Positions 1-64,000 of a stretch of DNA of 64,000 bases are shown piece after piece. The notes beneath the pieces are model-generated. The model worked only from the letters and a program-made list of their open reading frames with translations. It was not told the origin of the DNA and did no database searches. This DNA is from Salinarchaeum sp. IM2453 (GTDB lineage: Archaea; Halobacteriota; Halobacteria; Halobacteriales; Salinarchaeaceae). The DNA lies in NCBI RefSeq assembly GCF_019693215.1, contig NZ_CP081183.1, forward strand, positions 2,545,226-2,609,225, in the 5' to 3' direction. A program made the position numbers and the translations under genes. How positions within the stretch are numbered: position 1 is the first letter of the stretch; each line of letters opens with the position of its first letter.

Positions 1-591
1 GCTTCATCCCTTCAGATCGCCAGTAATTTGTCTAGCCTCTCAGTACCATACAAGATTACGTCGACGGCTGTTCCCACGCTGCCGCCATTCCTTGATATCT
101 CCCCATCAAACATCACGTTCGACGAACCGGTGGCCCGCGGGGATTCACCTGAATTTGCTATTGTCCTCAGTGAAACGAACGAAGACACAGCTATCAATCA
201 AGTAGAACTGGTTGCAGGCGATCTTGAACATGTTGATAATGAGCAGTCAATCTCGGGGGATCACATCAAGTTCGAGTCAACATCGGTGTCGCTTGATGCT
301 GGGGAAAGAAAGACCGTCGAGACAACAATTAACATACCAAGGGACGCGTCTAGTGGCATGTATACCGGAAATATCGAGGTGACTGGGAGCGACGAAACGG
401 CAGGAGGAGATTCCATGATAGAGTTAACTATTAACGTTCAATTAGCGGCTGAAGATTATGCCGATCCCGATGGAGTTATTCGGTTCAATGGGCTCCGTGA
501 CGCAATCGCTGACTGGCGTAATGGTGTGATCACGAAAGCATTGTTGGAGGATGTCATTGATGCGTGGCGAACACGGCGGGAGATAGACTAA
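1..591 (+). CDS. C-terminal part of a secreted protein with dockerin-like tail (partial)
   Basis: The frame is open from base 1 to the TAG at 591, so only the last 196 residues are in the window and the true start lies upstream. The first 150 or so residues look like a beta-sandwich of the kind found in haloarchaeal surface or secreted proteins: an acidic, Thr/Ser-rich stretch with alternating hydrophobics and a phrase like VSLDAGERKTVETTINIP, typical of an Ig/NEW3-like domain. The last 45 residues (ADPDGVIRFNGLRDAIADW through VIDAWRTR) match the dockerin-like helix pair seen at the C-terminus of many haloarchaeal secreted proteins, with the DG(V/I) loop and the repeated AIxxWR / VIDxWR motif. 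It is therefore probably an exported binding or degradative protein. The catalytic part, if any, is outside the window. Confidence 0.75.
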   Translation, partial: ASSLQIASNLSSLSVPYKITSTAVPTLPPFLDISPSNITFDEPVARGDSPEFAIVLSETNEDTAINQVELVAGDLEHVDNEQSISGDHIKFESTSVSLDAGERKTVETTINIPRDASSGMYTGNIEVTGSDETAGGDSMIELTINVQLAAEDYADPDGVIRFNGLRDAIADWRNGVITKALLEDVIDAWRTRREID

Positions 592-950
592 GCATCTGCT
601 TCACATCTTCTATTTCGACAATGCACATCGACGACTTAGGCAGCTACATTCGTGTTCTCGTCTTCGAGAATTACGGAGTCAAGACCTCTTGTGACAAGAC
701 GAACCGTGCGAAGCTCGACGGTGTCGAAAAGATTCAAAGCTACCTCTTAGAACGATTTGACGACATTTCCACTGTTGAGCGTGTCGATAATCTGCTATTG
801 ATCCCCTCATGCTCTGGAGACGTGAGTTAACGAACCTAGTGATCAATAGTCCCACATCAGGGATCTCAAAGACAGTATCCACAACAAGATTTAGGCCCAC
901 GTCTGACGTTCAGATACTTTCTATGATGCGACAGACGAACAGTCGCCGAA
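592..950. other. Gene-free stretch after the dockerin-like protein
   Basis: No convincing gene was found here. Short frames exist but lack acidic haloarchaeal composition and recognisable motifs. Together with the next block this looks like decayed accessory DNA. Confidence 0.4.
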
Positions 951-1420
951 GTGAAGTACCACGGGCGCGGTGGTCCGTGGCTTCGCCGTGGTCTCTAGCG
1001 TGGAGCCAGCGAAACGACCGGTGGCGAATTTAATTCCGCCCGCGCTCGTCCCTGTGGGGACTCGCGTGGAACCGGTAACACCCAAACACACCGGGAGTGC
1101 CACCGCAACAGAGGTCGTCTGTTGCAGCCGTGGCGGGTGTGTCCGTGGGCGTCCGCCCCTTCACGAGGGCGCGACACAGGCCCGGCGTCGTTCGAAAATC
1201 TCTGATTTTCATGATCACGAAAGACGGAGTCTTTCGGACGACACCGCGTCTTACCCCGAAGTGGGTGCGCGGGTTTTGCGAGGCCGATAACGTGGGTTCC
1301 ATACTGTAGTAGGGCGTCCCGATACTTAAAAACAGGGACGCAGCCGAGCGGACGCGCTTCACCCCCGCCCACGGTGGGGCGGGGAACTCGCGCTGCTTTT
1401 CGTTTAGACAAGGAGAAGAC
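951..1420 (+). mobile_element. GC-rich relic of an IS200/IS605 (IS1341-type) element
   Basis: This block is visibly richer in G+C than its surroundings. It starts with a 47-base sequence (951-997) that recurs inverted at 35265-35311 with three differences, as expected of an IS end. Read on the plus strand, about 1047-1200 encodes a degenerate stretch (VGTRVEPVTPKHTGSATATE, followed by a Ser/Arg-rich tail) that resembles the C-terminal tail of haloarchaeal TnpB proteins, but without an intact zinc ribbon or catalytic core. No TnpA is present. I call it a relic, not an active element. The family assignment rests on recall of haloarchaeal TnpB tails. Confidence 0.5.
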
Positions 1421-2064
1421 GCGTGGACTTGACATGGAAATCCTCTCGAAGTTCGCTATATTCGAAGCAAAAAGGCTTGGAAACGACAAAATTACAGACT
1501 TCACGTCACGGCATCGATGACCCTCAAACACACCGATTCTAAAGAGAAGACGGTCGCAGTAGAGATTCAGGCTATTGGCGATATAGTAGACAATGTAGAA
1601 ATCGACACGACCTTGCTGAGGAAGCACTTGAGCGCATGGTGTTCGGTAAGGCGATGGTTAACCTGACGTTGGAGGCTTTGGCCGGCATTACCCTAGTCGA
1701 CCTTGTAGGGTATAATTGATCACAAAGGCCAGTCATCCTCGACACCGAGGTGCCATTAACTTAAAACCCGTCTGAGATGATGGGTGTTCGAACTATATTA
1801 GGATAAACTTAAGCTTATTTATTAGTGAGCACAGCTATCGGCCGGTTGATTTATCCAAAGTAGCGGAAACCAGGCTTATTTGACTAATAAATACAAACTC
1901 TGTATCTTTGTACTGTTTACTCTGACAATCTCCATTTCAACACTTCGTAACTCCGGTATACCGAAATAAAATGGCTATGAAAGTTTTATAGCACGCTACA
2001 TGTGAGAAAAGTTTCTACGACAATTAAGCCGTGACAAGGGCACAGCAGAATCACGTCATCTCAG
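1421..2064. other. Gene-free, partly AT-rich stretch with a small possible gene fragment
   Basis: A 49-residue frame (1517-1666, starting MTLKHTDSKEKTVAVEIQ) is acidic enough to be haloarchaeal. Shifting the frame near 1615 lets it continue with a helical segment (EALERMVFGKAMVNLTLEAL), so it is probably a fragment of a broken gene. From about 1795 the DNA becomes AT-rich with nothing recognisable. Confidence 0.3.
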
Positions 2065-2859
2065 TCAAGAGCCTGAAGAACTGTTGCTAGACTCCCCACC
2101 TTTTTTATCACCAGGCCTACGATTATCTGGCCAATTGTCAGGAAAGTCAATTTCATTTTTATCCATGTTAGGATTGTAATAAACAACGTTCCAGTTGACA
2201 AAATAAACAGCAGAGATAGTGCCGGACAAATCAGTGTTTGCCTTCTTAATCTGACTGTTACTATTTGTATCCCATTCAAATTGTTCAGACTCCTTGTCAT
2301 CATCATAGAGTACACGGACAGAGAGGATGCCAGATCCCTGCCCCCGAAATACATTTCCATTGCCAGAGAATTCGGGGGTAGCTGGCTCTGTTCCGCATTG
2401 AACCACAAACCGGCGCTGGTTATTAGCACCAGACAGATCTGCACTTACTCTATCCCCTTCGAGAGTTATGTCAAGCTCAACTGTATCTTCCCCCTTACTG
2501 TTATTACAAGTACCATCGATCGTGGCTGTCTCACCGCCGTCAATCGAATCCTTGTCCCGTTCGAGAGTAATGTCAAGATCTGACTTGATTGTTGCATCTG
2601 TGATGGTAATTTCTTCGGTAAAACGGTTTGTCACGTTCACTAGCGGTTCGGACTCACCTTCATCAAGAACGATCTTTGGAAGGGTCTCATCAGAGTCATT
2701 CTCACCTTGGACATCATAGCCCACGAATGCTTGTTCGTCAGATACTACCTCAATACGCACATCACGCTCAGCAGTTGTGCTACTAAACGCGCCCGAACCA
2801 AGGGTAAACGCTCCAGCACTCGTGCCACCGAGAAGTAAGAGGATCCTTCGTCGTTTCAC
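2065..2859 (-). CDS. Tat-exported DUF1102-like surface protein
   Basis: A 264-residue protein. I chose the GTG at 2857-2859 because it puts a short twin-arginine signal at the N-terminus (VKRRRILLLLGGTSAGAF); an ATG at 2940 would add 27 unlikely residues. The signal is followed by GSGAFSSTTAERDVRIEVV, the same junction as the four proteins at 6.3-10.9 kb and the one at 14.1 kb. The mature part is acidic and beta-rich with two Cys (CNNS, VVQC) and ends in a Gly/Ser-rich tail (GGESSNSSSGS). It probably acts outside the cell as an extracellular or filament-type protein. It is the most divergent paralogue of the set and lacks the VNPDS..F.DVF block, so the family assignment rests mainly on the N-terminus. 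Confidence 0.65.
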   Translation of the reverse strand: MKRRRILLLLGGTSAGAFTLGSGAFSSTTAERDVRIEVVSDEQAFVGYDVQGENDSDETLPKIVLDEGESEPLVNVTNRFTEEITITDATIKSDLDITLERDKDSIDGGETATIDGTCNNSKGEDTVELDITLEGDRVSADLSGANNQRRFVVQCGTEPATPEFSGNGNVFRGQGSGILSVRVLYDDDKESEQFEWDTNSNSQIKKANTDLSGTISAVYFVNWNVVYYNPNMDKNEIDFPDNWPDNRRPGDKKGGESSNSSSGS

Positions 2860-3345
2860 GGCTGAGATTGAATCTATCTCTATGTTACATTCAATCTCTA
2901 CTCTCTTTGTTATGCGGTGTTCAATATGCTGGAAATACATACCTGAGAAGGCGAAAAGTACCCTTGAGATAGGATGCGGTCAGTCGATTTTGATACCAGA
3001 TTGTCTGCACCAATCATGGATCGGTGACAGACTGGGCTGAATAGTAGTTTGGTGGTCCGGTACGCAGTGTACAGGCGGTACAAGGCGACTGCCCCGGGGC
3101 TTGACCCCGGGGTGAGTTCACATTCATGTATGCCAACAGCCGAGGTGTAGGTCTTTACCTTGCACTATCTATAACAGTTGTTGATAATACGATTTCTTTA
3201 TTCAGTGGTGATCCGGTAACAAACCGTGACACACCATCGTCATATGACTCGTGTTGAATAATAAAACTGTGTTTTCAACTACTGATAACCAAAAACAGTG
3301 GAGTCCGGGGCAGGTTTAACTGGACTGGGAACTACATCTATATGC
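2860..3345. other. Intergenic region with IS-end hairpin
   Basis: This region lies between the divergent genes at 2859 and 3346. It holds the IS-end-like sequence described separately at 3069-3120 and AT-rich DNA upstream of the cupin gene. No further gene was seen. Confidence 0.5.
3069..3120 (+). mobile_element. Solo IS end with strong hairpin
   Basis: The segment contains ACAGGCGGTACAAGGCGACT followed by two CCCCGGGG blocks separated by CTTGA, a strong foldback. The same end, more or less decayed, occurs on the minus strand at about 38411-38470 (ACAGGCGGTACGAGGCGGAT when read on that strand) and at about 13983-14045. It looks like the subterminal hairpin of an IS200/IS605-type element left behind after loss of the transposase. 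Confidence 0.5.
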
Positions 3346-3669
3346 ATGGATAGTTTTAACGTAAGCGACGTAGCCGAAGAGATCCCAGAAGATGAACATT
3401 CAACAGAGACCGTTCGCACTGACAATGTAAGCGTTGAAGTAATGGCATTTACACCGGGTGATGACGATCCAATGCATTCACATCATGAAGATGAAGTGTA
3501 TCAGGTTGTCTCTGGACACGGAAAACTCAATGTTGAGGGAAATAGCGTCGACGTTGGTCCCGGGGATGTAGTCCATCTTGAGCCGGGGACCGAACATCAG
3601 TTCCATGATTTCGAAGATGAACTTGTCGTAACTGTGCTTTACGGACCAGCAAAGCACTCAGACGAGTAG
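3346..3669 (+). CDS. Small cupin-domain protein
   Basis: A 107-residue single-domain cupin starting at the ATG at 3346 (MDSFNVSDVAEE). An upstream in-frame start at 3298 would add 16 atypical residues. Cupin motif 1 is seen as MHSHHEDEVYQVVSGHG, providing the two His and the Glu of the usual metal site, and motif 2 as VGPGDVVHLEPGTEHQFHD with the last metal-ligand His. The fold is a small beta barrel that binds a divalent metal. Small haloarchaeal cupins of this type have no fixed function; sugar or mannose-type binding and detoxification have been proposed. The neighbours do not indicate a substrate. Confidence 0.85.
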   Translation: MDSFNVSDVAEEIPEDEHSTETVRTDNVSVEVMAFTPGDDDPMHSHHEDEVYQVVSGHGKLNVEGNSVDVGPGDVVHLEPGTEHQFHDFEDELVVTVLYGPAKHSDE

Positions 3670-3869
3670 GAAACAGCTGCCAGTGGGATGTACTGTTGAT
3701 TGAGACCATTGAGTATCAGTATATCTGTGCACGTCCTCTATTTGCGACACCGTCGTTGGTCTCATGGGTAGGAGTTTATACGTTGAACAGAAGCCTACAC
3801 GGATTATCTCTCTTTCATTCCTCCTTGTCGCCGTTCTTGCAATCGGGGGGATACGAACTGTCTCGGACG

Positions 3870-4196
3870 ATGTATACTGGCAACAGCGGTGACGCCGTCA
3901 GACAGTTTGTCCGAATTGCTGTTGTAATCGCAATATTGCTCGCTGCTGTGCCGCTTGGCTTTTTCTGTGGAAGAATAACAGTGTCAGCACTGACGGACAG
4001 TCTTGCTGCTGGAACTGTGGTGCTTGCAGGATCAGTGATCACGGTAGCAATCGTAGGACTTAGATTGGATGTCGTTGGGGAAGAAGCAGTGCCGAAAACA
4101 CTCAAAGCATATACAGATGCATATGCGGTAAGAAAGCAGAATTGTATGCTTCTTGTAGCGTTCATCATCGTAGGAATACACAGAATATCCACATAG
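3870..4196 (+). CDS. Small membrane protein, unknown function
   Basis: A 108-residue frame beginning MYTGNSGDAVRQF. Residues 15-35 (VVIAILLAAVPLGFF) and 45-65 (AGTVVLAGSVITVAIVGL) form two transmembrane helices. The following DVVGEEAVPKTLKAYTDAYA is soluble-looking, and the last 20 residues (MLLVAFIIVGIHRIST) may form a third helix or come from a frameshifted tail. No family was recognised. It could extend upstream in frame to 3696, but that part is not haloarchaeal in composition. It is a plausible small integral membrane protein. Confidence 0.4.
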   Translation: MYTGNSGDAVRQFVRIAVVIAILLAAVPLGFFCGRITVSALTDSLAAGTVVLAGSVITVAIVGLRLDVVGEEAVPKTLKAYTDAYAVRKQNCMLLVAFIIVGIHRIST

Positions 4197-4757
4197 AGCA
4201 ACCTACGGACAGAACTACGATCAGCCAGGAAGTACAGAACCGCAATACAATTGCCAGAAACAAATTGTGAAAGAATGACAAACAATCCTTTCCTATCATA
4301 TGTCCGGGTCCATTCAAGCATGTATTTCGAAGATTAAACGATAGTACCGGCTAATTCTGGGGGTATATTACAATAAATACAGAGTGTTGATGTTAGTGAC
4401 AACAAGCCAGCGATAACCGGGGCTTGGATGAAAATATCGCGGAACCAACGTGATCAAGAATGCAGACAACTAACCTAAACAGTAACCCGTCAGAGAAATG
4501 CAGTGTACACGGATCGATGACAAAGGTGAATAAGGAATATGCGAATATTCGAGCAAAACTTCAGCACGTGTTTGAGCCAAACAATCATTTATCTTATACA
4601 CAATATTGCAGATTGCTGAAGCAGGCAAAAATAGCTGAAACGCTTCGATTGTTCAAGCTTCGCAGTTTGACTAAACACGTCACCAATTACAAAAGTAATA
4701 TAAGTGGATGTTGTTAATTTAATCACAACCGAACCTTGTTACTCAGATTATCATAAC
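4197..4757. other. Gene-poor stretch
   Basis: Only one frame of more than 80 codons occurs here (4460-4717), and its product is basic and Cys/His-rich, unlike the acidic proteome, so I do not call it. Nothing else is recognisable. Confidence 0.4.
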
Positions 4758-5039
4758 ATGTCCGAAGAAACACAGAAAGACTCGACGACTGTCAATGTTG
4801 ATGTCGGTGATGGGGAGGATCTAGCCGTTGCAGTCACAACTGCTATTGGAGAGATAAAAGATATTCCGCCAGCAGAAGTTGAGTCAATCGATGGCCTTGA
4901 CGGTGAGGCGTTGACGGAGTTCTATCAAACAGCTGTTGCGGGTGAACTGAGCGACATTACAATATCGTTTTGTCACAAAGATGTCAAGGTATCAATTTCG
5001 GACGCTGGCACAGTTCAAGCAGAAAGGAATAGGCTGTAG
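4758..5039 (+). CDS. HalOD1-domain protein
   Basis: A 93-residue acidic protein starting at MSEETQKDSTTVNVD. It fits the Halobacterial output domain (HalOD1): an N-terminal helix (LAVAVTTAIGEIKDIPPAEV), a central phrase IDGLDGEALTEFYQTA corresponding to the usual 'VDPDALDALF' helix, then beta strands DITISFCHKDVKVSISDAGTV. HalOD1 domains occur alone or fused to haloarchaeal response regulators and are thought to relay or modulate signals. The standalone form here has no adjacent receiver protein, so its partner is unknown. Confidence 0.8.
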   Translation: MSEETQKDSTTVNVDVGDGEDLAVAVTTAIGEIKDIPPAEVESIDGLDGEALTEFYQTAVAGELSDITISFCHKDVKVSISDAGTVQAERNRL

Positions 5040-5255
5040 GCTTCCTTATTGGTTGAGCCACACTCTTGCATTACTGCCTCAATTGCTTGCTCTCAGATAC
5101 GATAAAGATAGCATACATATCAATTCATATGATAACAGTTCCGATGACGATCTCGACCGATCTGTGACTTTCGATTGCGGTATGTCCGCTGGTTGCGGTC
5201 AATGCGAACAGACCAACAATTACAAGCAGTATCCACATCACTAATCGAGACCAGT

Positions 5256-5855
5256 TCATGAGGGTTCATCTGGTGGTCCGCTGGACCCAATTCGATGTTG
5301 ATACGAGTAATATGTGTGCACGACCGATGATGCGGCAAACACACTCACGACTACCCCGGCAAGAGCCTGTCCAGAAACGGCACCAAACACAAAAATGCCA
5401 AAGTACGACATTGCCGCCAGTGCGATACAGATTGCTGAGAGTGACAGATAGTATTCGCTCCAGTTGATATCGCGTTCGGGAACATACTCAAGATAGAGTT
5501 CAATCTCACGAGCGGCTTGAGTCAATGTGAGTTCACCGCGTTGCTGATCATAATCGACGACACCGACTTTGTCAAGTTTAGGCAAGTGAGATTGGCGAAT
5601 TGCCGTATATACACGTTTCCGGCTTTGTGACGTAATATTCTGGACAGAGGTGTTATTTTCCCACGCTGCAACCTGATCGACCACTTCTCGAAGCGTTGCT
5701 CGATATCCAGCACCCCGTTGTTTCAGATAGTGGAGGATATACCGACGGCGGCGGTTGCTGAGAACATCGAAAATAGCATCCCGATCGAGTTCATTCTGTG
5801 TCGTTGCGTCCTGTGGTGTTGGAAATGGAATGAGATTCCTAAGCATCCCGACCAC
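5256..5855 (-). CDS. HTH regulator with membrane tail (DUF7344-like)
   Basis: A 199-residue protein. Residues 20-110 form a winged-helix domain of the haloarchaeal DUF7344 type, with the signature DAIFDVLSNRRRRYILHYL, then a loop, then RKRVYTAIRQSHLPKLDKVG, VVDYDQQRGELTLT. The rest carries two hydrophobic helices (about 135-155 and 158-178), so it is probably membrane-anchored. A second protein of the same design lies at 10989-11501, on the other side of the surface-protein genes. Such regulators are common near haloarchaeal exported-protein loci, so control of the neighbouring DUF1102-like genes is a reasonable guess. An alternative start lies three codons downstream. Confidence 0.75.
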   Translation of the reverse strand: MVGMLRNLIPFPTPQDATTQNELDRDAIFDVLSNRRRRYILHYLKQRGAGYRATLREVVDQVAAWENNTSVQNITSQSRKRVYTAIRQSHLPKLDKVGVVDYDQQRGELTLTQAAREIELYLEYVPERDINWSEYYLSLSAICIALAAMSYFGIFVFGAVSGQALAGVVVSVFAASSVVHTYYSYQHRIGSSGPPDEPS

Positions 5856-6240
5856 CCGCAGAACAGATGCATGTCATGATACAGGTAATACTATATATCG
5901 TGTTGTTACTTAGCTAATCACATACTTCAACGTGCTAATAATATTCAAACAGTTGATTAACGAATACTGATTTTACCGTGTATAACCCGTTAAATTACGG
6001 GGCCTGAATGGATAATCATTGATTATACTGCTAACAGATCCATCTACAAGGTGGTTGCAACTAGCAGTATGTCTCGTGTGATCTCCGTCCTGTTCAGACG
6101 GGTTGTTCGTTATTGTGGACGAAATGGCTAGTCACCGGTTATTACACCGATTGTGTAGTTCTGGCATAATTAGTCTCCGTATAATGTCTCTTTGTTCGTC
6201 ATTTGGTTCATGCTACGGCGCGATTACTTCTTGTGTGGCT
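5856..6240. other. Intergenic region upstream of the surface-protein genes
   Basis: This is AT-rich DNA between the divergent regulator (start 5855) and the first DUF1102-like gene. Short plus-strand frames around 6103-6410 overlap the gene at 6305 and look like shadows. No gene is called. Confidence 0.5.
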
Positions 6241-6304
6241 GTGTATACAAAAGGGGGTATCAGAACATATGCGATAATAGGCGCGAAATCGGCGCTGATC
6301 AACA
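6241..6304 (+). promoter_or_regulatory. Conserved leader of DUF1102-like gene (copy 1)
   Basis: The 60 or so bases before the ATG at 6305 share most of their sequence with the leader at 8471-8538: both have ATACAAAAGGGG, then TATCAGA, ATAGGCGCGAA, and a short GC hairpin (GGCGC/GCGC pairs) ending shortly before the start codon. Because the two leaders are conserved while most intergenic DNA here is not, they probably contain the promoter and a structured 5' end. Confidence 0.5.
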
Positions 6305-7459
6305 ATGGACCGACGAAAATTCCTTCTCGGGGCTGGGAGTGCTGCGATCGGTGGCAGTGCATTGGTTGGCTCCGGGGCGTTTACACGAGTGGAATCGCAA
6401 CGCCGAGTAAAAATTGAAGTGGCCGAAGATCCAGATGCATATCTTGGACTGGAAGGATGTGAAGGATCGCCAAATAGCAGCTACACAAATATTGATGACA
6501 GTGGGCACCTCGAAGTTGATATGTCGCCAGATAATACAACCGATGCTGGCGGGCAGGGGATCAACTCAGATTCACGGTCGTATTTTGACGATGTCTTCCA
6601 AATCTGTAATAATGGCAAGCAAGACGTCTGTGTTTGGATCAATGATGATGACGATTGGCCAACGTATGATGACACAGGCGAACGCCGTGTTGAATTCTAT
6701 GTTGGTAACAGTGTTGGAGCCGGAGACCTGACAGGACTTGAGGAGCAGTCAATCATTGGCCAAGAAAATGCCGTTCAACTGACGACTGGCCAGTGTGTCT
6801 GTATTGGAATCGCAACAGTCTCCAAAGAGTTGTCTGAAGAGGATCAACTGCTAGCTGAGCTTGATAACGAGATCACAATCACAGCCGATGCAGATGTCGA
6901 ATGCGAAGCTACGGCCTGTCCGGAACTCTCCGGTGCCTACGAATGTACCTCATATCTTTTCTCACAAGCTGCTGAAGAGTGGGAGCGTATCGGAACAGGG
7001 TTTGCGGTGACAAACTTAGGATCAGCTACAACGGCTGATATTGCGGTCGCAAATGAGCCTGGAAAATGGGAAGACGATCTTGAGATCGGTGCATTTGAGA
7101 CAACGGGTATTGTGTCCGACGCTTCGTTTCCAACACGAGCATTATTATTCTGGGATCCAGTGGATGAGGAGTGTATTGATGTTGTTGATGCACCGACATG
7201 GGGCGAGTACAAAGAAGAGGAGGATATTGATGACCTAGAAGATTGGTTTGATAAGTTTGGGACAGCAGATCCTCCTGATGATATACCAGAAGATCCAGAT
7301 GATGATCTTGTTGTACGTGTTGAGGATATCCCTGAAGAAGGCGTTGAAGACCAAGTTGGACCCGACGAATCAATTCCAGATGATCAATGGCCAGACATGA
7401 GCGATCCTGCAGAAGAGGAGGGATGGATTACCTGCGAAAAGTTTGATGACGAAGAGTAG
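6305..7459 (+). CDS. Tat-exported DUF1102-like surface protein, long acidic form
   Basis: A 384-residue protein starting MDRRKFLLGAGSAAIGG, a clear twin-arginine signal (RRKFL) with hydrophobic core, then GSGAFTRVESQRRVKIEV. The N-terminal 200 residues contain the family block: AEDPDAYLGLEGC, GINSDSRSYFDDVFQICNN, then a strand pattern with VCVWI. A conserved Cys-containing phrase (GQCVCIGIATVSK) follows at about 165-178. Residues 215 onward form a second, beta-rich domain, and the end is highly acidic (DDIPEDPDDDLVVRVEDIPE). Residues 1-200 are nearly identical to the paralogue at 9212. It is probably exported folded and cleaved; the role may be a surface layer, fibre or adhesin subunit. The substrate or partner is unknown. 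Confidence 0.8.
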   Translation: MDRRKFLLGAGSAAIGGSALVGSGAFTRVESQRRVKIEVAEDPDAYLGLEGCEGSPNSSYTNIDDSGHLEVDMSPDNTTDAGGQGINSDSRSYFDDVFQICNNGKQDVCVWINDDDDWPTYDDTGERRVEFYVGNSVGAGDLTGLEEQSIIGQENAVQLTTGQCVCIGIATVSKELSEEDQLLAELDNEITITADADVECEATACPELSGAYECTSYLFSQAAEEWERIGTGFAVTNLGSATTADIAVANEPGKWEDDLEIGAFETTGIVSDASFPTRALLFWDPVDEECIDVVDAPTWGEYKEEEDIDDLEDWFDKFGTADPPDDIPEDPDDDLVVRVEDIPEEGVEDQVGPDESIPDDQWPDMSDPAEEEGWITCEKFDDEE

Positions 7460-8100
7460 TGCAAAGCTAGATATCAGACCATTACGGTGAACTTACGCCG
7501 GTCTACTCTGCTCGGGCTACGCCCTCGCTTTGTTGAGTGCAGGGCTTTGTGCCTTTCGGGCAGGTGTTTCTGGTTCCACGGTGGCACTTGCAAGCCCTGT
7601 CCCGCGCTGGGACAGGCTCACAGCGGTGTCAGTCTCCACAGGTGTTGATTCGGATTGTCTTACCCCCTACTTGCTGGTGACGGGGAAATAGCGTCTGACC
7701 GCGGGTATGATCCCACTCGAAGCCAGCCTCATGAGTAAATCCCGTCACAATTCAATGTCTGGTATCAATTTGGTTGCATGGTTTGATGTGGCTGAGTGAC
7801 CGCTGTATCCCCGCTCTATCTTGCTCCCGTTGGTCGCTCCTTGAGGACGGGAACATAGCCTGTAGATCATATCGAGATTCGGTCCATGATCTGAAGACCC
7901 TCCTTCAAGCCGCCGGCTGTTGATTCCAGCTCACGGTACCGCTAAGTGCCATACCGAGATCGGAGACAGAGGCTTAGTCTCGCTAATAATCCGACCATGC
8001 TGACCAGACTGCAATCATGAACCACCCAGCCAAGCGGTGCGGTTCCGTGGAAACCACACCCTCGTTCACAGGGAGGTGGGAAGTCAGTAATGTTCTATCG
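7460..8100 (-). pseudogene. Decayed tnpB (IS1341-type) fragments
   Basis: No intact gene occurs here. Read on the minus strand, about 7660-7490 gives a degraded TnpB-like tail (TPVETDTAVSLSQRGTGLA, followed by a Glu/Thr/Pro-rich end). At 7820-7865 the sequence CTCCCGTTGGTCGCTCCTTG is nearly the same as the IS edge at 60948-60967. Around 8017-8090 a plus-strand phrase (NHPAKRCGSVETTPSFTGRW) also resembles a TnpB end. At least two element remnants appear to be stacked here. No TnpA was seen. Confidence 0.5.
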
Positions 8101-8470
8101 TGTTGTCAACTATTCGTCCATGCGCTCGTACAGCTTGGAGCATGGCCGCTACAGCAATGCCGAGGCAAACACCTACGAATTGGTCGGAGGAGAACAGCAG
8201 TATTGTGCAACAACGTAATAACACTGGATTAATCATAACGAATAGCGATATTATCTCAAACGATCGGTCGAGTACATTGAAACTCACCGTGGATACACTG
8301 CCAGGCAACAGAATGGATTTCACATACGATTCCAGCACGTTATGCTGTTAGTGTGATATTTCAATTGGTATATCGTCTGGTTATCGATTCATAATCAGTG
8401 GTTGTTTTGTTTGGCCGTGCCATTGAGCAGTCAATTAAAATACACATACAGCGGTTGTATGATTTCCTGC
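8101..8470. other. Gene-free spacer before second surface-protein group
   Basis: No supported gene. Frames of 80 or so codons on both strands overlap one another and have no recognisable motif. Confidence 0.4.
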
Positions 8471-8538
8471 GAGTGCATACAAAAGGGGATTCCTATCAGA
8501 TACATGAATAGGCGCGAAGCCCCGCGCCAGAATAACCC
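8471..8538 (+). promoter_or_regulatory. Conserved leader of DUF1102-like gene (copy 2)
   Basis: This leader pairs with 6241-6304. It contains ATACAAAAGGGG, TATCAGA, ATAGGCGCGAA and a GC hairpin (GGCGCG...CGCGCC) ending about 10 bases before the ATG at 8539. It is the likely promoter and leader for the three closely spaced genes 8539-10877. Confidence 0.5.
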
Positions 8539-9189
8539 ATGGATCGACGAAAGTTTCTGATCGGAGCTGGTGGGGCTGCCATTAGTGGCAGTGCTATCCT
8601 TGGCTCCGGTGCGTTTACACGGGTAGAATCGCAACGCCGAGTAATAATCGAAGTCGCAGAAGACCCAGATGCATATCTCGGACTGGATGAGTGTCCTGAA
8701 TCGCCAAATCAGAGCTACGCAGATATCGATGAGGATGGCCATCTAGAAATTGATATGTCGCCAGACAATCCAACCGAGGTGGGCGGCGAAGGAGTTAACT
8801 CAGATTCATTCACCTTTGCTGATGATGTTTTTGAGGTCTGTAATAACGGGAAGCAGGAAGCGGTGCTCTGGATCGAATCCAGCGATGCTGAAGATCTCGA
8901 TGATCCACCAGAAGAGTATGAAGACGATCTCCCTCGAGTGCAATTCTACATCCTCGACGAGGAGGGAGACATCCAGCGAATTAGTGCCGAAAATCAAGAT
9001 GAGGCAGTTGACAACGAGTGGTTCACCTCGATTGAAGAAGGGGGCTGTGTCTGTGTCGGAATCCGGACGATGACGAAGGGACTCGAAACTGGCGATCAGC
9101 TTATTGATGATGACGAGGTCGTCATCCACGCCAATGCAGATCTGGTAGGTGACGAGAACGGGGGGAATGGGGATGACAACGGGGACTAA
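8539..9189 (+). CDS. Tat-exported DUF1102-like surface protein, short form
   Basis: A 216-residue paralogue beginning MDRRKFLIGAGGAAISG, a twin-arginine signal, then GSGAFTRVESQRRVIIEVAE. It has the core block AEDPDAYLGLDEC, a GVNSDSFTFADDVFEVCNN phrase, and the Cys-containing GGCVCVGIRTMTKG. Unlike the paralogues at 6305 and 9212 it stops just after the first domain with a Gly/Asn/Asp tail (DENGGNGDDNGD). It is followed 22 bases later by the next paralogue, so the two are almost surely cotranscribed. It is probably extracellular. Confidence 0.8.
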   Translation: MDRRKFLIGAGGAAISGSAILGSGAFTRVESQRRVIIEVAEDPDAYLGLDECPESPNQSYADIDEDGHLEIDMSPDNPTEVGGEGVNSDSFTFADDVFEVCNNGKQEAVLWIESSDAEDLDDPPEEYEDDLPRVQFYILDEEGDIQRISAENQDEAVDNEWFTSIEEGGCVCVGIRTMTKGLETGDQLIDDDEVVIHANADLVGDENGGNGDDNGD

Positions 9190-9211
9190 TAATTTCAGAC
9201 AGTGATCAAAT

Positions 9212-10255
9212 ATGGATCGACGAAAGTTTCTGATCGGAGCAGGTGGGGCCGCCATCGGTGGCAGTGCTCTGCTTGGCTCCGGGGCGTTTACACGAGTGGA
9301 ATCGCAGCGGCAGGTAACCATCGAAGTCGCTGAAGACCCAGATGCATATCTGGGCTTGGAGGGATGTGAAGGATCGCCAAATAGCAGCTACACAAATATT
9401 GATGACAGTGGGCACCTCGAAGTTGATATGTCGCCAGACAATCCAACCGACGCTGACGGGCAGGGGATCAACTCAGATTCACGGTCGTATTTTGACGATG
9501 TCTTCCAAATCTGTAATAATGGCAAACAGGCCGTCTGTGTCTGGGTTGAAGATGATGAGGGATGGCCAACATATGAACGTGACGGCCAAGATGACGAGCG
9601 TCGTGTTGAATTGTACACTGGATCTAGCATGGGTGCAGAGGATCTGACTGATCTGGAAGAGCAGTCAGTGATTGGTGAAGCCAATGCGTTACTCCTTGGA
9701 GCTGGAGATTGTATCTGTGTTGGTGTCGCAACAGTCTCGAAAGGGTTGTCCGAGGAAGATCAGCTACTTGATGAGCTTGATGATGAGATCACGATCGTCG
9801 CAGATGCAGATGCAGAATGTAATGCAGAGATTGCGTGCGGTGATCTCGAAGCCGAATATAACTGCACAATTGAAGACGACGGGGAATTCATCGGTACCCG
9901 AGTCGATGTTAATAACCTCGGAACCGACGCAACAGACTTTGGCTGGGCCGTAACTGGCGATCCAAACACCGTTAGAGGCCTTGTGCGAAATGTTGCGGCA
10001 TTAGACTCAGAAACATTCACAACCGATGCAAGTGACCTGCAGGACGGTATCGTCTGGTGGGAAAGTCCCGAAGAGTGTGGTGAAGAGCTTGATCTACAGA
10101 CGTATGCTGAGTTCGTAGATGAACGCGGTGAAGAGGATGAATTGATCGAAACTATAGAAGAGGATGAGGTTGAGATTCCGGATGACGCATACGTCGCTGT
10201 CATCGATGGATTGCCAATCGACGACGATACTCGAGTCATCTGTGACGAGGAGTAG
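9212..10255 (+). CDS. Tat-exported DUF1102-like surface protein, two-domain form
   Basis: A 347-residue paralogue starting MDRRKFLIGAGGAAIGG with the same Tat signal and GSGAFTRVESQR junction. Its first 200 residues closely match those of the protein at 6305 (GINSDSRSYFDDVFQICNN, GDCICVGVATVSKGL), which points to recent duplication. The second half, from CGDLEAEYNCT onward, is a separate beta-rich domain with NNLGTDATDFGW and an acidic end. Two-domain composition with paired Cys suggests a folded extracellular protein. It is the middle gene of a likely three-gene unit, with spacers of 22 and 49 bases. Confidence 0.8.
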   Translation: MDRRKFLIGAGGAAIGGSALLGSGAFTRVESQRQVTIEVAEDPDAYLGLEGCEGSPNSSYTNIDDSGHLEVDMSPDNPTDADGQGINSDSRSYFDDVFQICNNGKQAVCVWVEDDEGWPTYERDGQDDERRVELYTGSSMGAEDLTDLEEQSVIGEANALLLGAGDCICVGVATVSKGLSEEDQLLDELDDEITIVADADAECNAEIACGDLEAEYNCTIEDDGEFIGTRVDVNNLGTDATDFGWAVTGDPNTVRGLVRNVAALDSETFTTDASDLQDGIVWWESPEECGEELDLQTYAEFVDERGEEDELIETIEEDEVEIPDDAYVAVIDGLPIDDDTRVICDEE

Positions 10256-10304
10256 CCGGTAGTAACCGGCCTGTTGCCTCCTGGTCGTATATAACAAATC
10301 TACT

Positions 10305-10877
10305 ATGAAACGACGGAACTTCATTGCCGGCGGCAGTAGTTTAGCACTCGGTGGGGCGTTTCTTGTAGCGAGTGGTGCCTTTACGCGCGTCGACGCAGAA
10401 CGGGAGGCTGTAATCCAGATTAATGACGACCCAGATGCAATCATGGGTCTTGAACCCTGTACAGGCAGTCCAAACGGTGAATTTGCCCAGATCACTGACG
10501 ACAATACCGTGGCCATATCTCTTTCAGAGACAACGGTCACGGATCCTGGTGGCCGTGGTGTAAATCCCGGGGCAAAATCACAGTTTGATCGTGTATTCGA
10601 AATCTGTAATCAGGAAACCCAAGATCACCAAGTCTGGATTCGTGATGAAGAAAACTGGCCAGTCGATGAAGAAACTGGGGAACGGCGCGTTGACTTTTAT
10701 CTTGCAGATAATCCCGATCGATCAATTGTCGGGGAGGAAAACGCCGTAGAACTACTACTCGGTGAATGTATTTGCGTTGGGGTTGAAACCGTCACATTCG
10801 GTCTCAGTGCTGGTGAACAGCTACTCGAAGAACTTGACAATCAGATTTGGATTGAAAAAGACGGGACGACAGAATAG
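10305..10877 (+). CDS. Tat-exported DUF1102-like surface protein, single domain
   Basis: A 190-residue protein with signal MKRRNFIAGGSSLALGG (twin Arg, RRNFI) followed by ASGAFTRVDAEREAVIQI. It carries the family core DDPDAIMGLEPC, GVNPGAKSQFDRVFEICNQ and the closing GECICVGVETVTFGLS. It contains only the first domain, with a short tail. It is the last gene of the cluster and more diverged than the three upstream copies, so it is an older duplication. Its position, 49 bases after the previous gene, supports cotranscription. Confidence 0.8.
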   Translation: MKRRNFIAGGSSLALGGAFLVASGAFTRVDAEREAVIQINDDPDAIMGLEPCTGSPNGEFAQITDDNTVAISLSETTVTDPGGRGVNPGAKSQFDRVFEICNQETQDHQVWIRDEENWPVDEETGERRVDFYLADNPDRSIVGEENAVELLLGECICVGVETVTFGLSAGEQLLEELDNQIWIEKDGTTE

Positions 10878-10949
10878 CTGGCACGTGTCGGCCACTTTCC
10901 GATGACATCAGCCTTACTTCCTTCCATAGTGAATTACTTCTCTTACTCG

Positions 10950-10986
10950 ATTTCAAGGCGAAAGCCTCGCGCTTCAGCGCGGTATC
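10950..10986 (+). mobile_element. Solo IS200/IS605-type end hairpin
   Basis: The sequence AAGGCGAAAGCCTCGCGCTTC and its GC foldback (GCGCTTCAGCGC) are shared with 34668-34720, where they are inverted, and resemble the ends of the two 500-bp elements at 27597 and 37025. There is no coding part. It lies between convergent genes. Confidence 0.45.
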
Positions 10987-10988
10987 GA

Positions 10989-11501
10989 TCAGAGTATATG
11001 CATGATACCAGCAGCATACAGTGCCACAATTAACAGCAAGATATATACCGGAATGACGGTCGTACACAGATCAATAAGACCAAAAAGAGCCCCACTGACA
11101 ATAACAACGCCGATGACACCTGCGAATGCTGCTGTCTGTTTCACTCGCTCATAGTGGTTTGGCTGGTGGGTGAGCTGTTCAATAACAGGGTGATCCTCGT
11201 CAGTGAGCGCTACAGTTTTTCGATCATCATCATATTCAATGAGATCACAATTATCAAGCTTTGGAAGGTGTGTCTGATGTAAGGATACATAGACACTCTG
11301 TTCGTGTTGTCGCTCTGGTTCGCCATTCTCGCACTCACGAGCAGCAATTTTGCCAGCAAGATCTCGAAGTTCGAGTTGGTCCGCATCGGTGTTAAGAAGA
11401 ATATCAATCGTTTCACGACGACGATCATTGCTTAATAGGTCACAAATCTCCGCGTCTGGTAGTGTGCCATCCTGTTCTCCCGCGTCAATGTATTTGCTCA
11501 T
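10989..11501 (-). CDS. HTH regulator with membrane tail (DUF7344-like)
   Basis: A 170-residue protein with the same plan as 5256-5855: a winged-helix domain (AEICDLLSNDRRRETIDILL, then QSVYVSLHQTHLPKLDNCDL, IEYDDDRKTVALTDED) followed by two transmembrane helices at about 118-138 and 142-165. It is probably a membrane-linked haloarchaeal transcription regulator. With its homologue at 5.3 kb it brackets the block of DUF1102-like genes, so each may control the adjacent surface-protein genes. Convergent with the gene ending at 10877. Confidence 0.75.
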   Translation of the reverse strand: MSKYIDAGEQDGTLPDAEICDLLSNDRRRETIDILLNTDADQLELRDLAGKIAARECENGEPERQHEQSVYVSLHQTHLPKLDNCDLIEYDDDRKTVALTDEDHPVIEQLTHQPNHYERVKQTAAFAGVIGVVIVSGALFGLIDLCTTVIPVYILLLIVALYAAGIMHIL

Positions 11502-11624
11502 GTATTTGGATCACCCTCCCCCTGGCATTCATTAATTTGTGCTTTTTGTTACCACTTACAAATAGTCTTTCCTTCATTTCATTTGTGATATATTTGTAAT
11601 GAACCATGAAAATGGAGCATTGTC

Positions 11625-12428
11625 TCAGTATGAGCCATTAAATACTGTATTATCACATTCTGTACATTCTGTTGATACAGTCGTGACAGAATCCGAACAA
11701 CACGACTGAACAACATCTTCGACTTCGGTTAACCGTGCATCACACGCCGGGCAATGTTCCAAGAATACCCGGGTCCGGACAAGTAACTCTGCCCGCTCTT
11801 GGCCGCTAAGATCATCCCATTCAGAGATCCATTCTGCGAGCGTGGGCTCAAGCGCAAGATCAGAGATAAATGCTGCCTCCGAGATCCACCGTCCCGCATA
11901 ATCACCATCGTGTCGAACAACAAATTGGCTGGACTGGTCATCAAAGGTAAGCTGTTCGGGATCGACATCAATTGTTGCTGCCAGTCGTGACCGAGCTGTG
12001 TCCGTATCACGCACTGACTGCATCCGCTGTCGCCACGTGTCTCGGAACTGTGATGATAGCTCGAAGTCCTCTGTATCAGCATCGACCTGTACAATGCCGG
12101 ATTTGATTAGAACCTCACCCAATTCAGAGATATCTCTGTCATCAGGAAGCGTATCCAGTGTTTCCTGTGCTGGCGTTTTGCCAAACTAGCGGAGAACGCG
12201 ATCAGGAAAATACGTTTGTGTTAACTGTGGGGTGCCAGGGATCAGATATCCACGAGCGTAGATTGCAAGAAAGCTTAATCCAAGAATTATACCACCAAGC
12301 GTAAGCGATACTGTGGCAGCAAGACCACCAAGGACGAATGCGATACCTGTATTCACGATCGTACATGGATAACATCGATTCTCACCTGTGTACTCAGGCT
12401 GTCGTATCCAGTTGATTACCCGTTCCAT
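11625..12428 (-). pseudogene. Membrane/zinc-binding protein gene with an in-frame TAG
   Basis: Two halves sit in the same frame, separated by a single TAG at 12186-12188. The upstream half (from ATG at 12428, MERVINWIRQPEYTGENRC) has a Cys pair (CYPC) and two transmembrane helices, and ends FPDRVLR. Directly after the TAG the frame continues FGKTPAQETLDTLPDDRDIS and 180 more residues with late Cys motifs (CPACD, CC, CTEC) fitting a zinc ribbon. The downstream half has no good start codon near its beginning (first is a TTG at 12122). The two parts together look like one 267-codon haloarchaeal protein. TAG is an ordinary stop elsewhere in this window, so this is best read as a recent nonsense mutation, perhaps from TGG or TTG. 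Function unknown. Confidence 0.7.
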
Positions 12429-12686
12429 ACGAGTACTATGACAACCTGTACCGTGTTGAGTATACACTCCCTTCAAGCAACTAGTTGAGGATTAATATCC
12501 AATTTACATCACGATAATATACTTGATAGTGCCTTGTTGTGCAATGGTCATTGTGAGAAAAAGCGTCAAAACAGATAGCAGCAATAGGGCTTGAGCGTGG
12601 GGTAATGTGGCATATAATCGTATGTTAATGACTGATTTCTCTGGTTTAATCGTGGTTTCAAGACAATACAGCCTGCGATTAGCTAA

Positions 12687-13889
12687 GTGAATATAGTCGA
12701 TAATGTTGCGTCGTGGCTGGATAATCACCGCCAAGGACACAGCATGGCTCATAGTATTACACAAATTCTCTCAAAAATTGGCCTGATTTTGCTACTGGTA
12801 ATTGTTGGAATTCTTCTGGTTGGATACGCGTTCAATCAGCCACTGTTATTTGCACACATTGAGACAGATAGTATGGAACCAACGATTGAACCCGGAGAAG
12901 TTGTTGTTGTTGCTCCACCGGAACTTACTGGAGATCCTGATGTTGGTGATGTCATCGTGTTCGATGCCGAATATACTGATGGCGGAGGCCTTGTGACACA
13001 TCGGGTGGTCGGAGAGGAGTCACAGGGTTATATCACACAAGGTGATGCAAATCTGGTGACCGATCAAGACTCTGGAGAGGCACCAATTACTGACGGACAG
13101 GTCGAGGCTGTTCTACTCTCAACTGGGGGATCTGTCATTACAATTCCATATCTTGGAACAGCTGCGGAGGGAATTCAATCGACAGCAACAACAGTACAAC
13201 AGTGGTTATCCAACGTCTTTGGCACAGACCTGTTCGATGGGATGGAAGGCCAAGCAATCATTATGTTTACAGTCGGTGGAATTGCGTTACTGCTTGGACT
13301 TCGAGATAGTGATTCTAAACGCTCCAGAGATCGGTCACGAAGTCGAAATCGGGCAGGGTACATCCCTGCAAGTTCGCTCCTGATTGGCTTTGTTGTACTG
13401 CTTATATCCGCAGCATTGCTTGGAATGCTTTTGCCAGCCGGAACAACAACCTATGAGGTGCTGAGCTCTGAATCTGAGTCAGGGCCACCACATACGATTG
13501 AAGCGGGCGGCAGTGATACAGTTAATTTCACGGTTGGAAATGAAGGATTGATTCCGACACACGTCTATTTGGAACCAGCAAGTGATGGCATAGCGATTGA
13601 GGATGATCAGTTCCGGCTTGGACACAACGAATTAGATAATGCAACCGTTACACGGTCAGCCCCGCCTGAGACGGGACTGTACTATCGGTCCGTCGAAGAA
13701 TATCGATATTATGCACTGTTACCGGGCCCGGTCATTGACTGGCTGTACCAATATCATCCATGGCTTCCACTGGCTGGCATCAGTGCAGTCATCGGTGGCG
13801 TTGCGTATGGAGTCGGTCGGGCATTGCTTGGATCCCGCAACGCCGTGCGTCTTCGATCACGGAGCCGGACAAGAGATCGATACGAATGA
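12687..13889 (+). CDS. SipW-like type I signal peptidase (S26B)
   Basis: A 400-residue membrane protein starting at GTG 12687; an ATG 19 codons later is an alternative. Residues 27-48 form the first helix, and TDSMEPTIEPG carries the catalytic Ser (about residue 62). VTHRVV supplies the His (about 105) that replaces the bacterial Lys in archaeal/ER-type S26B enzymes, and TQGDAN the Asp (about 120). Later there are helices near 197-212, 240-260 and 355-375, with a beta domain in between (HTIEAGGSDTVNFTVGNEG). It cleaves signal peptides on the outer face of the membrane. The extended C-terminal part is common in haloarchaeal SipW-like proteins. Its place beside six exported paralogues suggests that it processes them. 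Confidence 0.85.
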   Translation: MNIVDNVASWLDNHRQGHSMAHSITQILSKIGLILLLVIVGILLVGYAFNQPLLFAHIETDSMEPTIEPGEVVVVAPPELTGDPDVGDVIVFDAEYTDGGGLVTHRVVGEESQGYITQGDANLVTDQDSGEAPITDGQVEAVLLSTGGSVITIPYLGTAAEGIQSTATTVQQWLSNVFGTDLFDGMEGQAIIMFTVGGIALLLGLRDSDSKRSRDRSRSRNRAGYIPASSLLIGFVVLLISAALLGMLLPAGTTTYEVLSSESESGPPHTIEAGGSDTVNFTVGNEGLIPTHVYLEPASDGIAIEDDQFRLGHNELDNATVTRSAPPETGLYYRSVEEYRYYALLPGPVIDWLYQYHPWLPLAGISAVIGGVAYGVGRALLGSRNAVRLRSRSRTRDRYE

Positions 13890-13982
13890 TTACCAAGATT
13901 AGCTCCCAAAAAGAGGGTTTGTAACGTAATGAGAAAACTTGGTATGACAGGTTGATTGCAGTCAAATTCCGTGTCAGTTGAG

Positions 13983-14045
13983 ATGCGTCAATATCTCAGG
14001 GGCAATCCATGTGGCATCCGCCTCGATTATTCTGTGAAATACCAG
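13983..14045 (-). mobile_element. Decayed solo IS end
   Basis: The sequence GTGGCATCCGCCTCG and flanks match the end at 38411-38470 (GTGGCATCCGCCTCGTACCG) and, inverted, 3069-3120. There is no coding sequence. It lies in the short spacer between the signal peptidase gene and the next, minus-strand gene. Confidence 0.45.
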
Positions 14046-14058
14046 TGTATCAGTATAG

Positions 14059-14643
14059 TCAGAGGACATCGGATAGATTTTCTCGAGTATCTTCAGTGCC
14101 AACGTGGATGCGGAAATTGCCGTCCATTTCGCCGAGAAACTCTGATGCAGGTGGTGTTTCAATGGTAATGTCGACGTTCACAGCACCCAGTTCTCCGACC
14201 TGAGGCAGATCATCGACATCATTGTAGTCGTCAACAAGCAATGATGTTCCATCCTCAATCATGTCGGCCTCCTCGCCGTGAGCTGTCATGGTGATTTCTT
14301 CGAGTTCGTCAAGTCCATCAATTTCAATTCCAACCCGGAGCTCAGTGCTACTGGTATTCTGAATCTGGAAGATTTCCGTAAAGTAAAATCGTGTTGCAGG
14401 GTTCAACCCGTTGCCACCCATTGTAGGTCCGCCGGTAAACGACAGTCCAAGCTGTCCAAAGGTGGTGTCAGTCGCGTATCGGTCATCAAGAGCGGTGAGT
14501 TCAATCAGTCCAGCGCCATCACCAGCTGTGGAGACACCAAAGTCACGCTCAGCTTCTGCGGTGCCAAATGCACCACTTCCGATGGCTGCAGTGAGCCCAG
14601 CAAAGATCGACCCGGCACTGAAGACAAACGTCCGCCGTCTCAT
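14059..14643 (-). CDS. Tat-exported DUF1102-like surface protein
   Basis: A 194-residue protein with signal MRRRTFVFSAGSIFAGL (twin Arg RRRTF), then GSGAFGTAEAERDFGVS, the family junction. The core phrase NGLNPATRFYFTEIFQIQN corresponds to the G(V/I)N-D-S...F-DVF-I-N block of the paralogues, and the rest is predicted beta (RVGIEIDG, VNVDITIE, FRIHVG). There is no second domain, and no Cys pair like that of the 6-11 kb group. It stands convergent with the signal peptidase gene, and is the sixth DUF1102-like gene in 12.6 kb. Confidence 0.75.
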   Translation of the reverse strand: MRRRTFVFSAGSIFAGLTAAIGSGAFGTAEAERDFGVSTAGDGAGLIELTALDDRYATDTTFGQLGLSFTGGPTMGGNGLNPATRFYFTEIFQIQNTSSTELRVGIEIDGLDELEEITMTAHGEEADMIEDGTSLLVDDYNDVDDLPQVGELGAVNVDITIETPPASEFLGEMDGNFRIHVGTEDTRENLSDVL

Positions 14644-14829
14644 TGTTGGGGCTCCATTATTGTATGTACCTCCTATGTATAGACGGTTGTATAAATTACC
14701 ATTTAAGCTCGGTTTATATTGTATTGGCTTACCGGAATATGGGATTTGATTAGTTCAATAGACGCCAGAAAAGCATGGCAACGGTGGTATGTGCTGCTTG
14801 AAGATGGTCAAGGAGCAGCACAGGGCTCA

Positions 14830-16104
14830 TTAATCCGGTGAGATGGAATTAGCAACACTCTTCGATTGATTATACCACTGGTATATATCCGATGACAACT
14901 GAATAAATTTGTGCGCCTCATCTACACAAAAGCTTAATTGCATTGTGTTCGTTTCACTGTAAATCTCGACAACTACCGAATTATTTTTATTCCGAGCAAT
15001 AGAGTACGTAAGAGATCCAATCTCGGAGGTTTCTTTCTTATCTGTCTGATTGCAAGTTAATGAGGAAACAATAGAATCAGCTAACACACATCCGATACGT
15101 AGCACAAACTCAATGAACGAGTCGAGAGTATGCTCACTGATGCGTGTCTCACATTTGTCTTCGGTTTTGAGTTTCTCAACCCGGAGTACATCAACAGATG
15201 ACGGATTGATCTCAATCTGAATTTCGAAACTTTCTCCAGAACCTCTTAGAAATTTTTCACTGAAGTATGTTTTCCGGCCTGCCGACATAACTGCTTTACG
15301 TCGCTCAGCAATTCTCTTCTGTCGTTGCTCGTTACTGTGTCGAATCATATGTTCAATTACTGCGCGGTATATCGTCTGGCCGGCAACTGGCTTTGAAGAA
15401 AAGTTAAGATTAAACTCCACTTCATGAGACCAGTCAATCTCTTTTTTCTGATGAATTTCTTCTTTGTTTGACCCGTCTTGAAATTCCGAGAACAGTGTTT
15501 GATTATCGTCATACTCTGGAAGCACATGCCTAATATCATGCTTTTTAAGACCTATACATATCTCATCAGATGTTTCACCTTGTTTATGAGGGACAGCGTA
15601 TGGCCAGACAGAAACTGGGGAAGGGAGGCTAACGTCTTCGTAATCAGGAGAATCACCCGTATAGTTCTTTTCAAAGAGCCAGATTACGCTAGCACCATTA
15701 GTAAGATAGTTTTCTGTCGTGTTAATGATGTCTTTCTGATTATTTTGATATTGCACTTCAACGGCAATTCCTTTTCCAAGTGGAAACTGTGGTTCATCAA
15801 ATTTGACGAATACATCAGCACGACGGGGGACATCTTCCGTCACAAACTCGGTATTTACGGTTGCATCAGGATACTTCGCTTGAAGTTTTTCAGCAGCAAT
15901 TGATTTCATCTGAAGATGAAGAGCTGATTCGCCACCACAGGCGGTCTCTGGTGGATGATAGAAGTGTCGAGCCCTAGAAGACCCATCCTTAACGCGAAGG
16001 ATACCCCCACACACGGGACATTTAACTTCCTCATCGTCTCCTACTCCAACAGGAATTCGGGGACGTTCGCTGACGGGATCCAGGGCAATGAATGGCATTA
16101 TCAT
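14830..16104 (-). CDS. CoiA-like nuclease-fold protein with zinc motif
   Basis: A 424-residue protein. The N-terminus carries a CPVCGG zinc motif and ARHFYHPPETACGG, then a conserved helix (ESALHLQMKSIAAEKL), as in CoiA-type competence proteins. A nuclease-fold core follows: PRRADVFVKF (Asp) and GKGIAVEVQYQNN (Glu-x-Gln), matching the PD-(D/E)XK variant of CoiA. Residues 180-424 are a Lys/Glu-rich C-terminal region without a recognised domain. CoiA proteins in bacteria act in DNA uptake and recombination; in haloarchaea they are uncharacterised. It sits next to, and divergent from, other nuclease genes, which makes a role in DNA handling or defence plausible. Confidence 0.75.
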   Translation of the reverse strand: MIMPFIALDPVSERPRIPVGVGDDEEVKCPVCGGILRVKDGSSRARHFYHPPETACGGESALHLQMKSIAAEKLQAKYPDATVNTEFVTEDVPRRADVFVKFDEPQFPLGKGIAVEVQYQNNQKDIINTTENYLTNGASVIWLFEKNYTGDSPDYEDVSLPSPVSVWPYAVPHKQGETSDEICIGLKKHDIRHVLPEYDDNQTLFSEFQDGSNKEEIHQKKEIDWSHEVEFNLNFSSKPVAGQTIYRAVIEHMIRHSNEQRQKRIAERRKAVMSAGRKTYFSEKFLRGSGESFEIQIEINPSSVDVLRVEKLKTEDKCETRISEHTLDSFIEFVLRIGCVLADSIVSSLTCNQTDKKETSEIGSLTYSIARNKNNSVVVEIYSETNTMQLSFCVDEAHKFIQLSSDIYQWYNQSKSVANSISPD

Positions 16105-16337
16105 AACCTAATAGATATGATAACATATATTTTTAATATGAAAATCTGGAATCAGACCACTCTGATTCGTACTATAAAATCATTTCTATGACATATATAA
16201 TTCGTCCTATCCTATTAATGTAAACAAAAATGTAGGTCAATACCAGACGAGCAGGGAATCAGCAAGGTTTGCTACCACAGTTGCATTAGAATAGCTATAC
16301 TTTTTACGCGGGATATTGAATTGCTTACACATTGTCT

Positions 16338-17576
16338 ATGAGCAGTGCCCCACAGCTGTCTGAACCACGTGTTCTTGCATCCACAAAACAGGCTGTGCTT
16401 CGGGACGATGCTGAACAGTCCTATGCGGTCACAGATACGCAGTTTGCAACAAGAGAGTGGCTCGCTGGACAGACGATTTCAGACGACATCCGCGATATTC
16501 TTTCGCCGTTCAACCGCGTGAAGGTCGGCAGTGGCTATCCAGATATTGTGGCTGTGACGCCACTTGATGAGGAGTTTATTGTTGCAGACGAGCAACCAGC
16601 AGAACCGCCGCTGGTTGCAATTGAAGCAAAAGGCTACGATGATCGGGGATCAATCAATGTCGAGCGAGGGATTGTCCAAGCACATGACCGGCTCACAGAA
16701 GCAAATGTCACATATGTCGTTGCACCGACAGCAGCGATTGGGCAGTCAGCACAGACACTCGCCAGACAGTTGAATATCGGCATCCTTGGAGTGAGCGATG
16801 CAGAGACGATGAACGTAATTGAACGACCACGGTTTGTTGGCAATCAGGGCACAAATGAGGCGAGGGCAATTCGATTTCAGGCGAGTGCGCAGGGCGTTGC
16901 CGATCAGTCGTTCAGTTTGAATCATCCAAAGAACTATCTCGGATATCCACTGGCGTTGTATCATCCTGAAGAGACGGCGTCAGTATTATCTGAGTATGTT
17001 GTTAGTGACATCAAGGGTGCTCGAACAGGGGCATCATTCCTTGGTATGATCGAGACATCACCACGGGGAGAGCAGTTGACACCGCTTGGAAAAGAGGTAG
17101 TTCGATTTGCACATGACAGATATGGATCTGTTGAAGCCGCACTACAGGAGTTTGAAGGCTGGAAACGATCACGAAAGCGGTTTTATGATCTCGCGCCAGA
17201 GTGGGGATTAATCACAAGGCGAGTGCTCTGGGAGTATCCTGCAACGAAACTCATTGTCGAAGAATTACAGACACTCCATCAGCGAGGAAACACAGACCCG
17301 TCGTTAGTGGAGTTTGTAACACATCTCAACCAGCAGAGTCCGTCATTTACAATTGAACTGTTTATCAAAGGAGATGAACTGGTTCGACGGAGAGTGTTAA
17401 CCAACGATGGTGAGTTACGAACGATGGTACTTGCTGATGGCAAGGTATATCACTCACCGACAGTGTTCCAGCTCAAGGCAATGTTATATCATGCTGGGAT
17501 TCTCACAGAGCGAGGGAGAGAGCCGAATCGGCTTGATCCTGAATCAGATATCTGGAAGTTGGAACAACATGTCTGA
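16338..17576 (+). CDS. PD-(D/E)XK nuclease-like protein with winged-helix C-terminus
   Basis: A 412-residue protein starting at ATG 16338; a TTG two codons upstream is less likely. Around residues 65-110 there is GSGYPDIVAV followed some 25 residues later by VAIEAKGYDD, the Asp and Glu-x-Lys of the PD-(D/E)XK restriction-enzyme fold, then a helix-strand pair (QAHDRLTEANVTYVVAPTA). The second half is alpha-rich and resembles a winged-helix-like DNA-binding region. I do not recognise a named family. It starts a run of three nuclease-like genes, with the next gene 47 bases later. It is a candidate restriction or DNA-repair nuclease. Confidence 0.65.
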   Translation: MSSAPQLSEPRVLASTKQAVLRDDAEQSYAVTDTQFATREWLAGQTISDDIRDILSPFNRVKVGSGYPDIVAVTPLDEEFIVADEQPAEPPLVAIEAKGYDDRGSINVERGIVQAHDRLTEANVTYVVAPTAAIGQSAQTLARQLNIGILGVSDAETMNVIERPRFVGNQGTNEARAIRFQASAQGVADQSFSLNHPKNYLGYPLALYHPEETASVLSEYVVSDIKGARTGASFLGMIETSPRGEQLTPLGKEVVRFAHDRYGSVEAALQEFEGWKRSRKRFYDLAPEWGLITRRVLWEYPATKLIVEELQTLHQRGNTDPSLVEFVTHLNQQSPSFTIELFIKGDELVRRRVLTNDGELRTMVLADGKVYHSPTVFQLKAMLYHAGILTERGREPNRLDPESDIWKLEQHV

Positions 17577-17623
17577 GAAAGACTGGCAAAAGAATCATCA
17601 GTAATCTGTGTTTTTGTCCATAT

Positions 17624-18607
17624 ATGTCAACAAAGCGGTTGAAGAGTATTGTCCCAATGTACGGAGGGGCAACCCAGTACGTGGAGACACTCGATGATAT
17701 CCTTGATTTTGTGAGAGCACATAATCCGACAACAGACGAAATCATCGGGTGGCATCGTGGAAGCTTTCCGCAGGTGTCTAGTCAAGATTCGATTATGCGA
17801 CGAGTACAGTATCTTCAGCAGGTTGGCTTTATCGATCAAAAGGATAACCAGTGGACAATTGACGAGTTGGGAAATGAATATCTCAACAATAGAGAACTCA
17901 AACGACTGTTAGAGATTATGTGTGACCGGAATGTTGGATTACGAAGTCTTCTGTATGAGTTATCATCCGGTCCAATGACACTTGAAGAAATCAATGCACA
18001 GCAGTTGAACACGCATCCGGAGCTGGGATGGAATCCGGAAAAGACTGATATGGCCAAACAGCGAACCAACTGGCTCAGAAGCATGGATGCGGTCGAACGG
18101 ACAAATGGTAACTATCAGTTAACTGAACAAGGAAGATCATTCATCAGTCAAGCAATTGGGGAGTGGGCTAGCGCAGAACAGTTGACGTCTGCGGAGAATG
18201 AGTTTGACGCAGGAACGTATGAGACAACAGTGCAGGCTCGGGCAGTGGACCCAGAGTTTCGGGCTTCGGCATTATCACGATATGAGCATGAATGTCCGAT
18301 TTCTGGAGTTGATCACCCGAGACTTTTGGACGTCGCACATGTGCTACCGTGGAGCGAATATCCCGATCACAGAGCGGATTTATCCAACGTAGTTGTCCTA
18401 AGCAAAACACATCATGCTGCATTCGATCAGGGATTCTTTACAATTGATCAGAATTACACATTGCAAGTAAATCCTGATTTTACCACGCAAAGTGACTTAC
18501 TACGCCAGACAATTTGCAGTCAAGATGGCGAGCGGGTTCCAACGCTGGAAGAGCAACTAAATGATGACTATGTCGCACAACATAATGCTGAGTTCAACTG
18601 GGTATAA
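17624..18607 (+). CDS. HNH endonuclease with N-terminal winged-helix region
   Basis: A 327-residue protein. Residues 1-190 contain two winged-helix-like segments (DILDFVRAHNPTTDEIIGW; TLEEINAQQLNTHPELGW). Residues 218-275 are an HNH_2-type nuclease: a CPISG motif, LLDVAHVLPWSEYPDHRADL with the His and Asn/Asp positions, and NVVVLSKTHHAAFDQGFF with the final His pair. It probably cuts DNA in a metal-dependent way. Its gene starts 47 bases after the PD-(D/E)XK gene and is in the same direction, so they are likely to form one unit. No methyltransferase is visible to protect self DNA. Confidence 0.8.
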   Translation: MSTKRLKSIVPMYGGATQYVETLDDILDFVRAHNPTTDEIIGWHRGSFPQVSSQDSIMRRVQYLQQVGFIDQKDNQWTIDELGNEYLNNRELKRLLEIMCDRNVGLRSLLYELSSGPMTLEEINAQQLNTHPELGWNPEKTDMAKQRTNWLRSMDAVERTNGNYQLTEQGRSFISQAIGEWASAEQLTSAENEFDAGTYETTVQARAVDPEFRASALSRYEHECPISGVDHPRLLDVAHVLPWSEYPDHRADLSNVVVLSKTHHAAFDQGFFTIDQNYTLQVNPDFTTQSDLLRQTICSQDGERVPTLEEQLNDDYVAQHNAEFNWV

Positions 18608-18766
18608 GAAACCGGTTACTATTAATCCAAAAACAAACGATCGATATCATAGATTGTCTTATTCTTGTTTTCACCAGGTGATACGTCAGATAACGGAAAG
18701 TATGCTTAACACGTAGAGATTGGTTTCGCTAATGTTGATAAACATCCTCCAAGAAGTACGTAGCAG

Positions 18767-19612
18767 ATGATATTTGCTCCTGCAGTAGAAGACTTGAACA
18801 CTCTGGACGGTCCGCTCTATGGTCCCAAGTCATTTCGTGACTACGTTCGGGAGCACGATCTCAGTGCAACAAGGACAGCACGGTATATTTCAGTCAACAA
18901 TATTGACGAACTTGATTCATTACTTCGTGAGCATGATATCATGGTGCTGCGTGTTGGATCAGCACCGAACGGGACAGGAACAGCATTTCTACTTGTTGAG
19001 GCCCCGAACGGAATATCAGAGTATTTTCTCAAGGATACAAGATTATTCAAAGACCAAGCACCAGAACAAATCAATAGTCCATTAGAGGAGGATCGATTAC
19101 TGAGCTTCTCGATTTTGCCGACGCTGTCGGAGACGTCGCTGGTCAATTTTGGACTGGCTTCAGGGGCGCTAGCTGAAGCGCTCAGACTTGACACATCAGG
19201 ATCGTTGCCACCACCAGCCACAGGACAGTCAACATTCACATTTGAGCTACGACCTCACAGTGAGATCGACAAAACAGTAACCCACCGTGCCGGTCAGATC
19301 GAAATTGACACGCTATTTGCCGAACGCAGAAACGGAGACATGGCACTGTTCGTTATTGAAGCAAAGACAGGAAGTTACGCGACATTGGCGGCGCACAAAC
19401 TTGTATACCCAATTTTGGCGATAGCTGATGCTGTGCCAGTCCACATTGACATTATTCCCGTGTATCTACGGTGTCGACAGGTAAATGATCGGATTATATT
19501 CGACACCACAGAGTGTCGTTTTCCAGATCCTCGGAACCGGCTTGGAGGGCTTGACGAACTAGCCGTGCAGACCGTACGATCTATCGAGATAGAGAGGGAC
19601 TTGTACAAATAA
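18767..19612 (+). CDS. Second PD-(D/E)XK-like nuclease protein
   Basis: A 281-residue protein. The C-terminal half carries GQIEIDTLFAERRNGDMALF followed by VIEAKTGSYATLAAHKL: Glu-Ile-Asp and Glu-Ala-Lys in the spacing of a PD-(D/E)XK active site. The N-terminal half (TRTARYISVNNIDELDSLL; FLLVEAPNGISEYFLKD) has no recognised domain. It is predicted soluble. The gap to the upstream HNH gene is 159 bases, in the same direction, so it may be separately transcribed. It looks like part of the same multi-nuclease island. The precise target is unknown. Confidence 0.65.
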   Translation: MIFAPAVEDLNTLDGPLYGPKSFRDYVREHDLSATRTARYISVNNIDELDSLLREHDIMVLRVGSAPNGTGTAFLLVEAPNGISEYFLKDTRLFKDQAPEQINSPLEEDRLLSFSILPTLSETSLVNFGLASGALAEALRLDTSGSLPPPATGQSTFTFELRPHSEIDKTVTHRAGQIEIDTLFAERRNGDMALFVIEAKTGSYATLAAHKLVYPILAIADAVPVHIDIIPVYLRCRQVNDRIIFDTTECRFPDPRNRLGGLDELAVQTVRSIEIERDLYK

Positions 19613-19754
19613 GTTGAGAAGTCAATTTGTAGTTGGCGTGTAGTGTCGACCTGCTAGCCGTTGCAAATTGGTTTTGTGGATCCTGTCGTGATTAGAGATT
19701 GGCATGGAATAACTTGCCAATACAGTTATCTGGATTGACACAGAAAAAGTACAC

Positions 19755-20351
19755 ATGGCAGATGATAAGCGTGGACGAGAGCGAAAAGCACGGAAGGCAG
19801 AGCGACGTCAGATTCGTCGAGAGATTGAAGAGGAGTTAGAACGGATGGATGAGTCCGAGCCACCGATCCCGCCAGAGGAACTTGCTGACGTCGAGGTGGA
19901 GCTTCAAGAACTATCATATCCAGTAACTGGGTCCGAAGTTGTTGATACAGCCGGTGATACAACACTTGAAGGGACAGAGAAAACATACCAAGTGATGGAG
20001 CTTATACCCGATACTAATGCAACGTTTGAGTCACCAGCAGCTGTTCGAGAAGAGATAAAGCGCCCGACCGTAGCGGCCGCGATGAAACGGATTGGTGAAG
20101 CAAGTGATGATCTGTCAAATGGAGAATTATCCTCATCCCAGTATAATACATACAGAAAGACATTGGTTGCACTCAAGGAGATTAAGCCGGATGACAACGA
20201 CGAAGGAGTTGCCGTCATCACGGATTGGATACTCACACACATCGAAGAAAAAGAAAACCTACCAAAGTCCCGGGCTGTACGCCGTCGAGCTGCCAAATTC
20301 TGCAGAAATAATGGATATGAAATTCCCAGAGACGAGTGGATGGGGGTGTAA
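19755..20351 (+). CDS. DUF5789-like haloarchaeal protein
   Basis: A 198-residue, very charged protein. The first 45 residues are a basic/acidic helix (RERKARKAERRQIRREIEEE), followed by LADVEVELQELSYPVTGSEV and a TYQVMELIPDTNATFESPAAV phrase. Around residue 105 comes KRPTVAAAMKRIGEASDDL, the RPTVAxAI/M motif that marks the haloarchaeal DUF5789 family. The C-terminal 75 residues are helical. This family is widespread in Haloarchaea and not characterised. The sequence ends MGV, just before an IS end at 20380. No firm functional call can be made. Confidence 0.65.
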   Translation: MADDKRGRERKARKAERRQIRREIEEELERMDESEPPIPPEELADVEVELQELSYPVTGSEVVDTAGDTTLEGTEKTYQVMELIPDTNATFESPAAVREEIKRPTVAAAMKRIGEASDDLSNGELSSSQYNTYRKTLVALKEIKPDDNDEGVAVITDWILTHIEEKENLPKSRAVRRRAAKFCRNNGYEIPRDEWMGV

Positions 20352-20379
20352 TTCTGTATAATTAAGTCGTATCTTTGGT

Positions 20380-20436
20380 CTCCTCCACACGGCTAAAGCC
20401 GGTGGGCGTTCGCCTCGATACTGCTGTAATATTGAT
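20380..20436 (-). mobile_element. Collapsed MITE: both IS ends fused
   Basis: On the minus strand this reads as the left end of the 500-bp elements (TTACAGC, GAGGCGAACGCCCACCGGC) passing directly into their right end (TTTAGCCGTGTGGAGGAG). The two ends share the foldback CGGCTTTAGCCG, so the small relic is what recombination between the two hairpins of a longer copy would leave. Confidence 0.55.
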
Positions 20437-20795
20437 CTAAAATTTGTCCTACTACTAAATTAAGCACGTGCTGAGAGATCGGTACAGTTAGTTAACGCCT
20501 TCCAGAGGAGAAATCACGCTTTTTGCCATCAGGGACGTCTCGGAAGAGACGAGAGAAACTGTCGCGAAAGTGAACTCGAAAGTCAAAGAACTCGTCAGGA
20601 CACGGGACTCCGGTGACAGGTGTCGTCACCGGAACAAGGCTCTAGCCCCGTCCCCCTCTTTCGTCGTTTGTCGTCGTTTGCTAGAACATACATACAACTA
20701 ACCGTACGACACTAACATAACCGCACTAACATAATTTGGTTAATTCCGTGAGAGATTAACCCTTCTCAGGGGTGGAATTTGCCCCGGGGACATGT
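20437..20795. other. Intergenic region with inverted repeats and tandem short repeats
   Basis: It contains a perfect 9-bp inverted repeat (20609-20633, TCCGGTGAC with 7-base loop), the tandem TCGTCGTTTG repeat near 20662-20681, and CACTAACATAA twice near 20709-20733. A 66-codon frame at 20502-20700 (EITLFAIRDVSEETRETVA) has no start codon and may be a gene fragment. Such repeats could belong to a replication region or a decayed plasmid segment. No gene is called. Confidence 0.35.
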
Positions 20796-21686
20796 TCATC
20801 CGGTGACGACACTTGTCCCCGGACTGGATTGATCACTATCCATCGAGTGTGACTCTCCGGGAATCTCTGCATCATCCGGGATAATGATGCGTCGCTCTTT
20901 GTAGGTCAACCCGTCTGTTCGACGCGTCTTTTTCTTTACCTGAATCCGATTCCGCGTCAGCATATGCATCACGTCGATAATACGAGACACCAGTTTCTTC
21001 GCGTATTCTTGACTCACGTCTGAACGTTCTCGAATAATCCACATCTTCAAATCCGACGCGGAAACATATTCACGGACGTTTTTACACCCACGTTTCCACG
21101 GACTATGCCGATTACCCCGAGAAGCCCACAGCTCAGCCGCCAATTCTTCAGCATCTGAATTTGTCGTTCGGTTAAACGTGTCCTCATCCATCCGGTTTAA
21201 TTTCTGAATTGGTAGTAGATCCTCGTATGGAAGGGCATCAGGGCCATTCGCTTCGATATCATCCGGGAGGTCTTTCGCCTTGTAGAAGACCTCACCGTCT
21301 CGCTTGACTGTCTTTAATTGGTCAGGCCCGTCTGGTAGCAGATCTGGCATGACGTGGTCTTTCCGGAGTTTACTGCCCTTTTGCAGTTCTTTACTGTGCA
21401 GTTCACAGAGCATGTCTCGGTACTGGTCGATCCACTCTGTGACCCAACCTTCTTGCTTAGATTCAAGATCAATGATTGTCGAATTGAGCTCGTCAACTTC
21501 TTCATTCGTTTCTTCGAGCTCTTCACGTAGTTCGTCGTTTTCCTCGCGTAATTCCTCGTTAGCCTCTTTGAGTTCTGCAATCTCGTCTTTCAGCGAGTCA
21601 ATTTGAGCGTCTTTGGCTTCAAGTTGATCAGATAGCTTGATTACCTGCGATTCAAGGGAATCAACTCGTGAAACAAGATCACTCAT
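20796..21686 (-). CDS. Coiled-coil protein of haloarchaeal plasmid/virus type
   Basis: A 296-residue protein. The ATG at 21686 is preceded at 6 bases by GGAGGTG, a strong ribosome-binding site that decides the start. Residues 5-80 form a long coiled coil (LKDEIAELKEANEELREEND and following). The middle (ALPYEDLLPIQKLNRMDEDT, then GCKNVREYVSASDLKMWI) and an RRTDGLTYKERRIIIP phrase match a protein seen on many haloarchaeal plasmids and pleolipovirus-like elements; I recall the family but not a fixed function. A winged-helix-like DNA-binding role is probable. Its tail (SSPGTSVVTG) is encoded by a sequence that is also found inverted at 20609-20635. Confidence 0.65.
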   Translation of the reverse strand: MSDLVSRVDSLESQVIKLSDQLEAKDAQIDSLKDEIAELKEANEELREENDELREELEETNEEVDELNSTIIDLESKQEGWVTEWIDQYRDMLCELHSKELQKGSKLRKDHVMPDLLPDGPDQLKTVKRDGEVFYKAKDLPDDIEANGPDALPYEDLLPIQKLNRMDEDTFNRTTNSDAEELAAELWASRGNRHSPWKRGCKNVREYVSASDLKMWIIRERSDVSQEYAKKLVSRIIDVMHMLTRNRIQVKKKTRRTDGLTYKERRIIIPDDAEIPGESHSMDSDQSSPGTSVVTG

Positions 21687-21770
21687 CACAACCACCTCCA
21701 GTAGTGCTAAAAGCAGGCTGCTGTGCTGGGTTGGTGGCGATGGTATGTGCTAGCGATACACCTGTTCGTG

Positions 21771-21864
21771 CGAGACTTTGATAGTCTCGTAGTGTGTTTC
21801 TCTGCATGGCTTCCGTACTTGCCTACGGGAGCCGTCGCAGGTCGGTGTCCTCGCACCGGCCTGC
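21771..21864. repeat. Two foldback repeats upstream of the coiled-coil gene
   Basis: CGAGACT/AGTCTCG (21771-21789, 5-base loop) and GCAGGTCGGT/ACCGGCCTGC (21837-21864, one G-T pair) can form hairpins. They lie upstream of the minus-strand coiled-coil gene. They could be regulatory sites, terminators or parts of a replication region. This is seen in the sequence; the function is not known. Confidence 0.4.
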
Positions 21865-21984
21865 AACTTCTCACTAATTCTGATCCGCTATCAGAAACAA
21901 GTGTCTCCCGTTGCGTTAATTTCTATTTTCCGACAGTATAAAATTACCTGAATCTGTCTTGCAAGTAACTTTCCAATAATCAGC

Positions 21985-22140
21985 ATGTCATATCAACATC
22001 AACATAGTCCTGATCGTACGGAACGTGTATCGCTTCTGTTTACCGAGATTGACGAAGCATGGGAAACTGAATGGACTCCGGGTAAACTGGAGTCCATGTC
22101 TGAACGCACTCAATCTGAGTTATTGACCCGAATAGGCTGA
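21985..22140 (+). CDS. Possible 51-residue protein
   Basis: A short frame, ATG 21985 to TGA 22140, with acidic haloarchaeal composition (starts MSYQHQHSPDRTERVSLLF, then TEIDEAWETEW). It is helical and has two Trp. No family was recognised. It lies alone between the coiled-coil gene and the MMPL gene, on the plus strand. It may be a small regulator or chance; composition supports a real gene. Confidence 0.4.
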   Translation: MSYQHQHSPDRTERVSLLFTEIDEAWETEWTPGKLESMSERTQSELLTRIG

Positions 22141-22336
22141 AGTTCGTTCCTTGGCCAGCCAAAAGTAACTAATCTTGCTCGTCTGGACATACAGCCTGTG
22201 CGCTCTTGTCCTTCATCGGCATGTACAACTATACATTATCAGATTAATATCTTAGTTATGTGCCGTGGTATCGGAGTAGATCTCATCTTGGGAATACACA
22301 CTATGACGAGAACGGTATCCATCATGAATCAAATAT

Positions 22337-25066
22337 ATGCCAGGTAAGATTGCACGTAAATACGCTGATCTTATCTCATCTCGAAGCAAGCTTGTCGTAG
22401 CGATTATTCTCTTGTTAACCGTTATTGTCGGAGGCGGCGTTGCCGTTGGCGAAATGGACGAAGCTGGGCTTGGTGAGTTTGAAATTGATTCACCAGAGAC
22501 TGAAGCAAGTGACTTTATTGCGGAGAATTACGGCCAACAGGAGGGTGTTGTTTCGCAGATTGTCGTCAGAGATGAGGGTGGAAATGTACTAACACAGGAC
22601 TCGCTGGTGGCTGGGCTTGAATTCCAACAGACAGTGCAGGATGATGACGACCTCAATGCGACACTTGACGGGGACGGGTTTATTGGAGTGGAAAATGTGC
22701 TTGGTTCTGCTGCATATTTCCAAGCAGGTGAACCACCGCAGAGCACTCCGAACGTTACTGAACAGCGAAATGCATTAGCTAATCTTTCCGATGATGAATT
22801 TGATGGGCTGCTTGAATCAACGCTTGATCCTGACGCTGATATCCCGGGTGACCAGGATCCATATCAATTCCTTCCAACCGCATATGAACCGGGTGACACA
22901 ACATCCGAAGCTCGGCTCACGCTCTTACTACAGATCGATGACAGTGGGGAAGATGAAGACCCACAGGCAGCATACGACGCACAGGTCCAGATACAACAGC
23001 TGCTTGCAGACCAGTTCGACGATGCATTTATTTTTGGACAAGGAATTAGTAACGAAGCATCCAGTCAGGCAACCGGCGATAGTTTTGCGATCATCACACC
23101 GTTTGCTCTGATTATCATCATCGTGGTGTTGGGCGTTGCATACCGGGATGTACTTGATTTCTTGCTTGCAATCGGCGGAATTGCACTCGTGTTGATATGG
23201 ATGGCTGGAATCATGGGATGGCTCGAAATCCCGATGAACGTCATTCTTATCGCCGTCCCATTCTTGCTTGTTGGGTTGAGTATTGACTATGCATTACATG
23301 TCGTGATGCGGTATCGTGAGGCAGGATATGGTCGCCTCGATGTGCAACAAAATGGCGAGGAACAGGCAGATGGCAAAAAAGGTGAAACCAACGCCGAACC
23401 AGAAAAGAGAGAATCTAATCCACCAGATGACGGTCTTTCTCGGGCAATGTACCTTCTTATCGAAGGAATCCGAGATGACAAAGCGGCACGTACTGTGTCA
23501 GATGAAGCTCGTGACGATTCTGATGAGGTGGCCCCAGCAGTTCGAATCCGAGCAGCGATGGCTGCCGGGCTGGCAAGTGTCATTCTCGCCATTGGTGCAG
23601 CAACGTTCTCAACCAGTGTCGGGTTTTTTTCAAATATCGTCAGTCCACTGCCAGCAATTCGAGACTTTGCAGTGCTCAGTGGAGCTGGGATTCTTGCAAC
23701 GTTCGTTATCTTCGGTGCGTTCATCCCGGCACTGAAAACTGAAATTGATACCGTTGCTGAAGAGCGATTCGGATGGAATCGGCTGAAGCCTGCGTTTGGC
23801 GTTGGAGAAAGCATCGCAAATCGGCTGCTGTCTGGTATCGCTGCGTCTGTATCTCGTGTTCCGGTTGGTGTCATTATCATAGCCTTCTTGTTAGCGACAG
23901 GGGGCGCGTACGGAGCAACCACAATTGATACTGAGTTTAATCAAGCGGATTTCCTGCCGGAGGACCCACCAGACTGGACAAGCAATCTTCCGGGACCACT
24001 ACAACCCGGGTCATACACAATTAGCGATGATTTCGAGTATCTAAGCACGAACTTTCAGCTCCAAGGCGATGATTCACAGTCACAGATACTAATACGTCCG
24101 AATGGAGGGGAAGTAACAGATGAGGACGTGCTCCCCGCAATTGACAATGCAACTGCTGATGTTGATCCGGATAGTTCCATAGTAATGCGTTCTGATGGGA
24201 CTGCGGCTATTGAGGGCCCGCACACAGTACTGCGTGATGTTGCTTCTGATCATGATGAGCTCAATGCAAAAATCAATGATCGTGATCAGACGGGGAATGG
24301 CCTACCAGATGAAGACGTACAGGAGGTGTATGATCTGCTGTTCGAGCTTGAGGAACAATCGGCAGCGAATGTTCTTAGTCGTGACAATGGCGAGATCACT
24401 TCTGCTCGACTTATCATTAGCGTTCAACGTGCAGAGTCGGTACAGACAATTGCCGATGATACGGCAGTAATCGCTGATCGAATTGAAGCAGACACTACAG
24501 GTATCACGGCTGTTGCTACGGGGATTCCCGTTACAGAAGCCGTGCTGCAAGATGCACTGTTAGAGAATCTGGTTCAAGCATTTGCGATCACACTTGTGAT
24601 TATTTTGGCATTCCTAACATTGCTTTTCTGGTTCAAATACCGTGCACCATCGTTCGGGCCAGTTGTGCTTGCACCAGTTGTTGCGTCGCTTGCCTGGTTG
24701 CTTGGCGTGATGTCTGTGCTCGATATTTCATTCAACAGCGAAACAGCTGTTGTAACAAGTCTCGCAATCGGTCTCGGTGTTGATTACAGTATCCATGCCG
24801 GTGAACGGTTTATCGACGAACGGGAACGACATGATTCATTAGAGGATGCACTCCAAGCAACGATCACAGGGACAGGAGGTGCGCTGCTAGCAAGTGCTGG
24901 TACGACTGCCGCTGCGTTTGGTGTGCTAGCACTGTCTCTTGCTCCACCGCTCCAGCGCTTTGGCATTGTTACTGGAACGGCTGTTGCATTCGCGTTCTTT
25001 GCCTGCATCACGGTCTTGCCGTGCCTGCTGGTCGTTCGAGAACGGTTGAAAGACCGAGGCTCATAG
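22337..25066 (+). CDS. MMPL/RND-superfamily exporter
   Basis: A 909-residue integral membrane protein with the duplicated RND layout: an N-terminal helix (residues 17-37), an extracellular acidic domain, then a helix bundle around 255-470 (FALIIIIVVLGVAYRDVLDF; PFLLVGLSIDYALHVVMRYR with the conserved GxSxDY motif). A second helix at about 510 and a second large extracellular domain follow, and then another bundle near 745-905 (SLAIGLGVDYSIHAGERFID, again GxGxDY). Such proteins use the ion gradient to move lipids, hydrophobic compounds or other substrates out of the membrane. The acidic cytoplasmic loop at 340-390 is unusual. It is convergent with the histidine kinase gene. Confidence 0.9.
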   Translation: MPGKIARKYADLISSRSKLVVAIILLLTVIVGGGVAVGEMDEAGLGEFEIDSPETEASDFIAENYGQQEGVVSQIVVRDEGGNVLTQDSLVAGLEFQQTVQDDDDLNATLDGDGFIGVENVLGSAAYFQAGEPPQSTPNVTEQRNALANLSDDEFDGLLESTLDPDADIPGDQDPYQFLPTAYEPGDTTSEARLTLLLQIDDSGEDEDPQAAYDAQVQIQQLLADQFDDAFIFGQGISNEASSQATGDSFAIITPFALIIIIVVLGVAYRDVLDFLLAIGGIALVLIWMAGIMGWLEIPMNVILIAVPFLLVGLSIDYALHVVMRYREAGYGRLDVQQNGEEQADGKKGETNAEPEKRESNPPDDGLSRAMYLLIEGIRDDKAARTVSDEARDDSDEVAPAVRIRAAMAAGLASVILAIGAATFSTSVGFFSNIVSPLPAIRDFAVLSGAGILATFVIFGAFIPALKTEIDTVAEERFGWNRLKPAFGVGESIANRLLSGIAASVSRVPVGVIIIAFLLATGGAYGATTIDTEFNQADFLPEDPPDWTSNLPGPLQPGSYTISDDFEYLSTNFQLQGDDSQSQILIRPNGGEVTDEDVLPAIDNATADVDPDSSIVMRSDGTAAIEGPHTVLRDVASDHDELNAKINDRDQTGNGLPDEDVQEVYDLLFELEEQSAANVLSRDNGEITSARLIISVQRAESVQTIADDTAVIADRIEADTTGITAVATGIPVTEAVLQDALLENLVQAFAITLVIILAFLTLLFWFKYRAPSFGPVVLAPVVASLAWLLGVMSVLDISFNSETAVVTSLAIGLGVDYSIHAGERFIDERERHDSLEDALQATITGTGGALLASAGTTAAAFGVLALSLAPPLQRFGIVTGTAVAFAFFACITVLPCLLVVRERLKDRGS

Positions 25067-25085
25067 AGCTGGTCTAGCTCACGCA

Positions 25086-27290
25086 CTACACAGAACGGTT
25101 TTTTTGGCAATTAATTACGTCAGCTCCGGTAATCGCAAATCGTGCTCCACCCTGATCGCTTTCGGTTACCGTGATGTTCCAGTCGTGGGCCTCGACGATG
25201 TCCTTTACAATAGCTAAACCAAAGCCAGAGCCCGTCTCTTCAGGGGAGTATCCCGGCTCAAAGATTTTATCCCGCCTTTCCTCAGGGATTCCAGGACCAC
25301 CATCTGCAATGTAGAAACCATTTTCTGTATCACCCACTGTGATATGGACTGGCTCACGACTGTGTTCGACGGCGTTGCGCAGCAAATTTTCTACGGCCTG
25401 TTGAAGTCGACTCTGATCAGCACAGATTGTTGTTTCTGTGTTTATGTCAAGTGTTGCTTCTGCTGCTTCGATGTTCTGCCAACTTAGGCGAGCAAGGCTA
25501 TCTACCTGAACTAGCTCAGTGTCTCCAATCTCGTCGCCTTGCCGAGCAAGTGTAAGCAAATCGTCAATCAATTCTTCGATACGACTCAGTGCATCAATAG
25601 CATCATCTAAGTGCTCACTGTCACATTCCTCGGTTGCAAGGTTGAGCCGACCACTGGCAACATTGAGAGGGCATCTAATGTCGTGGCTTAGTGTGCTGGC
25701 AAATTTATCAAGACGCTCGTTTTGTTGCTTTAGTTTCTGTTCACGTCGTTTTTGCTCGGTGATATCAGTGACATATCCTAACTGATGCGTTATTTCACCA
25801 TTGTCATTGGAAATATTCTTCGTATAATCTAACACCCAGACACATTCCCCCCCTTTACTTATCACCCGATATGGTTGATGTTTAAAGTAGTCTACTTCCG
25901 GATCACGGTTAGCTTCAACTTGGGCCGTTACTCGATCAAGATCATCCTCATGGATAATATCAGCAAACCGAAAGTCATCAGCCATAATTTCTTCAGGAGA
26001 ATATCCAAAAACCTCAGTCACATTTTCAGAAACGTACTCAACAGGCCAGTCCTCGGTATCCTGCCACTTCAAAACAACAACTGGACCCTGAGCGAACATG
26101 TCGCGTTCTTCTCTAAGATGTATTTCCGCCTGTTTTCGATCGTCAATGTCGATATGAATCCCAACTGCGCGCATTGGCGTTCCATCCTCATCACGCTCAA
26201 ATATTTTCCCCACATCGCGGATCCATTTCCAGTCTCCATCAGCAGTTCGCATTCGATGTTCGGTGTCGTAGTACTCGGTATGATTGGCGATGTGGTCATC
26301 TAAGGCTGCTTGCACAGCATCAAGATCATCAGGGTGAACGCGCCGTTCCCATTCATTAAGATGTGACCCAATGTCATCAGGATCATACCCCAGCATGGTA
26401 GCCCAGTTATCGTTGAAGGTCACTGAATCAGTCTGTATGTTCCAGTCCCAAATCCCAAGGTTTGCCCCATCAATCGCAAGTTCCAATCGTTCTTGAAGCT
26501 CTTTGAGTGTCTGTTCGCGTTGCTTTTGATCGGTGATATCCCGGATAATTCCAGCAATACGGACAACATCCCCATCGTCATCTAAAACTGGCTCGGCTTT
26601 TGCCTGTACCCATCGGTTCTCGCCGTCAGGTCGGGCAAGCTGACACTCAATTGTTTGTGGATGGCCATCGGCGGCCCGATCCATTGCTTGACTAACTGCT
26701 TCTCGGTCTTCTGGAACAATGGATTCCAGCACTTGCGTTGGATCGTTCTGTATGTTTGTGACGGACTCCCCCCACAGGTCTGTATACGCTGAGTTGATAA
26801 ATTCAAACTCGCTAAAGTCATTCGAGACAATGAACAGGACGTCATCGGTCTGTTCGGCGAGTTGTATGAGCTTTTCCTCTGCCTCTCGGGCAGCTTGTTG
26901 TGACCGATACTGTTCGACAACATTCTGGATCCGATTCGCCAATACGGTATACTGACCTGTACCAGTCTCTTTTTGCAGGTATTCAGTTACGCCAGCAGAG
27001 ATCGCTTTACTGGCGATTTCTTCGCTTCCTTTCCCTGTAAATAGGATAAACGGAAGTTCTGGATGATCCTCACGAACTTGTGTAAGGAGTTCGATGCCAC
27101 TCTGCCTGGGCATCTCATAATCTGAGACGATACAGTCGACATCCTGATCGCCAAGTCGGTTAATCCCCCCGCGTGCTGATGTTGCGGTTATGACATTGAA
27201 CTCATCGTGTTCTTTTTCCAGAAAGGCAGCAACCATATCCACGAATTTAGGGTCATCATCAACGTGGAGGACAGTTATTGGTTCTGCCAT
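25086..27290 (-). CDS. Hybrid histidine kinase: receiver, three PAS, kinase
   Basis: A 734-residue soluble protein, start at ATG 27290. Residues 1-120 are a receiver (ITVLHVDDDPKFVDMV acidic pair, VSDYEMPRQSG phospho-acceptor Asp, ILFTGKGSEE Lys). Three PAS/PAC segments follow (about 130-255, 256-380, 385-510), for example QLARPDGENRWVQAKAEPVL and HRMRTADGDWKWIRDVGKIF. The kinase core has TLSHDIRCPLNVASGRLNL (phospho-His), NLLRNAVEHS (N box), ADGGPGIPEERRDKIFEPG and GSGFGLAIVKDIVEAH (G boxes). This is a typical haloarchaeal soluble sensor kinase. The signal and target are unknown. The N-terminal receiver suggests phosphorelay from another kinase. Confidence 0.9.
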   Translation of the reverse strand: MAEPITVLHVDDDPKFVDMVAAFLEKEHDEFNVITATSARGGINRLGDQDVDCIVSDYEMPRQSGIELLTQVREDHPELPFILFTGKGSEEIASKAISAGVTEYLQKETGTGQYTVLANRIQNVVEQYRSQQAAREAEEKLIQLAEQTDDVLFIVSNDFSEFEFINSAYTDLWGESVTNIQNDPTQVLESIVPEDREAVSQAMDRAADGHPQTIECQLARPDGENRWVQAKAEPVLDDDGDVVRIAGIIRDITDQKQREQTLKELQERLELAIDGANLGIWDWNIQTDSVTFNDNWATMLGYDPDDIGSHLNEWERRVHPDDLDAVQAALDDHIANHTEYYDTEHRMRTADGDWKWIRDVGKIFERDEDGTPMRAVGIHIDIDDRKQAEIHLREERDMFAQGPVVVLKWQDTEDWPVEYVSENVTEVFGYSPEEIMADDFRFADIIHEDDLDRVTAQVEANRDPEVDYFKHQPYRVISKGGECVWVLDYTKNISNDNGEITHQLGYVTDITEQKRREQKLKQQNERLDKFASTLSHDIRCPLNVASGRLNLATEECDSEHLDDAIDALSRIEELIDDLLTLARQGDEIGDTELVQVDSLARLSWQNIEAAEATLDINTETTICADQSRLQQAVENLLRNAVEHSREPVHITVGDTENGFYIADGGPGIPEERRDKIFEPGYSPEETGSGFGLAIVKDIVEAHDWNITVTESDQGGARFAITGADVINCQKNRSV

Positions 27291-27596
27291 AACCATGTCA
27301 ATTCCAAATTAATTGTAATCATACATTATATTAACTATATATTTTATTATTTGAGAAACATTATTTATGAAATTAGCTCCCCTAAAACAGAGAAACTAAA
27401 CGATTTATAGCAGTTATGAAGCGGTTTATGAGCGAATCAGAGATATCATTATCACTGTCATCATCAACATCATATGTCCGGATGCGCTTCAGTTATTATT
27501 GATAGATGTCATCTTAGCAACTACAGCAGAAATTTTAAAGTTCTTAGCAATGTGATTGAAATGCGTTCGCTGCAGTACAGATAGTCGTCTATCGAC
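27291..27596. other. AT-rich intergenic region
   Basis: Upstream of the histidine kinase. It is rich in A+T with no recognisable gene or RNA. Confidence 0.4.
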
Positions 27597-28096
27597 TTAC
27601 AGCGGTAGCAAGGCGAAAGCCCATCGGCTTTAGCCGTGGGATGAAGCCGACATGATATGCCACAAGCTACGCGACACAGACCGGTTGTAATCTCAACGTT
27701 TATTTTATCAGAGGGGTTATGATTCTGCGGACATGTGACATGCTGCTGCGGGGAACGTGCTCATGCTCAAGCTGGCCACGAGTGCGTCTTAACTCCTACA
27801 CTCACACACCTTCGCAGCCCAACCAGCAGCAGTTGGCATGTCATCACAGGACTCCCGATCCGTGGCTGCAACCGGGAGTCAGGCCGATGGCCCGGCCTGC
27901 TGCTCACGGTGCTGGACGCCCGTGAGTGTCACTCCGTCGTTGGAGGGCAACACTGAGCGGATACTCAAGACGCCACACCCACACCGTGTGGGCCGAAGGT
28001 GCATCAGCGAACCCGCAAGTTCACAGCCGGGGTAATCGATCTGGGTGGATTACCCACGGAGGAATCCCACGGCTTTAGCCGTGTGGAGGAGGTCAA
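27597..28096 (+). mobile_element. 500-bp MITE-like element, copy 1 (IS200/IS605-type ends)
   Basis: It is collinear over the full 500 bases with the element at 37025-37524 and in the same orientation. The left end is TTACAGCGGTAGCAAGGCG with the foldback CGGCTTTAGCCG; the right end is CCACGGCTTTAGCCGTGTGG followed by AGGAGGTCAA. No intact transposase: the inside carries only decayed coding sequence. The ends are like those of haloarchaeal IS1341-type elements, so I infer a non-autonomous derivative. The right end lies directly on the stop region of the minus-strand gene to its right. Confidence 0.75.
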
Positions 28097-29051
28097 AGGA
28101 ACGTGCTTTGAACCGTGACAACAACGGGATACGAGAAAATAGCCGTCAAAATCACGAAAACGACTCCACGTCCAAATAGTCTGAGCAGTACAGAAGACTC
28201 CGAGCCATCTGACACGATTGCTGGTGGCTCGCCGACTCGCCGCAGAGCTGAAGGGAGATCGCTTCATCAGGTGCGGTGATTATGTATTGATGATCGCTGG
28301 CTCCCCAGTCATTATCTTTGTCTGTATGTTCATCTGCAATGCCAGTCACATATACACCGTCACCGGGATCAAGACGGTTTTCTCTAACACGGGTGTTACC
28401 AGTTCTATTTCGATGATCTTGGCTGAGCATCCGCTTCATTCCCTCAGGATCAACCAGTATCTCACGCCCATTGCTTTCGAGGATAAACTGAGTTGATTTG
28501 ACACCGTCACTGACTGTGTTCCAAGTATATTCGACGTCCCCATCTTCGTCTTTCTGTCGCTGGCGTTTCTCTTTCTCGTACTCGCAGAGGATTGACTCTG
28601 TGCTTGTATACGGAGCAACAACTGTTTGTTCGGCTGAACGGGCAATACCCTCAAATTCGACGGGGCCTGATGAGATCGTCAACAGCGAGTCAGGATCGGA
28701 CGATCGTAACTTCCACCACGCCCTGAAGTATCCGGTTGATATCATTCCAAATACGAGTACCATGCCGACGAATAGACCAACCCCAGCGAAAGCACCTGTT
28801 AGCGGGGCAAGAATGAAGTATACAATTGGTGCTGAAATAAACCCGACAATAATTCCGGCAATCGGGCCTCCATCTTTACCAACTCCTGGTATCCAGTTGA
28901 ACAACTTTGCGACACCATTGTAATTGTTCCACACTCCATAGCCTAACAGGAGAGGCCATATCAAGAGCAGACACAGATACACACCGCCTACGAAGATGTT
29001 CTTTAGCGTGTGTCCTTGACGCAAACCTGGGACTGCCTCAATGAGTTGCAT
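28093..29051 (-). pseudogene. GIDE/MULAN-like membrane protein gene with frameshift
   Basis: The N-terminal part (from ATG 29051) has three transmembrane helices (about 20-40, 68-88, 92-112), then a soluble domain of the GIDE/E3-ligase-like type found in archaea (SSGPVEFEGIARSAEQTVVA, TESILCEYEKEKRQR, ILVDPEGMKRML, DPGDGVYVTGIADE). In its own frame the protein ends in an unlikely Ser/Cys-rich tail at 28152. Shifting one base near 28256-28262 gives a convincing end: RRVGEPPAIVSDGSESSVLL, then a transmembrane helix (GVVFVILTAIFSYPVVVTV), stopping at 28093. So the gene carries a frameshift, and its stop is at the edge of the MITE. The substrate is unknown. Confidence 0.65.
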
Positions 29052-29245
29052 CTGTTGTTTCGTGTTCCCACCCCCGTTGCTATGGTCAACATGCTTGGTT
29101 TAGCTAATTAGCCTGTTTCATGGACTGACAAAGAATAAAAATGCCGCCCACAACAAAAGTGAAATAATCGGATTTCTTTAGCGATGTTTATACTGAGCAG
29201 TCAGATTAATCATAATCCTATCACTAACGAATAACAGGTACTGAG

Positions 29246-29710
29246 ATGTATCAATTAGGACATTACGGGGCAGCACTAGCAATGTTTGCACCTGTTGGAG
29301 CCCTCCTTATTGGAACCGGACAAACTACTCCAGCCATTGTCGGCTGGATGAGTGCCGTTGCTGTCTCAACATTACCTGATCTGGACAGTCGGGTTCCACT
29401 TTTTGAGCACCGCGGGATCACTCATACGGTATGGTTTGTGATACTCTGCTCTGGAATCATTGGGATTGGAGCAGCAGTTGTGTTTCCAGCAATGTATCTA
29501 TATGTCACACTGGGTGTCTTCGTTGGACTAACATCACACTTACTAGCAGATGTACTGACGCCGATGGGGATTCGGCCGTTTGGGCCGATCTACGCTCAAA
29601 AATATACCCTCCGACTGACAAAAGCTCGAAACACAATCGCGAATTATGTTATCCTTGCCTTTGGAATTATTGTGAGTATAGCCGCGATCTATATTGGTAG
29701 TGTGGTCTGA
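29246..29710 (+). CDS. DUF457/YdjM-type membrane-bound hydrolase-like protein
   Basis: A 154-residue protein with four or five membrane helices. It has the family hallmarks STLPDLDSRVPLFEHRGITH (Asp-Leu-Asp and His-Arg-Gly-x-x-His) and LTSHLLADVLTPMGIRPFGP (His/Asp pair), which give a metal-binding set. YdjM/DUF457 proteins are called membrane-bound metal-dependent hydrolases, but few have a proven substrate; in haloarchaea they often accompany lipid or envelope genes. The gene is transcribed away from the frameshifted GIDE gene and converges with the pilin gene. Confidence 0.85.
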   Translation: MYQLGHYGAALAMFAPVGALLIGTGQTTPAIVGWMSAVAVSTLPDLDSRVPLFEHRGITHTVWFVILCSGIIGIGAAVVFPAMYLYVTLGVFVGLTSHLLADVLTPMGIRPFGPIYAQKYTLRLTKARNTIANYVILAFGIIVSIAAIYIGSVV

Positions 29711-29772
29711 GCCTGACAGAACCTCACGCTCACAGGAGGTGATGGAAAGGGCGGACAGAAAACCAATCATCA

Positions 29773-30585
29773 CTATTCTGTTTCAACTGCCATCTGTTCT
29801 GTTGCTTCTGGGACTTCGATAGTGTTAATCAGCGATGCATCGTCACCGACAGATCCAACTGCTATCTCTGTAGTCACATCTGCATCGGTACCTGCACTTC
29901 CAATTGTAACCTCGGCAATCCCGTTTTCATCAAATGAGAGGGGTGTAGACGGGCCAGCCAATCGATCGTTTGGTGCTTCATCAAACTCATCGTAGTAGGC
30001 CGTCACCGCGTAGTTAGTCATTTCTTCACCAGCGAGTTCAGGGGCCTCAACAGCAAGAGTAAATGGATCTGATAGATTCACTGCCTCAAGCTCATCGTAC
30101 TGTGCTTCACTTGGGTCTCCGTCGAAATTAGTTATCGGTGTGGTTGTGGTAGCATTCGTGTCCGTAACAACAGCGAGTTCGTCATCAGGGTCTGTATCTT
30201 CTGTTTGATCATCCACTGGAGCCGAGAATTCAGATAGTGACGTGGTACGTTCATCCTGCTCCCAGATAATTCTGAGTTGTTCACTGTTGTTATTTGGTGT
30301 TATCTCAATGGTATCTCCGGCTGCAATCGTTTCGGGGGCGTTGTCGATTGTTCCACCACTGATATTTAGATTTGATCGAGCAATTGGATCGCCTCCTTCA
30401 TGAGCAACTGAGACAGTCTCTTCACTAACTTCATCGGTGTCAAATGCAGCTGTCGGAGCAGGTTCACCGAGCGATCCTTCAACATTCAGAATAAATACGG
30501 CACTAACAGCCGCAAGCACAACGACAAGTGCAACTAATAAGATTGATCCAAGGACTGGAATAACCCCCCGATTGTCCCCATTCAT
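29773..30585 (-). CDS. Archaeal type IV pilin-like protein
   Basis: A 270-residue protein with the class III signal: short N-terminus (MNGDNRGVIPVLG), with Arg-Gly near the prepilin peptidase site, then a long hydrophobic helix (SILLVALVVVLAAVSAVFIL). The remaining 230 residues are acidic and Thr/Ser-rich, predicted beta sandwich (EETVSVAHEGGDPIARSNLN), as in haloarchaeal PilA/DUF1628-type pilins. It would be processed by PibD and form part of an adhesion pilus or pseudopilus. The pilin-assembly genes (pilB/pilC) are not in this window. It is longer than most pilins, so it may be a minor or tip subunit. Confidence 0.8.
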   Translation of the reverse strand: MNGDNRGVIPVLGSILLVALVVVLAAVSAVFILNVEGSLGEPAPTAAFDTDEVSEETVSVAHEGGDPIARSNLNISGGTIDNAPETIAAGDTIEITPNNNSEQLRIIWEQDERTTSLSEFSAPVDDQTEDTDPDDELAVVTDTNATTTTPITNFDGDPSEAQYDELEAVNLSDPFTLAVEAPELAGEEMTNYAVTAYYDEFDEAPNDRLAGPSTPLSFDENGIAEVTIGSAGTDADVTTEIAVGSVGDDASLINTIEVPEATEQMAVETE

Positions 30586-30659
30586 TTGAGAGATACTTAT
30601 CGGAAGATAGTAATTTCTATACTATCAACAGTGTTTCGGATACCTGAGCAAAATCAGGA

Positions 30660-31370
30660 TTAGGAATTAGCTGACGTGATGTCTCGAAGGTCTGGGTGTG
30701 CCGCTACGCCAGATTCATTAGGCCGACATTTAATAGATTCACGTTTATTTTGCCATTCCCGGTGTCGGCGGTGTACGAATATCGGGATTTCCGGGACATC
30801 AAGCATTTGCGCAATAGCAAGTCGGTGTTGACCGTATGACCGCCACAGTAGTTCACCATCCCGACCAAGATCGACGTTCACCTCATCCAGCACTGGTGTT
30901 GCTTGCAGACCCAATTGCCGGAGTTCCGTCTGTGATCGGTACCCATCACACTTTATTTGCTCATACAACTGCTCGATCTCCTGGCAGCGTCGTTCAAAAT
31001 CACTAACGGAAGTATATCCCCATGCATTTCCGAACCGGTCAAGTTGCTCACAAAACGCTTGGTAGAGCTGCGTTTCTTTCCACGGTTGTCCATATTCGAA
31101 ATGTTCCAAGAGGCCTTGAACAACCGGCTGGTCGGAAAACGGTCGGGATTGCTGATCCCACTCACCATCAATGACTTGGCCCCATTGCGGATATTTGGGA
31201 CTGTGTTCGACAATACTCTCGGTTATCTTGTTTGGATCGACTGTGACAACTTTGAACGGATTTGCATCTGTGAATCGACACGGGTTGATCGACCGCAACA
31301 TAGCATGAATACGTTGATAGACAGAAAATGGAAACCGTCGTCTACATGGCTGTGTGACCCGAGACTGCAT
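30660..31370 (-). CDS. ParB/Srx-like haloarchaeal protein
   Basis: A 236-residue protein from the ATG at 31370; the frame is open upstream to 31460, so the start is not certain. The middle has DANPFKVVTVDPNKITESIV and a WGQVIDGEWD phrase. The C-terminal region contains DEVNVDLGRDGELLWRSYGQ, then HRLAIAQMLDVPEIPIFVHR, matching the ParB N-terminal (nuclease-like) fold: a 'D-GQHRL-A' nucleotide-binding motif. Such haloarchaeal ParB-like proteins often lie near envelope or polysaccharide genes. A modification or kinase-like role is possible; no function is proven. Confidence 0.65.
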   Translation of the reverse strand: MQSRVTQPCRRRFPFSVYQRIHAMLRSINPCRFTDANPFKVVTVDPNKITESIVEHSPKYPQWGQVIDGEWDQQSRPFSDQPVVQGLLEHFEYGQPWKETQLYQAFCEQLDRFGNAWGYTSVSDFERRCQEIEQLYEQIKCDGYRSQTELRQLGLQATPVLDEVNVDLGRDGELLWRSYGQHRLAIAQMLDVPEIPIFVHRRHREWQNKRESIKCRPNESGVAAHPDLRDITSANS

Positions 31371-31512
31371 TGCACGGACAATCCATCCGCGTAACCAGCG
31401 TAAGTTGACCACCGTTTGATCATTAGTAGTATTAAGAAATAATAAATTGTAGCGGTACAAGAGAAAACATCACAATAGCAAGAAGACCACAGGACTTGGT
31501 GTCGGAGTCATT

Positions 31513-32349
31513 CTAAATTGACGGTAAAAGTATAGTCACCCCAGTGGCAAAGACAGCGATAATTGCTTGTGTAAGGATAACGAGCGATAGAACTACTCTG
31601 ATCGAAGGCCGAGACATTTGTCGCTGTGTATATGGGATACTGATCATCCAGTCAGCCTGCTTTGCCTGCCACCACCCGGCTACAGTAAGTGTGACGGTAA
31701 ATAGGATCAAATCTTCTACGTTAAACGGACCCACAAAGAGTACGACAAACAGATTAAATGCTGTTAAAGCAATGGCGATGACCAATGCTCGTTTTACTCG
31801 CCGCGAAGGCTGACTGCCAATCACGCCCCCTGCGATAGACAGAACCATCTGTCCTAGCAAGGCTCCAGCGACAACATCGACTGCATGATGTACTCCAAGT
31901 ATGATGCGAGTCATTCCAACCAGTGCAATGACACTGATTGCGGCACTGTATCGCTTTACAGACGTACTAACGGGGAGGATACGAGCCAGCGAAAGATACA
32001 CGATTGCTGTCGTTACTGCGTGTCCACTCGGGAATCCAGCTCCTGTGTCAATTACAAAGAACTCATACAAACGCGAAAGAATGATAGGGAAATCCGCAGC
32101 AGTGGCAAACGGTTGTTCTGGTCGAGGGATCGGATAAGCGGTTTTGATAGCCCGCCAGCAAGCAGTTCCAGCCATCAAAATCCCCCATGTGACCAATGCC
32201 TCACTGCGGTTATACCGCTTGTACACGACATACAGAACGAGCGTCACAAACCACAATGATCCCAGCTGGGTAAGGGCGGCCACAGGAAACGCTAGTGCAT
32301 CAGGTATAATCTGCTGTAGCCAAGTCACTTCGCCTATCCCACGGACCAT
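31513..32349 (-). CDS. PAP2-family membrane phosphatase
   Basis: A 278-residue protein with six or more transmembrane helices. The three phosphatase motifs are visible: KTAYPIPRPEQP (KX6RP-like), PSGHAVTTA (PSGH), and RIILGVHHAVDVVAG (SRX5HX3D-like). They provide the Lys/Arg/His active site of the type 2 phosphatidic acid phosphatase family. It would remove phosphate from a lipid phosphate such as polyprenyl-PP or a glycerophospholipid on the outer side of the membrane. Its setting next to a polysaccharide flippase and a CDP-alcohol phosphotransferase supports a role in lipid or glycan-carrier recycling. Confidence 0.85.
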   Translation of the reverse strand: MVRGIGEVTWLQQIIPDALAFPVAALTQLGSLWFVTLVLYVVYKRYNRSEALVTWGILMAGTACWRAIKTAYPIPRPEQPFATAADFPIILSRLYEFFVIDTGAGFPSGHAVTTAIVYLSLARILPVSTSVKRYSAAISVIALVGMTRIILGVHHAVDVVAGALLGQMVLSIAGGVIGSQPSRRVKRALVIAIALTAFNLFVVLFVGPFNVEDLILFTVTLTVAGWWQAKQADWMISIPYTQRQMSRPSIRVVLSLVILTQAIIAVFATGVTILLPSI

Positions 32350-32489
32350 TCAATACCTGTGCCTAAGGATTTGCATTCTTTTGATCTTGCGGTGATAACA
32401 GAATCTGCAGCGTCTTCATATCAATGTGGATAAATAGGTGTTTGTGCTGTGCATAACACCGATTACCGACTAGTTCTAAGTGTCGGTAG

Positions 32490-33995
32490 ATGGATAAGGA
32501 GGATGAGAAGGACACGACGATTTCGTCGCTACGGTCAATCACTCGCGGGGCATCTCTGTATACCGTTGGAAAGGTCGTGTCGGACGCTGGTGAGTTCCTG
32601 TTACACTTACTTGTATCACGTATCCTCGGTGCAGGACCGTACGGACTGTTTGCATATGGAAAAACACTCGCTTTTATGGGGTTGCTGCTCACTAATCTGG
32701 GGGCAGATAAGTCTATTCTTCGGTATATTCCAAAACACGATGATGAACCAGAGACACAACGATTCTATCTCGCTTTAGCGTGGCTGACATCATTCGTTGG
32801 GGCCGCTGTGGTGTCTGGCATCATTATTATTACGGCACCGTATATTGCTTCAGTTACACTTGATGAGCCAGAATTTGCAAGATTACTGCAATTGTTTGCA
32901 GTTGTTCTCTTCGTCGATACCTTGGCGAATTTACTGTACGCAACGTTTCGGGCAGTCGAAGTCATCGAGTATGAGGTAGCAACAAAACGACTGTTGTTGC
33001 CAGTACTGCGGGTGCTGTTGGTCGGTAGTGCACTGCTGGTAGGTGCATCTGTATTTGGGGTGGTCGTTGCACTTGTCCTCGCTAGTATTCTTACACTGGT
33101 TGTTGCTGTTGTGCTTCTCGTGACGCGACTTGATATTCATCCACAGATACGATCTTCTGCAGCAGACAAGCAGCGGGTAAAACAGTATTATAATTATTCC
33201 CTGCCGCTGACTGCAAAGGAGGCAGGTACAGCCATGCAGGGGCGTATTGATGTGCTAATTGTAGGGTTATTCTTTTCGTCTGCTGCTGTTGGGATATATA
33301 ATGTCTCTGTGCTTATTGCTGGCATTTTGTATATCCCACTACTGGCGTTTAACCAATTATTTCCACCAGTTGCGTCGCGATTATATTCGAATAACGATCG
33401 TAAGGAACTGGCAACAATATACAGTGCAATTACTCGATGGATATTCACAATTAGTCTCCCGATAGCGTTGATCATAACTGTCTATCGGACGGAACTACTC
33501 AGCCTGTTTGGCCCCGAGTTTACTGCGGGGACAGCGATTCTTGCCGTGTTTGTATTTGCGCAACTCTGTAACTGTCTTACTGGACCGAGTGGATACCTGC
33601 TGATGATGACTGATCACCAGTATGTTGTGATGATCAATGAGTGGGTGTTCGGGATTGCTAACATTATCCTTAACATACTATTTCTCTATGTATTCGGATT
33701 GATCGGGGCGGCACTTGCCTCCGCGGCTGTTCTTGCAGTTCGAAATATAACAAAGGTCAGTGAGGTATATTATTTCGAGCAACTACAGCCATACTCCAGA
33801 AGTTTTATCCGACCAATATTAGCTGGAATTCCTGCAGCGGTTGTAATGATGTTATTGCAGGCGTTTTTACCAACTGTATGGAGCCTCATTATCGGAATAC
33901 CTCTCGGGGTTGGATTGTTTGTTCTGGGGTTATACACAGCTGGGATCAGTTCTGTTGACCGACAGTTATACCGGCAACTCCGCAATAGTGGATAA
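32490..33995 (+). CDS. Wzx/MATE-type polysaccharide flippase
   Basis: A 501-residue protein with about 12-14 transmembrane helices. The start shows the polysaccharide biosynthesis protein pattern: ASLYTVGKVVSDAGEFLLHL, then SRILGAGPYGLFAYGKTLAF and a NLGADKSILRYIPKH loop. It belongs to the MOP/Wzx (RfbX-like) exporters, which move lipid-linked oligosaccharides across the membrane. In haloarchaea such proteins serve glycosylation of surface proteins. It is divergent from the PAP2 gene, with 140 bases between them. There are no glycosyltransferases in the adjacent DNA. Confidence 0.85.
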   Translation: MDKEDEKDTTISSLRSITRGASLYTVGKVVSDAGEFLLHLLVSRILGAGPYGLFAYGKTLAFMGLLLTNLGADKSILRYIPKHDDEPETQRFYLALAWLTSFVGAAVVSGIIIITAPYIASVTLDEPEFARLLQLFAVVLFVDTLANLLYATFRAVEVIEYEVATKRLLLPVLRVLLVGSALLVGASVFGVVVALVLASILTLVVAVVLLVTRLDIHPQIRSSAADKQRVKQYYNYSLPLTAKEAGTAMQGRIDVLIVGLFFSSAAVGIYNVSVLIAGILYIPLLAFNQLFPPVASRLYSNNDRKELATIYSAITRWIFTISLPIALIITVYRTELLSLFGPEFTAGTAILAVFVFAQLCNCLTGPSGYLLMMTDHQYVVMINEWVFGIANIILNILFLYVFGLIGAALASAAVLAVRNITKVSEVYYFEQLQPYSRSFIRPILAGIPAAVVMMLLQAFLPTVWSLIIGIPLGVGLFVLGLYTAGISSVDRQLYRQLRNSG

Positions 33996-34043
33996 AACCG
34001 TAGCATATAGTATTTTCAATATCGTGTTAGATATACGGTATTG

Positions 34044-34607
34044 ATGTTCTTGACCGACCGGCTGCCCTCGTTCAAGCAAGCACTTACAGCTATGCCAGTC
34101 ATCATTGCTGTTCTAGTGTTCCTTTATCGAGGAATTGGACCACATATGTGGCGGGTTCGTCTTCACGCTGCACAGTTCTTCTCGCGGTTCCCACAACAAT
34201 ATGTTCCGATTCCGGCAAAGGTTCTCCCACCTCCAGAATCTGAGTTCGTTGGAGTCTGGGACGAGCCCCCGGAAATAGTTCGTCAACAGTTGACTGAGGA
34301 CTATGCGTTCAAGCAGCTATTTCGAGCATATCTACATGCATACAATCGACAAGAAAATATGACATACGAGGTCGCAAGTTGTGCATATCGACCGAATGGC
34401 ATAACTGGACAATGGCAGCTGCATGTCCGGTTATTTCCAACTGGGGATGGTCGAACTGATGTCTGGGCGCACTGGGAACTAAACCCAAACGTAGCACCGC
34501 TCTCACATCTCAGGCGCGAGGGGTATGATCCAGACAGAGGTGAGCAAAAGCTCCGTGAACTACTTGATGACCACGTCTGGGATAGAGATACGTGGGAGCC
34601 AGCATAG
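34044..34607 (+). CDS. Haloarchaeal conserved protein, paralogue of 35308-35871
   Basis: A 187-residue protein starting at ATG 34044, with one N-terminal membrane helix (PVIIAVLVFLYRGIG) and a soluble region. Shared phrases with the protein encoded at 35308-35871: VGVWDEPPEIVRQQLTEDY versus VATWKVDPATARQQLQTEH, and NGITGQWQLHVRLFPTGDGR versus NGKTGQWQYHVRLFPTSEGH, plus DVWAHWELN versus EIWAHQELN. So this is a family with a conserved 'TGQWQ-HVRLFPT...WAH-ELN' core. No named function. It follows the flippase gene in the same direction, with a 48-base gap. Confidence 0.7.
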   Translation: MFLTDRLPSFKQALTAMPVIIAVLVFLYRGIGPHMWRVRLHAAQFFSRFPQQYVPIPAKVLPPPESEFVGVWDEPPEIVRQQLTEDYAFKQLFRAYLHAYNRQENMTYEVASCAYRPNGITGQWQLHVRLFPTGDGRTDVWAHWELNPNVAPLSHLRREGYDPDRGEQKLRELLDDHVWDRDTWEPA

Positions 34608-34667
34608 TACTGTTACGTACTCGCTGAGAACCTGCATAAATATCTGGCCATGCGGCGTGATGATGAT

Positions 34668-34720
34668 CTCTTGACCTCCTCTCCGCGCTGAAGCGCAAGG
34701 CTTTCGCTTCGAATCTTCCG
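34668..34720 (-). mobile_element. Solo IS200/IS605-type end
   Basis: On the minus strand the sequence GCGCTTCAGCGCGGAGAGGA and GGTCAA match the right ends of the 500-bp elements (GAGGAGGTCAA) and the hairpin at 10950-10986. It is a leftover end without any coding part, just after the stop of 34044-34607. Confidence 0.5.
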
Positions 34721-34817
34721 TAAGTCACTGGGTCTATTATCGTGTGCGCAAAGACACTCTGTGAGCACTGGCCGTCTGTGAGAGATCATTAGCAGCCTTT
34801 CTATACCATCATAGAGG

Positions 34818-35210
34818 TTACGTTTCTTGTGTATATAGGACAAGTAGTACAACGATCAACAGAACTTGTGCGACTTTATCGATAACTTCGATCGGTCCAA
34901 GCACAGTGAAATCAAAGTCTTGGATCAGCTCCGGCCGGGTCAGAGCAACCCAAGCAATAATCTGGCCTAGCGTAAATGGAATACCGAGTAAATAGACAAA
35001 CCGGCGTTTGACATCTGCAATGACAAGCCAGCTACCCACAACAAATCCAATTGCTGCCACAAGGAACGAGAACCCCATCCAGTGTGGTAGGAACTGGATT
35101 CCGAGAATCAAATGAATAGCTCCACTGATTAGCGCTAACCCGACACCTATCCAATGAAGCCCTTGCATTGAATCAAGCTTTGCGGACAAATCAACATTAC
35201 TAGTCGACAT
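34818..35210 (-). CDS. Four-helix haloarchaeal membrane protein (DUF7475-like)
   Basis: A 130-residue protein with four transmembrane helices (about residues 16-38, 43-66, 72-92, 105-125). It starts MSTSNVDLSAKLDSMQGLHW. The phrase GLALISGAIHLILGIQFLPH and LGIPFTLGQIIAWVAL match a haloarchaea-specific small membrane protein family that I recall as DUF7475. Function unknown. It lies between the two paralogous genes at 34044 and 35308, each bounded by an IS end. Confidence 0.7.
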   Translation of the reverse strand: MSTSNVDLSAKLDSMQGLHWIGVGLALISGAIHLILGIQFLPHWMGFSFLVAAIGFVVGSWLVIADVKRRFVYLLGIPFTLGQIIAWVALTRPELIQDFDFTVLGPIEVIDKVAQVLLIVVLLVLYTQET

Positions 35211-35264
35211 CTGAACGTTCTATGTCCGATATCGGTTTAACACTTGTCGTGATCACAATTCTAA

Positions 35265-35311
35265 TAGAGACCACAGCGAAGCAACGGGCCACCGCGCCCG
35301 TGGTACTTCAC
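35265..35311 (-). mobile_element. 47-bp IS end, inverted copy of 951-997
   Basis: This 47-base sequence matches 951-997 in reverse orientation with three differences. It can fold (ACCACGGGCGCGGTGG). The stop codon of the neighbouring minus-strand gene (35308-35871) lies inside it, so the element end provides that gene's 3' end. Confidence 0.6.
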
Positions 35312-35871
35312 GCTGATCGGAATGTGTCGTTTTTTGAGCTACGGGAGGAACGGATTAGTTGGTTTCTGTCGATACAAGCACGAAGGTGCTGCTCCCCCTT
35401 GACTGGGCTTATGTGTTTACCTTGGCTATGGTCGTTGGGGTGTCTGAAAATATTCAGTTCCTGATGAGCCCAGATCTCTGTATGTCCTTCAGATGTTGGA
35501 AATAGTCGCACATGGTATTGCCATTGTCCAGTTTTACCGTTCGGCCAATACACTAAGTTTCCTCGTTCAAAAATCGTTGTTTCATTGCGACTGTATGCCT
35601 GAAGCTGTGATAGGAAGAATCTTTCAAAGCCGTGCTCTGTTTGTAGTTGTTGACGTGCGGTTGCTGGATCAACCTTCCATGTTGCTACATACTCTTCTTC
35701 GGGGGCATCGTGCAATCTGAAAGGTCCAAATCGAACACTAATTGGCAGTCGATATGATAACAAAGAAGCATAATATCGTAAACGCCACACATCAGTGACA
35801 AGAGTGAATAACGTAGCAGCTATCAAATAAGTTTTAACTCGAAGCCAAGTGCGGTAATCCTCTTGAGACAT
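35308..35871 (-). CDS. Haloarchaeal conserved protein with tail altered by an IS end
   Basis: A 187-residue paralogue of 34044-34607 in the opposite direction. It has one N-terminal helix (YLIAATLFTLVTDVW), the shared TGQWQYHVRLFPTSEGH core and EIWAHQELN. Its tail (SRSSKNDTFRSA) is unlike the acidic ending of the paralogue and ends on a TGA in the IS end at 35265-35311, so the last residues are probably not ancestral. Function unknown. The two paralogues face each other with a small membrane protein gene between them. Confidence 0.6.
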   Translation of the reverse strand: MSQEDYRTWLRVKTYLIAATLFTLVTDVWRLRYYASLLSYRLPISVRFGPFRLHDAPEEEYVATWKVDPATARQQLQTEHGFERFFLSQLQAYSRNETTIFERGNLVYWPNGKTGQWQYHVRLFPTSEGHTEIWAHQELNIFRHPNDHSQGKHISPVKGEQHLRACIDRNQLIRSSRSSKNDTFRSA

Positions 35872-35922
35872 TGCTTGCTATATGTACTAAGGGGTACTAA
35901 CCGTGTTGTCGGGGATTTATTC

Positions 35923-35970
35923 TTACAGCGGTAGCGAGGCAAACGCCCGCCAGCTTTAGCCGAAGTAGGA
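35923..35970 (+). mobile_element. Solo left end of the MITE family
   Basis: TTACAGCGGTAGCGAGGC followed by CCAGCTTTAGCC matches the left ends of the 500-bp elements at 27597 and 37025, but the rest of the element is missing. Confidence 0.55.
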
Positions 35971-36152
35971 TTCAAACACAGATAATTCTATACTTGTTAA
36001 GGACTTCAAAATCAATCTCTGAGGCACCCTGCTTGTTATCTATGTAGACTATACGCTATATGACAACGCTTCCGATTAACATCCTTCTGCCTATGAATTG
36101 GGTTTTTGCCTCGGGCTACTATGTCTTGGAGCATCACACGTCAGTACGGGTA

Positions 36153-36911
36153 TTATGTATGACTCATCCAGCCAATAGCATATAGCCAGTCGACCGCAAA
36201 ACTGTATGTAATTGGGATCATTGCAATGACGGCGAGGAACCAAGTAACGCCTGATGGGACCCCAGGTAGCAATACAACAAATACTGCAATCATACTGGTT
36301 GCTCCGACATATGTCCGACGTTTTCTGGGTGGCAAGTCATGGACAGCATATCCTTTATGTTGGCGAAGTTTCTTCCCCAAGAAGAATACGTATTGGTATA
36401 ATCCGATCGCAACGAACACTGCCGGTGCAGCCCCGAGTCGAACAGCAACGATGGTACCAATCAAAATAGCAAATGCATCGACCTGAGTGTCAAACTCACC
36501 ACCGAATGTTGAAGTTTCATCCATCCGTCTTGCGACATATCCGTCTATTCCATCAAGTGCTGCTACTGCAGCAAACAGCACAGCGGGAAGCCAGTTGGCT
36601 GTTTCCGCTCCGGTACCAGCAACGATGAACCCACCAAGAAGTACAGCGCCGGTTGCGCGGATAGCAGTAATCCGACTTGCTAACGTAAGAACAGGATTAT
36701 CGACCTGTACAGCGGCACGCTGCAAAACCAGCCAAAGCACGAGTAGATAGCCCCCAAATGTAATGCCGACTCCTAGTAAGAATAATACACTCTGACCATT
36801 AGGACCGAACAAGACGCTGACAGCGAGAGCTGTGATAACTGCACTGAGAAGTGTTGCTTGTCCAAACGGAGATCCAGCCCTGAACCAACCCTGACGAATG
36901 GTGACGTCCAC
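36153..36911 (-). CDS. CDP-alcohol phosphatidyltransferase
   Basis: A 252-residue membrane protein with six or so helices. It contains the CDP-alcohol phosphotransferase signature: DGIDGYVARRMDETSTFGGE followed by FDTQVDA (DGX2ARX8GX3DX3D, with the final Asp pair). It joins a CDP-activated lipid to an alcohol, as in archaeal phospholipid head-group synthesis (archaetidylglycerol- or archaetidylserine-type). The specific alcohol cannot be read. Setting: an envelope gene region between two MITE copies. Confidence 0.85.
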   Translation of the reverse strand: MDVTIRQGWFRAGSPFGQATLLSAVITALAVSVLFGPNGQSVLFLLGVGITFGGYLLVLWLVLQRAAVQVDNPVLTLASRITAIRATGAVLLGGFIVAGTGAETANWLPAVLFAAVAALDGIDGYVARRMDETSTFGGEFDTQVDAFAILIGTIVAVRLGAAPAVFVAIGLYQYVFFLGKKLRQHKGYAVHDLPPRKRRTYVGATSMIAVFVVLLPGVPSGVTWFLAVIAMIPITYSFAVDWLYAIGWMSHT

Positions 36912-37024
36912 AAGGCATTATATGGCTCCACTTAACAAAGCGTCTCGCCTCCGGCAAAAGTTTGTATTAATAAAATAATATTTTCCGAACAGCGAACGTT
37001 ATTTTAGCAAATAGTTAGACATTG
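36912..37024. other. AT-rich spacer before MITE copy 2
   Basis: AT-rich DNA upstream of the CDP-alcohol phosphatidyltransferase gene (minus strand), presumably containing its promoter. Nothing else is seen. Confidence 0.3.
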
Positions 37025-37524
37025 TTACAGCGGTAGCGAGGCGAAAGCCCACCCCTTCAGGGGTGTGGATGAAGCCGACATGATATGTCACAAACAACGT
37101 GACATAGACCGGTTGTAATCCCAACGTTTATTCTATGCGAAATACTATAAGTTGGTAGGCAGGCGACATGCTGCTGCGGGGAACGTGCTCACGCTCAAGC
37201 TGGCCACGAGTGCGTCTCAACTCTTACATTCACACACCTTCGCAGCCCAACCAGCAGCGGTTGGCATGTCACCCAAGCGCTCCCCACGTGTGGCTGTAAC
37301 GGGGAGTGGGGCCGATGGCCCGGCCCGCTGCTCACGGTGCTGGACGCCCGTGAGTGTCACTCCCTTCTTGGGAGGGCAACACCGAGTGGATACCCAACAC
37401 GCCACACCCACACCGTGTGGGCAAAGGGTGTGTCAGCAAACCCGCACGTTCACAGCCGGGATAATCAATCTGGTTGGATTACCTACGGAGGAATCTTCGC
37501 CCTTTAAGGCGGAGAGGAGGTCAA
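37025..37524 (+). mobile_element. 500-bp MITE-like element, copy 2
   Basis: Same length and orientation as 27597-28096. Left end TTACAGCGGTAGCGAGGCG, right end GGAGAGGAGGTCAA; the internal hairpins differ (CCCTTCAGGGG at left, CCCTTTAAGGCGG at right) but stay self-complementary, meaning compensatory change. This suggests selection for the structures recognised by a TnpA. No intact transposase inside. It ends 22 bases before the start codon of the glycerophosphodiesterase gene. Confidence 0.75.
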
Positions 37525-37546
37525 GTTGAGAAGATAGGAAATCGAG

Positions 37547-38323
37547 TTGGAAGAAAACCTAACCGATCGCAGCCAATACAGTGGAACTGTGGATCAACAC
37601 GGCGACATTGACTGGATTCAGAGTCAACCAATTGCACACCGAGGATTGCACTCAACATCTGTTCCTGAAAACTCAATTGCGGCGTGCCAACGTGCAATCA
37701 CCGAAGGCCATGCCATTGAGTTAGATGTTCGACTATCCGCAGATAATACTCCAGTTGTATTCCATGACGAAACGCTATCACGCTTAACCGAAACAACGGG
37801 AACGGTTGCTAATCATACGTGGGATGAACTTCAAGATCTTCGGCTTGCTGGCACAGACGAACGAATTCCGCGCCTGCAAGATGTGTTAGAGCTCATTGAT
37901 GGAGCAGAGCCACTGTGTATTGAGATCAAAAACGATGATCGTCCCGGGGAGCTTGAGGCAGCGGTCATCGGTGTCTTGGATAATTATGACGGACCATTTG
38001 CAGTTCAGTCATTCAATCCACTATCACTGGGATACATTCGTGCACATAGGCCCAGATGGCCCCGTGGACAGTTATCTGGATCGTTTAGTCAAGTTGATGG
38101 GCTCGCATATTATGAGAAGTTTACACTAGAACGGTTGGCAGCAAACATACATAGCCGACCACAGTTTATTGGATACCGTTGTACTGACCTCCCTTACTGG
38201 CCTGTCACCGCACATCAGAAGCTAGGACTGCCTATACTCGCTTGGACAGTGCAAACACCTGCTGAATTGCAGCATGCAAGAAACCATGCAGATAATGTGA
38301 TTTTTGAGGAAATTCGTCTGTGA
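37547..38323 (+). CDS. ugpQ: Glycerophosphodiester phosphodiesterase
   Basis: A 258-residue soluble enzyme of the GDPD family (TIM barrel). Key residues: IAHRGLHSTSVPENSIAAC (catalytic His-Arg and Glu-Asn), HAIELDVRLSADNTPVVFHD (Glu-Leu-Asp metal site and second catalytic His), LCIEIKNDDR (Glu-x-Lys) and LPILAWTVQTP near the end. It would hydrolyse glycerophosphodiesters to an alcohol and glycerol phosphate. The first in-frame start is a TTG at 37547, 22 bases after the MITE end. So the N-terminal 25 residues (MEENLTDRSQYSGTVDQHG) and the promoter may have been changed by the insertion. Confidence 0.88.
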   Translation: MEENLTDRSQYSGTVDQHGDIDWIQSQPIAHRGLHSTSVPENSIAACQRAITEGHAIELDVRLSADNTPVVFHDETLSRLTETTGTVANHTWDELQDLRLAGTDERIPRLQDVLELIDGAEPLCIEIKNDDRPGELEAAVIGVLDNYDGPFAVQSFNPLSLGYIRAHRPRWPRGQLSGSFSQVDGLAYYEKFTLERLAANIHSRPQFIGYRCTDLPYWPVTAHQKLGLPILAWTVQTPAELQHARNHADNVIFEEIRL

Positions 38324-38349
38324 AGGATGTATCTTACTCAGACTGTGTA

Positions 38350-38415
38350 TTGATCGTTCCGACCGCTGTCCCCTCTTCAATAAACAGTAAAAGTGGTTAA
38401 GAGTTGAGTGGTTGC
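38350..38415 (-). pseudogene. Fragment of hypE
   Basis: About 65 bases match a piece of the hypE gene at 43450-43516. It includes a perfect run of 24 bases (CGACCGCTGTCCCCTCTTCA plus four more), and the match then continues with gaps and substitutions (AGTGGTTAAGAGTTGAGTGG versus AGTAATTGAGAGTGGAGTAG). Both copies run in the same direction. No longer an open gene. It lies downstream of the promoter-like repeat at 38539-38640, as the order in a lost second hydrogenase operon would require. Confidence 0.6.
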
Positions 38416-38470
38416 GGTCAACTGCCTTGGGGGCAAGCCCCGTGGCATCCGCCTCGTACCGCCTGTGAAA
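38411..38470 (-). mobile_element. Solo IS end
   Basis: GGCAAGCCCCGTGGCATCCG and CCTCGTACCGCCTGTGAAA match the ends at 3069-3120 (inverted) and 13983-14045. It lies between the hypE fragment and the promoter-like repeat. Confidence 0.5.
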
Positions 38471-38538
38471 TTTCCGGGTGGCCGAGCAAATTCAGTAGAC
38501 GAGTATCTCGGGCTCGTTCTATCCACTAACGAAGCCAC

Positions 38539-38640
38539 AATGTAACATTACGCGCAGAGATTTGCTGAAGAACCGAACCGTAGTACGAACAGACACCGTC
38601 ATTTTTCAGGCGTTGAAATTTGCCCACATGTGGATGAAAT
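38539..38640 (+). repeat. Diverged copy of the hydrogenase promoter region
   Basis: About 100 bases align with 48273-48373 in the same orientation, with roughly three quarters identity by eye: GTAACATTAC versus GTAATATTAC, then CAGAGATTTGC, GAGAACCG-like, TAGTAC, TTTTTCAG, GTTGAAA and TTTGCCCACA. The copy at 48.3 kb lies directly upstream of the hydrogenase operon. Here nothing follows on the minus strand except the hypE fragment and an IS end. The two copies bracket 39.1-48.2 kb as direct repeats. Confidence 0.65.
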
Positions 38641-38742
38641 GTACAATAAAGCTATTATTGAAATTCTTTGGGAAGTTGCTTTCAAGTTGGTATTTCCAGT
38701 TGGATTTATTAATATAAAATTTAATATTAATAACTAAGAACT

Positions 38743-39102
38743 GTGTACAGACACATTCAGAAGTTTGCTGAGGCACACGATATTCCGTACCGCGGCCTTC
38801 CGGACGTTAACACCGATCGGCAGTATACGGGGGATGATATTCCCGAGCTAATCGAGTACTTACAGTCAGATTATTTTCTGAACCGGGAAATAGCGGCAAG
38901 ACAGATTGGGTATGTTGCACAGCGATACCACACCCAGGCGACAGTGAAAGACAAAGAAACAATCCAGCAGTTAGAGCCGGCAATCAATGCACTTGAGCCA
39001 CTGTTGGATGATGTCTCTCCATCTGTTCGGAAAGCAGCTGGTGCTGCACTAGATTCCCTCCGTCCATTATTTCCGGACAAGGTTCCTGAACACGGTCATT
39101 GA
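38743..39102 (+). CDS. Small HEAT-repeat-like protein
   Basis: A 119-residue acidic helical protein. The start is GTG at 38743; an in-frame TAA lies a few codons upstream, so no longer form is possible. It contains IQKFAEAHDIPYRGLPDVN, then paired helices (DIPELIEYLQSDYFLNREIA; INALEPLLDDVSPSVRKAAG) fitting one or two HEAT-type repeats, which suggests a protein-protein interface. It is convergent with the hydrogenase operon (88 bases between stops). HEAT-repeat proteins can accompany hydrogenase or phycobilisome maturation in bacteria, but a link here is only a guess from location. Confidence 0.55.
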   Translation: MYRHIQKFAEAHDIPYRGLPDVNTDRQYTGDDIPELIEYLQSDYFLNREIAARQIGYVAQRYHTQATVKDKETIQQLEPAINALEPLLDDVSPSVRKAAGAALDSLRPLFPDKVPEHGH

Positions 39103-39190
39103 CGTAAGGAGCTGGATAGATTTTGGTGTTTGCTTTGTTGGCCACTGGCGGTGAAACATTAATGTTGGATTGACTGGATGCATTGCAGTG

Positions 39191-41563
39191 CTACTTACTG
39201 TTCTGCTGTTTCGCTGCAGCAACTGTTGCCTGCCCGTATGCTATTCCTCCGTCTCCAGGTGGAATATCTTCGTTGATGATGAAATCGAAGTTTTCCGTAC
39301 TGACAACCCGTTCAATTACATTCGTGATCTGCTCGTTGTATGCTACTCCTCCAGCTACTCCAACGGCTGAACAATTACGTTCTTCTGCCGCCTTAACAGC
39401 CAGTGTTGCAAACATTTCTGCCAGATGATACTGGGCCGTTGCTGCAATATCTGCGATTGAAACACCTTCTGAGAGTAAGCTAAGTAGTTCATCGATCAGT
39501 GCTGGTGTATCAATCACTGTTCGACCATTGTATTGTCGTGTTGATTGATCTATTGCGTGTACGGCTCCGGTCTGTGCAACCGCCTCTAATCGCATCGCCG
39601 GTTCTGCTTGGTATTGGCGTTGGTGACAACATCCAAGCAATGCACTCACTGCGTCTAGAACTCGTCCAGCACTGCTTGTGATTGGTGTATTAACATTAGC
39701 GACAAGCTGTCGGTATGCAACAGATAGTTCATCATCAGTAGGAAAAGAAACTGGAGATTGATCGATTACAGATTTGATTCGTGCTTTGTCATACGCTGGA
39801 TGTTCGGATAGAATACCGATAAGCATCCGACCCGGAACCTCTGTTGCTCGGTCACCGCCAGGCATCGGGACCGGATAGCAGCCACCAACGCGATCAAACG
39901 CTGTAAGTGATGTCTCCAAGATTTCCCCTCCCCAAATCGTCTCGTCTGGTCCGTATCCCATTCCGTCAACCGCAATTATGATAGCTCGGTCTTTGTCATG
40001 TTCTGCTAGAACTCCCGCTGCATGTGCATGGTGATGTTGTACAGGGACATGTACATAGTCATGTTCGTCATACTGTTGTTTCGCATAACGAGTTGTGTTA
40101 AAGTCAGGATGAAGATCATATGCGACAGCATCCACCTGCTCTACGTCAAGAAGCGATTGTAGATGCTGAACGGCTGTATTGTATGCCTGCCGTGACGAGA
40201 GATTGTTAGCGCTTCCAATGTGCTGTGTAAGATAACATGCTGACCCATCGAGAATAGCTGGAACAGTATTTCGATCTGCCCCTGCTGCAAACACACTTCC
40301 ACTAGCTGGAGTAGCTAAACCTTGTGGTGCAAACCCCCTAGATCGTCGTATCTGTATTGATCGGTCACCGTGCATACGGATCACAGAGTCATCACATCGA
40401 GCACCAATAGAACGGTTGTGTAACAGAATCCCATCAATGTCATCGCCAAGATCTGAGACCACGGTACTGTTTTCGGTTATTGTTGGCTGTCCAGAGATAT
40501 TTGCAGAGGTAAAGACAATCGGAAAATCAAGATGTTCGAATAGTAGGTGGTGAAGTCCAGAATACGGTAGCATAACCCCGATTGTATGCAAGCCTGGAGC
40601 GATATTCTGAGCTGTGCTAGTGCTATCGTTATCTTTGTCCAGCAGGACAATCGGCTGTTGAAACGACTGTAGTGTTTCGCGTTCAGGTGTTGAAACTACA
40701 GCGATGTCACGTGCTGCCGCAGTGTCAGGCACCATAACTGCAAATGGCTTTGTTGGCCGATTGGTGATCTCGCGAAGATCGGCTACTGTCTTACTGCAGC
40801 GTGCATCACAGACAAGGTGAAATCCGCCTACACCTTTGATCGCCAGTAGACTACCGGACCGGATCGATTGGGCAACGTCGCGTATTGCTTTCGTTCCACT
40901 GCTTTTTGGGTCTGGCGTACCGGGGAATCGGTCACGTTTGTCTTCTGAAGTAGCGAATGTATACTCGGATGCAGTATTGTGTTCGTAGTAATGCAGACTT
41001 GGTCCGCATTCTGGGCATGCAATTGTTTGTGCATGATATCGGCGGTTAGATGGTTCTGTATATCGTTGATGACAGGAATCACACAGAGGAAATGGTTTCA
41101 TCGAGGTTCGTTCACGATCATACGGCATTTTCTCGATAACAGTAAATCGAGGACCACAGTTGACACACGATGTAGCCCAGTAGTTGTAATATGGTGACTC
41201 TTTGTTTTGAATATCTGCAAGACAGTCTTCGCATATTGCGGTATCCGGTGGAATAGGAACTTGGTTCAGAGAGAACTGTTGATCCGAGTTACGTATTGTA
41301 AACTTGTCTGATCCGGTTGGATAGCACTGCTCAGTCTGAATACTATCAACTGACGCAAGCGGCGGATATTCTGTTTGAATTGTTTCTATTACATGATCAA
41401 CTGCCGATGGTGACCCTTCTAATTCGATTTCAACCACGCCTCCAGCATTACGTACGTATCCGCTGACTTCGTATTGTACTGCTGTCCTGTAGACAAACGG
41501 GCGAAATCCAACTCCTTGCACCGTACCGTTAACCGTGACCCGCCTGCGAATCTCTTCAGTCAT
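39191..41563 (-). CDS. hypF: HypF, carbamoyl phosphate-dependent hydrogenase maturation protein
   Basis: A 790-residue multidomain protein, start ATG 41563 (MTEEIRRRVTVNG); a TTG six codons upstream would overlap the hypB stop. N-terminal acylphosphatase (NGTVQGVGFRPFVYRTA), then paired zinc fingers (CEDCLADI, CVNCGPR, CDSCHQRY, CPECGP), a YrdC-like domain (GSLLAIKGVGGFHLVCDA) and a Kae1/TobZ-like C-terminal domain (VPVQHHHAHAAGVLAEHD, GVAGGVAYNEQI). It converts carbamoyl phosphate to a thiocarbamate on HypE, the precursor of the two cyanide ligands of the NiFe centre. It is the last gene of the hydrogenase operon. All catalytic domains appear intact. Confidence 0.93.
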   Translation of the reverse strand: MTEEIRRRVTVNGTVQGVGFRPFVYRTAVQYEVSGYVRNAGGVVEIELEGSPSAVDHVIETIQTEYPPLASVDSIQTEQCYPTGSDKFTIRNSDQQFSLNQVPIPPDTAICEDCLADIQNKESPYYNYWATSCVNCGPRFTVIEKMPYDRERTSMKPFPLCDSCHQRYTEPSNRRYHAQTIACPECGPSLHYYEHNTASEYTFATSEDKRDRFPGTPDPKSSGTKAIRDVAQSIRSGSLLAIKGVGGFHLVCDARCSKTVADLREITNRPTKPFAVMVPDTAAARDIAVVSTPERETLQSFQQPIVLLDKDNDSTSTAQNIAPGLHTIGVMLPYSGLHHLLFEHLDFPIVFTSANISGQPTITENSTVVSDLGDDIDGILLHNRSIGARCDDSVIRMHGDRSIQIRRSRGFAPQGLATPASGSVFAAGADRNTVPAILDGSACYLTQHIGSANNLSSRQAYNTAVQHLQSLLDVEQVDAVAYDLHPDFNTTRYAKQQYDEHDYVHVPVQHHHAHAAGVLAEHDKDRAIIIAVDGMGYGPDETIWGGEILETSLTAFDRVGGCYPVPMPGGDRATEVPGRMLIGILSEHPAYDKARIKSVIDQSPVSFPTDDELSVAYRQLVANVNTPITSSAGRVLDAVSALLGCCHQRQYQAEPAMRLEAVAQTGAVHAIDQSTRQYNGRTVIDTPALIDELLSLLSEGVSIADIAATAQYHLAEMFATLAVKAAEERNCSAVGVAGGVAYNEQITNVIERVVSTENFDFIINEDIPPGDGGIAYGQATVAAAKQQNSK

Positions 41564-41577
41564 ATACAATGCTGTGA

Positions 41578-42363
41578 TCAATGATGTGCGTGGTCGTGTG
41601 TCCGAAGCTCGTCGATTTGAGTAAGCAACGACTGCATTGTCTCGGGGTGCTGAGCGTTTGTTTTGAAAACTGGCATATCTGGGTTAATATCTTTGATGTC
41701 CGCATGCATTTGATCAACGCTTACACCGACAGCAGCAGCGATATCAACTTTATTTATAACACCAATATCACAGGACTGAAACAAGACAGGATGCTTTCGA
41801 ACAACATCGTCGCCTTCAGTTGTACTGACTACAAGAACCCGTGCCTGTGCTCCAAGTGGAAAGTCTGCTGGACATACCATATTCCCGACATTCTCAATAA
41901 ATAGCACATCAATTTCAGACAAATCAAAGTCAGAGAGTGCGTTCTCAACCAGCCCTGGATCAAGATGGCACTCTTTCCCAGTACTAACATCACTTACAGC
42001 GACATCGTGCTGTTTGAATCGCTGTGCATCGTCATCCCCAGCAACATCACCAACAATGACGCCGATAGAGGCGTCAGTTCCAATGTGATCGATGACTTGC
42101 TCGATAAGTGTCGTTTTTCCACTTCCTGTCGCTCCGAGGAATTCAATACTTAAAATATCATGCTCATGTGCAATCCGTTCGTGTAGCCGTTCTGCCTCTT
42201 TTTGATACTGCGACAGTATGTCATCTGTTTCTATGGAATGATCGTGTTCGTGGGAATCGTGATTCCCAACTCGGTGAGCACGGGTCACTAGTGAGTTCAC
42301 GAGTTGGACTACCGGTTTTGTGTCGATACCGTTGGATTTCGGAATGTTATGCATGCAATACAT
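41578..42363 (-). CDS. hypB: HypB, nickel-insertion GTPase
   Basis: A 261-residue protein with start ATG 42363, 4 bases beyond the hypA stop. It has P-loop GATGSGKTTLIEQVIDHIG, switch-like region GDVAGDDDAQRF, CHLDPGLV, IENVGNMVCPADF and GVINKVDIAAAVG (NKxD). Two His-rich stretches (NHDSHEHDHS near residue 35, DHAHH at the end) suggest nickel storage. HypB delivers Ni to the large-subunit precursor with HypA. The lengthened, His-rich form is similar to bacterial nickel-storing HypB proteins. Tightly packed between hypA and hypF. Confidence 0.93.
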   Translation of the reverse strand: MYCMHNIPKSNGIDTKPVVQLVNSLVTRAHRVGNHDSHEHDHSIETDDILSQYQKEAERLHERIAHEHDILSIEFLGATGSGKTTLIEQVIDHIGTDASIGVIVGDVAGDDDAQRFKQHDVAVSDVSTGKECHLDPGLVENALSDFDLSEIDVLFIENVGNMVCPADFPLGAQARVLVVSTTEGDDVVRKHPVLFQSCDIGVINKVDIAAAVGVSVDQMHADIKDINPDMPVFKTNAQHPETMQSLLTQIDELRTHDHAHH

Positions 42364-42367
42364 GGTG

Positions 42368-42757
42368 TCACGTGGGTTTGCTTGTGGAGCTGCTCGTTTC
42401 CTGTAATCGTATATTCGATAGGTAGCATCCATCACCTTGTGTGAACGTGATTTGACTGTTACACTCTGGACATCGATCTGTTGGGATGGTCATTACGGAA
42501 TCATCAATCGACGGGGGAGTGCCTGACCAACCACAGCTGCATTTTCCGAGAGTCTCGATACGCTCAACGGCAATGGATGCGTCCTCGAGAAGCGTACTGA
42601 CGGCAATTGTCTCAATGCAGAATTCCAATTGTGTTGGATTAATATGAGTCCGTTCTCCAACACTGATAGTGACTGACTGAACCCTGCGATATTCAGACTC
42701 ATCAACGACTGAGGAAACTTCATCAATCAGGTCCTGCGCGATTGTCATTTCATGCAT
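42368..42757 (-). CDS. hypA: HypA, nickel metallochaperone
   Basis: A 129-residue protein beginning MHEMTIAQDLIDEV with the Met-His-Glu nickel site. The zinc site is seen as CSCGWSG and CPECN, close to the typical CXXC-CXXC arrangement but with the first pair as CXC. HypA works with HypB to insert nickel after the Fe(CN)2CO group is in place. Its stop is four bases from the hypB start. Confidence 0.92.
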   Translation of the reverse strand: MHEMTIAQDLIDEVSSVVDESEYRRVQSVTISVGERTHINPTQLEFCIETIAVSTLLEDASIAVERIETLGKCSCGWSGTPPSIDDSVMTIPTDRCPECNSQITFTQGDGCYLSNIRLQETSSSTSKPT

Positions 42758-42764
42758 AGGTTGA

Positions 42765-43796
42765 TCAGCAAATGCGTGGCAGTTGTTGTCCCTGAGGTTC
42801 GGTCATGTACCGCTTTCCGAATCCAGTATCAAGGATAACACTACCCTGTCTTTGATCAGTTATCTCTCCAATAATAGCGGCATTGCGCCCAGCCTCAGTA
42901 TCTCGTATTGCGGATAAAACACGATCGGCATCTGGCTCGTCAACACAGAAGACAACTTTGCCCTCATTAGCGACATACAGCGGGTCAATTCCTAATAACT
43001 CACCCGCAGATGCGACGGCATCGTCAACCGGGATTGCCTCCTTGTCTATGGAAGCACCGACGTCAGCTTTCTGAGCCATTTCATTGAGTGCTGTTCCGAG
43101 GCCACCTCGTGTTGGATCCGTCATTGCTGTTATTTTACCGGCCTGTAGTGCAGCGTCAACAACCTCGTTAACCGGCGCGATATCGCTAGTTAAGTTACCT
43201 GAGATATCAATACCCTCACGTTCAGCCAAAAGTGCAATACCATGATCACCAACTGTACCAGAGACAATTATCTTATCCCCAGGTGACTGACTGGCATCAG
43301 ATATGTGACCTCCTTTGTCAATATCGCCGATTGCTGTCGTATTAATCGCGAGCGTGTCTATTTCACCGCTGCCCATTACTTTCGTGTCCCCGGTTGTGAC
43401 TGTACATCCCACCTCATCGCAGGTTTGTTTCATTGAATCGAGTACAGCATCGATTGTTTCGACCGCTGTCCCCTCTTCAATAATCAACGAACAAGTAATT
43501 GAGAGTGGAGTAGTTGCTCCCATCACTGCCAGATCATTGACAGTTCCAGCAATAGCGAGCTGTCCAATATCACCACCAGGGAAAAAGAGCGGGGAAATAA
43601 CGTGACTGTCTGTAGTTATCACGACAGATTTGGTGCCGATTTCATGAACAGCTCCATCATCCATTGCCTGTAAGCCAACGGTTGTACTAGATGTCTGTCG
43701 TCCATTAAATCGAGAGACAACGTAGTCCTCAAGATATGATCGCATCTTCTTGCTGCCAGCTCCATGGGCGATAGTGATAGTATCTTCGTCGGTCAT
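42765..43796 (-). CDS. hypE: HypE, cyanide-ligand-forming maturation protein
   Basis: A 343-residue PurM-like protein (SKKMRSYLEDYVVSRFNGRQ, VITTDSHVISPLFFPGGDIG, TTGDTKVMGSGEIDTLAIN). It ends with GQQLPRIC: the conserved C-terminal PRIC whose Cys carries the thiocarbamate that HypE dehydrates with ATP to thiocyanate. The start ATG overlaps the hypD stop by four bases, an indication of translational coupling. A part of this gene is duplicated at 38350-38415. Confidence 0.93.
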   Translation of the reverse strand: MTDEDTITIAHGAGSKKMRSYLEDYVVSRFNGRQTSSTTVGLQAMDDGAVHEIGTKSVVITTDSHVISPLFFPGGDIGQLAIAGTVNDLAVMGATTPLSITCSLIIEEGTAVETIDAVLDSMKQTCDEVGCTVTTGDTKVMGSGEIDTLAINTTAIGDIDKGGHISDASQSPGDKIIVSGTVGDHGIALLAEREGIDISGNLTSDIAPVNEVVDAALQAGKITAMTDPTRGGLGTALNEMAQKADVGASIDKEAIPVDDAVASAGELLGIDPLYVANEGKVVFCVDEPDADRVLSAIRDTEAGRNAAIIGEITDQRQGSVILDTGFGKRYMTEPQGQQLPRIC

Positions 43797-44899
43797 AGTT
43801 CCGGTAACCCTCCATATTCGAGTTTAATTTTACAAGCCCCCTCATCAGAGACCATGCAGGCTCCAACCGGATTATCTGGTGTGCATTCCTCGCCAAAGAG
43901 ATCACAATCATCCGGAGACGAGATGCCAGCCATAATATCCCCACAGATACACTGATCGGTCAACATATCCGTGTTATCTGACACCGACTCAGTTTCAAAT
44001 TGCTGTCTAGCACTGTGCTGGTGATACTCATCTCGGATAGTAAAGTTTGCATCTGGGATGTTGGCGATCCCTCGCCATTCTCCTGAGGTGCGTTCAAACA
44101 CTTGCTCAATAGCCTGCATAGCTGCTTTGTTGCCCTCTTTTGAGACACATCGAGGATATGCATTTTTTACTGCCACTTGGTCGCATTCAACTAATTCTAA
44201 GATTTCTTGAACACCATATAGAACGTCAATCGGTTCGAACCCTCCCACGACCACCGGTATGTCGTGCCGTTTAGCAACCGATCCGAACAACTCATATCCG
44301 GTAATCGTTGCGGCGTGTCCAGCAGCTAAAAATGCATCAACATCTGTCGATGGCATTTCGGCGACTACTTCCATTGCAGGGGGAACGTACTTGTGTGCAG
44401 AAAGAACGTAGAAATTATCTGGTGGATTGCTTTGAAGCACAGCAGCCGTCGAAGCTGCTGTTGTTTCAAATCCCGTCGCAAAGAATATAACATCTTGGTC
44501 CGGATTCTCTTCTGCGAGAGTTACTGCATCGCTTGCACTGTAGACAACCTCAACAGACGCGCCATTTGCTTTGGCGTCAGCTAAGCTTTTGGAAGATCCA
44601 GGAACACGGAACATATCGCCGTATGTTGCAACCAGTTTACCTGATTCGGCAAGGGCTACCGCTTCGTCTACTTCAGGCATATTCGTGACACATACCGGAC
44701 ACCCTGGGCCCATTGTTACGGAGAGTGAAGAAGGTAGCAGTTCACGCAGGCCGAACTTAGCGATCACCTGTTCATGACTTCCACATACGTGCATGACTTC
44801 GATATCACGGTCGATGGAATCCATCTGCTCGTCGATTGTATCAGCTAATTCCTCTGCTTTCTGTGTGTCACGGTATTTCAGGTCTCCTAAACTCGTCAT
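43793..44899 (-). CDS. hypD: HypD, iron-sulfur scaffold for Fe(CN)2CO assembly
   Basis: A 368-residue protein with CGSHEQVIAKFGLRELLP, GPGCPVCVTNMPEVDEA (GPGCPVC motif), ATGFETTAASTAA, and a C-terminal [4Fe-4S] region CICGDIMAGISSPDDC...CTPDNPVGAC. HypD forms the Fe(CN)2CO unit with HypC. It lies 2 bases after the hypC stop and overlaps hypE. All motif cysteines are present, so the protein should be active. Confidence 0.93.
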   Translation of the reverse strand: MTSLGDLKYRDTQKAEELADTIDEQMDSIDRDIEVMHVCGSHEQVIAKFGLRELLPSSLSVTMGPGCPVCVTNMPEVDEAVALAESGKLVATYGDMFRVPGSSKSLADAKANGASVEVVYSASDAVTLAEENPDQDVIFFATGFETTAASTAAVLQSNPPDNFYVLSAHKYVPPAMEVVAEMPSTDVDAFLAAGHAATITGYELFGSVAKRHDIPVVVGGFEPIDVLYGVQEILELVECDQVAVKNAYPRCVSKEGNKAAMQAIEQVFERTSGEWRGIANIPDANFTIRDEYHQHSARQQFETESVSDNTDMLTDQCICGDIMAGISSPDDCDLFGEECTPDNPVGACMVSDEGACKIKLEYGGLPEL

Positions 44900-44901
44900 A
44901 G

Positions 44902-45207
44902 TTATTCTGATGGAACATGCCGCTTGCTATCCTCAAGATCAAGTTCTGCTTCTGCCGATACACCAATCTCCTCAAGTGCCGTCTCTTGGTCGTCCTCAAA
45001 TAGCGTCTCGTAAATTGCCATCGTCTTTTCGACCTCCTGTTTTGGGATTTTCCGAATCGCAAAGCCAGCGTGATTAAGGATGTAGTCACCTTCTTGTACA
45101 TCGGCATCAACAACATCCAGCCGAACTTCACGCTCAACACCCCAGAAATCAACCGTCGCTTGGTGGTCGTTAATTTCTTGAATTTCACCGGGAACACCAA
45201 GACACAT
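44902..45207 (-). CDS. hypC: HypC, hydrogenase maturation chaperone
   Basis: A 101-residue OB-fold protein. The true start is the ATG at 45207, giving the conserved MCLGVPGEI with the essential Cys as residue 2; a start three codons upstream would hide it. A HAGFAIRKI phrase at about residue 48 is also conserved. HypC carries the Fe group to the hydrogenase large subunit. Its start follows the protease stop by one base. Confidence 0.93.
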   Translation of the reverse strand: MCLGVPGEIQEINDHQATVDFWGVEREVRLDVVDADVQEGDYILNHAGFAIRKIPKQEVEKTMAIYETLFEDDQETALEEIGVSAEAELDLEDSKRHVPSE

Positions 45208-45208
45208 T

Positions 45209-45730
45209 CTATTCACCCCCGTCAGATATTGTTGTGTCGTATGTTTCTGCGTCTAAACCATTTGAGACGAGGATGTCAACAATCACGTCCACAGCGGTCT
45301 GAACGGCATTGGATACGTCCTCTGAAATTTCTTCTCCAAAGCTTGCAGAAGAAATACCAATGCCGACAAGGTATATGTCGGATGGGAATTCGTCCTCATA
45401 AATTGTGTTTCCCATTCTGAGAACATGCTCAACAGATAGATCATGGAGTGAATGCCCGAGGTTTTCTTCTCGAAGTTTATCTGGGGTTAGAACATAGACC
45501 TCGCCAGTTTCTAGTCCACTAATTGCATCGACAAGGATTGCTTGGTCATGATTACGCAACCGTGCAAGGACTCGAAACCCATCAACACCCACGCGCTCTG
45601 TATGAGCTATGTCACTGACGTCTTCGCTTTCAAGTTCCTCAACAACACGTAAGCCAACGCCGTCATCACCCATCACCGCATTCCCAATACCCAATACAAG
45701 CGGCTTTTGCTGTTGTGCTTTGGCAGACAT
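45209..45730 (-). CDS. Hydrogenase maturation protease (HyaD/HycI type)
   Basis: A 173-residue protein with GIGNAVMGDDGVGLRVVEEL (the GNxxxxDDGxG motif with a metal-binding Asp/Glu) and LVDAISGLETGEVYVLT, and HDLSVEHVLRM, the His and Asp set of the family. It removes the C-terminal tail of the large subunit after the nickel is bound. The tail to be removed here is likely the 20 residues after DPCIACAVH. Placed directly after the large-subunit gene, which is 3 bases away. Confidence 0.9.
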   Translation of the reverse strand: MSAKAQQQKPLVLGIGNAVMGDDGVGLRVVEELESEDVSDIAHTERVGVDGFRVLARLRNHDQAILVDAISGLETGEVYVLTPDKLREENLGHSLHDLSVEHVLRMGNTIYEDEFPSDIYLVGIGISSASFGEEISEDVSNAVQTAVDVIVDILVSNGLDAETYDTTISDGGE

Positions 45731-45732
45731 AG

Positions 45733-47247
45733 TTAGCTCTCAGTAGGTGCAGGAACAGGCTCTATCTCCTGTTTGAACTCTTCGTCAGGTGTTGAATAAT
45801 GGACGGCACAGGCGATACACGGATCATAGCTTCTGATCACATGCTCAACTTCGACAGGATTCGATTCGTCTGGAACAGACGTTCCAATGACAGCCTGCTC
45901 AACTGGACCGGGAGTGTCATTATAGTCTCGCGGGGAAAGATTCCATGCCGAAGGCGTGACAACCTGGTATTTATCTATTTCTCCATCTCGAATTTGTACC
46001 CAGTGTCCAAGTGCTCCCCGAGCAGCTTCCGTTAGTCCGAACGCATCGGTATTGTCGGGCTCTTCGAATGTGCCCATGAACGGAGCATCAAGATCGATGT
46101 TGTCTATCCACTCATGTGATTTTGCGGCCAGCCGTACAATTTCGTGTACTCGGGCTAACACGCGGCTAAATACACTAACTCCAAATTCATCCGCAATATC
46201 TGTGATCAGTGGGTCCTGATCAACCATCATCCGCGCAAGAGGTCCGGCTTCAGCAACTTTGCCATCATATCGAGGACATTTCGCCCATGTGTATGCATCG
46301 TTTTCTTCGACGTATTCTGGTTCGGTAATGCCATCGAATGGATGCTTGCTGCCTTCGTAGTCTGAGTACCACGAATACTTGACATGTTCTTTAATTTTCT
46401 CTTGGTCAAGCGGATGAATTGTACCGTCGTGGAATCCGCCAGGAAGCCACTTTTCTCCTGTTGAGTCGGGATATGCCCCGTACGCGATGAAGTGTCCGGG
46501 GCCCTCACCGATGTCAGTAAGCCCGAGCTCCGGGCCATATTGGATAATAACTCCAACATCGCTGTTTGCATGACTGGCATCTTCGTCAATCCATTCAAGA
46601 ACATCATCAACACTCTCATTCGCTAACCATCGCTCGACGCTGCAGCCAAGAACTGTTTCTTCAAGGAATGTTTGAACATCTGAGAGAAGTGAGGCTGCTT
46701 TTGCTTTGTCTTGAATAGATGGTTGGACAGGAGCGCCGGCTGGAACAAATGTTGAGTGAGGACGCTTTCCAGCAAAGATTCCGTGGATTTCAGTCAGATC
46801 CACACGGCGTTTAACAGCTTTTTTGTATGAACTACCCTCAAGCGGCTCAAACCGAGCGACAAGCTCTGGATACGCATCGTGGTCAGAATACTTCTCATTT
46901 GTCAGATCCGGACCAAACAGAACATACGTGTGAGCAGCATGGCTCATCATCGTTTCTGTCCCAAGCAGTAGGTTTCGTACTCGTTGTCCATTGGGAGGAA
47001 CAGTAGCATTGAAGGCATCATCAAGTGTTCGTGCTGATGCCATATTATGTGAGGAAGGACATACTCCACAGATTCTTGGGGTGATAACGAGTGCATCCTT
47101 GGGATCTCGGCCGCTGAGAATTTGTTCAAATCCACGGAACATTGCCGAGGTACTTTGGGCATCTGCTACTTCGCCATCAGAAAGATCGACAGTGAAATCT
47201 AGATGGCCTTCAAGCCGCGTGACAGGACTGAGATCTAGTTCTCCCAT
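45733..47247 (-). CDS. [NiFe] hydrogenase large (catalytic) subunit
   Basis: A 504-residue protein, start ATG 47247. A GGAGGTGA ribosome-binding site seven bases upstream overlaps the stop of the small-subunit gene, so the downstream ATG is preferred over the one at 47262. L1 motif RICGVCPSSH and L2 motif DPCIACAVH provide the four Ni-binding Cys. The 19 or so residues after the final His (STPDEEFKQEIEPVP...) are the removable tail. N-terminal MGELDLSPVTRLEGHLDF contains the conserved Glu. It splits or forms H2. No Tat signal is expected on this subunit. The closest type by memory is the uptake hydrogenases of group 1/2; a tree would be needed. Confidence 0.93.
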   Translation of the reverse strand: MGELDLSPVTRLEGHLDFTVDLSDGEVADAQSTSAMFRGFEQILSGRDPKDALVITPRICGVCPSSHNMASARTLDDAFNATVPPNGQRVRNLLLGTETMMSHAAHTYVLFGPDLTNEKYSDHDAYPELVARFEPLEGSSYKKAVKRRVDLTEIHGIFAGKRPHSTFVPAGAPVQPSIQDKAKAASLLSDVQTFLEETVLGCSVERWLANESVDDVLEWIDEDASHANSDVGVIIQYGPELGLTDIGEGPGHFIAYGAYPDSTGEKWLPGGFHDGTIHPLDQEKIKEHVKYSWYSDYEGSKHPFDGITEPEYVEENDAYTWAKCPRYDGKVAEAGPLARMMVDQDPLITDIADEFGVSVFSRVLARVHEIVRLAAKSHEWIDNIDLDAPFMGTFEEPDNTDAFGLTEAARGALGHWVQIRDGEIDKYQVVTPSAWNLSPRDYNDTPGPVEQAVIGTSVPDESNPVEVEHVIRSYDPCIACAVHYSTPDEEFKQEIEPVPAPTES

Positions 47248-47248
47248 C

Positions 47249-48244
47249 TCAGTCACCTCCACTATCCTCTGTTAGTCGTTCGGGCTTAGCTGCTTTCATG
47301 AATCCGGCTCCAAGAGAATATGCAAGCGCTTTCAGACCAGAGTGTGGTGTGAGCCCATCACGTCGCTCAAAGAACGGCATCTGTGCCTCTGGGAAGTCTG
47401 GCTGGTTACAGCCGTGACATGGAATCCCGACTTGTGTCAGACTCTTTTGTCGGTTCCATTTGTCTCGGTTACAGGGAGCGTGTGTATTTGGCCCTTCACA
47501 TCCCATATTCAGGTAAAGACACCCTTGGTCGCCGAATTCCTCGGCTGCTTCCTTGTACTCGTAGTGCTCGTTGCGGGGACATCCTTGGTGAACTGTGACG
47601 TCGTCAAAGAACGTTTTTGGCCGGTTATATTCGTCCAAAGACAGATCTTCACCACTCAATAACGCGCCAAGTGATTGAATGACCCAGTCAGGATGGACTG
47701 GACACCCTGAAATGTTAACCACGGGGAGTCCTGCGTTTGATCTAAACTCTTCTCCAAGGAGTCCGCCTTTCTCGCGACGATGAAACTGCAACCCTGTTGC
47801 ATCGGTCGGATTGGGGCCAGCAGCTGGAATGTTGCCGAAAGCCGCACATGTTCCAACAGCCACAACAAATTCTGCCTCCGGTGCTAGCATTTCTACCCAC
47901 TCCATCACGCTCTTTGATCCAATCAGGCATGCCATACCAGTTCCATCGGGTCCGGTTGGAACTGATCCCTCAACGATTAGCACATCGAGTGAAAGGTCTC
48001 CGCGTCCGAATTTCTCCAGTTTATCAAGGACTTCGGGACCGCTCGTCGGGTTAATGGTGTTCATGTACCCGAAATTAAAGTCAAACTCATCCATTGCTCC
48101 ATACAGATCGGGCTGCTGTACATTCATCATTGACATCGAACAGCCTGCGTCGGTCTGCCCTTGTAGCCATAAGACGTTGGCTGTCCCAGATTTGTCTGAG
48201 TCAGCTTGTGTGTGGGCTTGCTTACTCGACACTGTTTCTGACAT
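47249..48244 (-). CDS. [NiFe] hydrogenase small subunit, Asp in proximal-cluster motif
   Basis: A 331-residue protein, start ATG 48244. There is no Tat signal and no C-terminal membrane helix, so the enzyme appears cytosolic. Proximal cluster: VLWLQGQTDAGCSMSMM, where the usual CxxC is DxxC, with the other two ligands in VGTCAAFGN and NISGCPVHPDW. Distal cluster: TVHQGCPRNEHYEYK (His and Cys) and DQGCLYLNMGCEG. Medial cluster: HAPCNRDKWN and GIPCHGCNQPD, three Cys as in a [3Fe-4S] site. The H-x2-C-x-RNEHYE spacing is close to that of group 2-type (Hup/Huc-like) small subunits. It passes electrons from the active site to an unknown acceptor. Confidence 0.92.
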   Translation of the reverse strand: MSETVSSKQAHTQADSDKSGTANVLWLQGQTDAGCSMSMMNVQQPDLYGAMDEFDFNFGYMNTINPTSGPEVLDKLEKFGRGDLSLDVLIVEGSVPTGPDGTGMACLIGSKSVMEWVEMLAPEAEFVVAVGTCAAFGNIPAAGPNPTDATGLQFHRREKGGLLGEEFRSNAGLPVVNISGCPVHPDWVIQSLGALLSGEDLSLDEYNRPKTFFDDVTVHQGCPRNEHYEYKEAAEEFGDQGCLYLNMGCEGPNTHAPCNRDKWNRQKSLTQVGIPCHGCNQPDFPEAQMPFFERRDGLTPHSGLKALAYSLGAGFMKAAKPERLTEDSGGD

Positions 48245-48300
48245 TGGCCGACATATTTCACGGTAATAAATAAACGTAATATTACACACAGAGATTTGCC
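48245..48300 (-). promoter_or_regulatory. Hydrogenase operon promoter with palindrome
   Basis: On the minus strand a TATA-like TTTATTTATTACC (48262-48274) lies 18-30 bases before the ATG of the small subunit, so the transcript is probably leaderless or nearly so. Immediately upstream is the perfect palindrome GTAATATTAC (48276-48285), placed where an activator or repressor could overlap the BRE. The same site in the diverged repeat at 38542-38551 reads GTAACATTAC. Confidence 0.5.
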
Positions 48301-48373
48301 GGAGAACCGCATCATAGTACAAATAAACGTCGTGATTTTTCAGATGTTGAAAATTTGCCCACAGGAAGGTAAT
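48273..48373 (+). repeat. Promoter-region repeat, intact partner
   Basis: The partner of 38539-38640 (see there), in direct orientation 9.7 kb away. It includes the GTAATATTAC palindrome and the TTTTTCAG...TTGAAAATTTGCCCACA block. It is upstream of the hydrogenase operon, so it is the functional copy. Confidence 0.65.
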
Positions 48374-48639
48374 AGCAAACGCTCGAGTACGCTTCCTGAA
48401 GTTGCCTTAGATAGGGAGTAATAGAAGTTTAGTAAAATTATATATAATATAAACTATATAATTCAAATAACATCACTTTAGGAGTATTTTTGAAGAATTA
48501 GTATATTTTTTGGAACAGGATTATATTTTTTATTCCTATACTATATACCTTATTTTTTGAATTATATTGTCTTATTTGCTATTTGTGTTGAAAAATGGAA
48601 TAAATCTTTTGAGAATCATTTCTTTATTTATTTGTGTAT
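48374..48639. other. Very AT-rich intergenic region
   Basis: A+T-rich DNA between the hydrogenase promoter and the end of the acyl-CoA ligase gene. No gene or RNA was recognised. Confidence 0.4.
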
Positions 48640-50340
48640 TTATTTGATATTAGTTGACCTCTCTTTTTCTTCCAGTTCCCGAAGCTTAACGCGCTGGATT
48701 TTTCCACTGCTGGTCATTGGCAATGAGTCGGTGAATTCTATTTCGCGCGGGTACTCATGTTTTGCTAATTTCCCCTTTGCAAGTTCTTGAAGTTCTGATC
48801 GAAGATTTTCATCACCAGCAACGTCAGAAGCCAATTTAACATGTGCCTTAATAATCTCTCCTCTTTTTTCATCTGGCACCCCAATTACACCTGCCTGCTC
48901 GACATCAGGATGTTCTAGCAAAACACGTTCTACCTCAAGCGGGCCAACTCTGTATCCTGACGTGATAATAACGTCATCTGCTCGGGATTCGAACCAGACA
49001 TATCCATTTTCGTCCATTTTAGCATGATCGTCAGTTAAATACCAGCCGTTATGTTCCTTATTAGCAGTTGCATCTGGCCGATCAAGATACTTCTTGAAGA
49101 AGACCCGGTCATCCTGAGGCTTAACAGCAATTTCGCCGACTTCTCCTGGTGGAAGTTTTTCGTGCGTTTCTGGATCACGAATAGTTACATCGTATCCTGG
49201 AAGTGGCTTGCCCATACTTCCTGGCTTTACATCAAACCATCGCGATGAGTTCGATATGACAAGATTTAGCTCGGTTTGTCCGTAATATTCGTTAACAGCA
49301 AGATTATCAAAGTTCTGCTCTGCCCAGTCTAATATCTCCGGAGTAAGTGGCTCTCCTGCCGAAGCAATTGTCTGTAAAGCTAAATCGTACTCTGTTGGAT
49401 CTGCATCCATAAGCATCCGGAGTGCTGTAGGGGGAATCAAAGCGTTACTGATCTCATATGTTTCACAGAGGTCGAAAACGGAGTCAGGATCAAATCCTTG
49501 CATCGGCGCTGCAACAACTGTTGTACCGTGGTGCCAAGAGCCCATCAATAATCCTCCGAGTGCTGATGCCCATGCCCAGTCAGCAGGAGTCCAGTTAATG
49601 TTGTCACTGCTCAGGTTGCTATTGAAAAAGTTATGTGCAGCCGCAGCACGCCCCAGCCAAAGTCCGTGTCCGTGTAATACTCCCTTTGGTGGACCGGTTG
49701 ATCCGGATGTATACATGATTGTGCTGTCCGTTTCCGGTGTTGCCTCGACAATTTGCTGCTTATCCGAATACCCAGAGACGAACTCGTCGAAAGTGTGTGT
49801 CGGGGCGTTAACAGTCAAATCCGGATAGTTACTAGGCCCACTGCCGACATACCATGGGTGGCTATTCAACTGAATGGCAACATCAAGTCCATCATACTCA
49901 CTGGTAGCAGCTTCGACATCATCTGCTACGATTGGATCAAATATGATTGCATCCAATTCCGCATCGCTGGTTCGGTACGATATAGCATTTTCACCGTACA
50001 TCGTCGTCATCGGCACAGAAACAGCACCAAGTCGCCAAGCTGCTATGTGGGTTGTTGGGGTTTCGACCCGCTGAGGTGCAATGACTCCAATTCTATCTCC
50101 TTTCTCAATTCCGGAGTCAGCAAGTGCATTTGCTAACTGACCGGAAAGCCTATCGATATCTGCAAAGGTATACTGTTCTTCTGATACTGCATCGATGAGT
50201 GCTACCCGATCTTCCGGTCCCGGATCGGAATGATTTCGTAAGAAATCTCTTGCCGGATTAAATGAGTCAGGTAGATCCCATGTAAATTGTTCGCGAGCCT
50301 TCCTGTAGCTACTGAAGTCAGGCATGACTTGCCATGACAT
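48640..50340 (-). CDS. AMP-forming acyl-CoA synthetase
   Basis: A 566-residue ANL-superfamily ligase, start ATG 50340 (MSWQVMPDF); a later ATG at 50325 is also possible. Motifs: STIMYTSGSTGPPKGVLHGH (P-loop-like), NEYYGQTELNLV (A5-like Tyr-Gly-Gln-Thr-Glu), GWYLTDDHAKMDENGYVWFE (Tyr/Asp of A7), SRADDVIITSGYRVGPLEVE (hinge Arg), and MTSSGKIQRVKLRELEEKE with the catalytic Lys. It joins a carboxylic acid to CoA with ATP to AMP. It resembles medium-chain acyl- or acetyl-CoA synthetases; the acid is not known. The neighbourhood has a TRAP transporter and thiolase, so organic acid use is plausible. Confidence 0.9.
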   Translation of the reverse strand: MSWQVMPDFSSYRKAREQFTWDLPDSFNPARDFLRNHSDPGPEDRVALIDAVSEEQYTFADIDRLSGQLANALADSGIEKGDRIGVIAPQRVETPTTHIAAWRLGAVSVPMTTMYGENAISYRTSDAELDAIIFDPIVADDVEAATSEYDGLDVAIQLNSHPWYVGSGPSNYPDLTVNAPTHTFDEFVSGYSDKQQIVEATPETDSTIMYTSGSTGPPKGVLHGHGLWLGRAAAAHNFFNSNLSSDNINWTPADWAWASALGGLLMGSWHHGTTVVAAPMQGFDPDSVFDLCETYEISNALIPPTALRMLMDADPTEYDLALQTIASAGEPLTPEILDWAEQNFDNLAVNEYYGQTELNLVISNSSRWFDVKPGSMGKPLPGYDVTIRDPETHEKLPPGEVGEIAVKPQDDRVFFKKYLDRPDATANKEHNGWYLTDDHAKMDENGYVWFESRADDVIITSGYRVGPLEVERVLLEHPDVEQAGVIGVPDEKRGEIIKAHVKLASDVAGDENLRSELQELAKGKLAKHEYPREIEFTDSLPMTSSGKIQRVKLRELEEKERSTNIK

Positions 50341-50396
50341 GTAAAACAAAATCTATATTATTTGGTATTAATGGTTTCGGTTATACCAGTGACAAG

Positions 50397-50828
50397 TTAA
50401 TTTGTGCTTTCTGCAATCAATACAGGGATGTCCGTCTGTAGGATCACAGACTGTGCAACACTCCCAAACAATGCTTTTCCAACAGGACTTCGTTTACGTC
50501 CACCGACAACAATCATGTTCGCGGTAATTTCATTTGAGAGCTGTATAATTGTATCAACAGGATCCCCATGACGGCGATACAACTCAAGTGAATAGCCTTT
50601 ATGTTGAAGTTCATCAGCAAGGGACGCAATAGGTTGTGGGAACTCCTTCTCATAAAACTCTTCAGAGTTGATTGTTGACCACTGATCACTTTCGACTTCA
50701 AACTCTTCAAATACATTGAGGAGATGAAGGTTCGTTATTTCAGGATTAAATGGAAGACCAAGAAGTGTATTTTTGATATTAGTTATTTGGTTCTCTTCTT
50801 CTTCCACGGGAACAAGAATGTCTACCAT
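50397..50828 (-). CDS. Universal stress protein (UspA family)
   Basis: A 143-residue protein with N-terminal strand MVDILVPVEEEENQ and C-terminal VVGGRKRSPVGKALFGSVAQ followed by SVILQTDIPVLIAES, matching the Usp ATP-binding G-x2-G-x9-G(S/T) loop. Small Usp proteins are widespread in haloarchaea and respond to stress. It is placed downstream of nothing evident; the acyl-CoA ligase gene lies 56 bases further in the same direction and could be cotranscribed. Confidence 0.85.
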   Translation of the reverse strand: MVDILVPVEEEENQITNIKNTLLGLPFNPEITNLHLLNVFEEFEVESDQWSTINSEEFYEKEFPQPIASLADELQHKGYSLELYRRHGDPVDTIIQLSNEITANMIVVGGRKRSPVGKALFGSVAQSVILQTDIPVLIAESTN

Positions 50829-50935
50829 GGTAATCCAACTATTATGTATTTAGCATCTTAACTTTTGATGAGAAAATAACACGCTGGTGGTCTACGTGAA
50901 TTATTGGACACCAAAGTTAAGTGCAATCGATTACC

Positions 50936-52129
50936 ATGATAGTTTGCATGTCGAGCAGTCAATTAGTGTCAGATAAAGATACACTGAGCACACCACATAT
51001 CGACGGCGTGGGGATGACAGAGTTCACAGCTAATGATGACCGGGCGCTGCTCAAACTTCTCGAGGTCGCCGCTGATCGCGCGCTTTCCGACAGTAGTACT
51101 TCTCGTTCTGAGGTTGATTCAATACACATCGGAAATATGGCTGCTGAGATATTCAATGGACGGTCTGGACTCTCTAATGCGTTTGTTTCTAAGCTTGGAT
51201 TTGTTGGATCATCTGTTCATCGAGTTGAGAATACGAGTGCGAGTGGTGCGAGTGCGTTCAATGATGCAGTTGCCGCAGTGTCGTCTGGTCAGGCAGATGT
51301 TGCTTTGGCAGTAGGTGGTGAGAAAATGTCGGAGGCCTCTACCGAAGATGCAACGGAGATCATCCGTCAAGTTACACATGCTGATGAACGTCAACAAGGA
51401 GTTACTCTTCCTGGGATGGCTGGCTTAGCAGCTAATTATTATCTTAGAGAGACTGAGGCTACACGCCATGATTTAGCAAAGGTAGCAGTAAAAAATCACA
51501 GAAATGCTAAGCATAATGACTTCGCGCAATTCAACAAAAACGTCGAAGCTAGTGACGTGCTTGAATCACCGGAAATTGCCTCTCCTCTTCGGTTATATGA
51601 CTGTTGTCCAACGAGCGATGGAGCAGCAGCCGTTCTATTGACTACGGCAGAAACTGAAGTACGTGTGCCAGCGTCTCAGAGTATATCAGGAACACATGCT
51701 GTAGGAGATCGGATGAATCCGTTTCGAATTTCGTCAGTTGAAAACGCAGCAGAACGAGCCTATCAAGAAGCTGGTATTCAACCAAATGATATTGACGTGG
51801 CAAGTATCCACGATGCGTTTACAATTCTTGAGTGGATTGAACTGGAGGAGTTAGGGCTAGCACCGGAATATAAAGCCTGGAGATTAACTCGAGAAGGAGA
51901 GACAAAAAGAACAGGAAAAATGCCAGTTAATCCAGGGGGAGGTCTTAAGGCTCGTGGACATCCTTTAGGAGCAACAGGATTGGCTCAAATTGTTGAGATG
52001 ACATGGCAACTCAGAGAGCAAAATCATATCGGATGTAGACAGGTTAAGAATGCGAGTACAGCACTTACAGCTAACGTAGCTGGGTTTGGTAACAACTGTG
52101 TATGCACCATCTTGGAGGGGCCAAAATGA
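50936..52129 (+). CDS. Thiolase-like protein (SCP2 type) lacking the catalytic Cys
   Basis: A 397-residue thiolase-fold protein, start ATG 50936 (another ATG at 50948). Family motifs are present: a 'VENTSASGASAF' segment where the active-site nucleophile normally lies in CASG, AVGGEKMSEASTED, DCCPTSDGAAAVLL, ASIHDAFTILEWIELEELG and NPGGGLKARGHPLGATGLAQ with the catalytic His. The nucleophile position reads Ser (codon AGT) instead of Cys. The gene overlaps the following DUF35 gene by ATGA, the usual pair for archaeal thiolases and some aldolases. It may be a retro-aldolase-like or otherwise altered enzyme, or inactive. Confidence 0.85.
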   Translation: MIVCMSSSQLVSDKDTLSTPHIDGVGMTEFTANDDRALLKLLEVAADRALSDSSTSRSEVDSIHIGNMAAEIFNGRSGLSNAFVSKLGFVGSSVHRVENTSASGASAFNDAVAAVSSGQADVALAVGGEKMSEASTEDATEIIRQVTHADERQQGVTLPGMAGLAANYYLRETEATRHDLAKVAVKNHRNAKHNDFAQFNKNVEASDVLESPEIASPLRLYDCCPTSDGAAAVLLTTAETEVRVPASQSISGTHAVGDRMNPFRISSVENAAERAYQEAGIQPNDIDVASIHDAFTILEWIELEELGLAPEYKAWRLTREGETKRTGKMPVNPGGGLKARGHPLGATGLAQIVEMTWQLREQNHIGCRQVKNASTALTANVAGFGNNCVCTILEGPK

Positions 52130-52398
52130 CAAAATTTTACGTATGTACAAACTGTCAGAGAACAACGGCATACAAAAAGTCACACTGTCAAAACTGTGGA
52201 CAAAGTTCATTTGATACGATCTATGAAACACGTGGAACGCTGGTCGCTGCCTCTACAATACAGAAGACTCCCCCGGGTATCCAAAGTCCGCATCATATTG
52301 GACTCATTAGTTTTGAGAACGGAGCCTCAATAATAATACAATTAGAGGAGTACGTCGAACCGGTCACAGAGGTAGAAGTAGACGAAATCTCCGCATAA
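52126..52398 (+). CDS. DUF35 OB-fold zinc-ribbon partner protein
   Basis: A 90-residue protein, start ATG 52126 overlapping the thiolase stop. It has two Cys pairs (YVCTNCQRTTAY and SHCQNCGQSSFD) of a rubredoxin-like zinc ribbon, then an OB-fold stretch (TRGTLVAASTIQKTPPGI, GLISFENGASIIIQLEEY). DUF35 proteins bind acyl-CoA and form complexes with thiolases or with HMG-CoA synthase-type enzymes. Overlap and small size agree with a stoichiometric partner of the upstream gene. Start and family are clear; the substrate is not. Confidence 0.88.
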   Translation: MTKFYVCTNCQRTTAYKKSHCQNCGQSSFDTIYETRGTLVAASTIQKTPPGIQSPHHIGLISFENGASIIIQLEEYVEPVTEVEVDEISA

Positions 52399-52500
52399 GT
52401 TAGTAAGGATTACTGAACAGTACCACAGAGGGTTTCTGAGCTTTCTACTGGATGCCAATCACAGTTTACTTCAGTTGACGTAAGGATTTTATATCATATC

Positions 52501-54516
52501 TTAGCTTCTGGTAATATTTAGTGTTCGTTGCAAGTCCCAATCGAAATAATACATAATAGCAAGTACAGCAAGCATAAACAAGGCAGTCTGGGTGAGCATA
52601 GATGGTGCGAACACTACTCCAAGTCCTATTACAAAGTAGATCAGGCGATGTAGATAAGTCAATCCCTCCTTCCTGCTATTAAGACCGATACTGACTGATA
52701 TAAACCCAGATAACACAACTACTGATACAAATAGAGTAGCAACAGATGGGTACAGCAGCGGGTCGTTGGCGATAAATGCAAATGGTAGTAAGAACATTGG
52801 ATATCCGATCTTTAGTGACTCAACTGCTGTTTCCCAGAAGTTTGAGCCTGAAATTCCCTGTGCAATAATCACTGATAAAGCGATTGGTGGAGTGATATTC
52901 GATACAATCGCAAAATAAAACACAAACATGTGTGCGCTGAATTCTTCAACACCAATCTGTACAAGAGACGGAGCAACCAGAATAGCGACAATCATGTACG
53001 CAGCAGTTGTCGACATACCCATGCCAAACAGAATGGATGCTATCATAGCCAGGAGAAGCATCACGATGATTGATCCGCCAGCCAAGCCAACTAACTGGGA
53101 AGACAGTTGTTGTGCAAACCCGGTTACAATTAACGCTCTGATCACGATTCCCAAACTTGCCAGAAGAATCGTAATGTTGAGAGTCGCTTCTGCTCCTCTG
53201 CGGAACCCTTCAATACTCTGTCGGATATATAACCTCATTTCGTCCTGTGTTGCTTTTTCGTCTGTTCGTGAGGCCTCAGCGAGCACTTTCACCAGCCGAA
53301 GACCTAGAAGGGCAAGGATGGCAAAGAATCCAGCCCGCATGGGATCACTTCGAATAATAACGAGATAGTACAGCAAGACTGCAAACATTCCAACATACTC
53401 GTAGAAGCTAGCAAGTCGTCTGAGATATTCTGTGGCTGCAGGAGCTGGCCGGTTGACTACAATGTTACTTTTTTCAGAAGAATTGAGTGATATCGACACG
53501 GAAACTGCAGCAAAGAAAAGAAGAGCTGGAACGACAGCTCCAATGATAATCTCTGAGTAGTTTGGTTCGATCAGTTCTGCCATCAAAAACGCACCAGCAC
53601 CCATGATTGGAGGGAGAACTTGTCCACCGCAGGAGGCAACCGATTCTATTGCACCGGCAACTTTTCCGCGGTAGCCATTTTCCTTCATGAGTGGGATAGT
53701 AAAAGAGCCGGTTGTTGCTGTATTCGCAGCGGTTGAACCGTTGATTGATCCCATGAACATACTCGCTGCGACTGCTACCTGTCCAATTTGGATATACTGT
53801 TGTCGAGCAGCAACCCTTGTCATCGCCTTAATGAACGCAGCCATGCCTCCGTATTTTTCCATAATACCAGCAAGGAGGAGAAATATAACGACCCAAGTTG
53901 CAGAGATTTCAAGAAGACTTCCGAACAATCCTTCCATTTCGATGGTATTCATTGTTATAATTCGCTCAACACTGAGTCCCCTGTGGCTCAGCGGGCCTGG
54001 CATCAACGGTCCATAGTATGAATAGATCAGCCCAAATATTGCAATACTAGTAATAAGCCGTGAGATATGGACGAGGGCGATAAGTACTAGTAATATAACT
54101 AGCGCTCCCAAGTATATGTGCAAGTTATCGTAAACACCAGCAGTCCGTACAATAGCGTCATAGTCTCGCATAAACACGTACATCGGTATAACAGACACAA
54201 CTGAATACGCCAAGTACGCACCAGAGAGTAGTTTGCCTCGGATGGTCGTCTGATCCATTTTCAGCATGCGCGTGATTCCCCAAAGTGACAAAATCATTGC
54301 AAGATGAACGATAGCATGCTGTGACCGGGGAATAGAGAATGTATATGCAAACCACATATGATAAACAAAGAAAATAGTTGATATAATATAGACAAACCAT
54401 TCTATCGGGCTTGAAGAGAAGATAGACGAGTCATACTCTTCGTTGAATTTCTCATCGATCTCACGCTCAACATCTGATAATGTCTTACTTTGTGTGTCAG
54501 CGGAATTCGTCGACAT
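52501..54516 (-). CDS. TRAP transporter fused permease (TAXI type)
   Basis: A 671-residue protein with about 16-18 membrane helices, the fused small (DctQ-like) and large (DctM-like) permease of TAXI-TRAP systems. The large part has FMGSINGSTAANTATTGSFT, PLMKENGYRGKVAGAIESVA and CGGQVLPPIMGAGAFLMAEL, the conserved DctM motifs, and later FGMGMSTTAAYMIVAILVAP and SNITPPIALSVIIAQG. It imports a small organic acid with sodium or another ion. It is preceded, 18 bases away, by the solute-binding protein gene in the same direction. Confidence 0.92.
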   Translation of the reverse strand: MSTNSADTQSKTLSDVEREIDEKFNEEYDSSIFSSSPIEWFVYIISTIFFVYHMWFAYTFSIPRSQHAIVHLAMILSLWGITRMLKMDQTTIRGKLLSGAYLAYSVVSVIPMYVFMRDYDAIVRTAGVYDNLHIYLGALVILLVLIALVHISRLITSIAIFGLIYSYYGPLMPGPLSHRGLSVERIITMNTIEMEGLFGSLLEISATWVVIFLLLAGIMEKYGGMAAFIKAMTRVAARQQYIQIGQVAVAASMFMGSINGSTAANTATTGSFTIPLMKENGYRGKVAGAIESVASCGGQVLPPIMGAGAFLMAELIEPNYSEIIIGAVVPALLFFAAVSVSISLNSSEKSNIVVNRPAPAATEYLRRLASFYEYVGMFAVLLYYLVIIRSDPMRAGFFAILALLGLRLVKVLAEASRTDEKATQDEMRLYIRQSIEGFRRGAEATLNITILLASLGIVIRALIVTGFAQQLSSQLVGLAGGSIIVMLLLAMIASILFGMGMSTTAAYMIVAILVAPSLVQIGVEEFSAHMFVFYFAIVSNITPPIALSVIIAQGISGSNFWETAVESLKIGYPMFLLPFAFIANDPLLYPSVATLFVSVVVLSGFISVSIGLNSRKEGLTYLHRLIYFVIGLGVVFAPSMLTQTALFMLAVLAIMYYFDWDLQRTLNITRS

Positions 54517-54534
54517 GCTATTGATATAAGAATA

Positions 54535-55623
54535 TTACTGTTCCTCTGGTGGAGGGGTCAAGTCATAATCATCCCAAAATCCGGCATTTTGGTAGTATTC
54601 GTATGCTCCTTGGTGGAATGGAACGTCTGGATGGAGAGTTCCAAGAAACATGTCTGGATCTGGGAAGAAATCCATTGCACCGTTTTGGTCAAGCAGGTCC
54701 TCACCGTGTTCATGAGTCATCTCAGCGATGTCATACACGAGATCTGGATCGGCGTCTTCTTTCACCACATACAGGTATGTCAGCGTGAACGAATCGACCG
54801 GATCAGACCAGTTATCAGAAAACTCTCCTACTGTTTCTTCATCTAGTTCATGGTATGTTGAATAAGCCAAATCTTCATCAAGGGACTGGATTGTTGAATC
54901 TGAGAATTCGAGTGGCTCCCAGTCAACGGTTTCGTCTATTTCTTGTAGCCATCCTGTCGGGTCATCCTCATTCACGGTCCATGTAAAAGCTGCATCGACA
55001 GTTCCATCTCTCAGTGCTGCCGGGATATCAGCGAAGGCCATGTATCGATTGTCGATGTTGTCCATTCCAATCTCTTGATCAACAAGCCATTCGACCGGTG
55101 AACGCGTTCCCGATCCAGCTGAAGAGATTGCAATTGGTCGATCCTCAAGATCATCCCATCCACTTACTTCCTCAGCATTGTATACACCAAAGTTGTAAAA
55201 TGCCATGTATCCGCGTACTTGTCGAATCGAATCAAAATCTTCGAGAGGTTCGTCTTCAAAGTCTCCTTCATCTGGCGAATCCTCCAATAATTGTGTTGTT
55301 GTTCCGGATATCTCAAACTCACCCTGATCAAGTCTTCTGTATGATGCTCCTGTTCCTTCAGTAACGATTGGTTCAATCTCTGTGTCTAGTAAGTCTTCGC
55401 TGTCCATATATTCAGTCCACGTCGAACCAATCTGAAAAGAAGAAGAACCTTCAGAAGAAGTTCCAAGAGACCATTCATCTTCGCTATCTACCTGTAATAC
55501 ATCAAGGCAACCAGCAAGCCCCGTTATTCCTATAGTCCCTGCTGCAGCAGCACCTTGGATATATTCTCGGCGACTCGTCTGACTTGAAGAATCGTTTGAC
55601 TGTGAAGTGTTAGATTCTGTCAT
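54535..55623 (-). CDS. TAXI-family TRAP solute-binding lipoprotein
   Basis: A 362-residue protein. Start ATG 55623 (MTESNTSQSNDSSS) gives a twin-arginine signal SRREYIQGAAAAGTIGITGL with lipobox LAGC, so it is a Tat-exported lipoprotein tethered to the membrane. Body: SLGTSSEGSSSFQIGSTW, TEGTGASYRRLDQGEFEI, PIAISSAGSGTRSPVEWL, DGTVDAAFTWTV, as in TAXI proteins binding glutamate/2-oxoglutarate-type or other acids. It would pass substrate to the adjacent fused permease. No other domain. Confidence 0.9.
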   Translation of the reverse strand: MTESNTSQSNDSSSQTSRREYIQGAAAAGTIGITGLAGCLDVLQVDSEDEWSLGTSSEGSSSFQIGSTWTEYMDSEDLLDTEIEPIVTEGTGASYRRLDQGEFEISGTTTQLLEDSPDEGDFEDEPLEDFDSIRQVRGYMAFYNFGVYNAEEVSGWDDLEDRPIAISSAGSGTRSPVEWLVDQEIGMDNIDNRYMAFADIPAALRDGTVDAAFTWTVNEDDPTGWLQEIDETVDWEPLEFSDSTIQSLDEDLAYSTYHELDEETVGEFSDNWSDPVDSFTLTYLYVVKEDADPDLVYDIAEMTHEHGEDLLDQNGAMDFFPDPDMFLGTLHPDVPFHQGAYEYYQNAGFWDDYDLTPPPEEQ

Positions 55624-55774
55624 GTTACCGTCTGTCCCTGTCTTCATCATTGGAGGATAATAAAACTTTATCAAAGTATATGATTTATTTCATTAACTGA
55701 CCTAATATCGATTTACTTGAAACTGATGTTGGTGTACCCTGAGATATTTATACAGAGGATAGGTATTGTCTACC

Positions 55775-56752
55775 ATGCGTGCTGCTCAATATCACGAGTA
55801 CGGAGACGAAAGTGTCCTTACTGTACGGGATGTCGACAAGCCATCTATAGAGAGCGGGGAAATACTGGTTAAGACTGAAGCAGCGAGTGTAAACCCAATA
55901 GATACCTATATACGAGAGGGTGATGTAAAGCCCACAGCTGGGCTCCCACACATACCGGGAGCGGACCTGGCCGGTGTTGTAGCTGAGACAGCCGATGATG
56001 TTAATCGATTCTCAGCAGGTGATCGAGTTTTTGCAACAGGATTAGGATTGTTCTCCCAAGGATCCTATGCAGAATATGTTGCGGTCCCTCAAGAACATGC
56101 AGCAATACTACCAGAGGAGATTACATTTGATTCCGGAGCTGCTGCAGCGATGGCATTTGCGACGAGTTGGCGTGCGCTTATTAATCGAGGCGATCTGCAA
56201 ATCGGAGATATAGCTGTGATTCATGGCGCCTCTGGAGGAGTCGGACACGCTGCTGTTCAAGTTGCTGACGCTGCTGGCGCATATGTAGTCGGTACAGCAC
56301 GGGAAGGTGATCCATCTGAATTTGTCTATGATTGTGGAGCAGATGCAGTTGTAGATTACCGTAGTGAACACCTCGCAGATGAACTTAACCAAGTTACAGA
56401 TACCCGAAATGTAGACGTAATTCTTGATACTCATGCTGACATACATCTTGACGCTAACCTACAGAATCTTAGCCGAAATGGGAATATTGTTGTCATTGGT
56501 GAGAAAGACACAATTTCATTCGACGGTGCTATTAGCATGCGGGCTAAGCAAACAGATGCCAACGTTCGCTTCATGTCAATAATGGCATCCGCAGATGATC
56601 AAGCATCAATCCTCTCTAAAGTTGCTGAGAAACTGTCCACAGGAGACTTCAGTGTCAAAATTGACCGGACTTATTCGCTTGCTGAGATTTCAAAAGCTCA
56701 TCAAAAAGTTATGGATTCAAGCAACATCGGGAAAGTTGTTATTAATATATAG
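55775..56752 (+). CDS. Zinc-free quinone oxidoreductase/alcohol dehydrogenase-like
   Basis: A 325-residue MDR-family protein, start ATG 55775 (MRAAQYHEYGDESVLTVRDV). N-terminal GroES-like domain with EAASVNPIDTYIREGDVK (no zinc Cys pattern) and HIPGADLAGVV. Rossmann domain with VIHGASGGVGHAAVQVADAA (GxGxxG-like NADPH site) and VVGTAREG. It resembles NADPH:quinone reductase/zeta-crystallin. It would reduce quinones or enals. It is convergent with the MFS gene; the two stop codons are adjacent without any spacer. Confidence 0.9.
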   Translation: MRAAQYHEYGDESVLTVRDVDKPSIESGEILVKTEAASVNPIDTYIREGDVKPTAGLPHIPGADLAGVVAETADDVNRFSAGDRVFATGLGLFSQGSYAEYVAVPQEHAAILPEEITFDSGAAAAMAFATSWRALINRGDLQIGDIAVIHGASGGVGHAAVQVADAAGAYVVGTAREGDPSEFVYDCGADAVVDYRSEHLADELNQVTDTRNVDVILDTHADIHLDANLQNLSRNGNIVVIGEKDTISFDGAISMRAKQTDANVRFMSIMASADDQASILSKVAEKLSTGDFSVKIDRTYSLAEISKAHQKVMDSSNIGKVVINI

Positions 56753-57973
56753 TTATTCACGCTTGTTTGTTTCTGAGTGACTGTATCTAAGCAGTAACAT
56801 GGAACCCACGCCAGCAAAGACAAGGGTTCCCAGAAGAAGAAACAGCACATGATAACTAGCATAAGTCAGGACAATACCGGCCAAGGACGCTCCAGTAGCA
56901 CCTACACCAAACATTGCTAAGTAAGTTAGTCCATACGAGATTCCGTGTGACTCCGATGGTGAATAATCTGCGATGACAACTTGATATATCGGGGCCGTAC
57001 CGTACATGACAAAGCCAATCAACAGACTAACCACCAGCATGCTAATTGCACCAAAGTGATACGCTACAGGAAAGAAAAATCCAAGGAAACCTAAGCTTGC
57101 GAGTGCTCCGGCAAAGGCAAGCGAACTGGACACATGGTTTGTTAATCTTCCTCCTACGTATTGGCCAAAAATACCCACTGTCAACAAGACAGTGTACATT
57201 AGCTGGCCGGTATCAAATACTTCCTGTCCAGCACTAACCCCCAGAGTAAAACCAGTATCGAGGTCAGAGAGGACTTCTGGTAGGAACGTGAGAAGGCCTC
57301 GATAGTATATACCATATAAGATCACAGACAGAAATGCAAGAATAAATACAACGTTGAATATTGTAACAACCGTTCCGATGGTATTTCGAAATTCAGACCG
57401 AAGTGAAGTCTCAGAGATATTGCCGGTATGAATGGTCATGCGAAATCCAATAACTGTTGTAAGAAATGCTGGAATTGATAAAATTAGTGCAGCCGTCTGC
57501 CAGTCTAGAAAGACCAGCATAACAATAGTCAAAATGGGTCCGGCCGCAGTTCCAATGTTTCCTCCAGCCCCATGATACGCGAATACCATTCCTCTATTCT
57601 CTGCTGATCGGCTAATAACCGATAATCCTGCAGGGTGGTAGACACTGGCACAGACTCCCCAGATGACAATTGCAATGGTTAGCATGTACAGGTTCTGTGC
57701 AGTGCTGAGTAAGGCAAAGCCGGTTCCCATCCCAGTTGCGGATAGTAAGATAAGATGTTTGGAATTATAGTGGTCAGCTAATACTCCCATTACGGGTCCT
57801 CCTAACCCGATCAATCCGTATCCAATTGCAACAATCGTTCCAAGCATCGCTGCGGATGTGTTCATTTCAGTTATCCAAAACCCAATAAAAAGCGGGATAG
57901 ATAACTCGTAGCCGTGAAATAAGGCATGTGATAGCGATGTAAATTTCACTAACTGCCGATCACTGTCATTCAT
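56753..57973 (-). CDS. MFS transporter
   Basis: A 406-residue protein with 12 membrane helices, start ATG 57973 (MNDSDRQLVKFTSLSHALFH). Loop 2-3: GPVMGVLADHYNSKHLIL (GxLaDrxG-like). RSAENRGMVFAYHGAGGNIG, and ADYSPSESHGISYGLTYLAM in the second half. It belongs to the major facilitator superfamily, of a type near fosmidomycin-resistance or sugar/organic-acid carriers. The substrate is unknown; the surrounding catabolic genes suggest uptake or export of an organic compound. Confidence 0.88.
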   Translation of the reverse strand: MNDSDRQLVKFTSLSHALFHGYELSIPLFIGFWITEMNTSAAMLGTIVAIGYGLIGLGGPVMGVLADHYNSKHLILLSATGMGTGFALLSTAQNLYMLTIAIVIWGVCASVYHPAGLSVISRSAENRGMVFAYHGAGGNIGTAAGPILTIVMLVFLDWQTAALILSIPAFLTTVIGFRMTIHTGNISETSLRSEFRNTIGTVVTIFNVVFILAFLSVILYGIYYRGLLTFLPEVLSDLDTGFTLGVSAGQEVFDTGQLMYTVLLTVGIFGQYVGGRLTNHVSSSLAFAGALASLGFLGFFFPVAYHFGAISMLVVSLLIGFVMYGTAPIYQVVIADYSPSESHGISYGLTYLAMFGVGATGASLAGIVLTYASYHVLFLLLGTLVFAGVGSMLLLRYSHSETNKRE

Positions 57974-58072
57974 CTGGTACAATATATCTGTTTTTATTCA
58001 GATAAGTATGCTGGTAATTGTTGGTATGTACCAGTCGATACTTTATTTATTGTATAAACTCGATAAGATGCT

Positions 58073-58480
58073 ATGGGTTGGAAAAGAATAAACTTAAGAG
58101 ATGAGCAGACAAATAACAGCAAACCTGGCCGCCGATGGGAACTATCCCCAATACTCGAAATTGATGCGTTTAATCTCAACGTTGCGATTCTGAATCCGGA
58201 CGAACGACTCTCTGAGAATCACTATCACTACCACGAAAACCAGAAGGAATTAATCCACGTGGTGGAAGGGAAGTGTCAGGTTGAGGTAGAAGATGACCAG
58301 TTAGTTATAACAACAGATGATGTGATTATGTTCGAAACAGGATCCAAAGGGACACACTTAGTTCACAATCCATTTTCTGATCCTGCTAAAGTAATTGCGA
58401 TTGGATGGCCTCCAGAAGGGAGATACCCCGTTGAGAAAGTAGCGAAGAAATCCGAAATACTCGGAAAATCAAATGAATAA
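58073..58480 (+). CDS. Cupin-domain protein
   Basis: A 135-residue protein, start ATG 58073. Cupin motif 1: ENHYHYHENQKELIHVVEGK (His and Glu ligands), and motif 2: ITTDDVIMFETGSKGTHLVHNP (late His). The beta-barrel fold with metal binding is clear. Its N-terminus (GWKRINLRDEQTNNSKPGRR) fits small cupins linked to aromatic or organic acid pathways. It precedes an IclR regulator by 118 bases in the same direction. The substrate is unknown. Confidence 0.85.
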   Translation: MGWKRINLRDEQTNNSKPGRRWELSPILEIDAFNLNVAILNPDERLSENHYHYHENQKELIHVVEGKCQVEVEDDQLVITTDDVIMFETGSKGTHLVHNPFSDPAKVIAIGWPPEGRYPVEKVAKKSEILGKSNE

Positions 58481-58598
58481 CCTAACTGTGTGAGGCAAAT
58501 ATTACCGATCGACTCTTGATTTGGAGCAACTATATATGTAGTAATAAGGTAGCTATTCAAATATATAGAATTATAATGATGGAATCGTATCTATAATT

Positions 58599-59366
58599 AT
58601 GACTAAAAAAAGCATTTCGTCCGCTAAAACAACCGAACGTTCGATTGAGATCATAGAAGCCTTAATGGACATCGAAGGCGGATCACTGGATGAATTATCC
58701 GAATATATGGGACTAGCATCAAGTACCGTTCATCGGCATCTTGCTGCACTTCAAAAGTCCGGATACGTTGTAAAAGATGGAACAAATTATAAAATTGGCT
58801 TACAGTTTCTAACGGTTGGAGGTCACGCCCAGCGTCAATATGAGCATTTTCATACATATAAAAAGAAAGTTGAAGAGATTGCTGAGGAGACTGGGGAGCG
58901 CGCTCAATTTATTGTCGAAGAACAGGGGGAACGGGTCTATTTATATACTGATGTGGGTAGTAGCGCAGTTCATACGGGGGCTCAAGCGGGTCGACGGGGA
59001 TTACTTCATGTGAGTGCAGGTGGAAAGGCTATCTTATCACAACTTCCTAATTCACGGATTGAGAAAATAATCAAAAAACATGGACTTCCGAAGAGAGGAA
59101 AAAATAGCATTACCTCAAAAAAGGAGCTATTTAACGAACTTGAGCAAATACGAGATCAGGGATACGCAGTCAACCGACAGGAGACAACAAATGGGGTCCA
59201 CGCTATTGGAGCGCCAGTTACAGACGACAATCAAGTAGTTATTGGAGCATTAAGTGTATCGGGACCGGCTACACGGTTGCAAAATAGATACCTGAATGAA
59301 GAACTCCCAGAGATTATTCTATCAGCAGTCAATGAGATTGAGTTAGATATTCGCCACTCCCCCTGA
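58599..59366 (+). CDS. IclR-family transcription regulator
   Basis: A 255-residue protein. N-terminal winged helix at about 10-65 (ERSIEIIEALMDIEGGSLDE, LASSTVHRHLAALQKSGYVV), then the IclR effector domain: VGSSAVHTGAQAGRRGLLHV, SAGGKAILSQLPNSRIEKII, GYAVNRQETTNGVHAIGAPV. In bacteria and haloarchaea it senses a small organic acid and controls a nearby catabolic operon. The likely targets are the genes to its left (cupin, MFS, TRAP set). Ends PDIRHSP-like; full length. Confidence 0.92.
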   Translation: MTKKSISSAKTTERSIEIIEALMDIEGGSLDELSEYMGLASSTVHRHLAALQKSGYVVKDGTNYKIGLQFLTVGGHAQRQYEHFHTYKKKVEEIAEETGERAQFIVEEQGERVYLYTDVGSSAVHTGAQAGRRGLLHVSAGGKAILSQLPNSRIEKIIKKHGLPKRGKNSITSKKELFNELEQIRDQGYAVNRQETTNGVHAIGAPVTDDNQVVIGALSVSGPATRLQNRYLNEELPEIILSAVNEIELDIRHSP

Positions 59367-59659
59367 TCTGAATTCGATATATTCGAATCAAAGGGTATTA
59401 ACAAAAGTACTGTTGTTAAAAACACCAAATCGACCAATCACTTCTGCTGACAGATAGCACGTAGAAAGTACATTGCCTGCTAAGCAAATTTGTACTGGGA
59501 CGAGCACACAGCAATGAACAGGTATAGACTATAATACATCTGCAACACGTTCATGTCAGAAGTGCAGAAAGTCTATATAAATATGTTTAGATATCGATTC
59601 CACGCAGTTTGGGAAGAATTGAACAGTAATACAGATAGGGGTATTCCGTTTATACAAGT
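59367..59659. other. Gene-free spacer between IclR gene and tnpB relic
   Basis: No gene. It might contain the 3' end of the decayed element that follows to the right. Nothing is clear. Confidence 0.3.
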
Positions 59660-60990
59660 AGGTGAACTACCCGTGTCTCTCACTCGCTGCGATAGCCGTT
59701 CGTTCCTTGATGGAGAAACTTCCTGGTTCCGCGACGCAATTTGCAGACATAATCGCAATGTCCACAGGGAACGCAGTCTTCATAGGCGTTGATTCGGCCA
59801 TGTCCTGACCTACATCTTCAGTTGAAGGTCTGATTCCAAGTTCTTGCAGTCCGAGGCGGATGACTTCTAATGCAGCGTTATAGTCCCTATAAGCATCGAA
59901 TCCACACGACGGAAACGAGTGCTCACGTACCCATAACGACTTATCCGTCTCACACCCACATTGTAAATAGCGTTTCGTTGTGCCTTCTAGTAGCACCTAA
60001 ATAACGTGACATCCATTTTTCTCCTCGACGGTTGAATGACCTGATCGTTTCCCGCCACAACATTGCTGCAATGGTCTAAACATTCCTATCACCTGTCTCG
60101 TAGCTTTCACGTCCAAATCCTCGAGGAACACGGCGTCGGACCGTGTAGTATATTCGTGAGCAAGTTTCTCTTGATACTCCTCACGCTGGTTATGTAACCG
60201 TTCATATGCCTAAGCAAGGGTTATCTGGCTTGGCTTCTAGTTATTCGAGCTGTGCTCTCTTCGGGAGGGATTACAGCATCGGTGGTCAATACTCACGCTC
60301 GCATTGTTTGTCGGATTACGCAAACGATCGTCCATCTGAGTCGTGAATAAACTTAGTGATGCCGAAATCAACCCTGACTGTATCTTCTGGAACGAGATCT
60401 CCGACGGCTAGTTCGTCTGGGTATCCCGGGTTACACTCGACAACAATGCTGACGGACCAATCGCCAGTCGTCTCTTTTTTTTTTGTATTATCTTTGTGAT
60501 CTCGCCGTAGTCGGGAGTGGGCGGTGATATGTGAGATGTGAGTCACTGATTTTGGAGAAGTTCACGATTGCGTGACCCGTTCCATCCACGCCGAAACCGG
60601 ACTGGTTGTACACGATGCTGCGGAACTCTCGCGGGGCTTTCCATTTCAACCGGCCAACGTCGTAGCCTCGATTTTGGAGTGATTCAAGCACGCTTTCGCT
60701 TTGTTTGATGCGGTGGATAGACATTTGTAGCCACCTGAAGTATGAGTGTTGCCACCTCGACTAGCATTCCTTTCACCTGGTTGTTCTGGTGAAGTTGTTC
60801 TGTACCCCCGTATATGAAGGGTTGCCGTATTCTGGGCGTGAGCGGTATTCTTGCGTAATCTCTCCTCAACTACGACTGATTTTGTGGGGTGGTTGTCATT
60901 TGAACGTTCGGAAATTAGAGAGCGCACAGCTGTATTCCTACCCTATTCGCTCCCATCGGTCTCCCCTTGAGGACGAGGGCTTAGCCTGTA
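59660..60990 (-). pseudogene. Decayed IS1341-type tnpB
   Basis: On the minus strand, broken pieces of one TnpB occur in order. Around 60720-60560: SVLESLQNRGYDVGRLKWKA and PREFRSIVYNQSGFGV. Around 60480-60320: TTGDWSVSIVVECNPGYPDE and EDTVRVDFGITKFIHDSDGR (the catalytic Asp region, with DFG in place of DLG). Around 59990-59700: LQCGCETDKSLWVREHSFPS, then CGFDAYRDYNAALEVI, the zinc ribbon and catalytic tail. Frameshifts and stops separate them; the N-terminal part is barely traceable. The right edge (60945-60995, CTCCCATCGGTCTCCCCTTG) matches 7820-7865. No TnpA. Inactive. Confidence 0.75.
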
Positions 60991-61458
60991 AGAGTTAAAC
61001 CTGGAACCTGAGCTCTCAGTATAGAGTTGAGATTGAGACATCGATGCAAACAATCTGTAGCACAACACTTAATATTGAAATAATGAATTATCCCATTAAG
61101 TATAATTTTTATTTGTATTTAATTTATCTTAACATTATTATTTTAAGATATATTATCTTATTTCTTTTGTATATATGTACTATTTTATTTTATTTTTATA
61201 TTTTTTGTCTATTTTACTAATAATGTAATCTTATGGTTTAATTCAATTTTTATTATGAATTATTTTCTAGTATATAATTTATTTTTTATAAATTTATTAT
61301 AATATCATATGGATCTCTTCCGATCAGTCGATTATGAAGTAGGAATTCTTCAAATGAATCTATTTTAACAATGTTTGTGACAAGATAAGCTCAAGAATCA
61401 AGACATGTATGTTGCATAGCGGGGTGTACCCATTCCGAGTGAGTACTGTTAGTCAGCA
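60991..61458. other. Extremely AT-rich gene-free region
   Basis: Especially 61060-61310 is almost only A and T in long runs. No genes or hairpins were recognised. It may be a hotspot for horizontal DNA or a structural site; nothing can be said on function. Confidence 0.4.
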
Positions 61459-62409
61459 CTACGAGTCATGATAATGTTCCTCGAATGTCGACTGGTCAGG
61501 ACGGCGGAAGGGGCCAACAGAAGTCACAGCCGCAGCTCCTGCAGCGTTCCCAAGCTGAGATAAGTCGGCAAGATCACGTACACCATCAACGTATGCACGC
61601 AGAATTGCAGCGTCGAATGCATCTCCGGCACCTGCAGGATCGGCGACTTCAACATCATACCCAGCGTGTTTGTGTTTCGAGATGAGTACTCCATCCTCAA
61701 ATTGGGCCGCAATTGATCCGTCTTCGCTGAATGTACAGAAAACCATCGTCGTTCCATCCGGGGAAACTAATTCTTTAAGACCATCGTACGTCGGATCGTA
61801 TCCTGCTAATTCGAGATCGTCGTTGCTTGCGAAGATTAACGAGCAGTTTGCAGCAATATTTTCGACCAGTTGTGCATATTCGTCTGGATTAGGCCATTGG
61901 CTTGGTCGTCCATTGAGATCAAAGGAGATCGCAACGTCATGTTTCTTTGCACGATCAATTGCCTCCAGAACAGCATCTTGGCTTACGGCTGGATGCATTG
62001 ACGTACCGCTTAGATGAAGCATGGAGATATCCTCAAAGACAGACTTACTGTCGTCTGGTAACGCAAATCCAAAGCAACTGTTGGCAATCCAAGCGTCCCA
62101 CTGTCGGTCCTGAGTTGGAGTGTACGCGATAAACGGCGTGTTTTTCTCTGAGGTCGTCAGTAATCCAGGAGAGATATCAAGTTGCGTGAGATGAGTCCGT
62201 ATTGCCTGACCAAATACATCGTTGCTGAGTTTAGTGGCAAAGTACGGTGGTCTTCCAAAAATGGCCAAGGATCTGGCAACATTGGCTCCAGTTCCACCCA
62301 TGAACCATCGAAGTGAGCTACCTTCTGAAACTGCTGGTGGTTCTACAGGATAGAAATCTGCTGTTGTATCGCCTGCAACCAAAATATTCGATTGCGAATT
62401 TGAGCTCAT
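61459..62409 (-). CDS. PfkB-family sugar kinase
   Basis: A 316-residue ribokinase-fold enzyme. N-terminal NILVAGDTTADFYPVEPPAV, then FMGGTGANVARSLAIFG (first signature), VAISFDLNGRPSQWPNPDEY, and the second signature VADPAGAGDAFDAAILRAYV with the catalytic Asp (GAGDAFD). It phosphorylates a sugar or sugar acid with ATP; likely substrates for haloarchaeal members are 2-keto-3-deoxygluconate or fructose. No pathway neighbours in the window to decide. Single gene. Confidence 0.88.
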   Translation of the reverse strand: MSSNSQSNILVAGDTTADFYPVEPPAVSEGSSLRWFMGGTGANVARSLAIFGRPPYFATKLSNDVFGQAIRTHLTQLDISPGLLTTSEKNTPFIAYTPTQDRQWDAWIANSCFGFALPDDSKSVFEDISMLHLSGTSMHPAVSQDAVLEAIDRAKKHDVAISFDLNGRPSQWPNPDEYAQLVENIAANCSLIFASNDDLELAGYDPTYDGLKELVSPDGTTMVFCTFSEDGSIAAQFEDGVLISKHKHAGYDVEVADPAGAGDAFDAAILRAYVDGVRDLADLSQLGNAAGAAAVTSVGPFRRPDQSTFEEHYHDS

Positions 62410-62758
62410 GCGTTAGCTTTCGAAAAGTACTGAAATAAAGGTCCCTGTAAATATGAAAAGCTAGTGTAAAACAGATTATACGATTATTTGATCAGCATAT
62501 TCTTAGAGATAATATAGTTTCATTCGAACGTTTGGATTCGTCAAGTGCTTGGATATTCCCGAGATCTCAATCGCAGTTACTAAGATGTTTAATATATCAT
62601 ACAATATCTTAGCGATCATTCAATAGTATATTTATCCTGGATATAGCGGGGCTTGTGGGAGATTTCCGATTATTTCAGGAATAAATAATTCTAAAAATTG
62701 CACATAACCAATATATTAAATCATAATTTTTACTATGCTATTCGCATAGGGTTATTGT
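62410..62758. other. AT-rich intergenic region
   Basis: Divergent spacer between the sugar kinase gene and the partial gene at 62759, presumably holding both promoters. No gene recognised. Confidence 0.35.
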
Positions 62759-64000
62759 ATGATAATACCAGTCAGTAGGGACATGATGACAGGGCACGAT
62801 GAGCTTGTTGAGGTGCGGTTAGAAGAAACAATAGACATCGACTTTAACCTAAGTGGGGATGGAACATATGCCGATGCAGGGGCAGTTGAAGGGCGGATGC
62901 TTGTTGACTTTGAGGTTAATCGATCAAAGTTGCTTGAAAAGATTGATCGAGGAGAAGAGATTCCAGTTACCGACAAAGTCAACGCATTTCTTGAAGAATG
63001 GTCGGAAGACAAGGTCAACACAAATCGGGTAGAGCTTGAGTATGGACAGCTCTTGTTCAGGGGTGCTGAACCGGTGGGAATTAGTTCTGCATTTGAGCTA
63101 CAACAGTCTTTTGATCCATCACAACTTCGTTCAAGCTCTCCCGAAGAAATTAAACGGGAACTACGTATCGAAGAGGATTATGAAACAACATATGATGACA
63201 TTGCAAACGATGTCCAGTCATATCTTGAACGAGAGGGGATCAACGCTGATATCTCATTTAATGTACCCGTGCACATCCAAGCTAAGGCCAATCCAGCGGT
63301 TGAAGGAGCCGACTACACAATTGAGCTTGCAAACAATGAGCCAGTCGGAATCGAGATGATTACTGTCGAAGTAAATATGCCGCCAGAGATCGGTCGAGAA
63401 GTAGAACTTGGTCATTCCGGAGATAGAGAGGGAGAGTGGAGTAGCAGGCGTGCTGTCGAGGGTAAGAGATACGATCCAGAAGAGGAAAAGTACGTCTTCA
63501 GCGTATCGTCGCTGTCACCAACAGATAAGGAGGGAGCATCTCGAGAGATTAGATTTCACGTCCCTGCCAAAGCTCAGCGAACACTTCGAGAGGTATCTGG
63601 AGAAGCAAAGTTCACTCGGAGACAACCATTTTCAAACCTCGTACCAGTCGCATTGTTTGATGCTGGTGGACATCGGATTGCGTCATTTAACGCAGAGGAT
63701 CAACAACAAGATGGTGAAGTTGGAGACATCACTGCCAAGGGACATATTAATGCAACATTTGAAACGCCAGCCCAAGATATTACGGTTGGAACGACAGCAA
63801 AGGTTAGCAAACGCTTCCAAGTTGAGGGAGTTGTGCCATTTAATGCGGCCATAAAAGTTGAAGAGATTCTCACAGAACGAGGAATCAAAGATTACCATAC
63901 AGAAAAAGTAGAACAAAATCGAAATATGCGGGAGGGGCAGGAATTTGAAGTGTATAACGGAGGCTTTGAGAAAGGCCATATTTTGGTAGACGGTACGCGT
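62759..64000 (+). CDS. Unrecognised acidic protein, C-terminally cut by the window
   Basis: An ATG at 62759 opens a frame of 414 codons that is still open at the last base; another ATG pair follows eight codons later (62783). The product is acidic, soluble and predicted beta-rich with helices: MIIPVSRDMMTGHDELVEVR, IDIDFNLSGDGTYADAGAVE, YADAGAVEGRMLVDFEVNRS, YTIELANNEPVGIEMITVEV, LSPTDKEGASREIRFHVPAK, TAKGHINATFETPAQDITVG. There is no signal peptide, Cys motif or membrane helix in the visible part. The repeating beta pattern suggests tandem beta-sandwich domains. No family recognised. Confidence 0.75.
   Translation, partial: MIIPVSRDMMTGHDELVEVRLEETIDIDFNLSGDGTYADAGAVEGRMLVDFEVNRSKLLEKIDRGEEIPVTDKVNAFLEEWSEDKVNTNRVELEYGQLLFRGAEPVGISSAFELQQSFDPSQLRSSSPEEIKRELRIEEDYETTYDDIANDVQSYLEREGINADISFNVPVHIQAKANPAVEGADYTIELANNEPVGIEMITVEVNMPPEIGREVELGHSGDREGEWSSRRAVEGKRYDPEEEKYVFSVSSLSPTDKEGASREIRFHVPAKAQRTLREVSGEAKFTRRQPFSNLVPVALFDAGGHRIASFNAEDQQQDGEVGDITAKGHINATFETPAQDITVGTTAKVSKRFQVEGVVPFNAAIKVEEILTERGIKDYHTEKVEQNRNMREGQEFEVYNGGFEKGHILVDGTR

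Follow-up and report, generated by a model that had tools for sequence, protein, structure and literature searches.

The locus described in this work very probably encodes both the structural subunits and the processing peptidase for a pilus of the haloarchaeal Tat-fimbria (tafi) type. The locus lies in a stretch of 64,000 nucleotides (the window) on a haloarchaeal chromosome of 2.66 Mb. Its gene content is most likely that of a diverged and expanded tafi member that would build thin, hair-like protein appendages on the cells. Tat-fimbriae and their components TafA, TafC, and TafE are described in haloarchaea by Galeva et al. (2025, iScience 28:111793, as cited in PMC12687288). A first-pass annotation had proposed a candidate archaeal surface-fibre locus, and this proposal is supported by the homology of five proteins to the solved pilin of PDB entry 9p0a and by the predicted fold of the protein 6305, which matches both 9p0a and the bundling-pilus protein AbpA. 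The proteins are named here by the first position of their genes in the window. The six subunit ORFs (2065, 6305, 8539, 9212, 10305, and 14059) are all present and intact. The features of the locus are shown in Table 1.

Table 1. Features of the tafi-like locus, with positions in the window.
Position	Strand	Feature	Basis
1..591	+	C-terminal end of a 1128-aa Tat-type surface protein	no family over the Pfam cut-off
2065..2940	-	TafC-like accessory subunit: Tat signal, GSGA/F (slash, cleavage site), donor-strand-like N-terminus, PapD/Ig-like body	TafC E 2.6e-10
5256..5855	-	DUF7344 protein, probable winged-helix-type regulator	Pfam E 6.4e-30
6305..7459	+	two-domain tafi-like pilin, 384 aa	DUF1102 E 2.4e-8; TafE E 3.5e-20; AF2 model
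8539..9189	+	single-domain tafi-like pilin, 216 aa	DUF1102 E 8.9e-7; TafE E 4.3e-15; alignment
9212..10255	+	two-domain tafi-like pilin, 347 aa	DUF1102 E 4.7e-8; TafE E 1.5e-18
10305..10877	+	single-domain tafi-like pilin, 190 aa	TafE E 2.3e-17; 9p0a pilin phmmer E 6.6e-6
10989..11501	-	second DUF7344 regulator	Pfam E 1.1e-26
11625..12476	-	broken gene, a single reading frame interrupted by an in-frame TAG (12188-12186)	intact orthologues at taf loci of other haloarchaea
12687..13889	+	SipW-like archaeal S26 signal peptidase with a membrane-anchored C-terminal extension of ~200 residues	Ser62/His105
14059..14643	-	divergent single-domain tafi-like pilin, 194 aa	TafE E 6.7e-12; 9p0a phmmer E 6.7e-7

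The profile of 11 paralogues gave one strong match among the PDB sequences, the 215-aa 'Pilin' of 9p0a (E 4.5e-24). The same entry was recovered with the profile of 65 mature sequences (E 9.2e-23). The entry is titled 'Structure of Natrinema sp. J7-2 Tafi pilus' and was released in July 2025 according to the Foldseek listing. By profile and single-protein comparisons, five of the six window proteins (except 2065) are homologous to this solved haloarchaeal pilin.

The AlphaFold2 model of mature 6305, which was constructed from 65 sequences, exhibits two beta domains. The first domain acquired block pLDDT values of ~84-95 over most of its length (about 90), and residues 1-14 of the model have pLDDT below 50. 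The top match of the first domain in VIA-align is 9p0a (Z 10.1, 149 residues, rmsd 4.6), for which Foldseek returned only E 3.4e-4. The second-best match is the Pyrobaculum bundling pilus AbpA (7ueg; Z 8.4, 138 residues). The first-pass annotation had suggested structure prediction and comparison with TasA and AbpA, and the outcome is favourable since the 9p0a and AbpA matches stand above those of unrelated Ig-like sandwiches (Z <=7.3). TasA entries are absent among the matches listed for 6305, where AbpA, which is TasA-related, ranks second. The second domain of 6305 is given no identity because its matches, at Z 6.7 or lower, are all to Ig-like sandwiches of a generic kind.

Beta-sandwich folds are frequent on haloarchaeal surfaces, and many unrelated Ig-like domains resemble the 2065 body and the second domain of 6305. 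These observations would also fit secreted surface proteins with a Tat signal and an Ig-like sandwich that do not polymerise (e.g., S-layer-associated or binding proteins). This explanation is highly improbable, given that the homology to a solved pilus subunit extends to the cleavage site and the N-terminal strand and that the proteins have a near-obligatory peptidase partner.

The reading as a tafi-type pilus is carried further by the N-termini of the proteins. A twin-arginine signal followed by GSGAF(T/S/G) had been described for all six proteins, and the pattern RR...[GA][ST]GAF was confirmed within their first 80 residues. Among the 118 window ORFs of >=90 aa, only the six subunits exhibit this pattern, and its mean count in 200 shuffles of the same N-termini is 0.0. 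The RR pair is present in the signal of 81 of 92 relatives. The resolved chain of 9p0a comprises residues 28-215, where residue 28 is the F of GTGA/F. The mature chain of 9p0a very probably begins at this F because the resolved chain starts there.

An alignment of 65 mature sequences shows that F1 and R8 never vary and that hydrophobic residues occupy positions 10, 12, and 14 (V10/V12/V14) but not positions 9, 11, 13, and 15. The mature N-terminus (F..V.....V.V.V) has the pattern of an alternating strand and is unpaired and disordered in the monomer model. Such a conserved, alternating, and unpaired strand would fit what donor-strand assembly needs. Donor strands are used in TasA filaments and have been reported likewise for archaeal relatives (PMC9674648), and because of these precedents the window pilins may also assemble by donor-strand exchange.

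The five pilins are grouped by their sequences with the 9p0a-type tafi pilins, and none of them represents TafA, TafC, or TafE in the strict sense. The equivalog cut-offs of NCBIfam are 190 bits (TafA), 410 bits (TafC), and 155 bits (TafE). The best scores in the window are 31, 40, and 72.5 bits, respectively. The window proteins are not named TafA, TafC, or TafE because all of them fall below these cut-offs. The TafE matches of the five pilins range from E 3.5e-20 to E 6.7e-12, well below the equivalog cut-off, and the solved Tafi pilin of 9p0a is also under it (53.5 bits).

The description of the six proteins as DUF1102-like holds over the Pfam cut-off for 6305, 8539, and 9212, but 10305 and 14059 are just under it and 2065 has no match. 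The core G(V/I)N..S...F..(V/I)F(Q/E)(I/V) that had been assigned to five proteins is exact in 6305 and 9212 only, and the looser form G[VIL]N...[VI]F[QE][IV] is present in all five. The deviations are A for F in 8539, A for S in 10305, and L and T at two positions in 14059. The 9212 gene starts 22 bases past the 8539 gene, and the 10305 gene starts 49 bases past the 9212 gene. The two-domain proteins 9212 and 6305 have 58% identity in the alignment of mature chains.

The protein 2065 is different from the other five. The six proteins had been regarded as paralogues, of which the common Tat and GSGA/F cassette stands, but the body of 2065 appears to be of another kind. The match of 2065 to NCBIfam TafC (E 2.6e-10) is far under the cut-off, and its match to the 9p0a pilin has E 0.03 only. 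Its start is probably the GTG at 2859 rather than the ATG at 2940. The AF2 model of mature 2065 (13 sequences, pLDDT 76) exhibits an N-terminal Ig-like domain. Among the fold matches listed for the body, from which 9p0a is absent, the best are PapD-type chaperones, along with further Ig-like domains (Z <=8.7). The profile match between 2065 and the pilins is limited to the first ~26 mature residues. Homology over the whole protein was rejected, as the hhalign probability fell from 97.7% to 1.3% without the first 26 mature residues. At the level of sequence, the N-terminal cassette is all that 2065 detectably has in common with the pilins.

A specific chaperone function was also not adopted for 2065 because other PapD-like folds (GGA, adaptin, and MSP domains) score alike (Z 7.6-8.5). 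The protein is read as a putative filament-end or accessory subunit, since only the N-terminal cassette is common and the body is PapD/Ig-like. The 2065-type proteins adjoin DUF7344 genes at many taf loci. We consider it a doubtful though conceivable idea that the 2065-type proteins are archaeal counterparts of pilus chaperones or terminators, each of which would donate a strand to a pilin, accept none, and start, anchor, or end the fibre. The role suggested for them is likened to those of TapA and PapD-type chaperones of bacteria.

The peptidase gene at 12687 is intact, with the boxes SMEP (S62), THRV (H105), and GDAN, and its product is the sole intact peptidase of its type in the genome. 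Against the model for archaeal signal peptidase I it scores 57.4 bits, over the cut-off of 51.85, and it has a weak likeness to the Bacillus SipW model (37.5 bits, cut-off 190). Hence, of the SipW-like peptidase that had been placed inside the locus, the S26 peptidase itself is borne out, but the resemblance to SipW is weak.

The first-pass annotation had drawn an analogy with TasA of Bacillus, and an archaeal equivalent of tapA-sipW-tasA that makes matrix fibres, a TasA-type biofilm matrix system proper, must be weighed. Like that system, the locus has a SipW-like peptidase beside beta-sandwich proteins whose cleavage site features an aromatic residue, and the second place in the fold comparison (Z 8.4) is taken by AbpA, which has been reported to be TasA-related (PMC9674648, PMC9905601). 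Such a system is very unlikely here: no Pfam or NCBIfam TasA family matches up to E 1, the S26 peptidase reaches 37.5 of the 190 bits on the SipW model, and the Tafi pilus is the nearest solved relative both by sequence and by fold. The analogy retains a probable kinship of fold through AbpA, and the closer precedent is tafi.

The locus can be compared with three known systems. Both the locus and tafi have the Tat signal, the GxGA/F junction, a homologous pilin domain, and the predicted fold. Both also have S26 peptidase and DUF7344 neighbours, which are found at canonical taf loci and at the 9p0a pilin gene. The window differs from tafi in that no protein is over the TafA, TafC, or TafE cut-offs, the pilins are multiplied, and DUF5305 is absent from the window locus. 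The AbpA pili of Pyrobaculum calidifontis (7ueg) provide the second-best fold, with the N-terminal extension within the alignment; AbpA has ~10% identity, belongs to another host lineage, and is compared by fold only. The TasA-TapA-SipW system of Bacillus subtilis also has a dedicated SipW-type S26 peptidase, an aromatic residue just past the cut (P2' in TasA, PMC10269814; P1' in the window proteins), and beta-sandwich fibre subunits with donor-strand exchange (PMC9674648), which the window pilins may have as well. It differs in that the window has no detectable sequence match to it, uses Tat and not Sec signals, has no TapA, and does not reach the SipW cut-off. Judged by sequence, the window locus is not a TasA-TapA-SipW operon, and the probable kinship through AbpA is one of fold.

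The pairing of the peptidase with the DUF1102-type genes, for which a check in other genomes had been suggested, is widely kept. The TafE-like (E <=1e-10) and S26 (E <=1e-30) genes were searched in 293 related genomes. Both genes are present in 186 genomes, TafE-like only in 2, S26 only in 10, and neither in 95 (12 discordant genomes; Fisher p 2e-62, which is not a true probability as the genomes share ancestry). Forty regions around TafE-like genes were sampled from other Halobacteriales genomes. S26 is present within 18 kb at 37 of these regions, at a median of 2.2 kb to the nearest pilin, DUF7344 is present at 34 regions, and DUF5305 is present at 31 regions. In the reverse direction, 9 of 11 regions around S26 genes in other genomes (10 of them without a listed TafE match near) have Taf-like genes. 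The two regions without Taf-like genes belong to the two genomes of the Salinarchaeum-like genus.

A match of 100% identity places the 9p0a pilin gene in one genome from this order, where a homologue of the window S26 lies ~1.4 kb away and DUF5305 and DUF7344 are close. The closest whole-locus relative found is that of Halorubrum vacuolatum (L112), with the order DUF7344, pilin, 11625-like, and S26, plus DUF5305. The S26 and DUF7344 partners are present in the window (12687, 5256, and 10989), at the canonical loci L070-L078, and at L175. This pairing as a trait of the module is our own observation and not a published tafi definition. Some canonical loci (L070, L078) likewise gave no DUF5305 match, and the absence of DUF5305 from the window locus is therefore compatible with tafi membership.

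The proposed mechanism follows the known pili. The pilins 6305, 8539, 9212, 10305, and 14059 would fold in the cytoplasm and be exported by the Tat route, as their RR signals suggest. The cut at GSGA/F would most likely be made by the adjoining S26 peptidase, to which the gene pairing and the solved chain start both point. The freed N-terminal strand would then complete the neighbouring subunit's sandwich, so that a filament would form by donor-strand exchange in analogy with bundling pili. On this reading, the source organism would form such filaments. The two-domain pilins may decorate the fibre with extra surface domains, 2065 may lie at the filament end or serve as an anchor or adapter, and the DUF7344 proteins may regulate the pilin set. 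The likely purpose of the fibre would be adhesion, cell-cell contact, or matrix.

These findings link DUF1102, a Pfam family of unknown function, together with uncharacterised haloarchaeal proteins numbering in the hundreds, to a structurally solved pilus. Across the order, the pilins are almost always accompanied by a dedicated SipW-like peptidase, which makes the link between peptidase and pilin directly testable. The source genome provides a natural expansion, with 12 TafE-like genes and one intact peptidase of the SipW-like type. The points of interest for specialists are how large the expansion is, how nearly constant the pairing with the peptidase is, and the accessory subunit with its PapD-like body.

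The expansion is evident from the TafE-model matches at E <1e-8, of which the source genome has 12 and two family mates have 1 and 2. Ten of the 12 genes are clustered at 2530-2532 kb and 2541-2560 kb, with outliers at 1967 kb and 2439 kb. Ten lie inside 30 kb, and five window pilins, two of them two-domain, form one stretch. All three DUF7344 genes of the source genome are at taf-like loci. No taf remnant was found in the 7460-8538 gap (best tblastn E 0.09). No relative from the IMG/VR contigs passed confirmation, and a viral origin is therefore unsupported.

The locus extends beyond 2065, with four further relatives, one further pilin, a second peptidase gene, and DUF5305 at 4-25 kb upstream of the window. 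An IS630-type insertion interrupts this second SipW-like peptidase gene. No DUF5305 gene or remnant was found in the window, and the one intact genomic copy is ~20 kb upstream, adjoining the IS-split peptidase gene. The gene at 11625 is broken, and its orthologues are intact at taf loci of other haloarchaea (regions L088, L089, L112, L113, L117, and L125). The split peptidase gene, the in-frame TAG of this conserved neighbour, and the absence of DUF5305 from the window locus could indicate a decaying remnant, the non-functional relics of once-active tafi loci. We regard decay as unlikely: all six subunits and the 12687 peptidase are intact, as is the DUF5305 gene 20 kb away, so the full set persists in the genome.

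The upstream region (L033, L159) comprises a DUF7344 gene, the IS-split SipW-like peptidase gene, the sole genomic DUF5305, and four Taf-like genes. The 3' end of its pilin gene overlaps the start of the gene for the 1128-aa surface protein, whose coding sequence runs to window base 591, and this protein is a possible adhesin of the pilin set. An IS66-type transposase is also present in the upstream region, and the IS66 and IS630 types were assigned by eye from sequence.

The gene on the minus strand next to the window copy of the SipW-like signal peptidase gene is a single-frame gene that is split into two ORFs by a TAG codon. This gene may be a component of the taf module that has been lost in Salinarchaeum sp. 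IM2453, because its unbroken orthologues are present at the taf loci of other haloarchaea (L088, L089, L112, L117, and L125). The second SipW-like peptidase gene of this genome is interrupted by an IS630-type transposase gene and therefore the window copy is the sole intact one. The regions around the peptidase genes of two family-mate genomes (L160 and L161) are exceptions to the pairing of the SipW-like peptidase with Taf-like genes, where the peptidase is present but remote from any detected Taf-like gene.

The surface protein gene at the window start has a start codon that overlaps the 3' end of the upstream pilin gene, and its product may be an adhesin of the pilus or a cargo that the pilus carries. 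A CARDB-domain protein and a DUF7289 protein, encoded near the gene of the Tafi pilin whose structure is solved, are possible further pilus parts.

Features at and around taf loci (L034, same genome, at the window start; L159, same genome, upstream of the window; L175, locus of the solved Tafi pilin)
Feature	Position	Strand	Remark
Broken gene	11625-12476	-	two ORFs, same frame, TAG at 12188-12186 between them
1128-aa Tat-type surface protein	window 1-591 and L034:2431-5817		window begins inside gene
Second SipW-like peptidase gene, disrupted	L159:5173-7408		genome 2523-2525 kb, outside window; IS630-type transposase gene inserted
CARDB-domain protein and DUF7289 protein with type IV pilin-like start	L175:9665-10849 and 11978-14686		locus of solved Tafi pilin

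Plasmid-like DNA was also identified. The segment at 951-1408 exhibits 94% identity to Natronococcus occultus plasmid DNA and partial similarity to other haloarchaeal plasmids, and judging from these matches it is probably a mobile element or a remnant of one. Two pilin genes are separated by a gap of about 1.1 kb (7460-8538) without a sizeable ORF, within which 7801-7851 exhibits 94% identity to a Natronomonas pharaonis plasmid.

Follow-up and report, generated by a model that had tools for sequence, protein, structure and literature searches.

A predicted cytoplasmic group 2 [NiFe] hydrogenase in a mosaic operon of the haloarchaeon Salinarchaeum sp. IM2453

Group 2 [NiFe] hydrogenases act either in H2 uptake or as sensors, and the characterised energy-converting members are uptake enzymes. 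The closest solved relative of the enzyme considered here is Huc, a 2a hydrogenase of Mycobacterium (7utd, 7uus), in which menaquinone is contacted by K212, Y229 and Y301 of the small subunit HucS (PMC10017518). Published archaeal group 2 enzymes are the 2e hydrogenases (Hys) of Sulfolobales (PMC5037454, PMC11018855). Several haloarchaea have been published as H2 oxidisers, and the hydrogenases described from them are exported group 1a HydABC enzymes (PMC5437934, PMC6176080). No study linking Halobacteria, "group 2e" and NiFe-hydrogenase was found among open-access papers.

The window, i.e. the whole stretch of 64,000 nucleotides that was analysed, carries on its reverse strand (39191-48244) nine co-directional genes with at most a few bases of gap or overlap between neighbours (Table 1). 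Assignment to curated families bears out the complete operon read in an earlier note from the sequence, in the order small subunit, large subunit, protease and HypC-D-E-A-B-F. The motifs which that note had considered intact were all present on re-reading, namely L1 (RICGVC) and L2 (DPCIACAVH) of the large subunit, the PRIC end of HypE, the MC of HypC and the MHE of HypA. L2 is followed by a C-terminal extension, the substrate of the protease, and the locus thus combines the four Ni-binding Cys, the FeS ligands, the protease and HypA-F of a [NiFe] hydrogenase with a full Hyp set. Also confirmed are the lack of a Tat signal on the small subunit, whichever start codon is chosen, and, judging from the families of the neighbours, the absence of genes for cytochrome b, a diaphorase or ferredoxin next to the operon. 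These neighbours encode an acyl-CoA synthetase, a universal stress protein, a thiolase and a TRAP transporter DctM with an NMT1-like binding protein (48640-50349, 50397-50828, 50921-52129 and 52501-55674). The flanking synthetase has no strong match in the sister genus, and an AMP-binding synthetase-like gene 30% identical to it lies near the hydrogenase of genome G589 (see below). An AlphaFold2 model of the small subunit from a nine-sequence input reached a mean pLDDT of 50, which does not suffice to search for similar folds.

Table 1. Positions of the hydrogenase genes and associated features in the window.
Feature	Position	Strand	Family or basis
Upstream gap, AT-rich; no hucM-like gene; TATA-like stretch some 200 bases upstream of the ATG	48245..48639	.	
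Small subunit, 331 aa	47249..48244	-	PF01058 and PF14720; no Tat signal; group 2 clade
Asp32 codon, at the first proximal-cluster Cys position	48149..48151	-	Small-subunit alignment
Large subunit, 509 aa, GTG start	45733..47262	-	PF00374
Hydrogenase maturation protease, 173 aa, HycI/HyaD-type	45209..45730	-	TIGR00072, PF01750
HypC, start at Met-Cys; longest ORF 44902-45216	44902..45207	-	TIGR00074
HypD	43793..44899	-	TIGR00075
HypE, C-terminal PRIC	42765..43796	-	TIGR02124
HypA, MHE start	42368..42757	-	PRK00762/TIGR00100
HypB, N-terminal His-rich stretch; longest ORF to 42435, overlapping HypA	41578..42363	-	TIGR00073
HypF, first ATG; longest ORF from TTG 41581	39191..41563	-	TIGR00143

The host genome is a single contig of 2,656,678 bases (98.55% complete, 0.63% contaminated), its kin fall within an order of known haloarchaea that includes Natrarchaeobaculum, and the GC content and acidic excess of both subunits agree with those of the other genes. 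In the large subunit the acidic excess is 0.098, versus 0.018 in its closest relative. The locus is therefore not a bacterial contaminant; the haloarchaeal host proposed earlier is upheld, and the contig, which as a bacterial contaminant would have undone that proposal, proved to be haloarchaeal. The genome (2.66 Mb, about 47% GC) lacks COX1 and bd oxidase, and in the sister genus of the same family (G001, G002) the loci have 67-69% GC and both oxidases are present, a marked difference for so small a family.

Both subunits find their best PDB match in Huc (small subunit, 7utd_B, E=1.8e-78; large subunit, 7uus_A, E=9.5e-114). Across 394 Halobacteriota genomes the closest relatives were those of G589 (61% identity), G429 (50%), G459 (49%) and G453 (47%). 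A large-subunit search of genome contigs gave matches in Mycolicibacterium only. Judging from its content, G589 would belong to the Archaeoglobi (it is of the class of family f21, carrying Archaeoglobi-type hydrogenases). The subunit phylogeny proposed as a check in the earlier note, which had missed this affinity, placed both subunits in the Huc-like group 2 clade rather than with the usual haloarchaeal type. The large subunits of the window and G589 form a clade (100/99) joined to bacterial group 2 (2a and 2b) with 100/99; the small-subunit tree has the same topology (100/100), and the Tat-bearing archaeal enzymes of G429, G459 and G453 come next outside. Relative to the group 2 references in the trees, which were 2a (Huc) and 2b (H2 sensors) only, the window and G589 enzymes appear as the deepest sampled branch of group 2, sister to the sampled bacterial enzymes. 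Against these references, membership of group 2 agrees with the missing Tat signal, and 2a is monophyletic without the window's enzyme. Forcing the large subunit together with haloarchaeal HydB was rejected (AU test, p-AU 1.4e-5), and neither the HydB clustering nor the Tat signal and cytochrome b HydC of group 1a were found. Group 1h does not fit either, given the proximal D-x-x-C and the distant, long-branched position of its representative (Cupriavidus HofG).

The ligands of the FeS clusters set the enzyme further apart. Alignment of the small subunit gives D32, C35, C133 and C181 as proximal ligands, C258, C276 and C279 with Leu in the fourth position as medial ligands, and H219, C222, C242 and C249 as distal ligands. 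In an alignment of about 55 small subunits, Asp at the first proximal position together with a retained second Cys is confined to the window and G589, a trait that the earlier note had missed; the corresponding motif is Cys-x-x-Asn in Huc-type enzymes and Cys-x-x-Asp in Cupriavidus HofK (1h). The fourth medial position is Lys in most Huc enzymes, and the distal His, retained here, is Gln in Huc. The three [3Fe-4S] ligand sets of Huc (proximal C-x-x-N, no distal His) are thus absent. We infer that three Cys and one Asp hold the proximal cluster, and the ligand types suggest a medial [3Fe-4S] cluster and, at the distal position, a [4Fe-4S] cluster with the conventional His/Cys ligation. As a separate observation, nearly all haloarchaeal HydA copies (L014-L040, L048, L081 and L082) carry Asp, or in some cases Glu or Gly, instead of the first medial Cys, a clade-wide feature; HydA of L034 (G363) combines a proximal C-x-x-D with a medial Glu. 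In the small subunits of G334 (L035) and G119 (L039) the C-terminal halves are unaligned and the distal and medial ligands are lost; these are probably frameshifted copies or sequence errors.

With respect to the electron acceptor, K212 and Y301 of HucS correspond to K231 and Y309 of the window's small subunit, and Y229 corresponds to L245, with Y244 one place earlier. By this alignment menaquinone may be reduced directly; against it stand the one contact of three that differs and the contribution of the conserved Lys, which is a backbone carbonyl only. HucM belongs to Pfam DUF1641, and homologues accompany the subunit genes in Thermus and Sulfobacillus; phmmer, which divergent homologues may escape, found none in the window, in 20 kb on either side or at G589, which also weighs against this route, as it leaves no evident means of docking at the membrane. 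A search of the genome for Ni_hydr_CYTB (PF01292), one part of the electron-partner search that had been called for, yielded a single homologue, which sits away from the hydrogenase in an AOR-like operon. The run in question (L159:6373-10494 in G000:C1:2184001-2203900) encodes a Cys-rich Tat protein, an AOR-like oxidoreductase (by eye), a small protein and the cytochrome b (PF01292), and possibly represents a quinone-linked aldehyde oxidoreductase. Alternatively, the acceptor of the hydrogenase may be a soluble protein encoded elsewhere in the genome.

The maturation genes have another affinity, which the earlier note had also overlooked. HypD is 75% identical to that of the haloarchaeal genome G171 versus 39% to that of G589, and HypC (57-69%), HypE (65% at best) and HypB (59% at best) likewise resemble their counterparts in haloarchaeal group 1a operons; to G589 these four proteins are 38-40% identical. 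The hyp genes of G589 are 37-40% identical (HypA 29%) and differently arranged. A concatenated HypD/E/F tree places the window within the haloarchaeal clade (100/100). In addition, the order protease-hypCDEABF is common to the window and to plasmid pAArc1-02 of Natrarchaeobaculum, where it is preceded by hydA-hydB-cytochrome b. By its gene relationships, the operon is a mosaic of haloarchaeal Hyp genes and non-haloarchaeal subunits, and a non-haloarchaeal archaeon is the probable source of the latter. A tree of the protease did not separate the two affinities, so that this gene may have arrived with either the subunits or the hyp genes. The simplest reading would be that a foreign subunit pair replaced the exported hydABC in a haloarchaeal maturation operon; the events may also have run in the opposite order, with the hyp genes replaced instead.

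The earlier note had held hydrogenases to be rare in haloarchaea. Some [NiFe] hydrogenase was found in 41 of the 394 sampled Halobacteria, HypD being present in the same 41 genomes, and in 40 of the 380 good genomes (about 10%); rarity is thus limited to the present kind, which turned up in none of the other haloarchaea sampled. Two genomes of another genus in the same family have no [NiFe] hydrogenase. Most full-length haloarchaeal large-subunit matches are 34-39% identical to the window's enzyme, and those resembling it are "group 1a" HydAB exported by the Tat route, the operons that were read also having a cytochrome b gene. Far more distant and longer hydrogenase-like large subunits (open frames of 659-719 aa) occur in G148, G237, G257, G280, G297, G305 and G313. 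Selenocysteine at in-frame stops was also considered for some haloarchaeal large subunits, and in the four that were read the stop after L2 was the ordinary gene end.

Neither COX1 nor cytochrome bd was found in the host genome, while the Haloferax volcanii control and the sister genus were positive for both. COX1 is also missing from G013 and G038, which are probably Halodesulfurarchaeum; haloarchaea of this type are published anaerobes (PMC5437934), so this absence was as expected. On the strength of the two oxidase families, the host is apparently anaerobic. Its genome encodes six molybdopterin enzymes, four of which have Tat-like N-termini and lie beside FeS partners and membrane partners that by eye resemble NrfD, and two of which are soluble and formate dehydrogenase (FdhF)-like, above the TIGR01591 cut-off. 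We consider it reasonably probable that the operon encodes a cytoplasmic two-subunit uptake hydrogenase of group 2 which feeds menaquinone for anaerobic respiration. H2 would be split at the NiFe site, and electrons would pass from the proximal cluster (three Cys and Asp) through the medial [3Fe-4S] to the distal [4Fe-4S] cluster. Menaquinone would then be reduced, with no HucM stalk involved, at a Huc-like site of the small subunit, and menaquinol re-oxidised by NrfD-type molybdoenzyme complexes (Phs/Psr-like, Ttr-like). The subunit genes, presumed to come from a non-haloarchaeal archaeon, would now stand beside the protease and hypCDEABF in the usual place of hydAB and cytochrome b. A path from H2 through menaquinone to reductases of sulfur or related compounds is favoured because COX1 and bd are absent and quinone-linked molybdoenzymes are present.

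Of the two roles proposed earlier, a fermentation valve is the poorer fit and H2 uptake in support of anaerobic respiration the better one, since group 2 comprises uptake and sensory enzymes, quinone-linked molybdoenzyme operons are present and COX1 and bd are missing. An H2-evolving redox valve, or a formate hydrogenlyase formed with the two soluble formate dehydrogenase-like proteins, would agree with the cytoplasmic location and the apparently anaerobic host. We nevertheless regard it as improbable: characterised energy-converting group 2 enzymes work in uptake (PMC10017518), no ferredoxin, diaphorase or formate genes are linked to the operon, and the medial [3Fe-4S]-type ligation, by analogy with Huc, would favour oxidation. 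Even less can be said for an H2 sensor like those of groups 2b and 2c, a very unlikely reading despite the group 2 placement and a PAS histidine kinase in the window (25086-27296). That kinase lies 12 kb off, outside the operon, and the large subunit has a C-terminal extension and an operon-encoded protease, whereas Cupriavidus HoxC ends at the histidine; the 2b pattern of no extension, a dispensable protease and a kinase partner is not seen.

Comparison with Huc and Hys bears on the remaining alternatives. Huc, the closest solved relative of both subunits, shares with the window's enzyme the missing Tat signal, the missing fourth medial Cys and the alignment of two of three menaquinone contacts. 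However, the window's enzyme is only 41-43% identical to it, falls outside 2a, has a proximal D-x-x-C rather than C-x-x-N and a distal His in place of Gln, and belongs to an apparently anaerobic host without a HucM gene at the locus. Scavenging of atmospheric H2 under air, as by Huc, accordingly has hardly any probability; as the main role it was rejected on the absence of COX1 and cytochrome bd, the proximal and distal ligand pattern of Huc is not shared, and the hucM, NifU and NHL genes that accompany 2a operons are lacking as well. A haloarchaeal form of 2e in a new host, perhaps with HysM/HucM elsewhere in the genome, is a more serious candidate, although we judge it unlikely. Subgroup 2e is archaeal, sister to 2a and about 45% identical to Huc (PMC11018855), a distance similar to that of the window's enzyme. 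By description, however, Hys is encoded by hysLSM with a HucM-like subunit (PMC11018855) and all its reported hosts are Sulfolobales that are aerobic or facultatively so, while no DUF1641/HucM gene lies beside the window's operon or at G589. The G589 hydrogenase (L073) is closer, with 61% identical, Tat-less subunits, the Asp-x-x-Cys proximal motif and no cytochrome b or HucM, but it is not acidic and its hyp genes are distant and differently arranged. The haloarchaeal group 1a HydABC of Halodesulfurarchaeum and Natrarchaeobaculum, from the same class of organisms, shares the protease-hypCDEABF order and close HypC/D/E/B, and probably serves the same kind of anaerobic respiration. Its subunits differ in clade and sequence (34-39% identity), in the Tat signal of HydA, in the cytochrome b and in the medial Cys replaced by Asp.

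Tentatively, and with some doubt, the enzyme could represent a new archaeal group 2 subgroup of anaerobes, characterised by an Asp-ligated proximal cluster and cytoplasmic, direct reduction of menaquinone without a HucM stalk, and swapped for HydABC into a haloarchaeal maturation operon. Reports of archaeal group 2 enzymes have so far come from Sulfolobales alone, aerobic or facultatively aerobic ones, and studies of 2a have treated it as the enzyme with which aerobes take up atmospheric H2. A deep branch in a host without COX1 and bd would help to sort which traits of Huc, such as the HucM stalk and the all-[3Fe-4S] chain, belong to trace-gas scavenging and which are group-wide. The mosaic operon indicates that one catalytic core can take the place of another beside an unchanged set of maturation genes, and thus offers a test of HypC and protease specificity. 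Haloarchaea would gain a cytoplasmic, cytochrome-free route to the use of H2.
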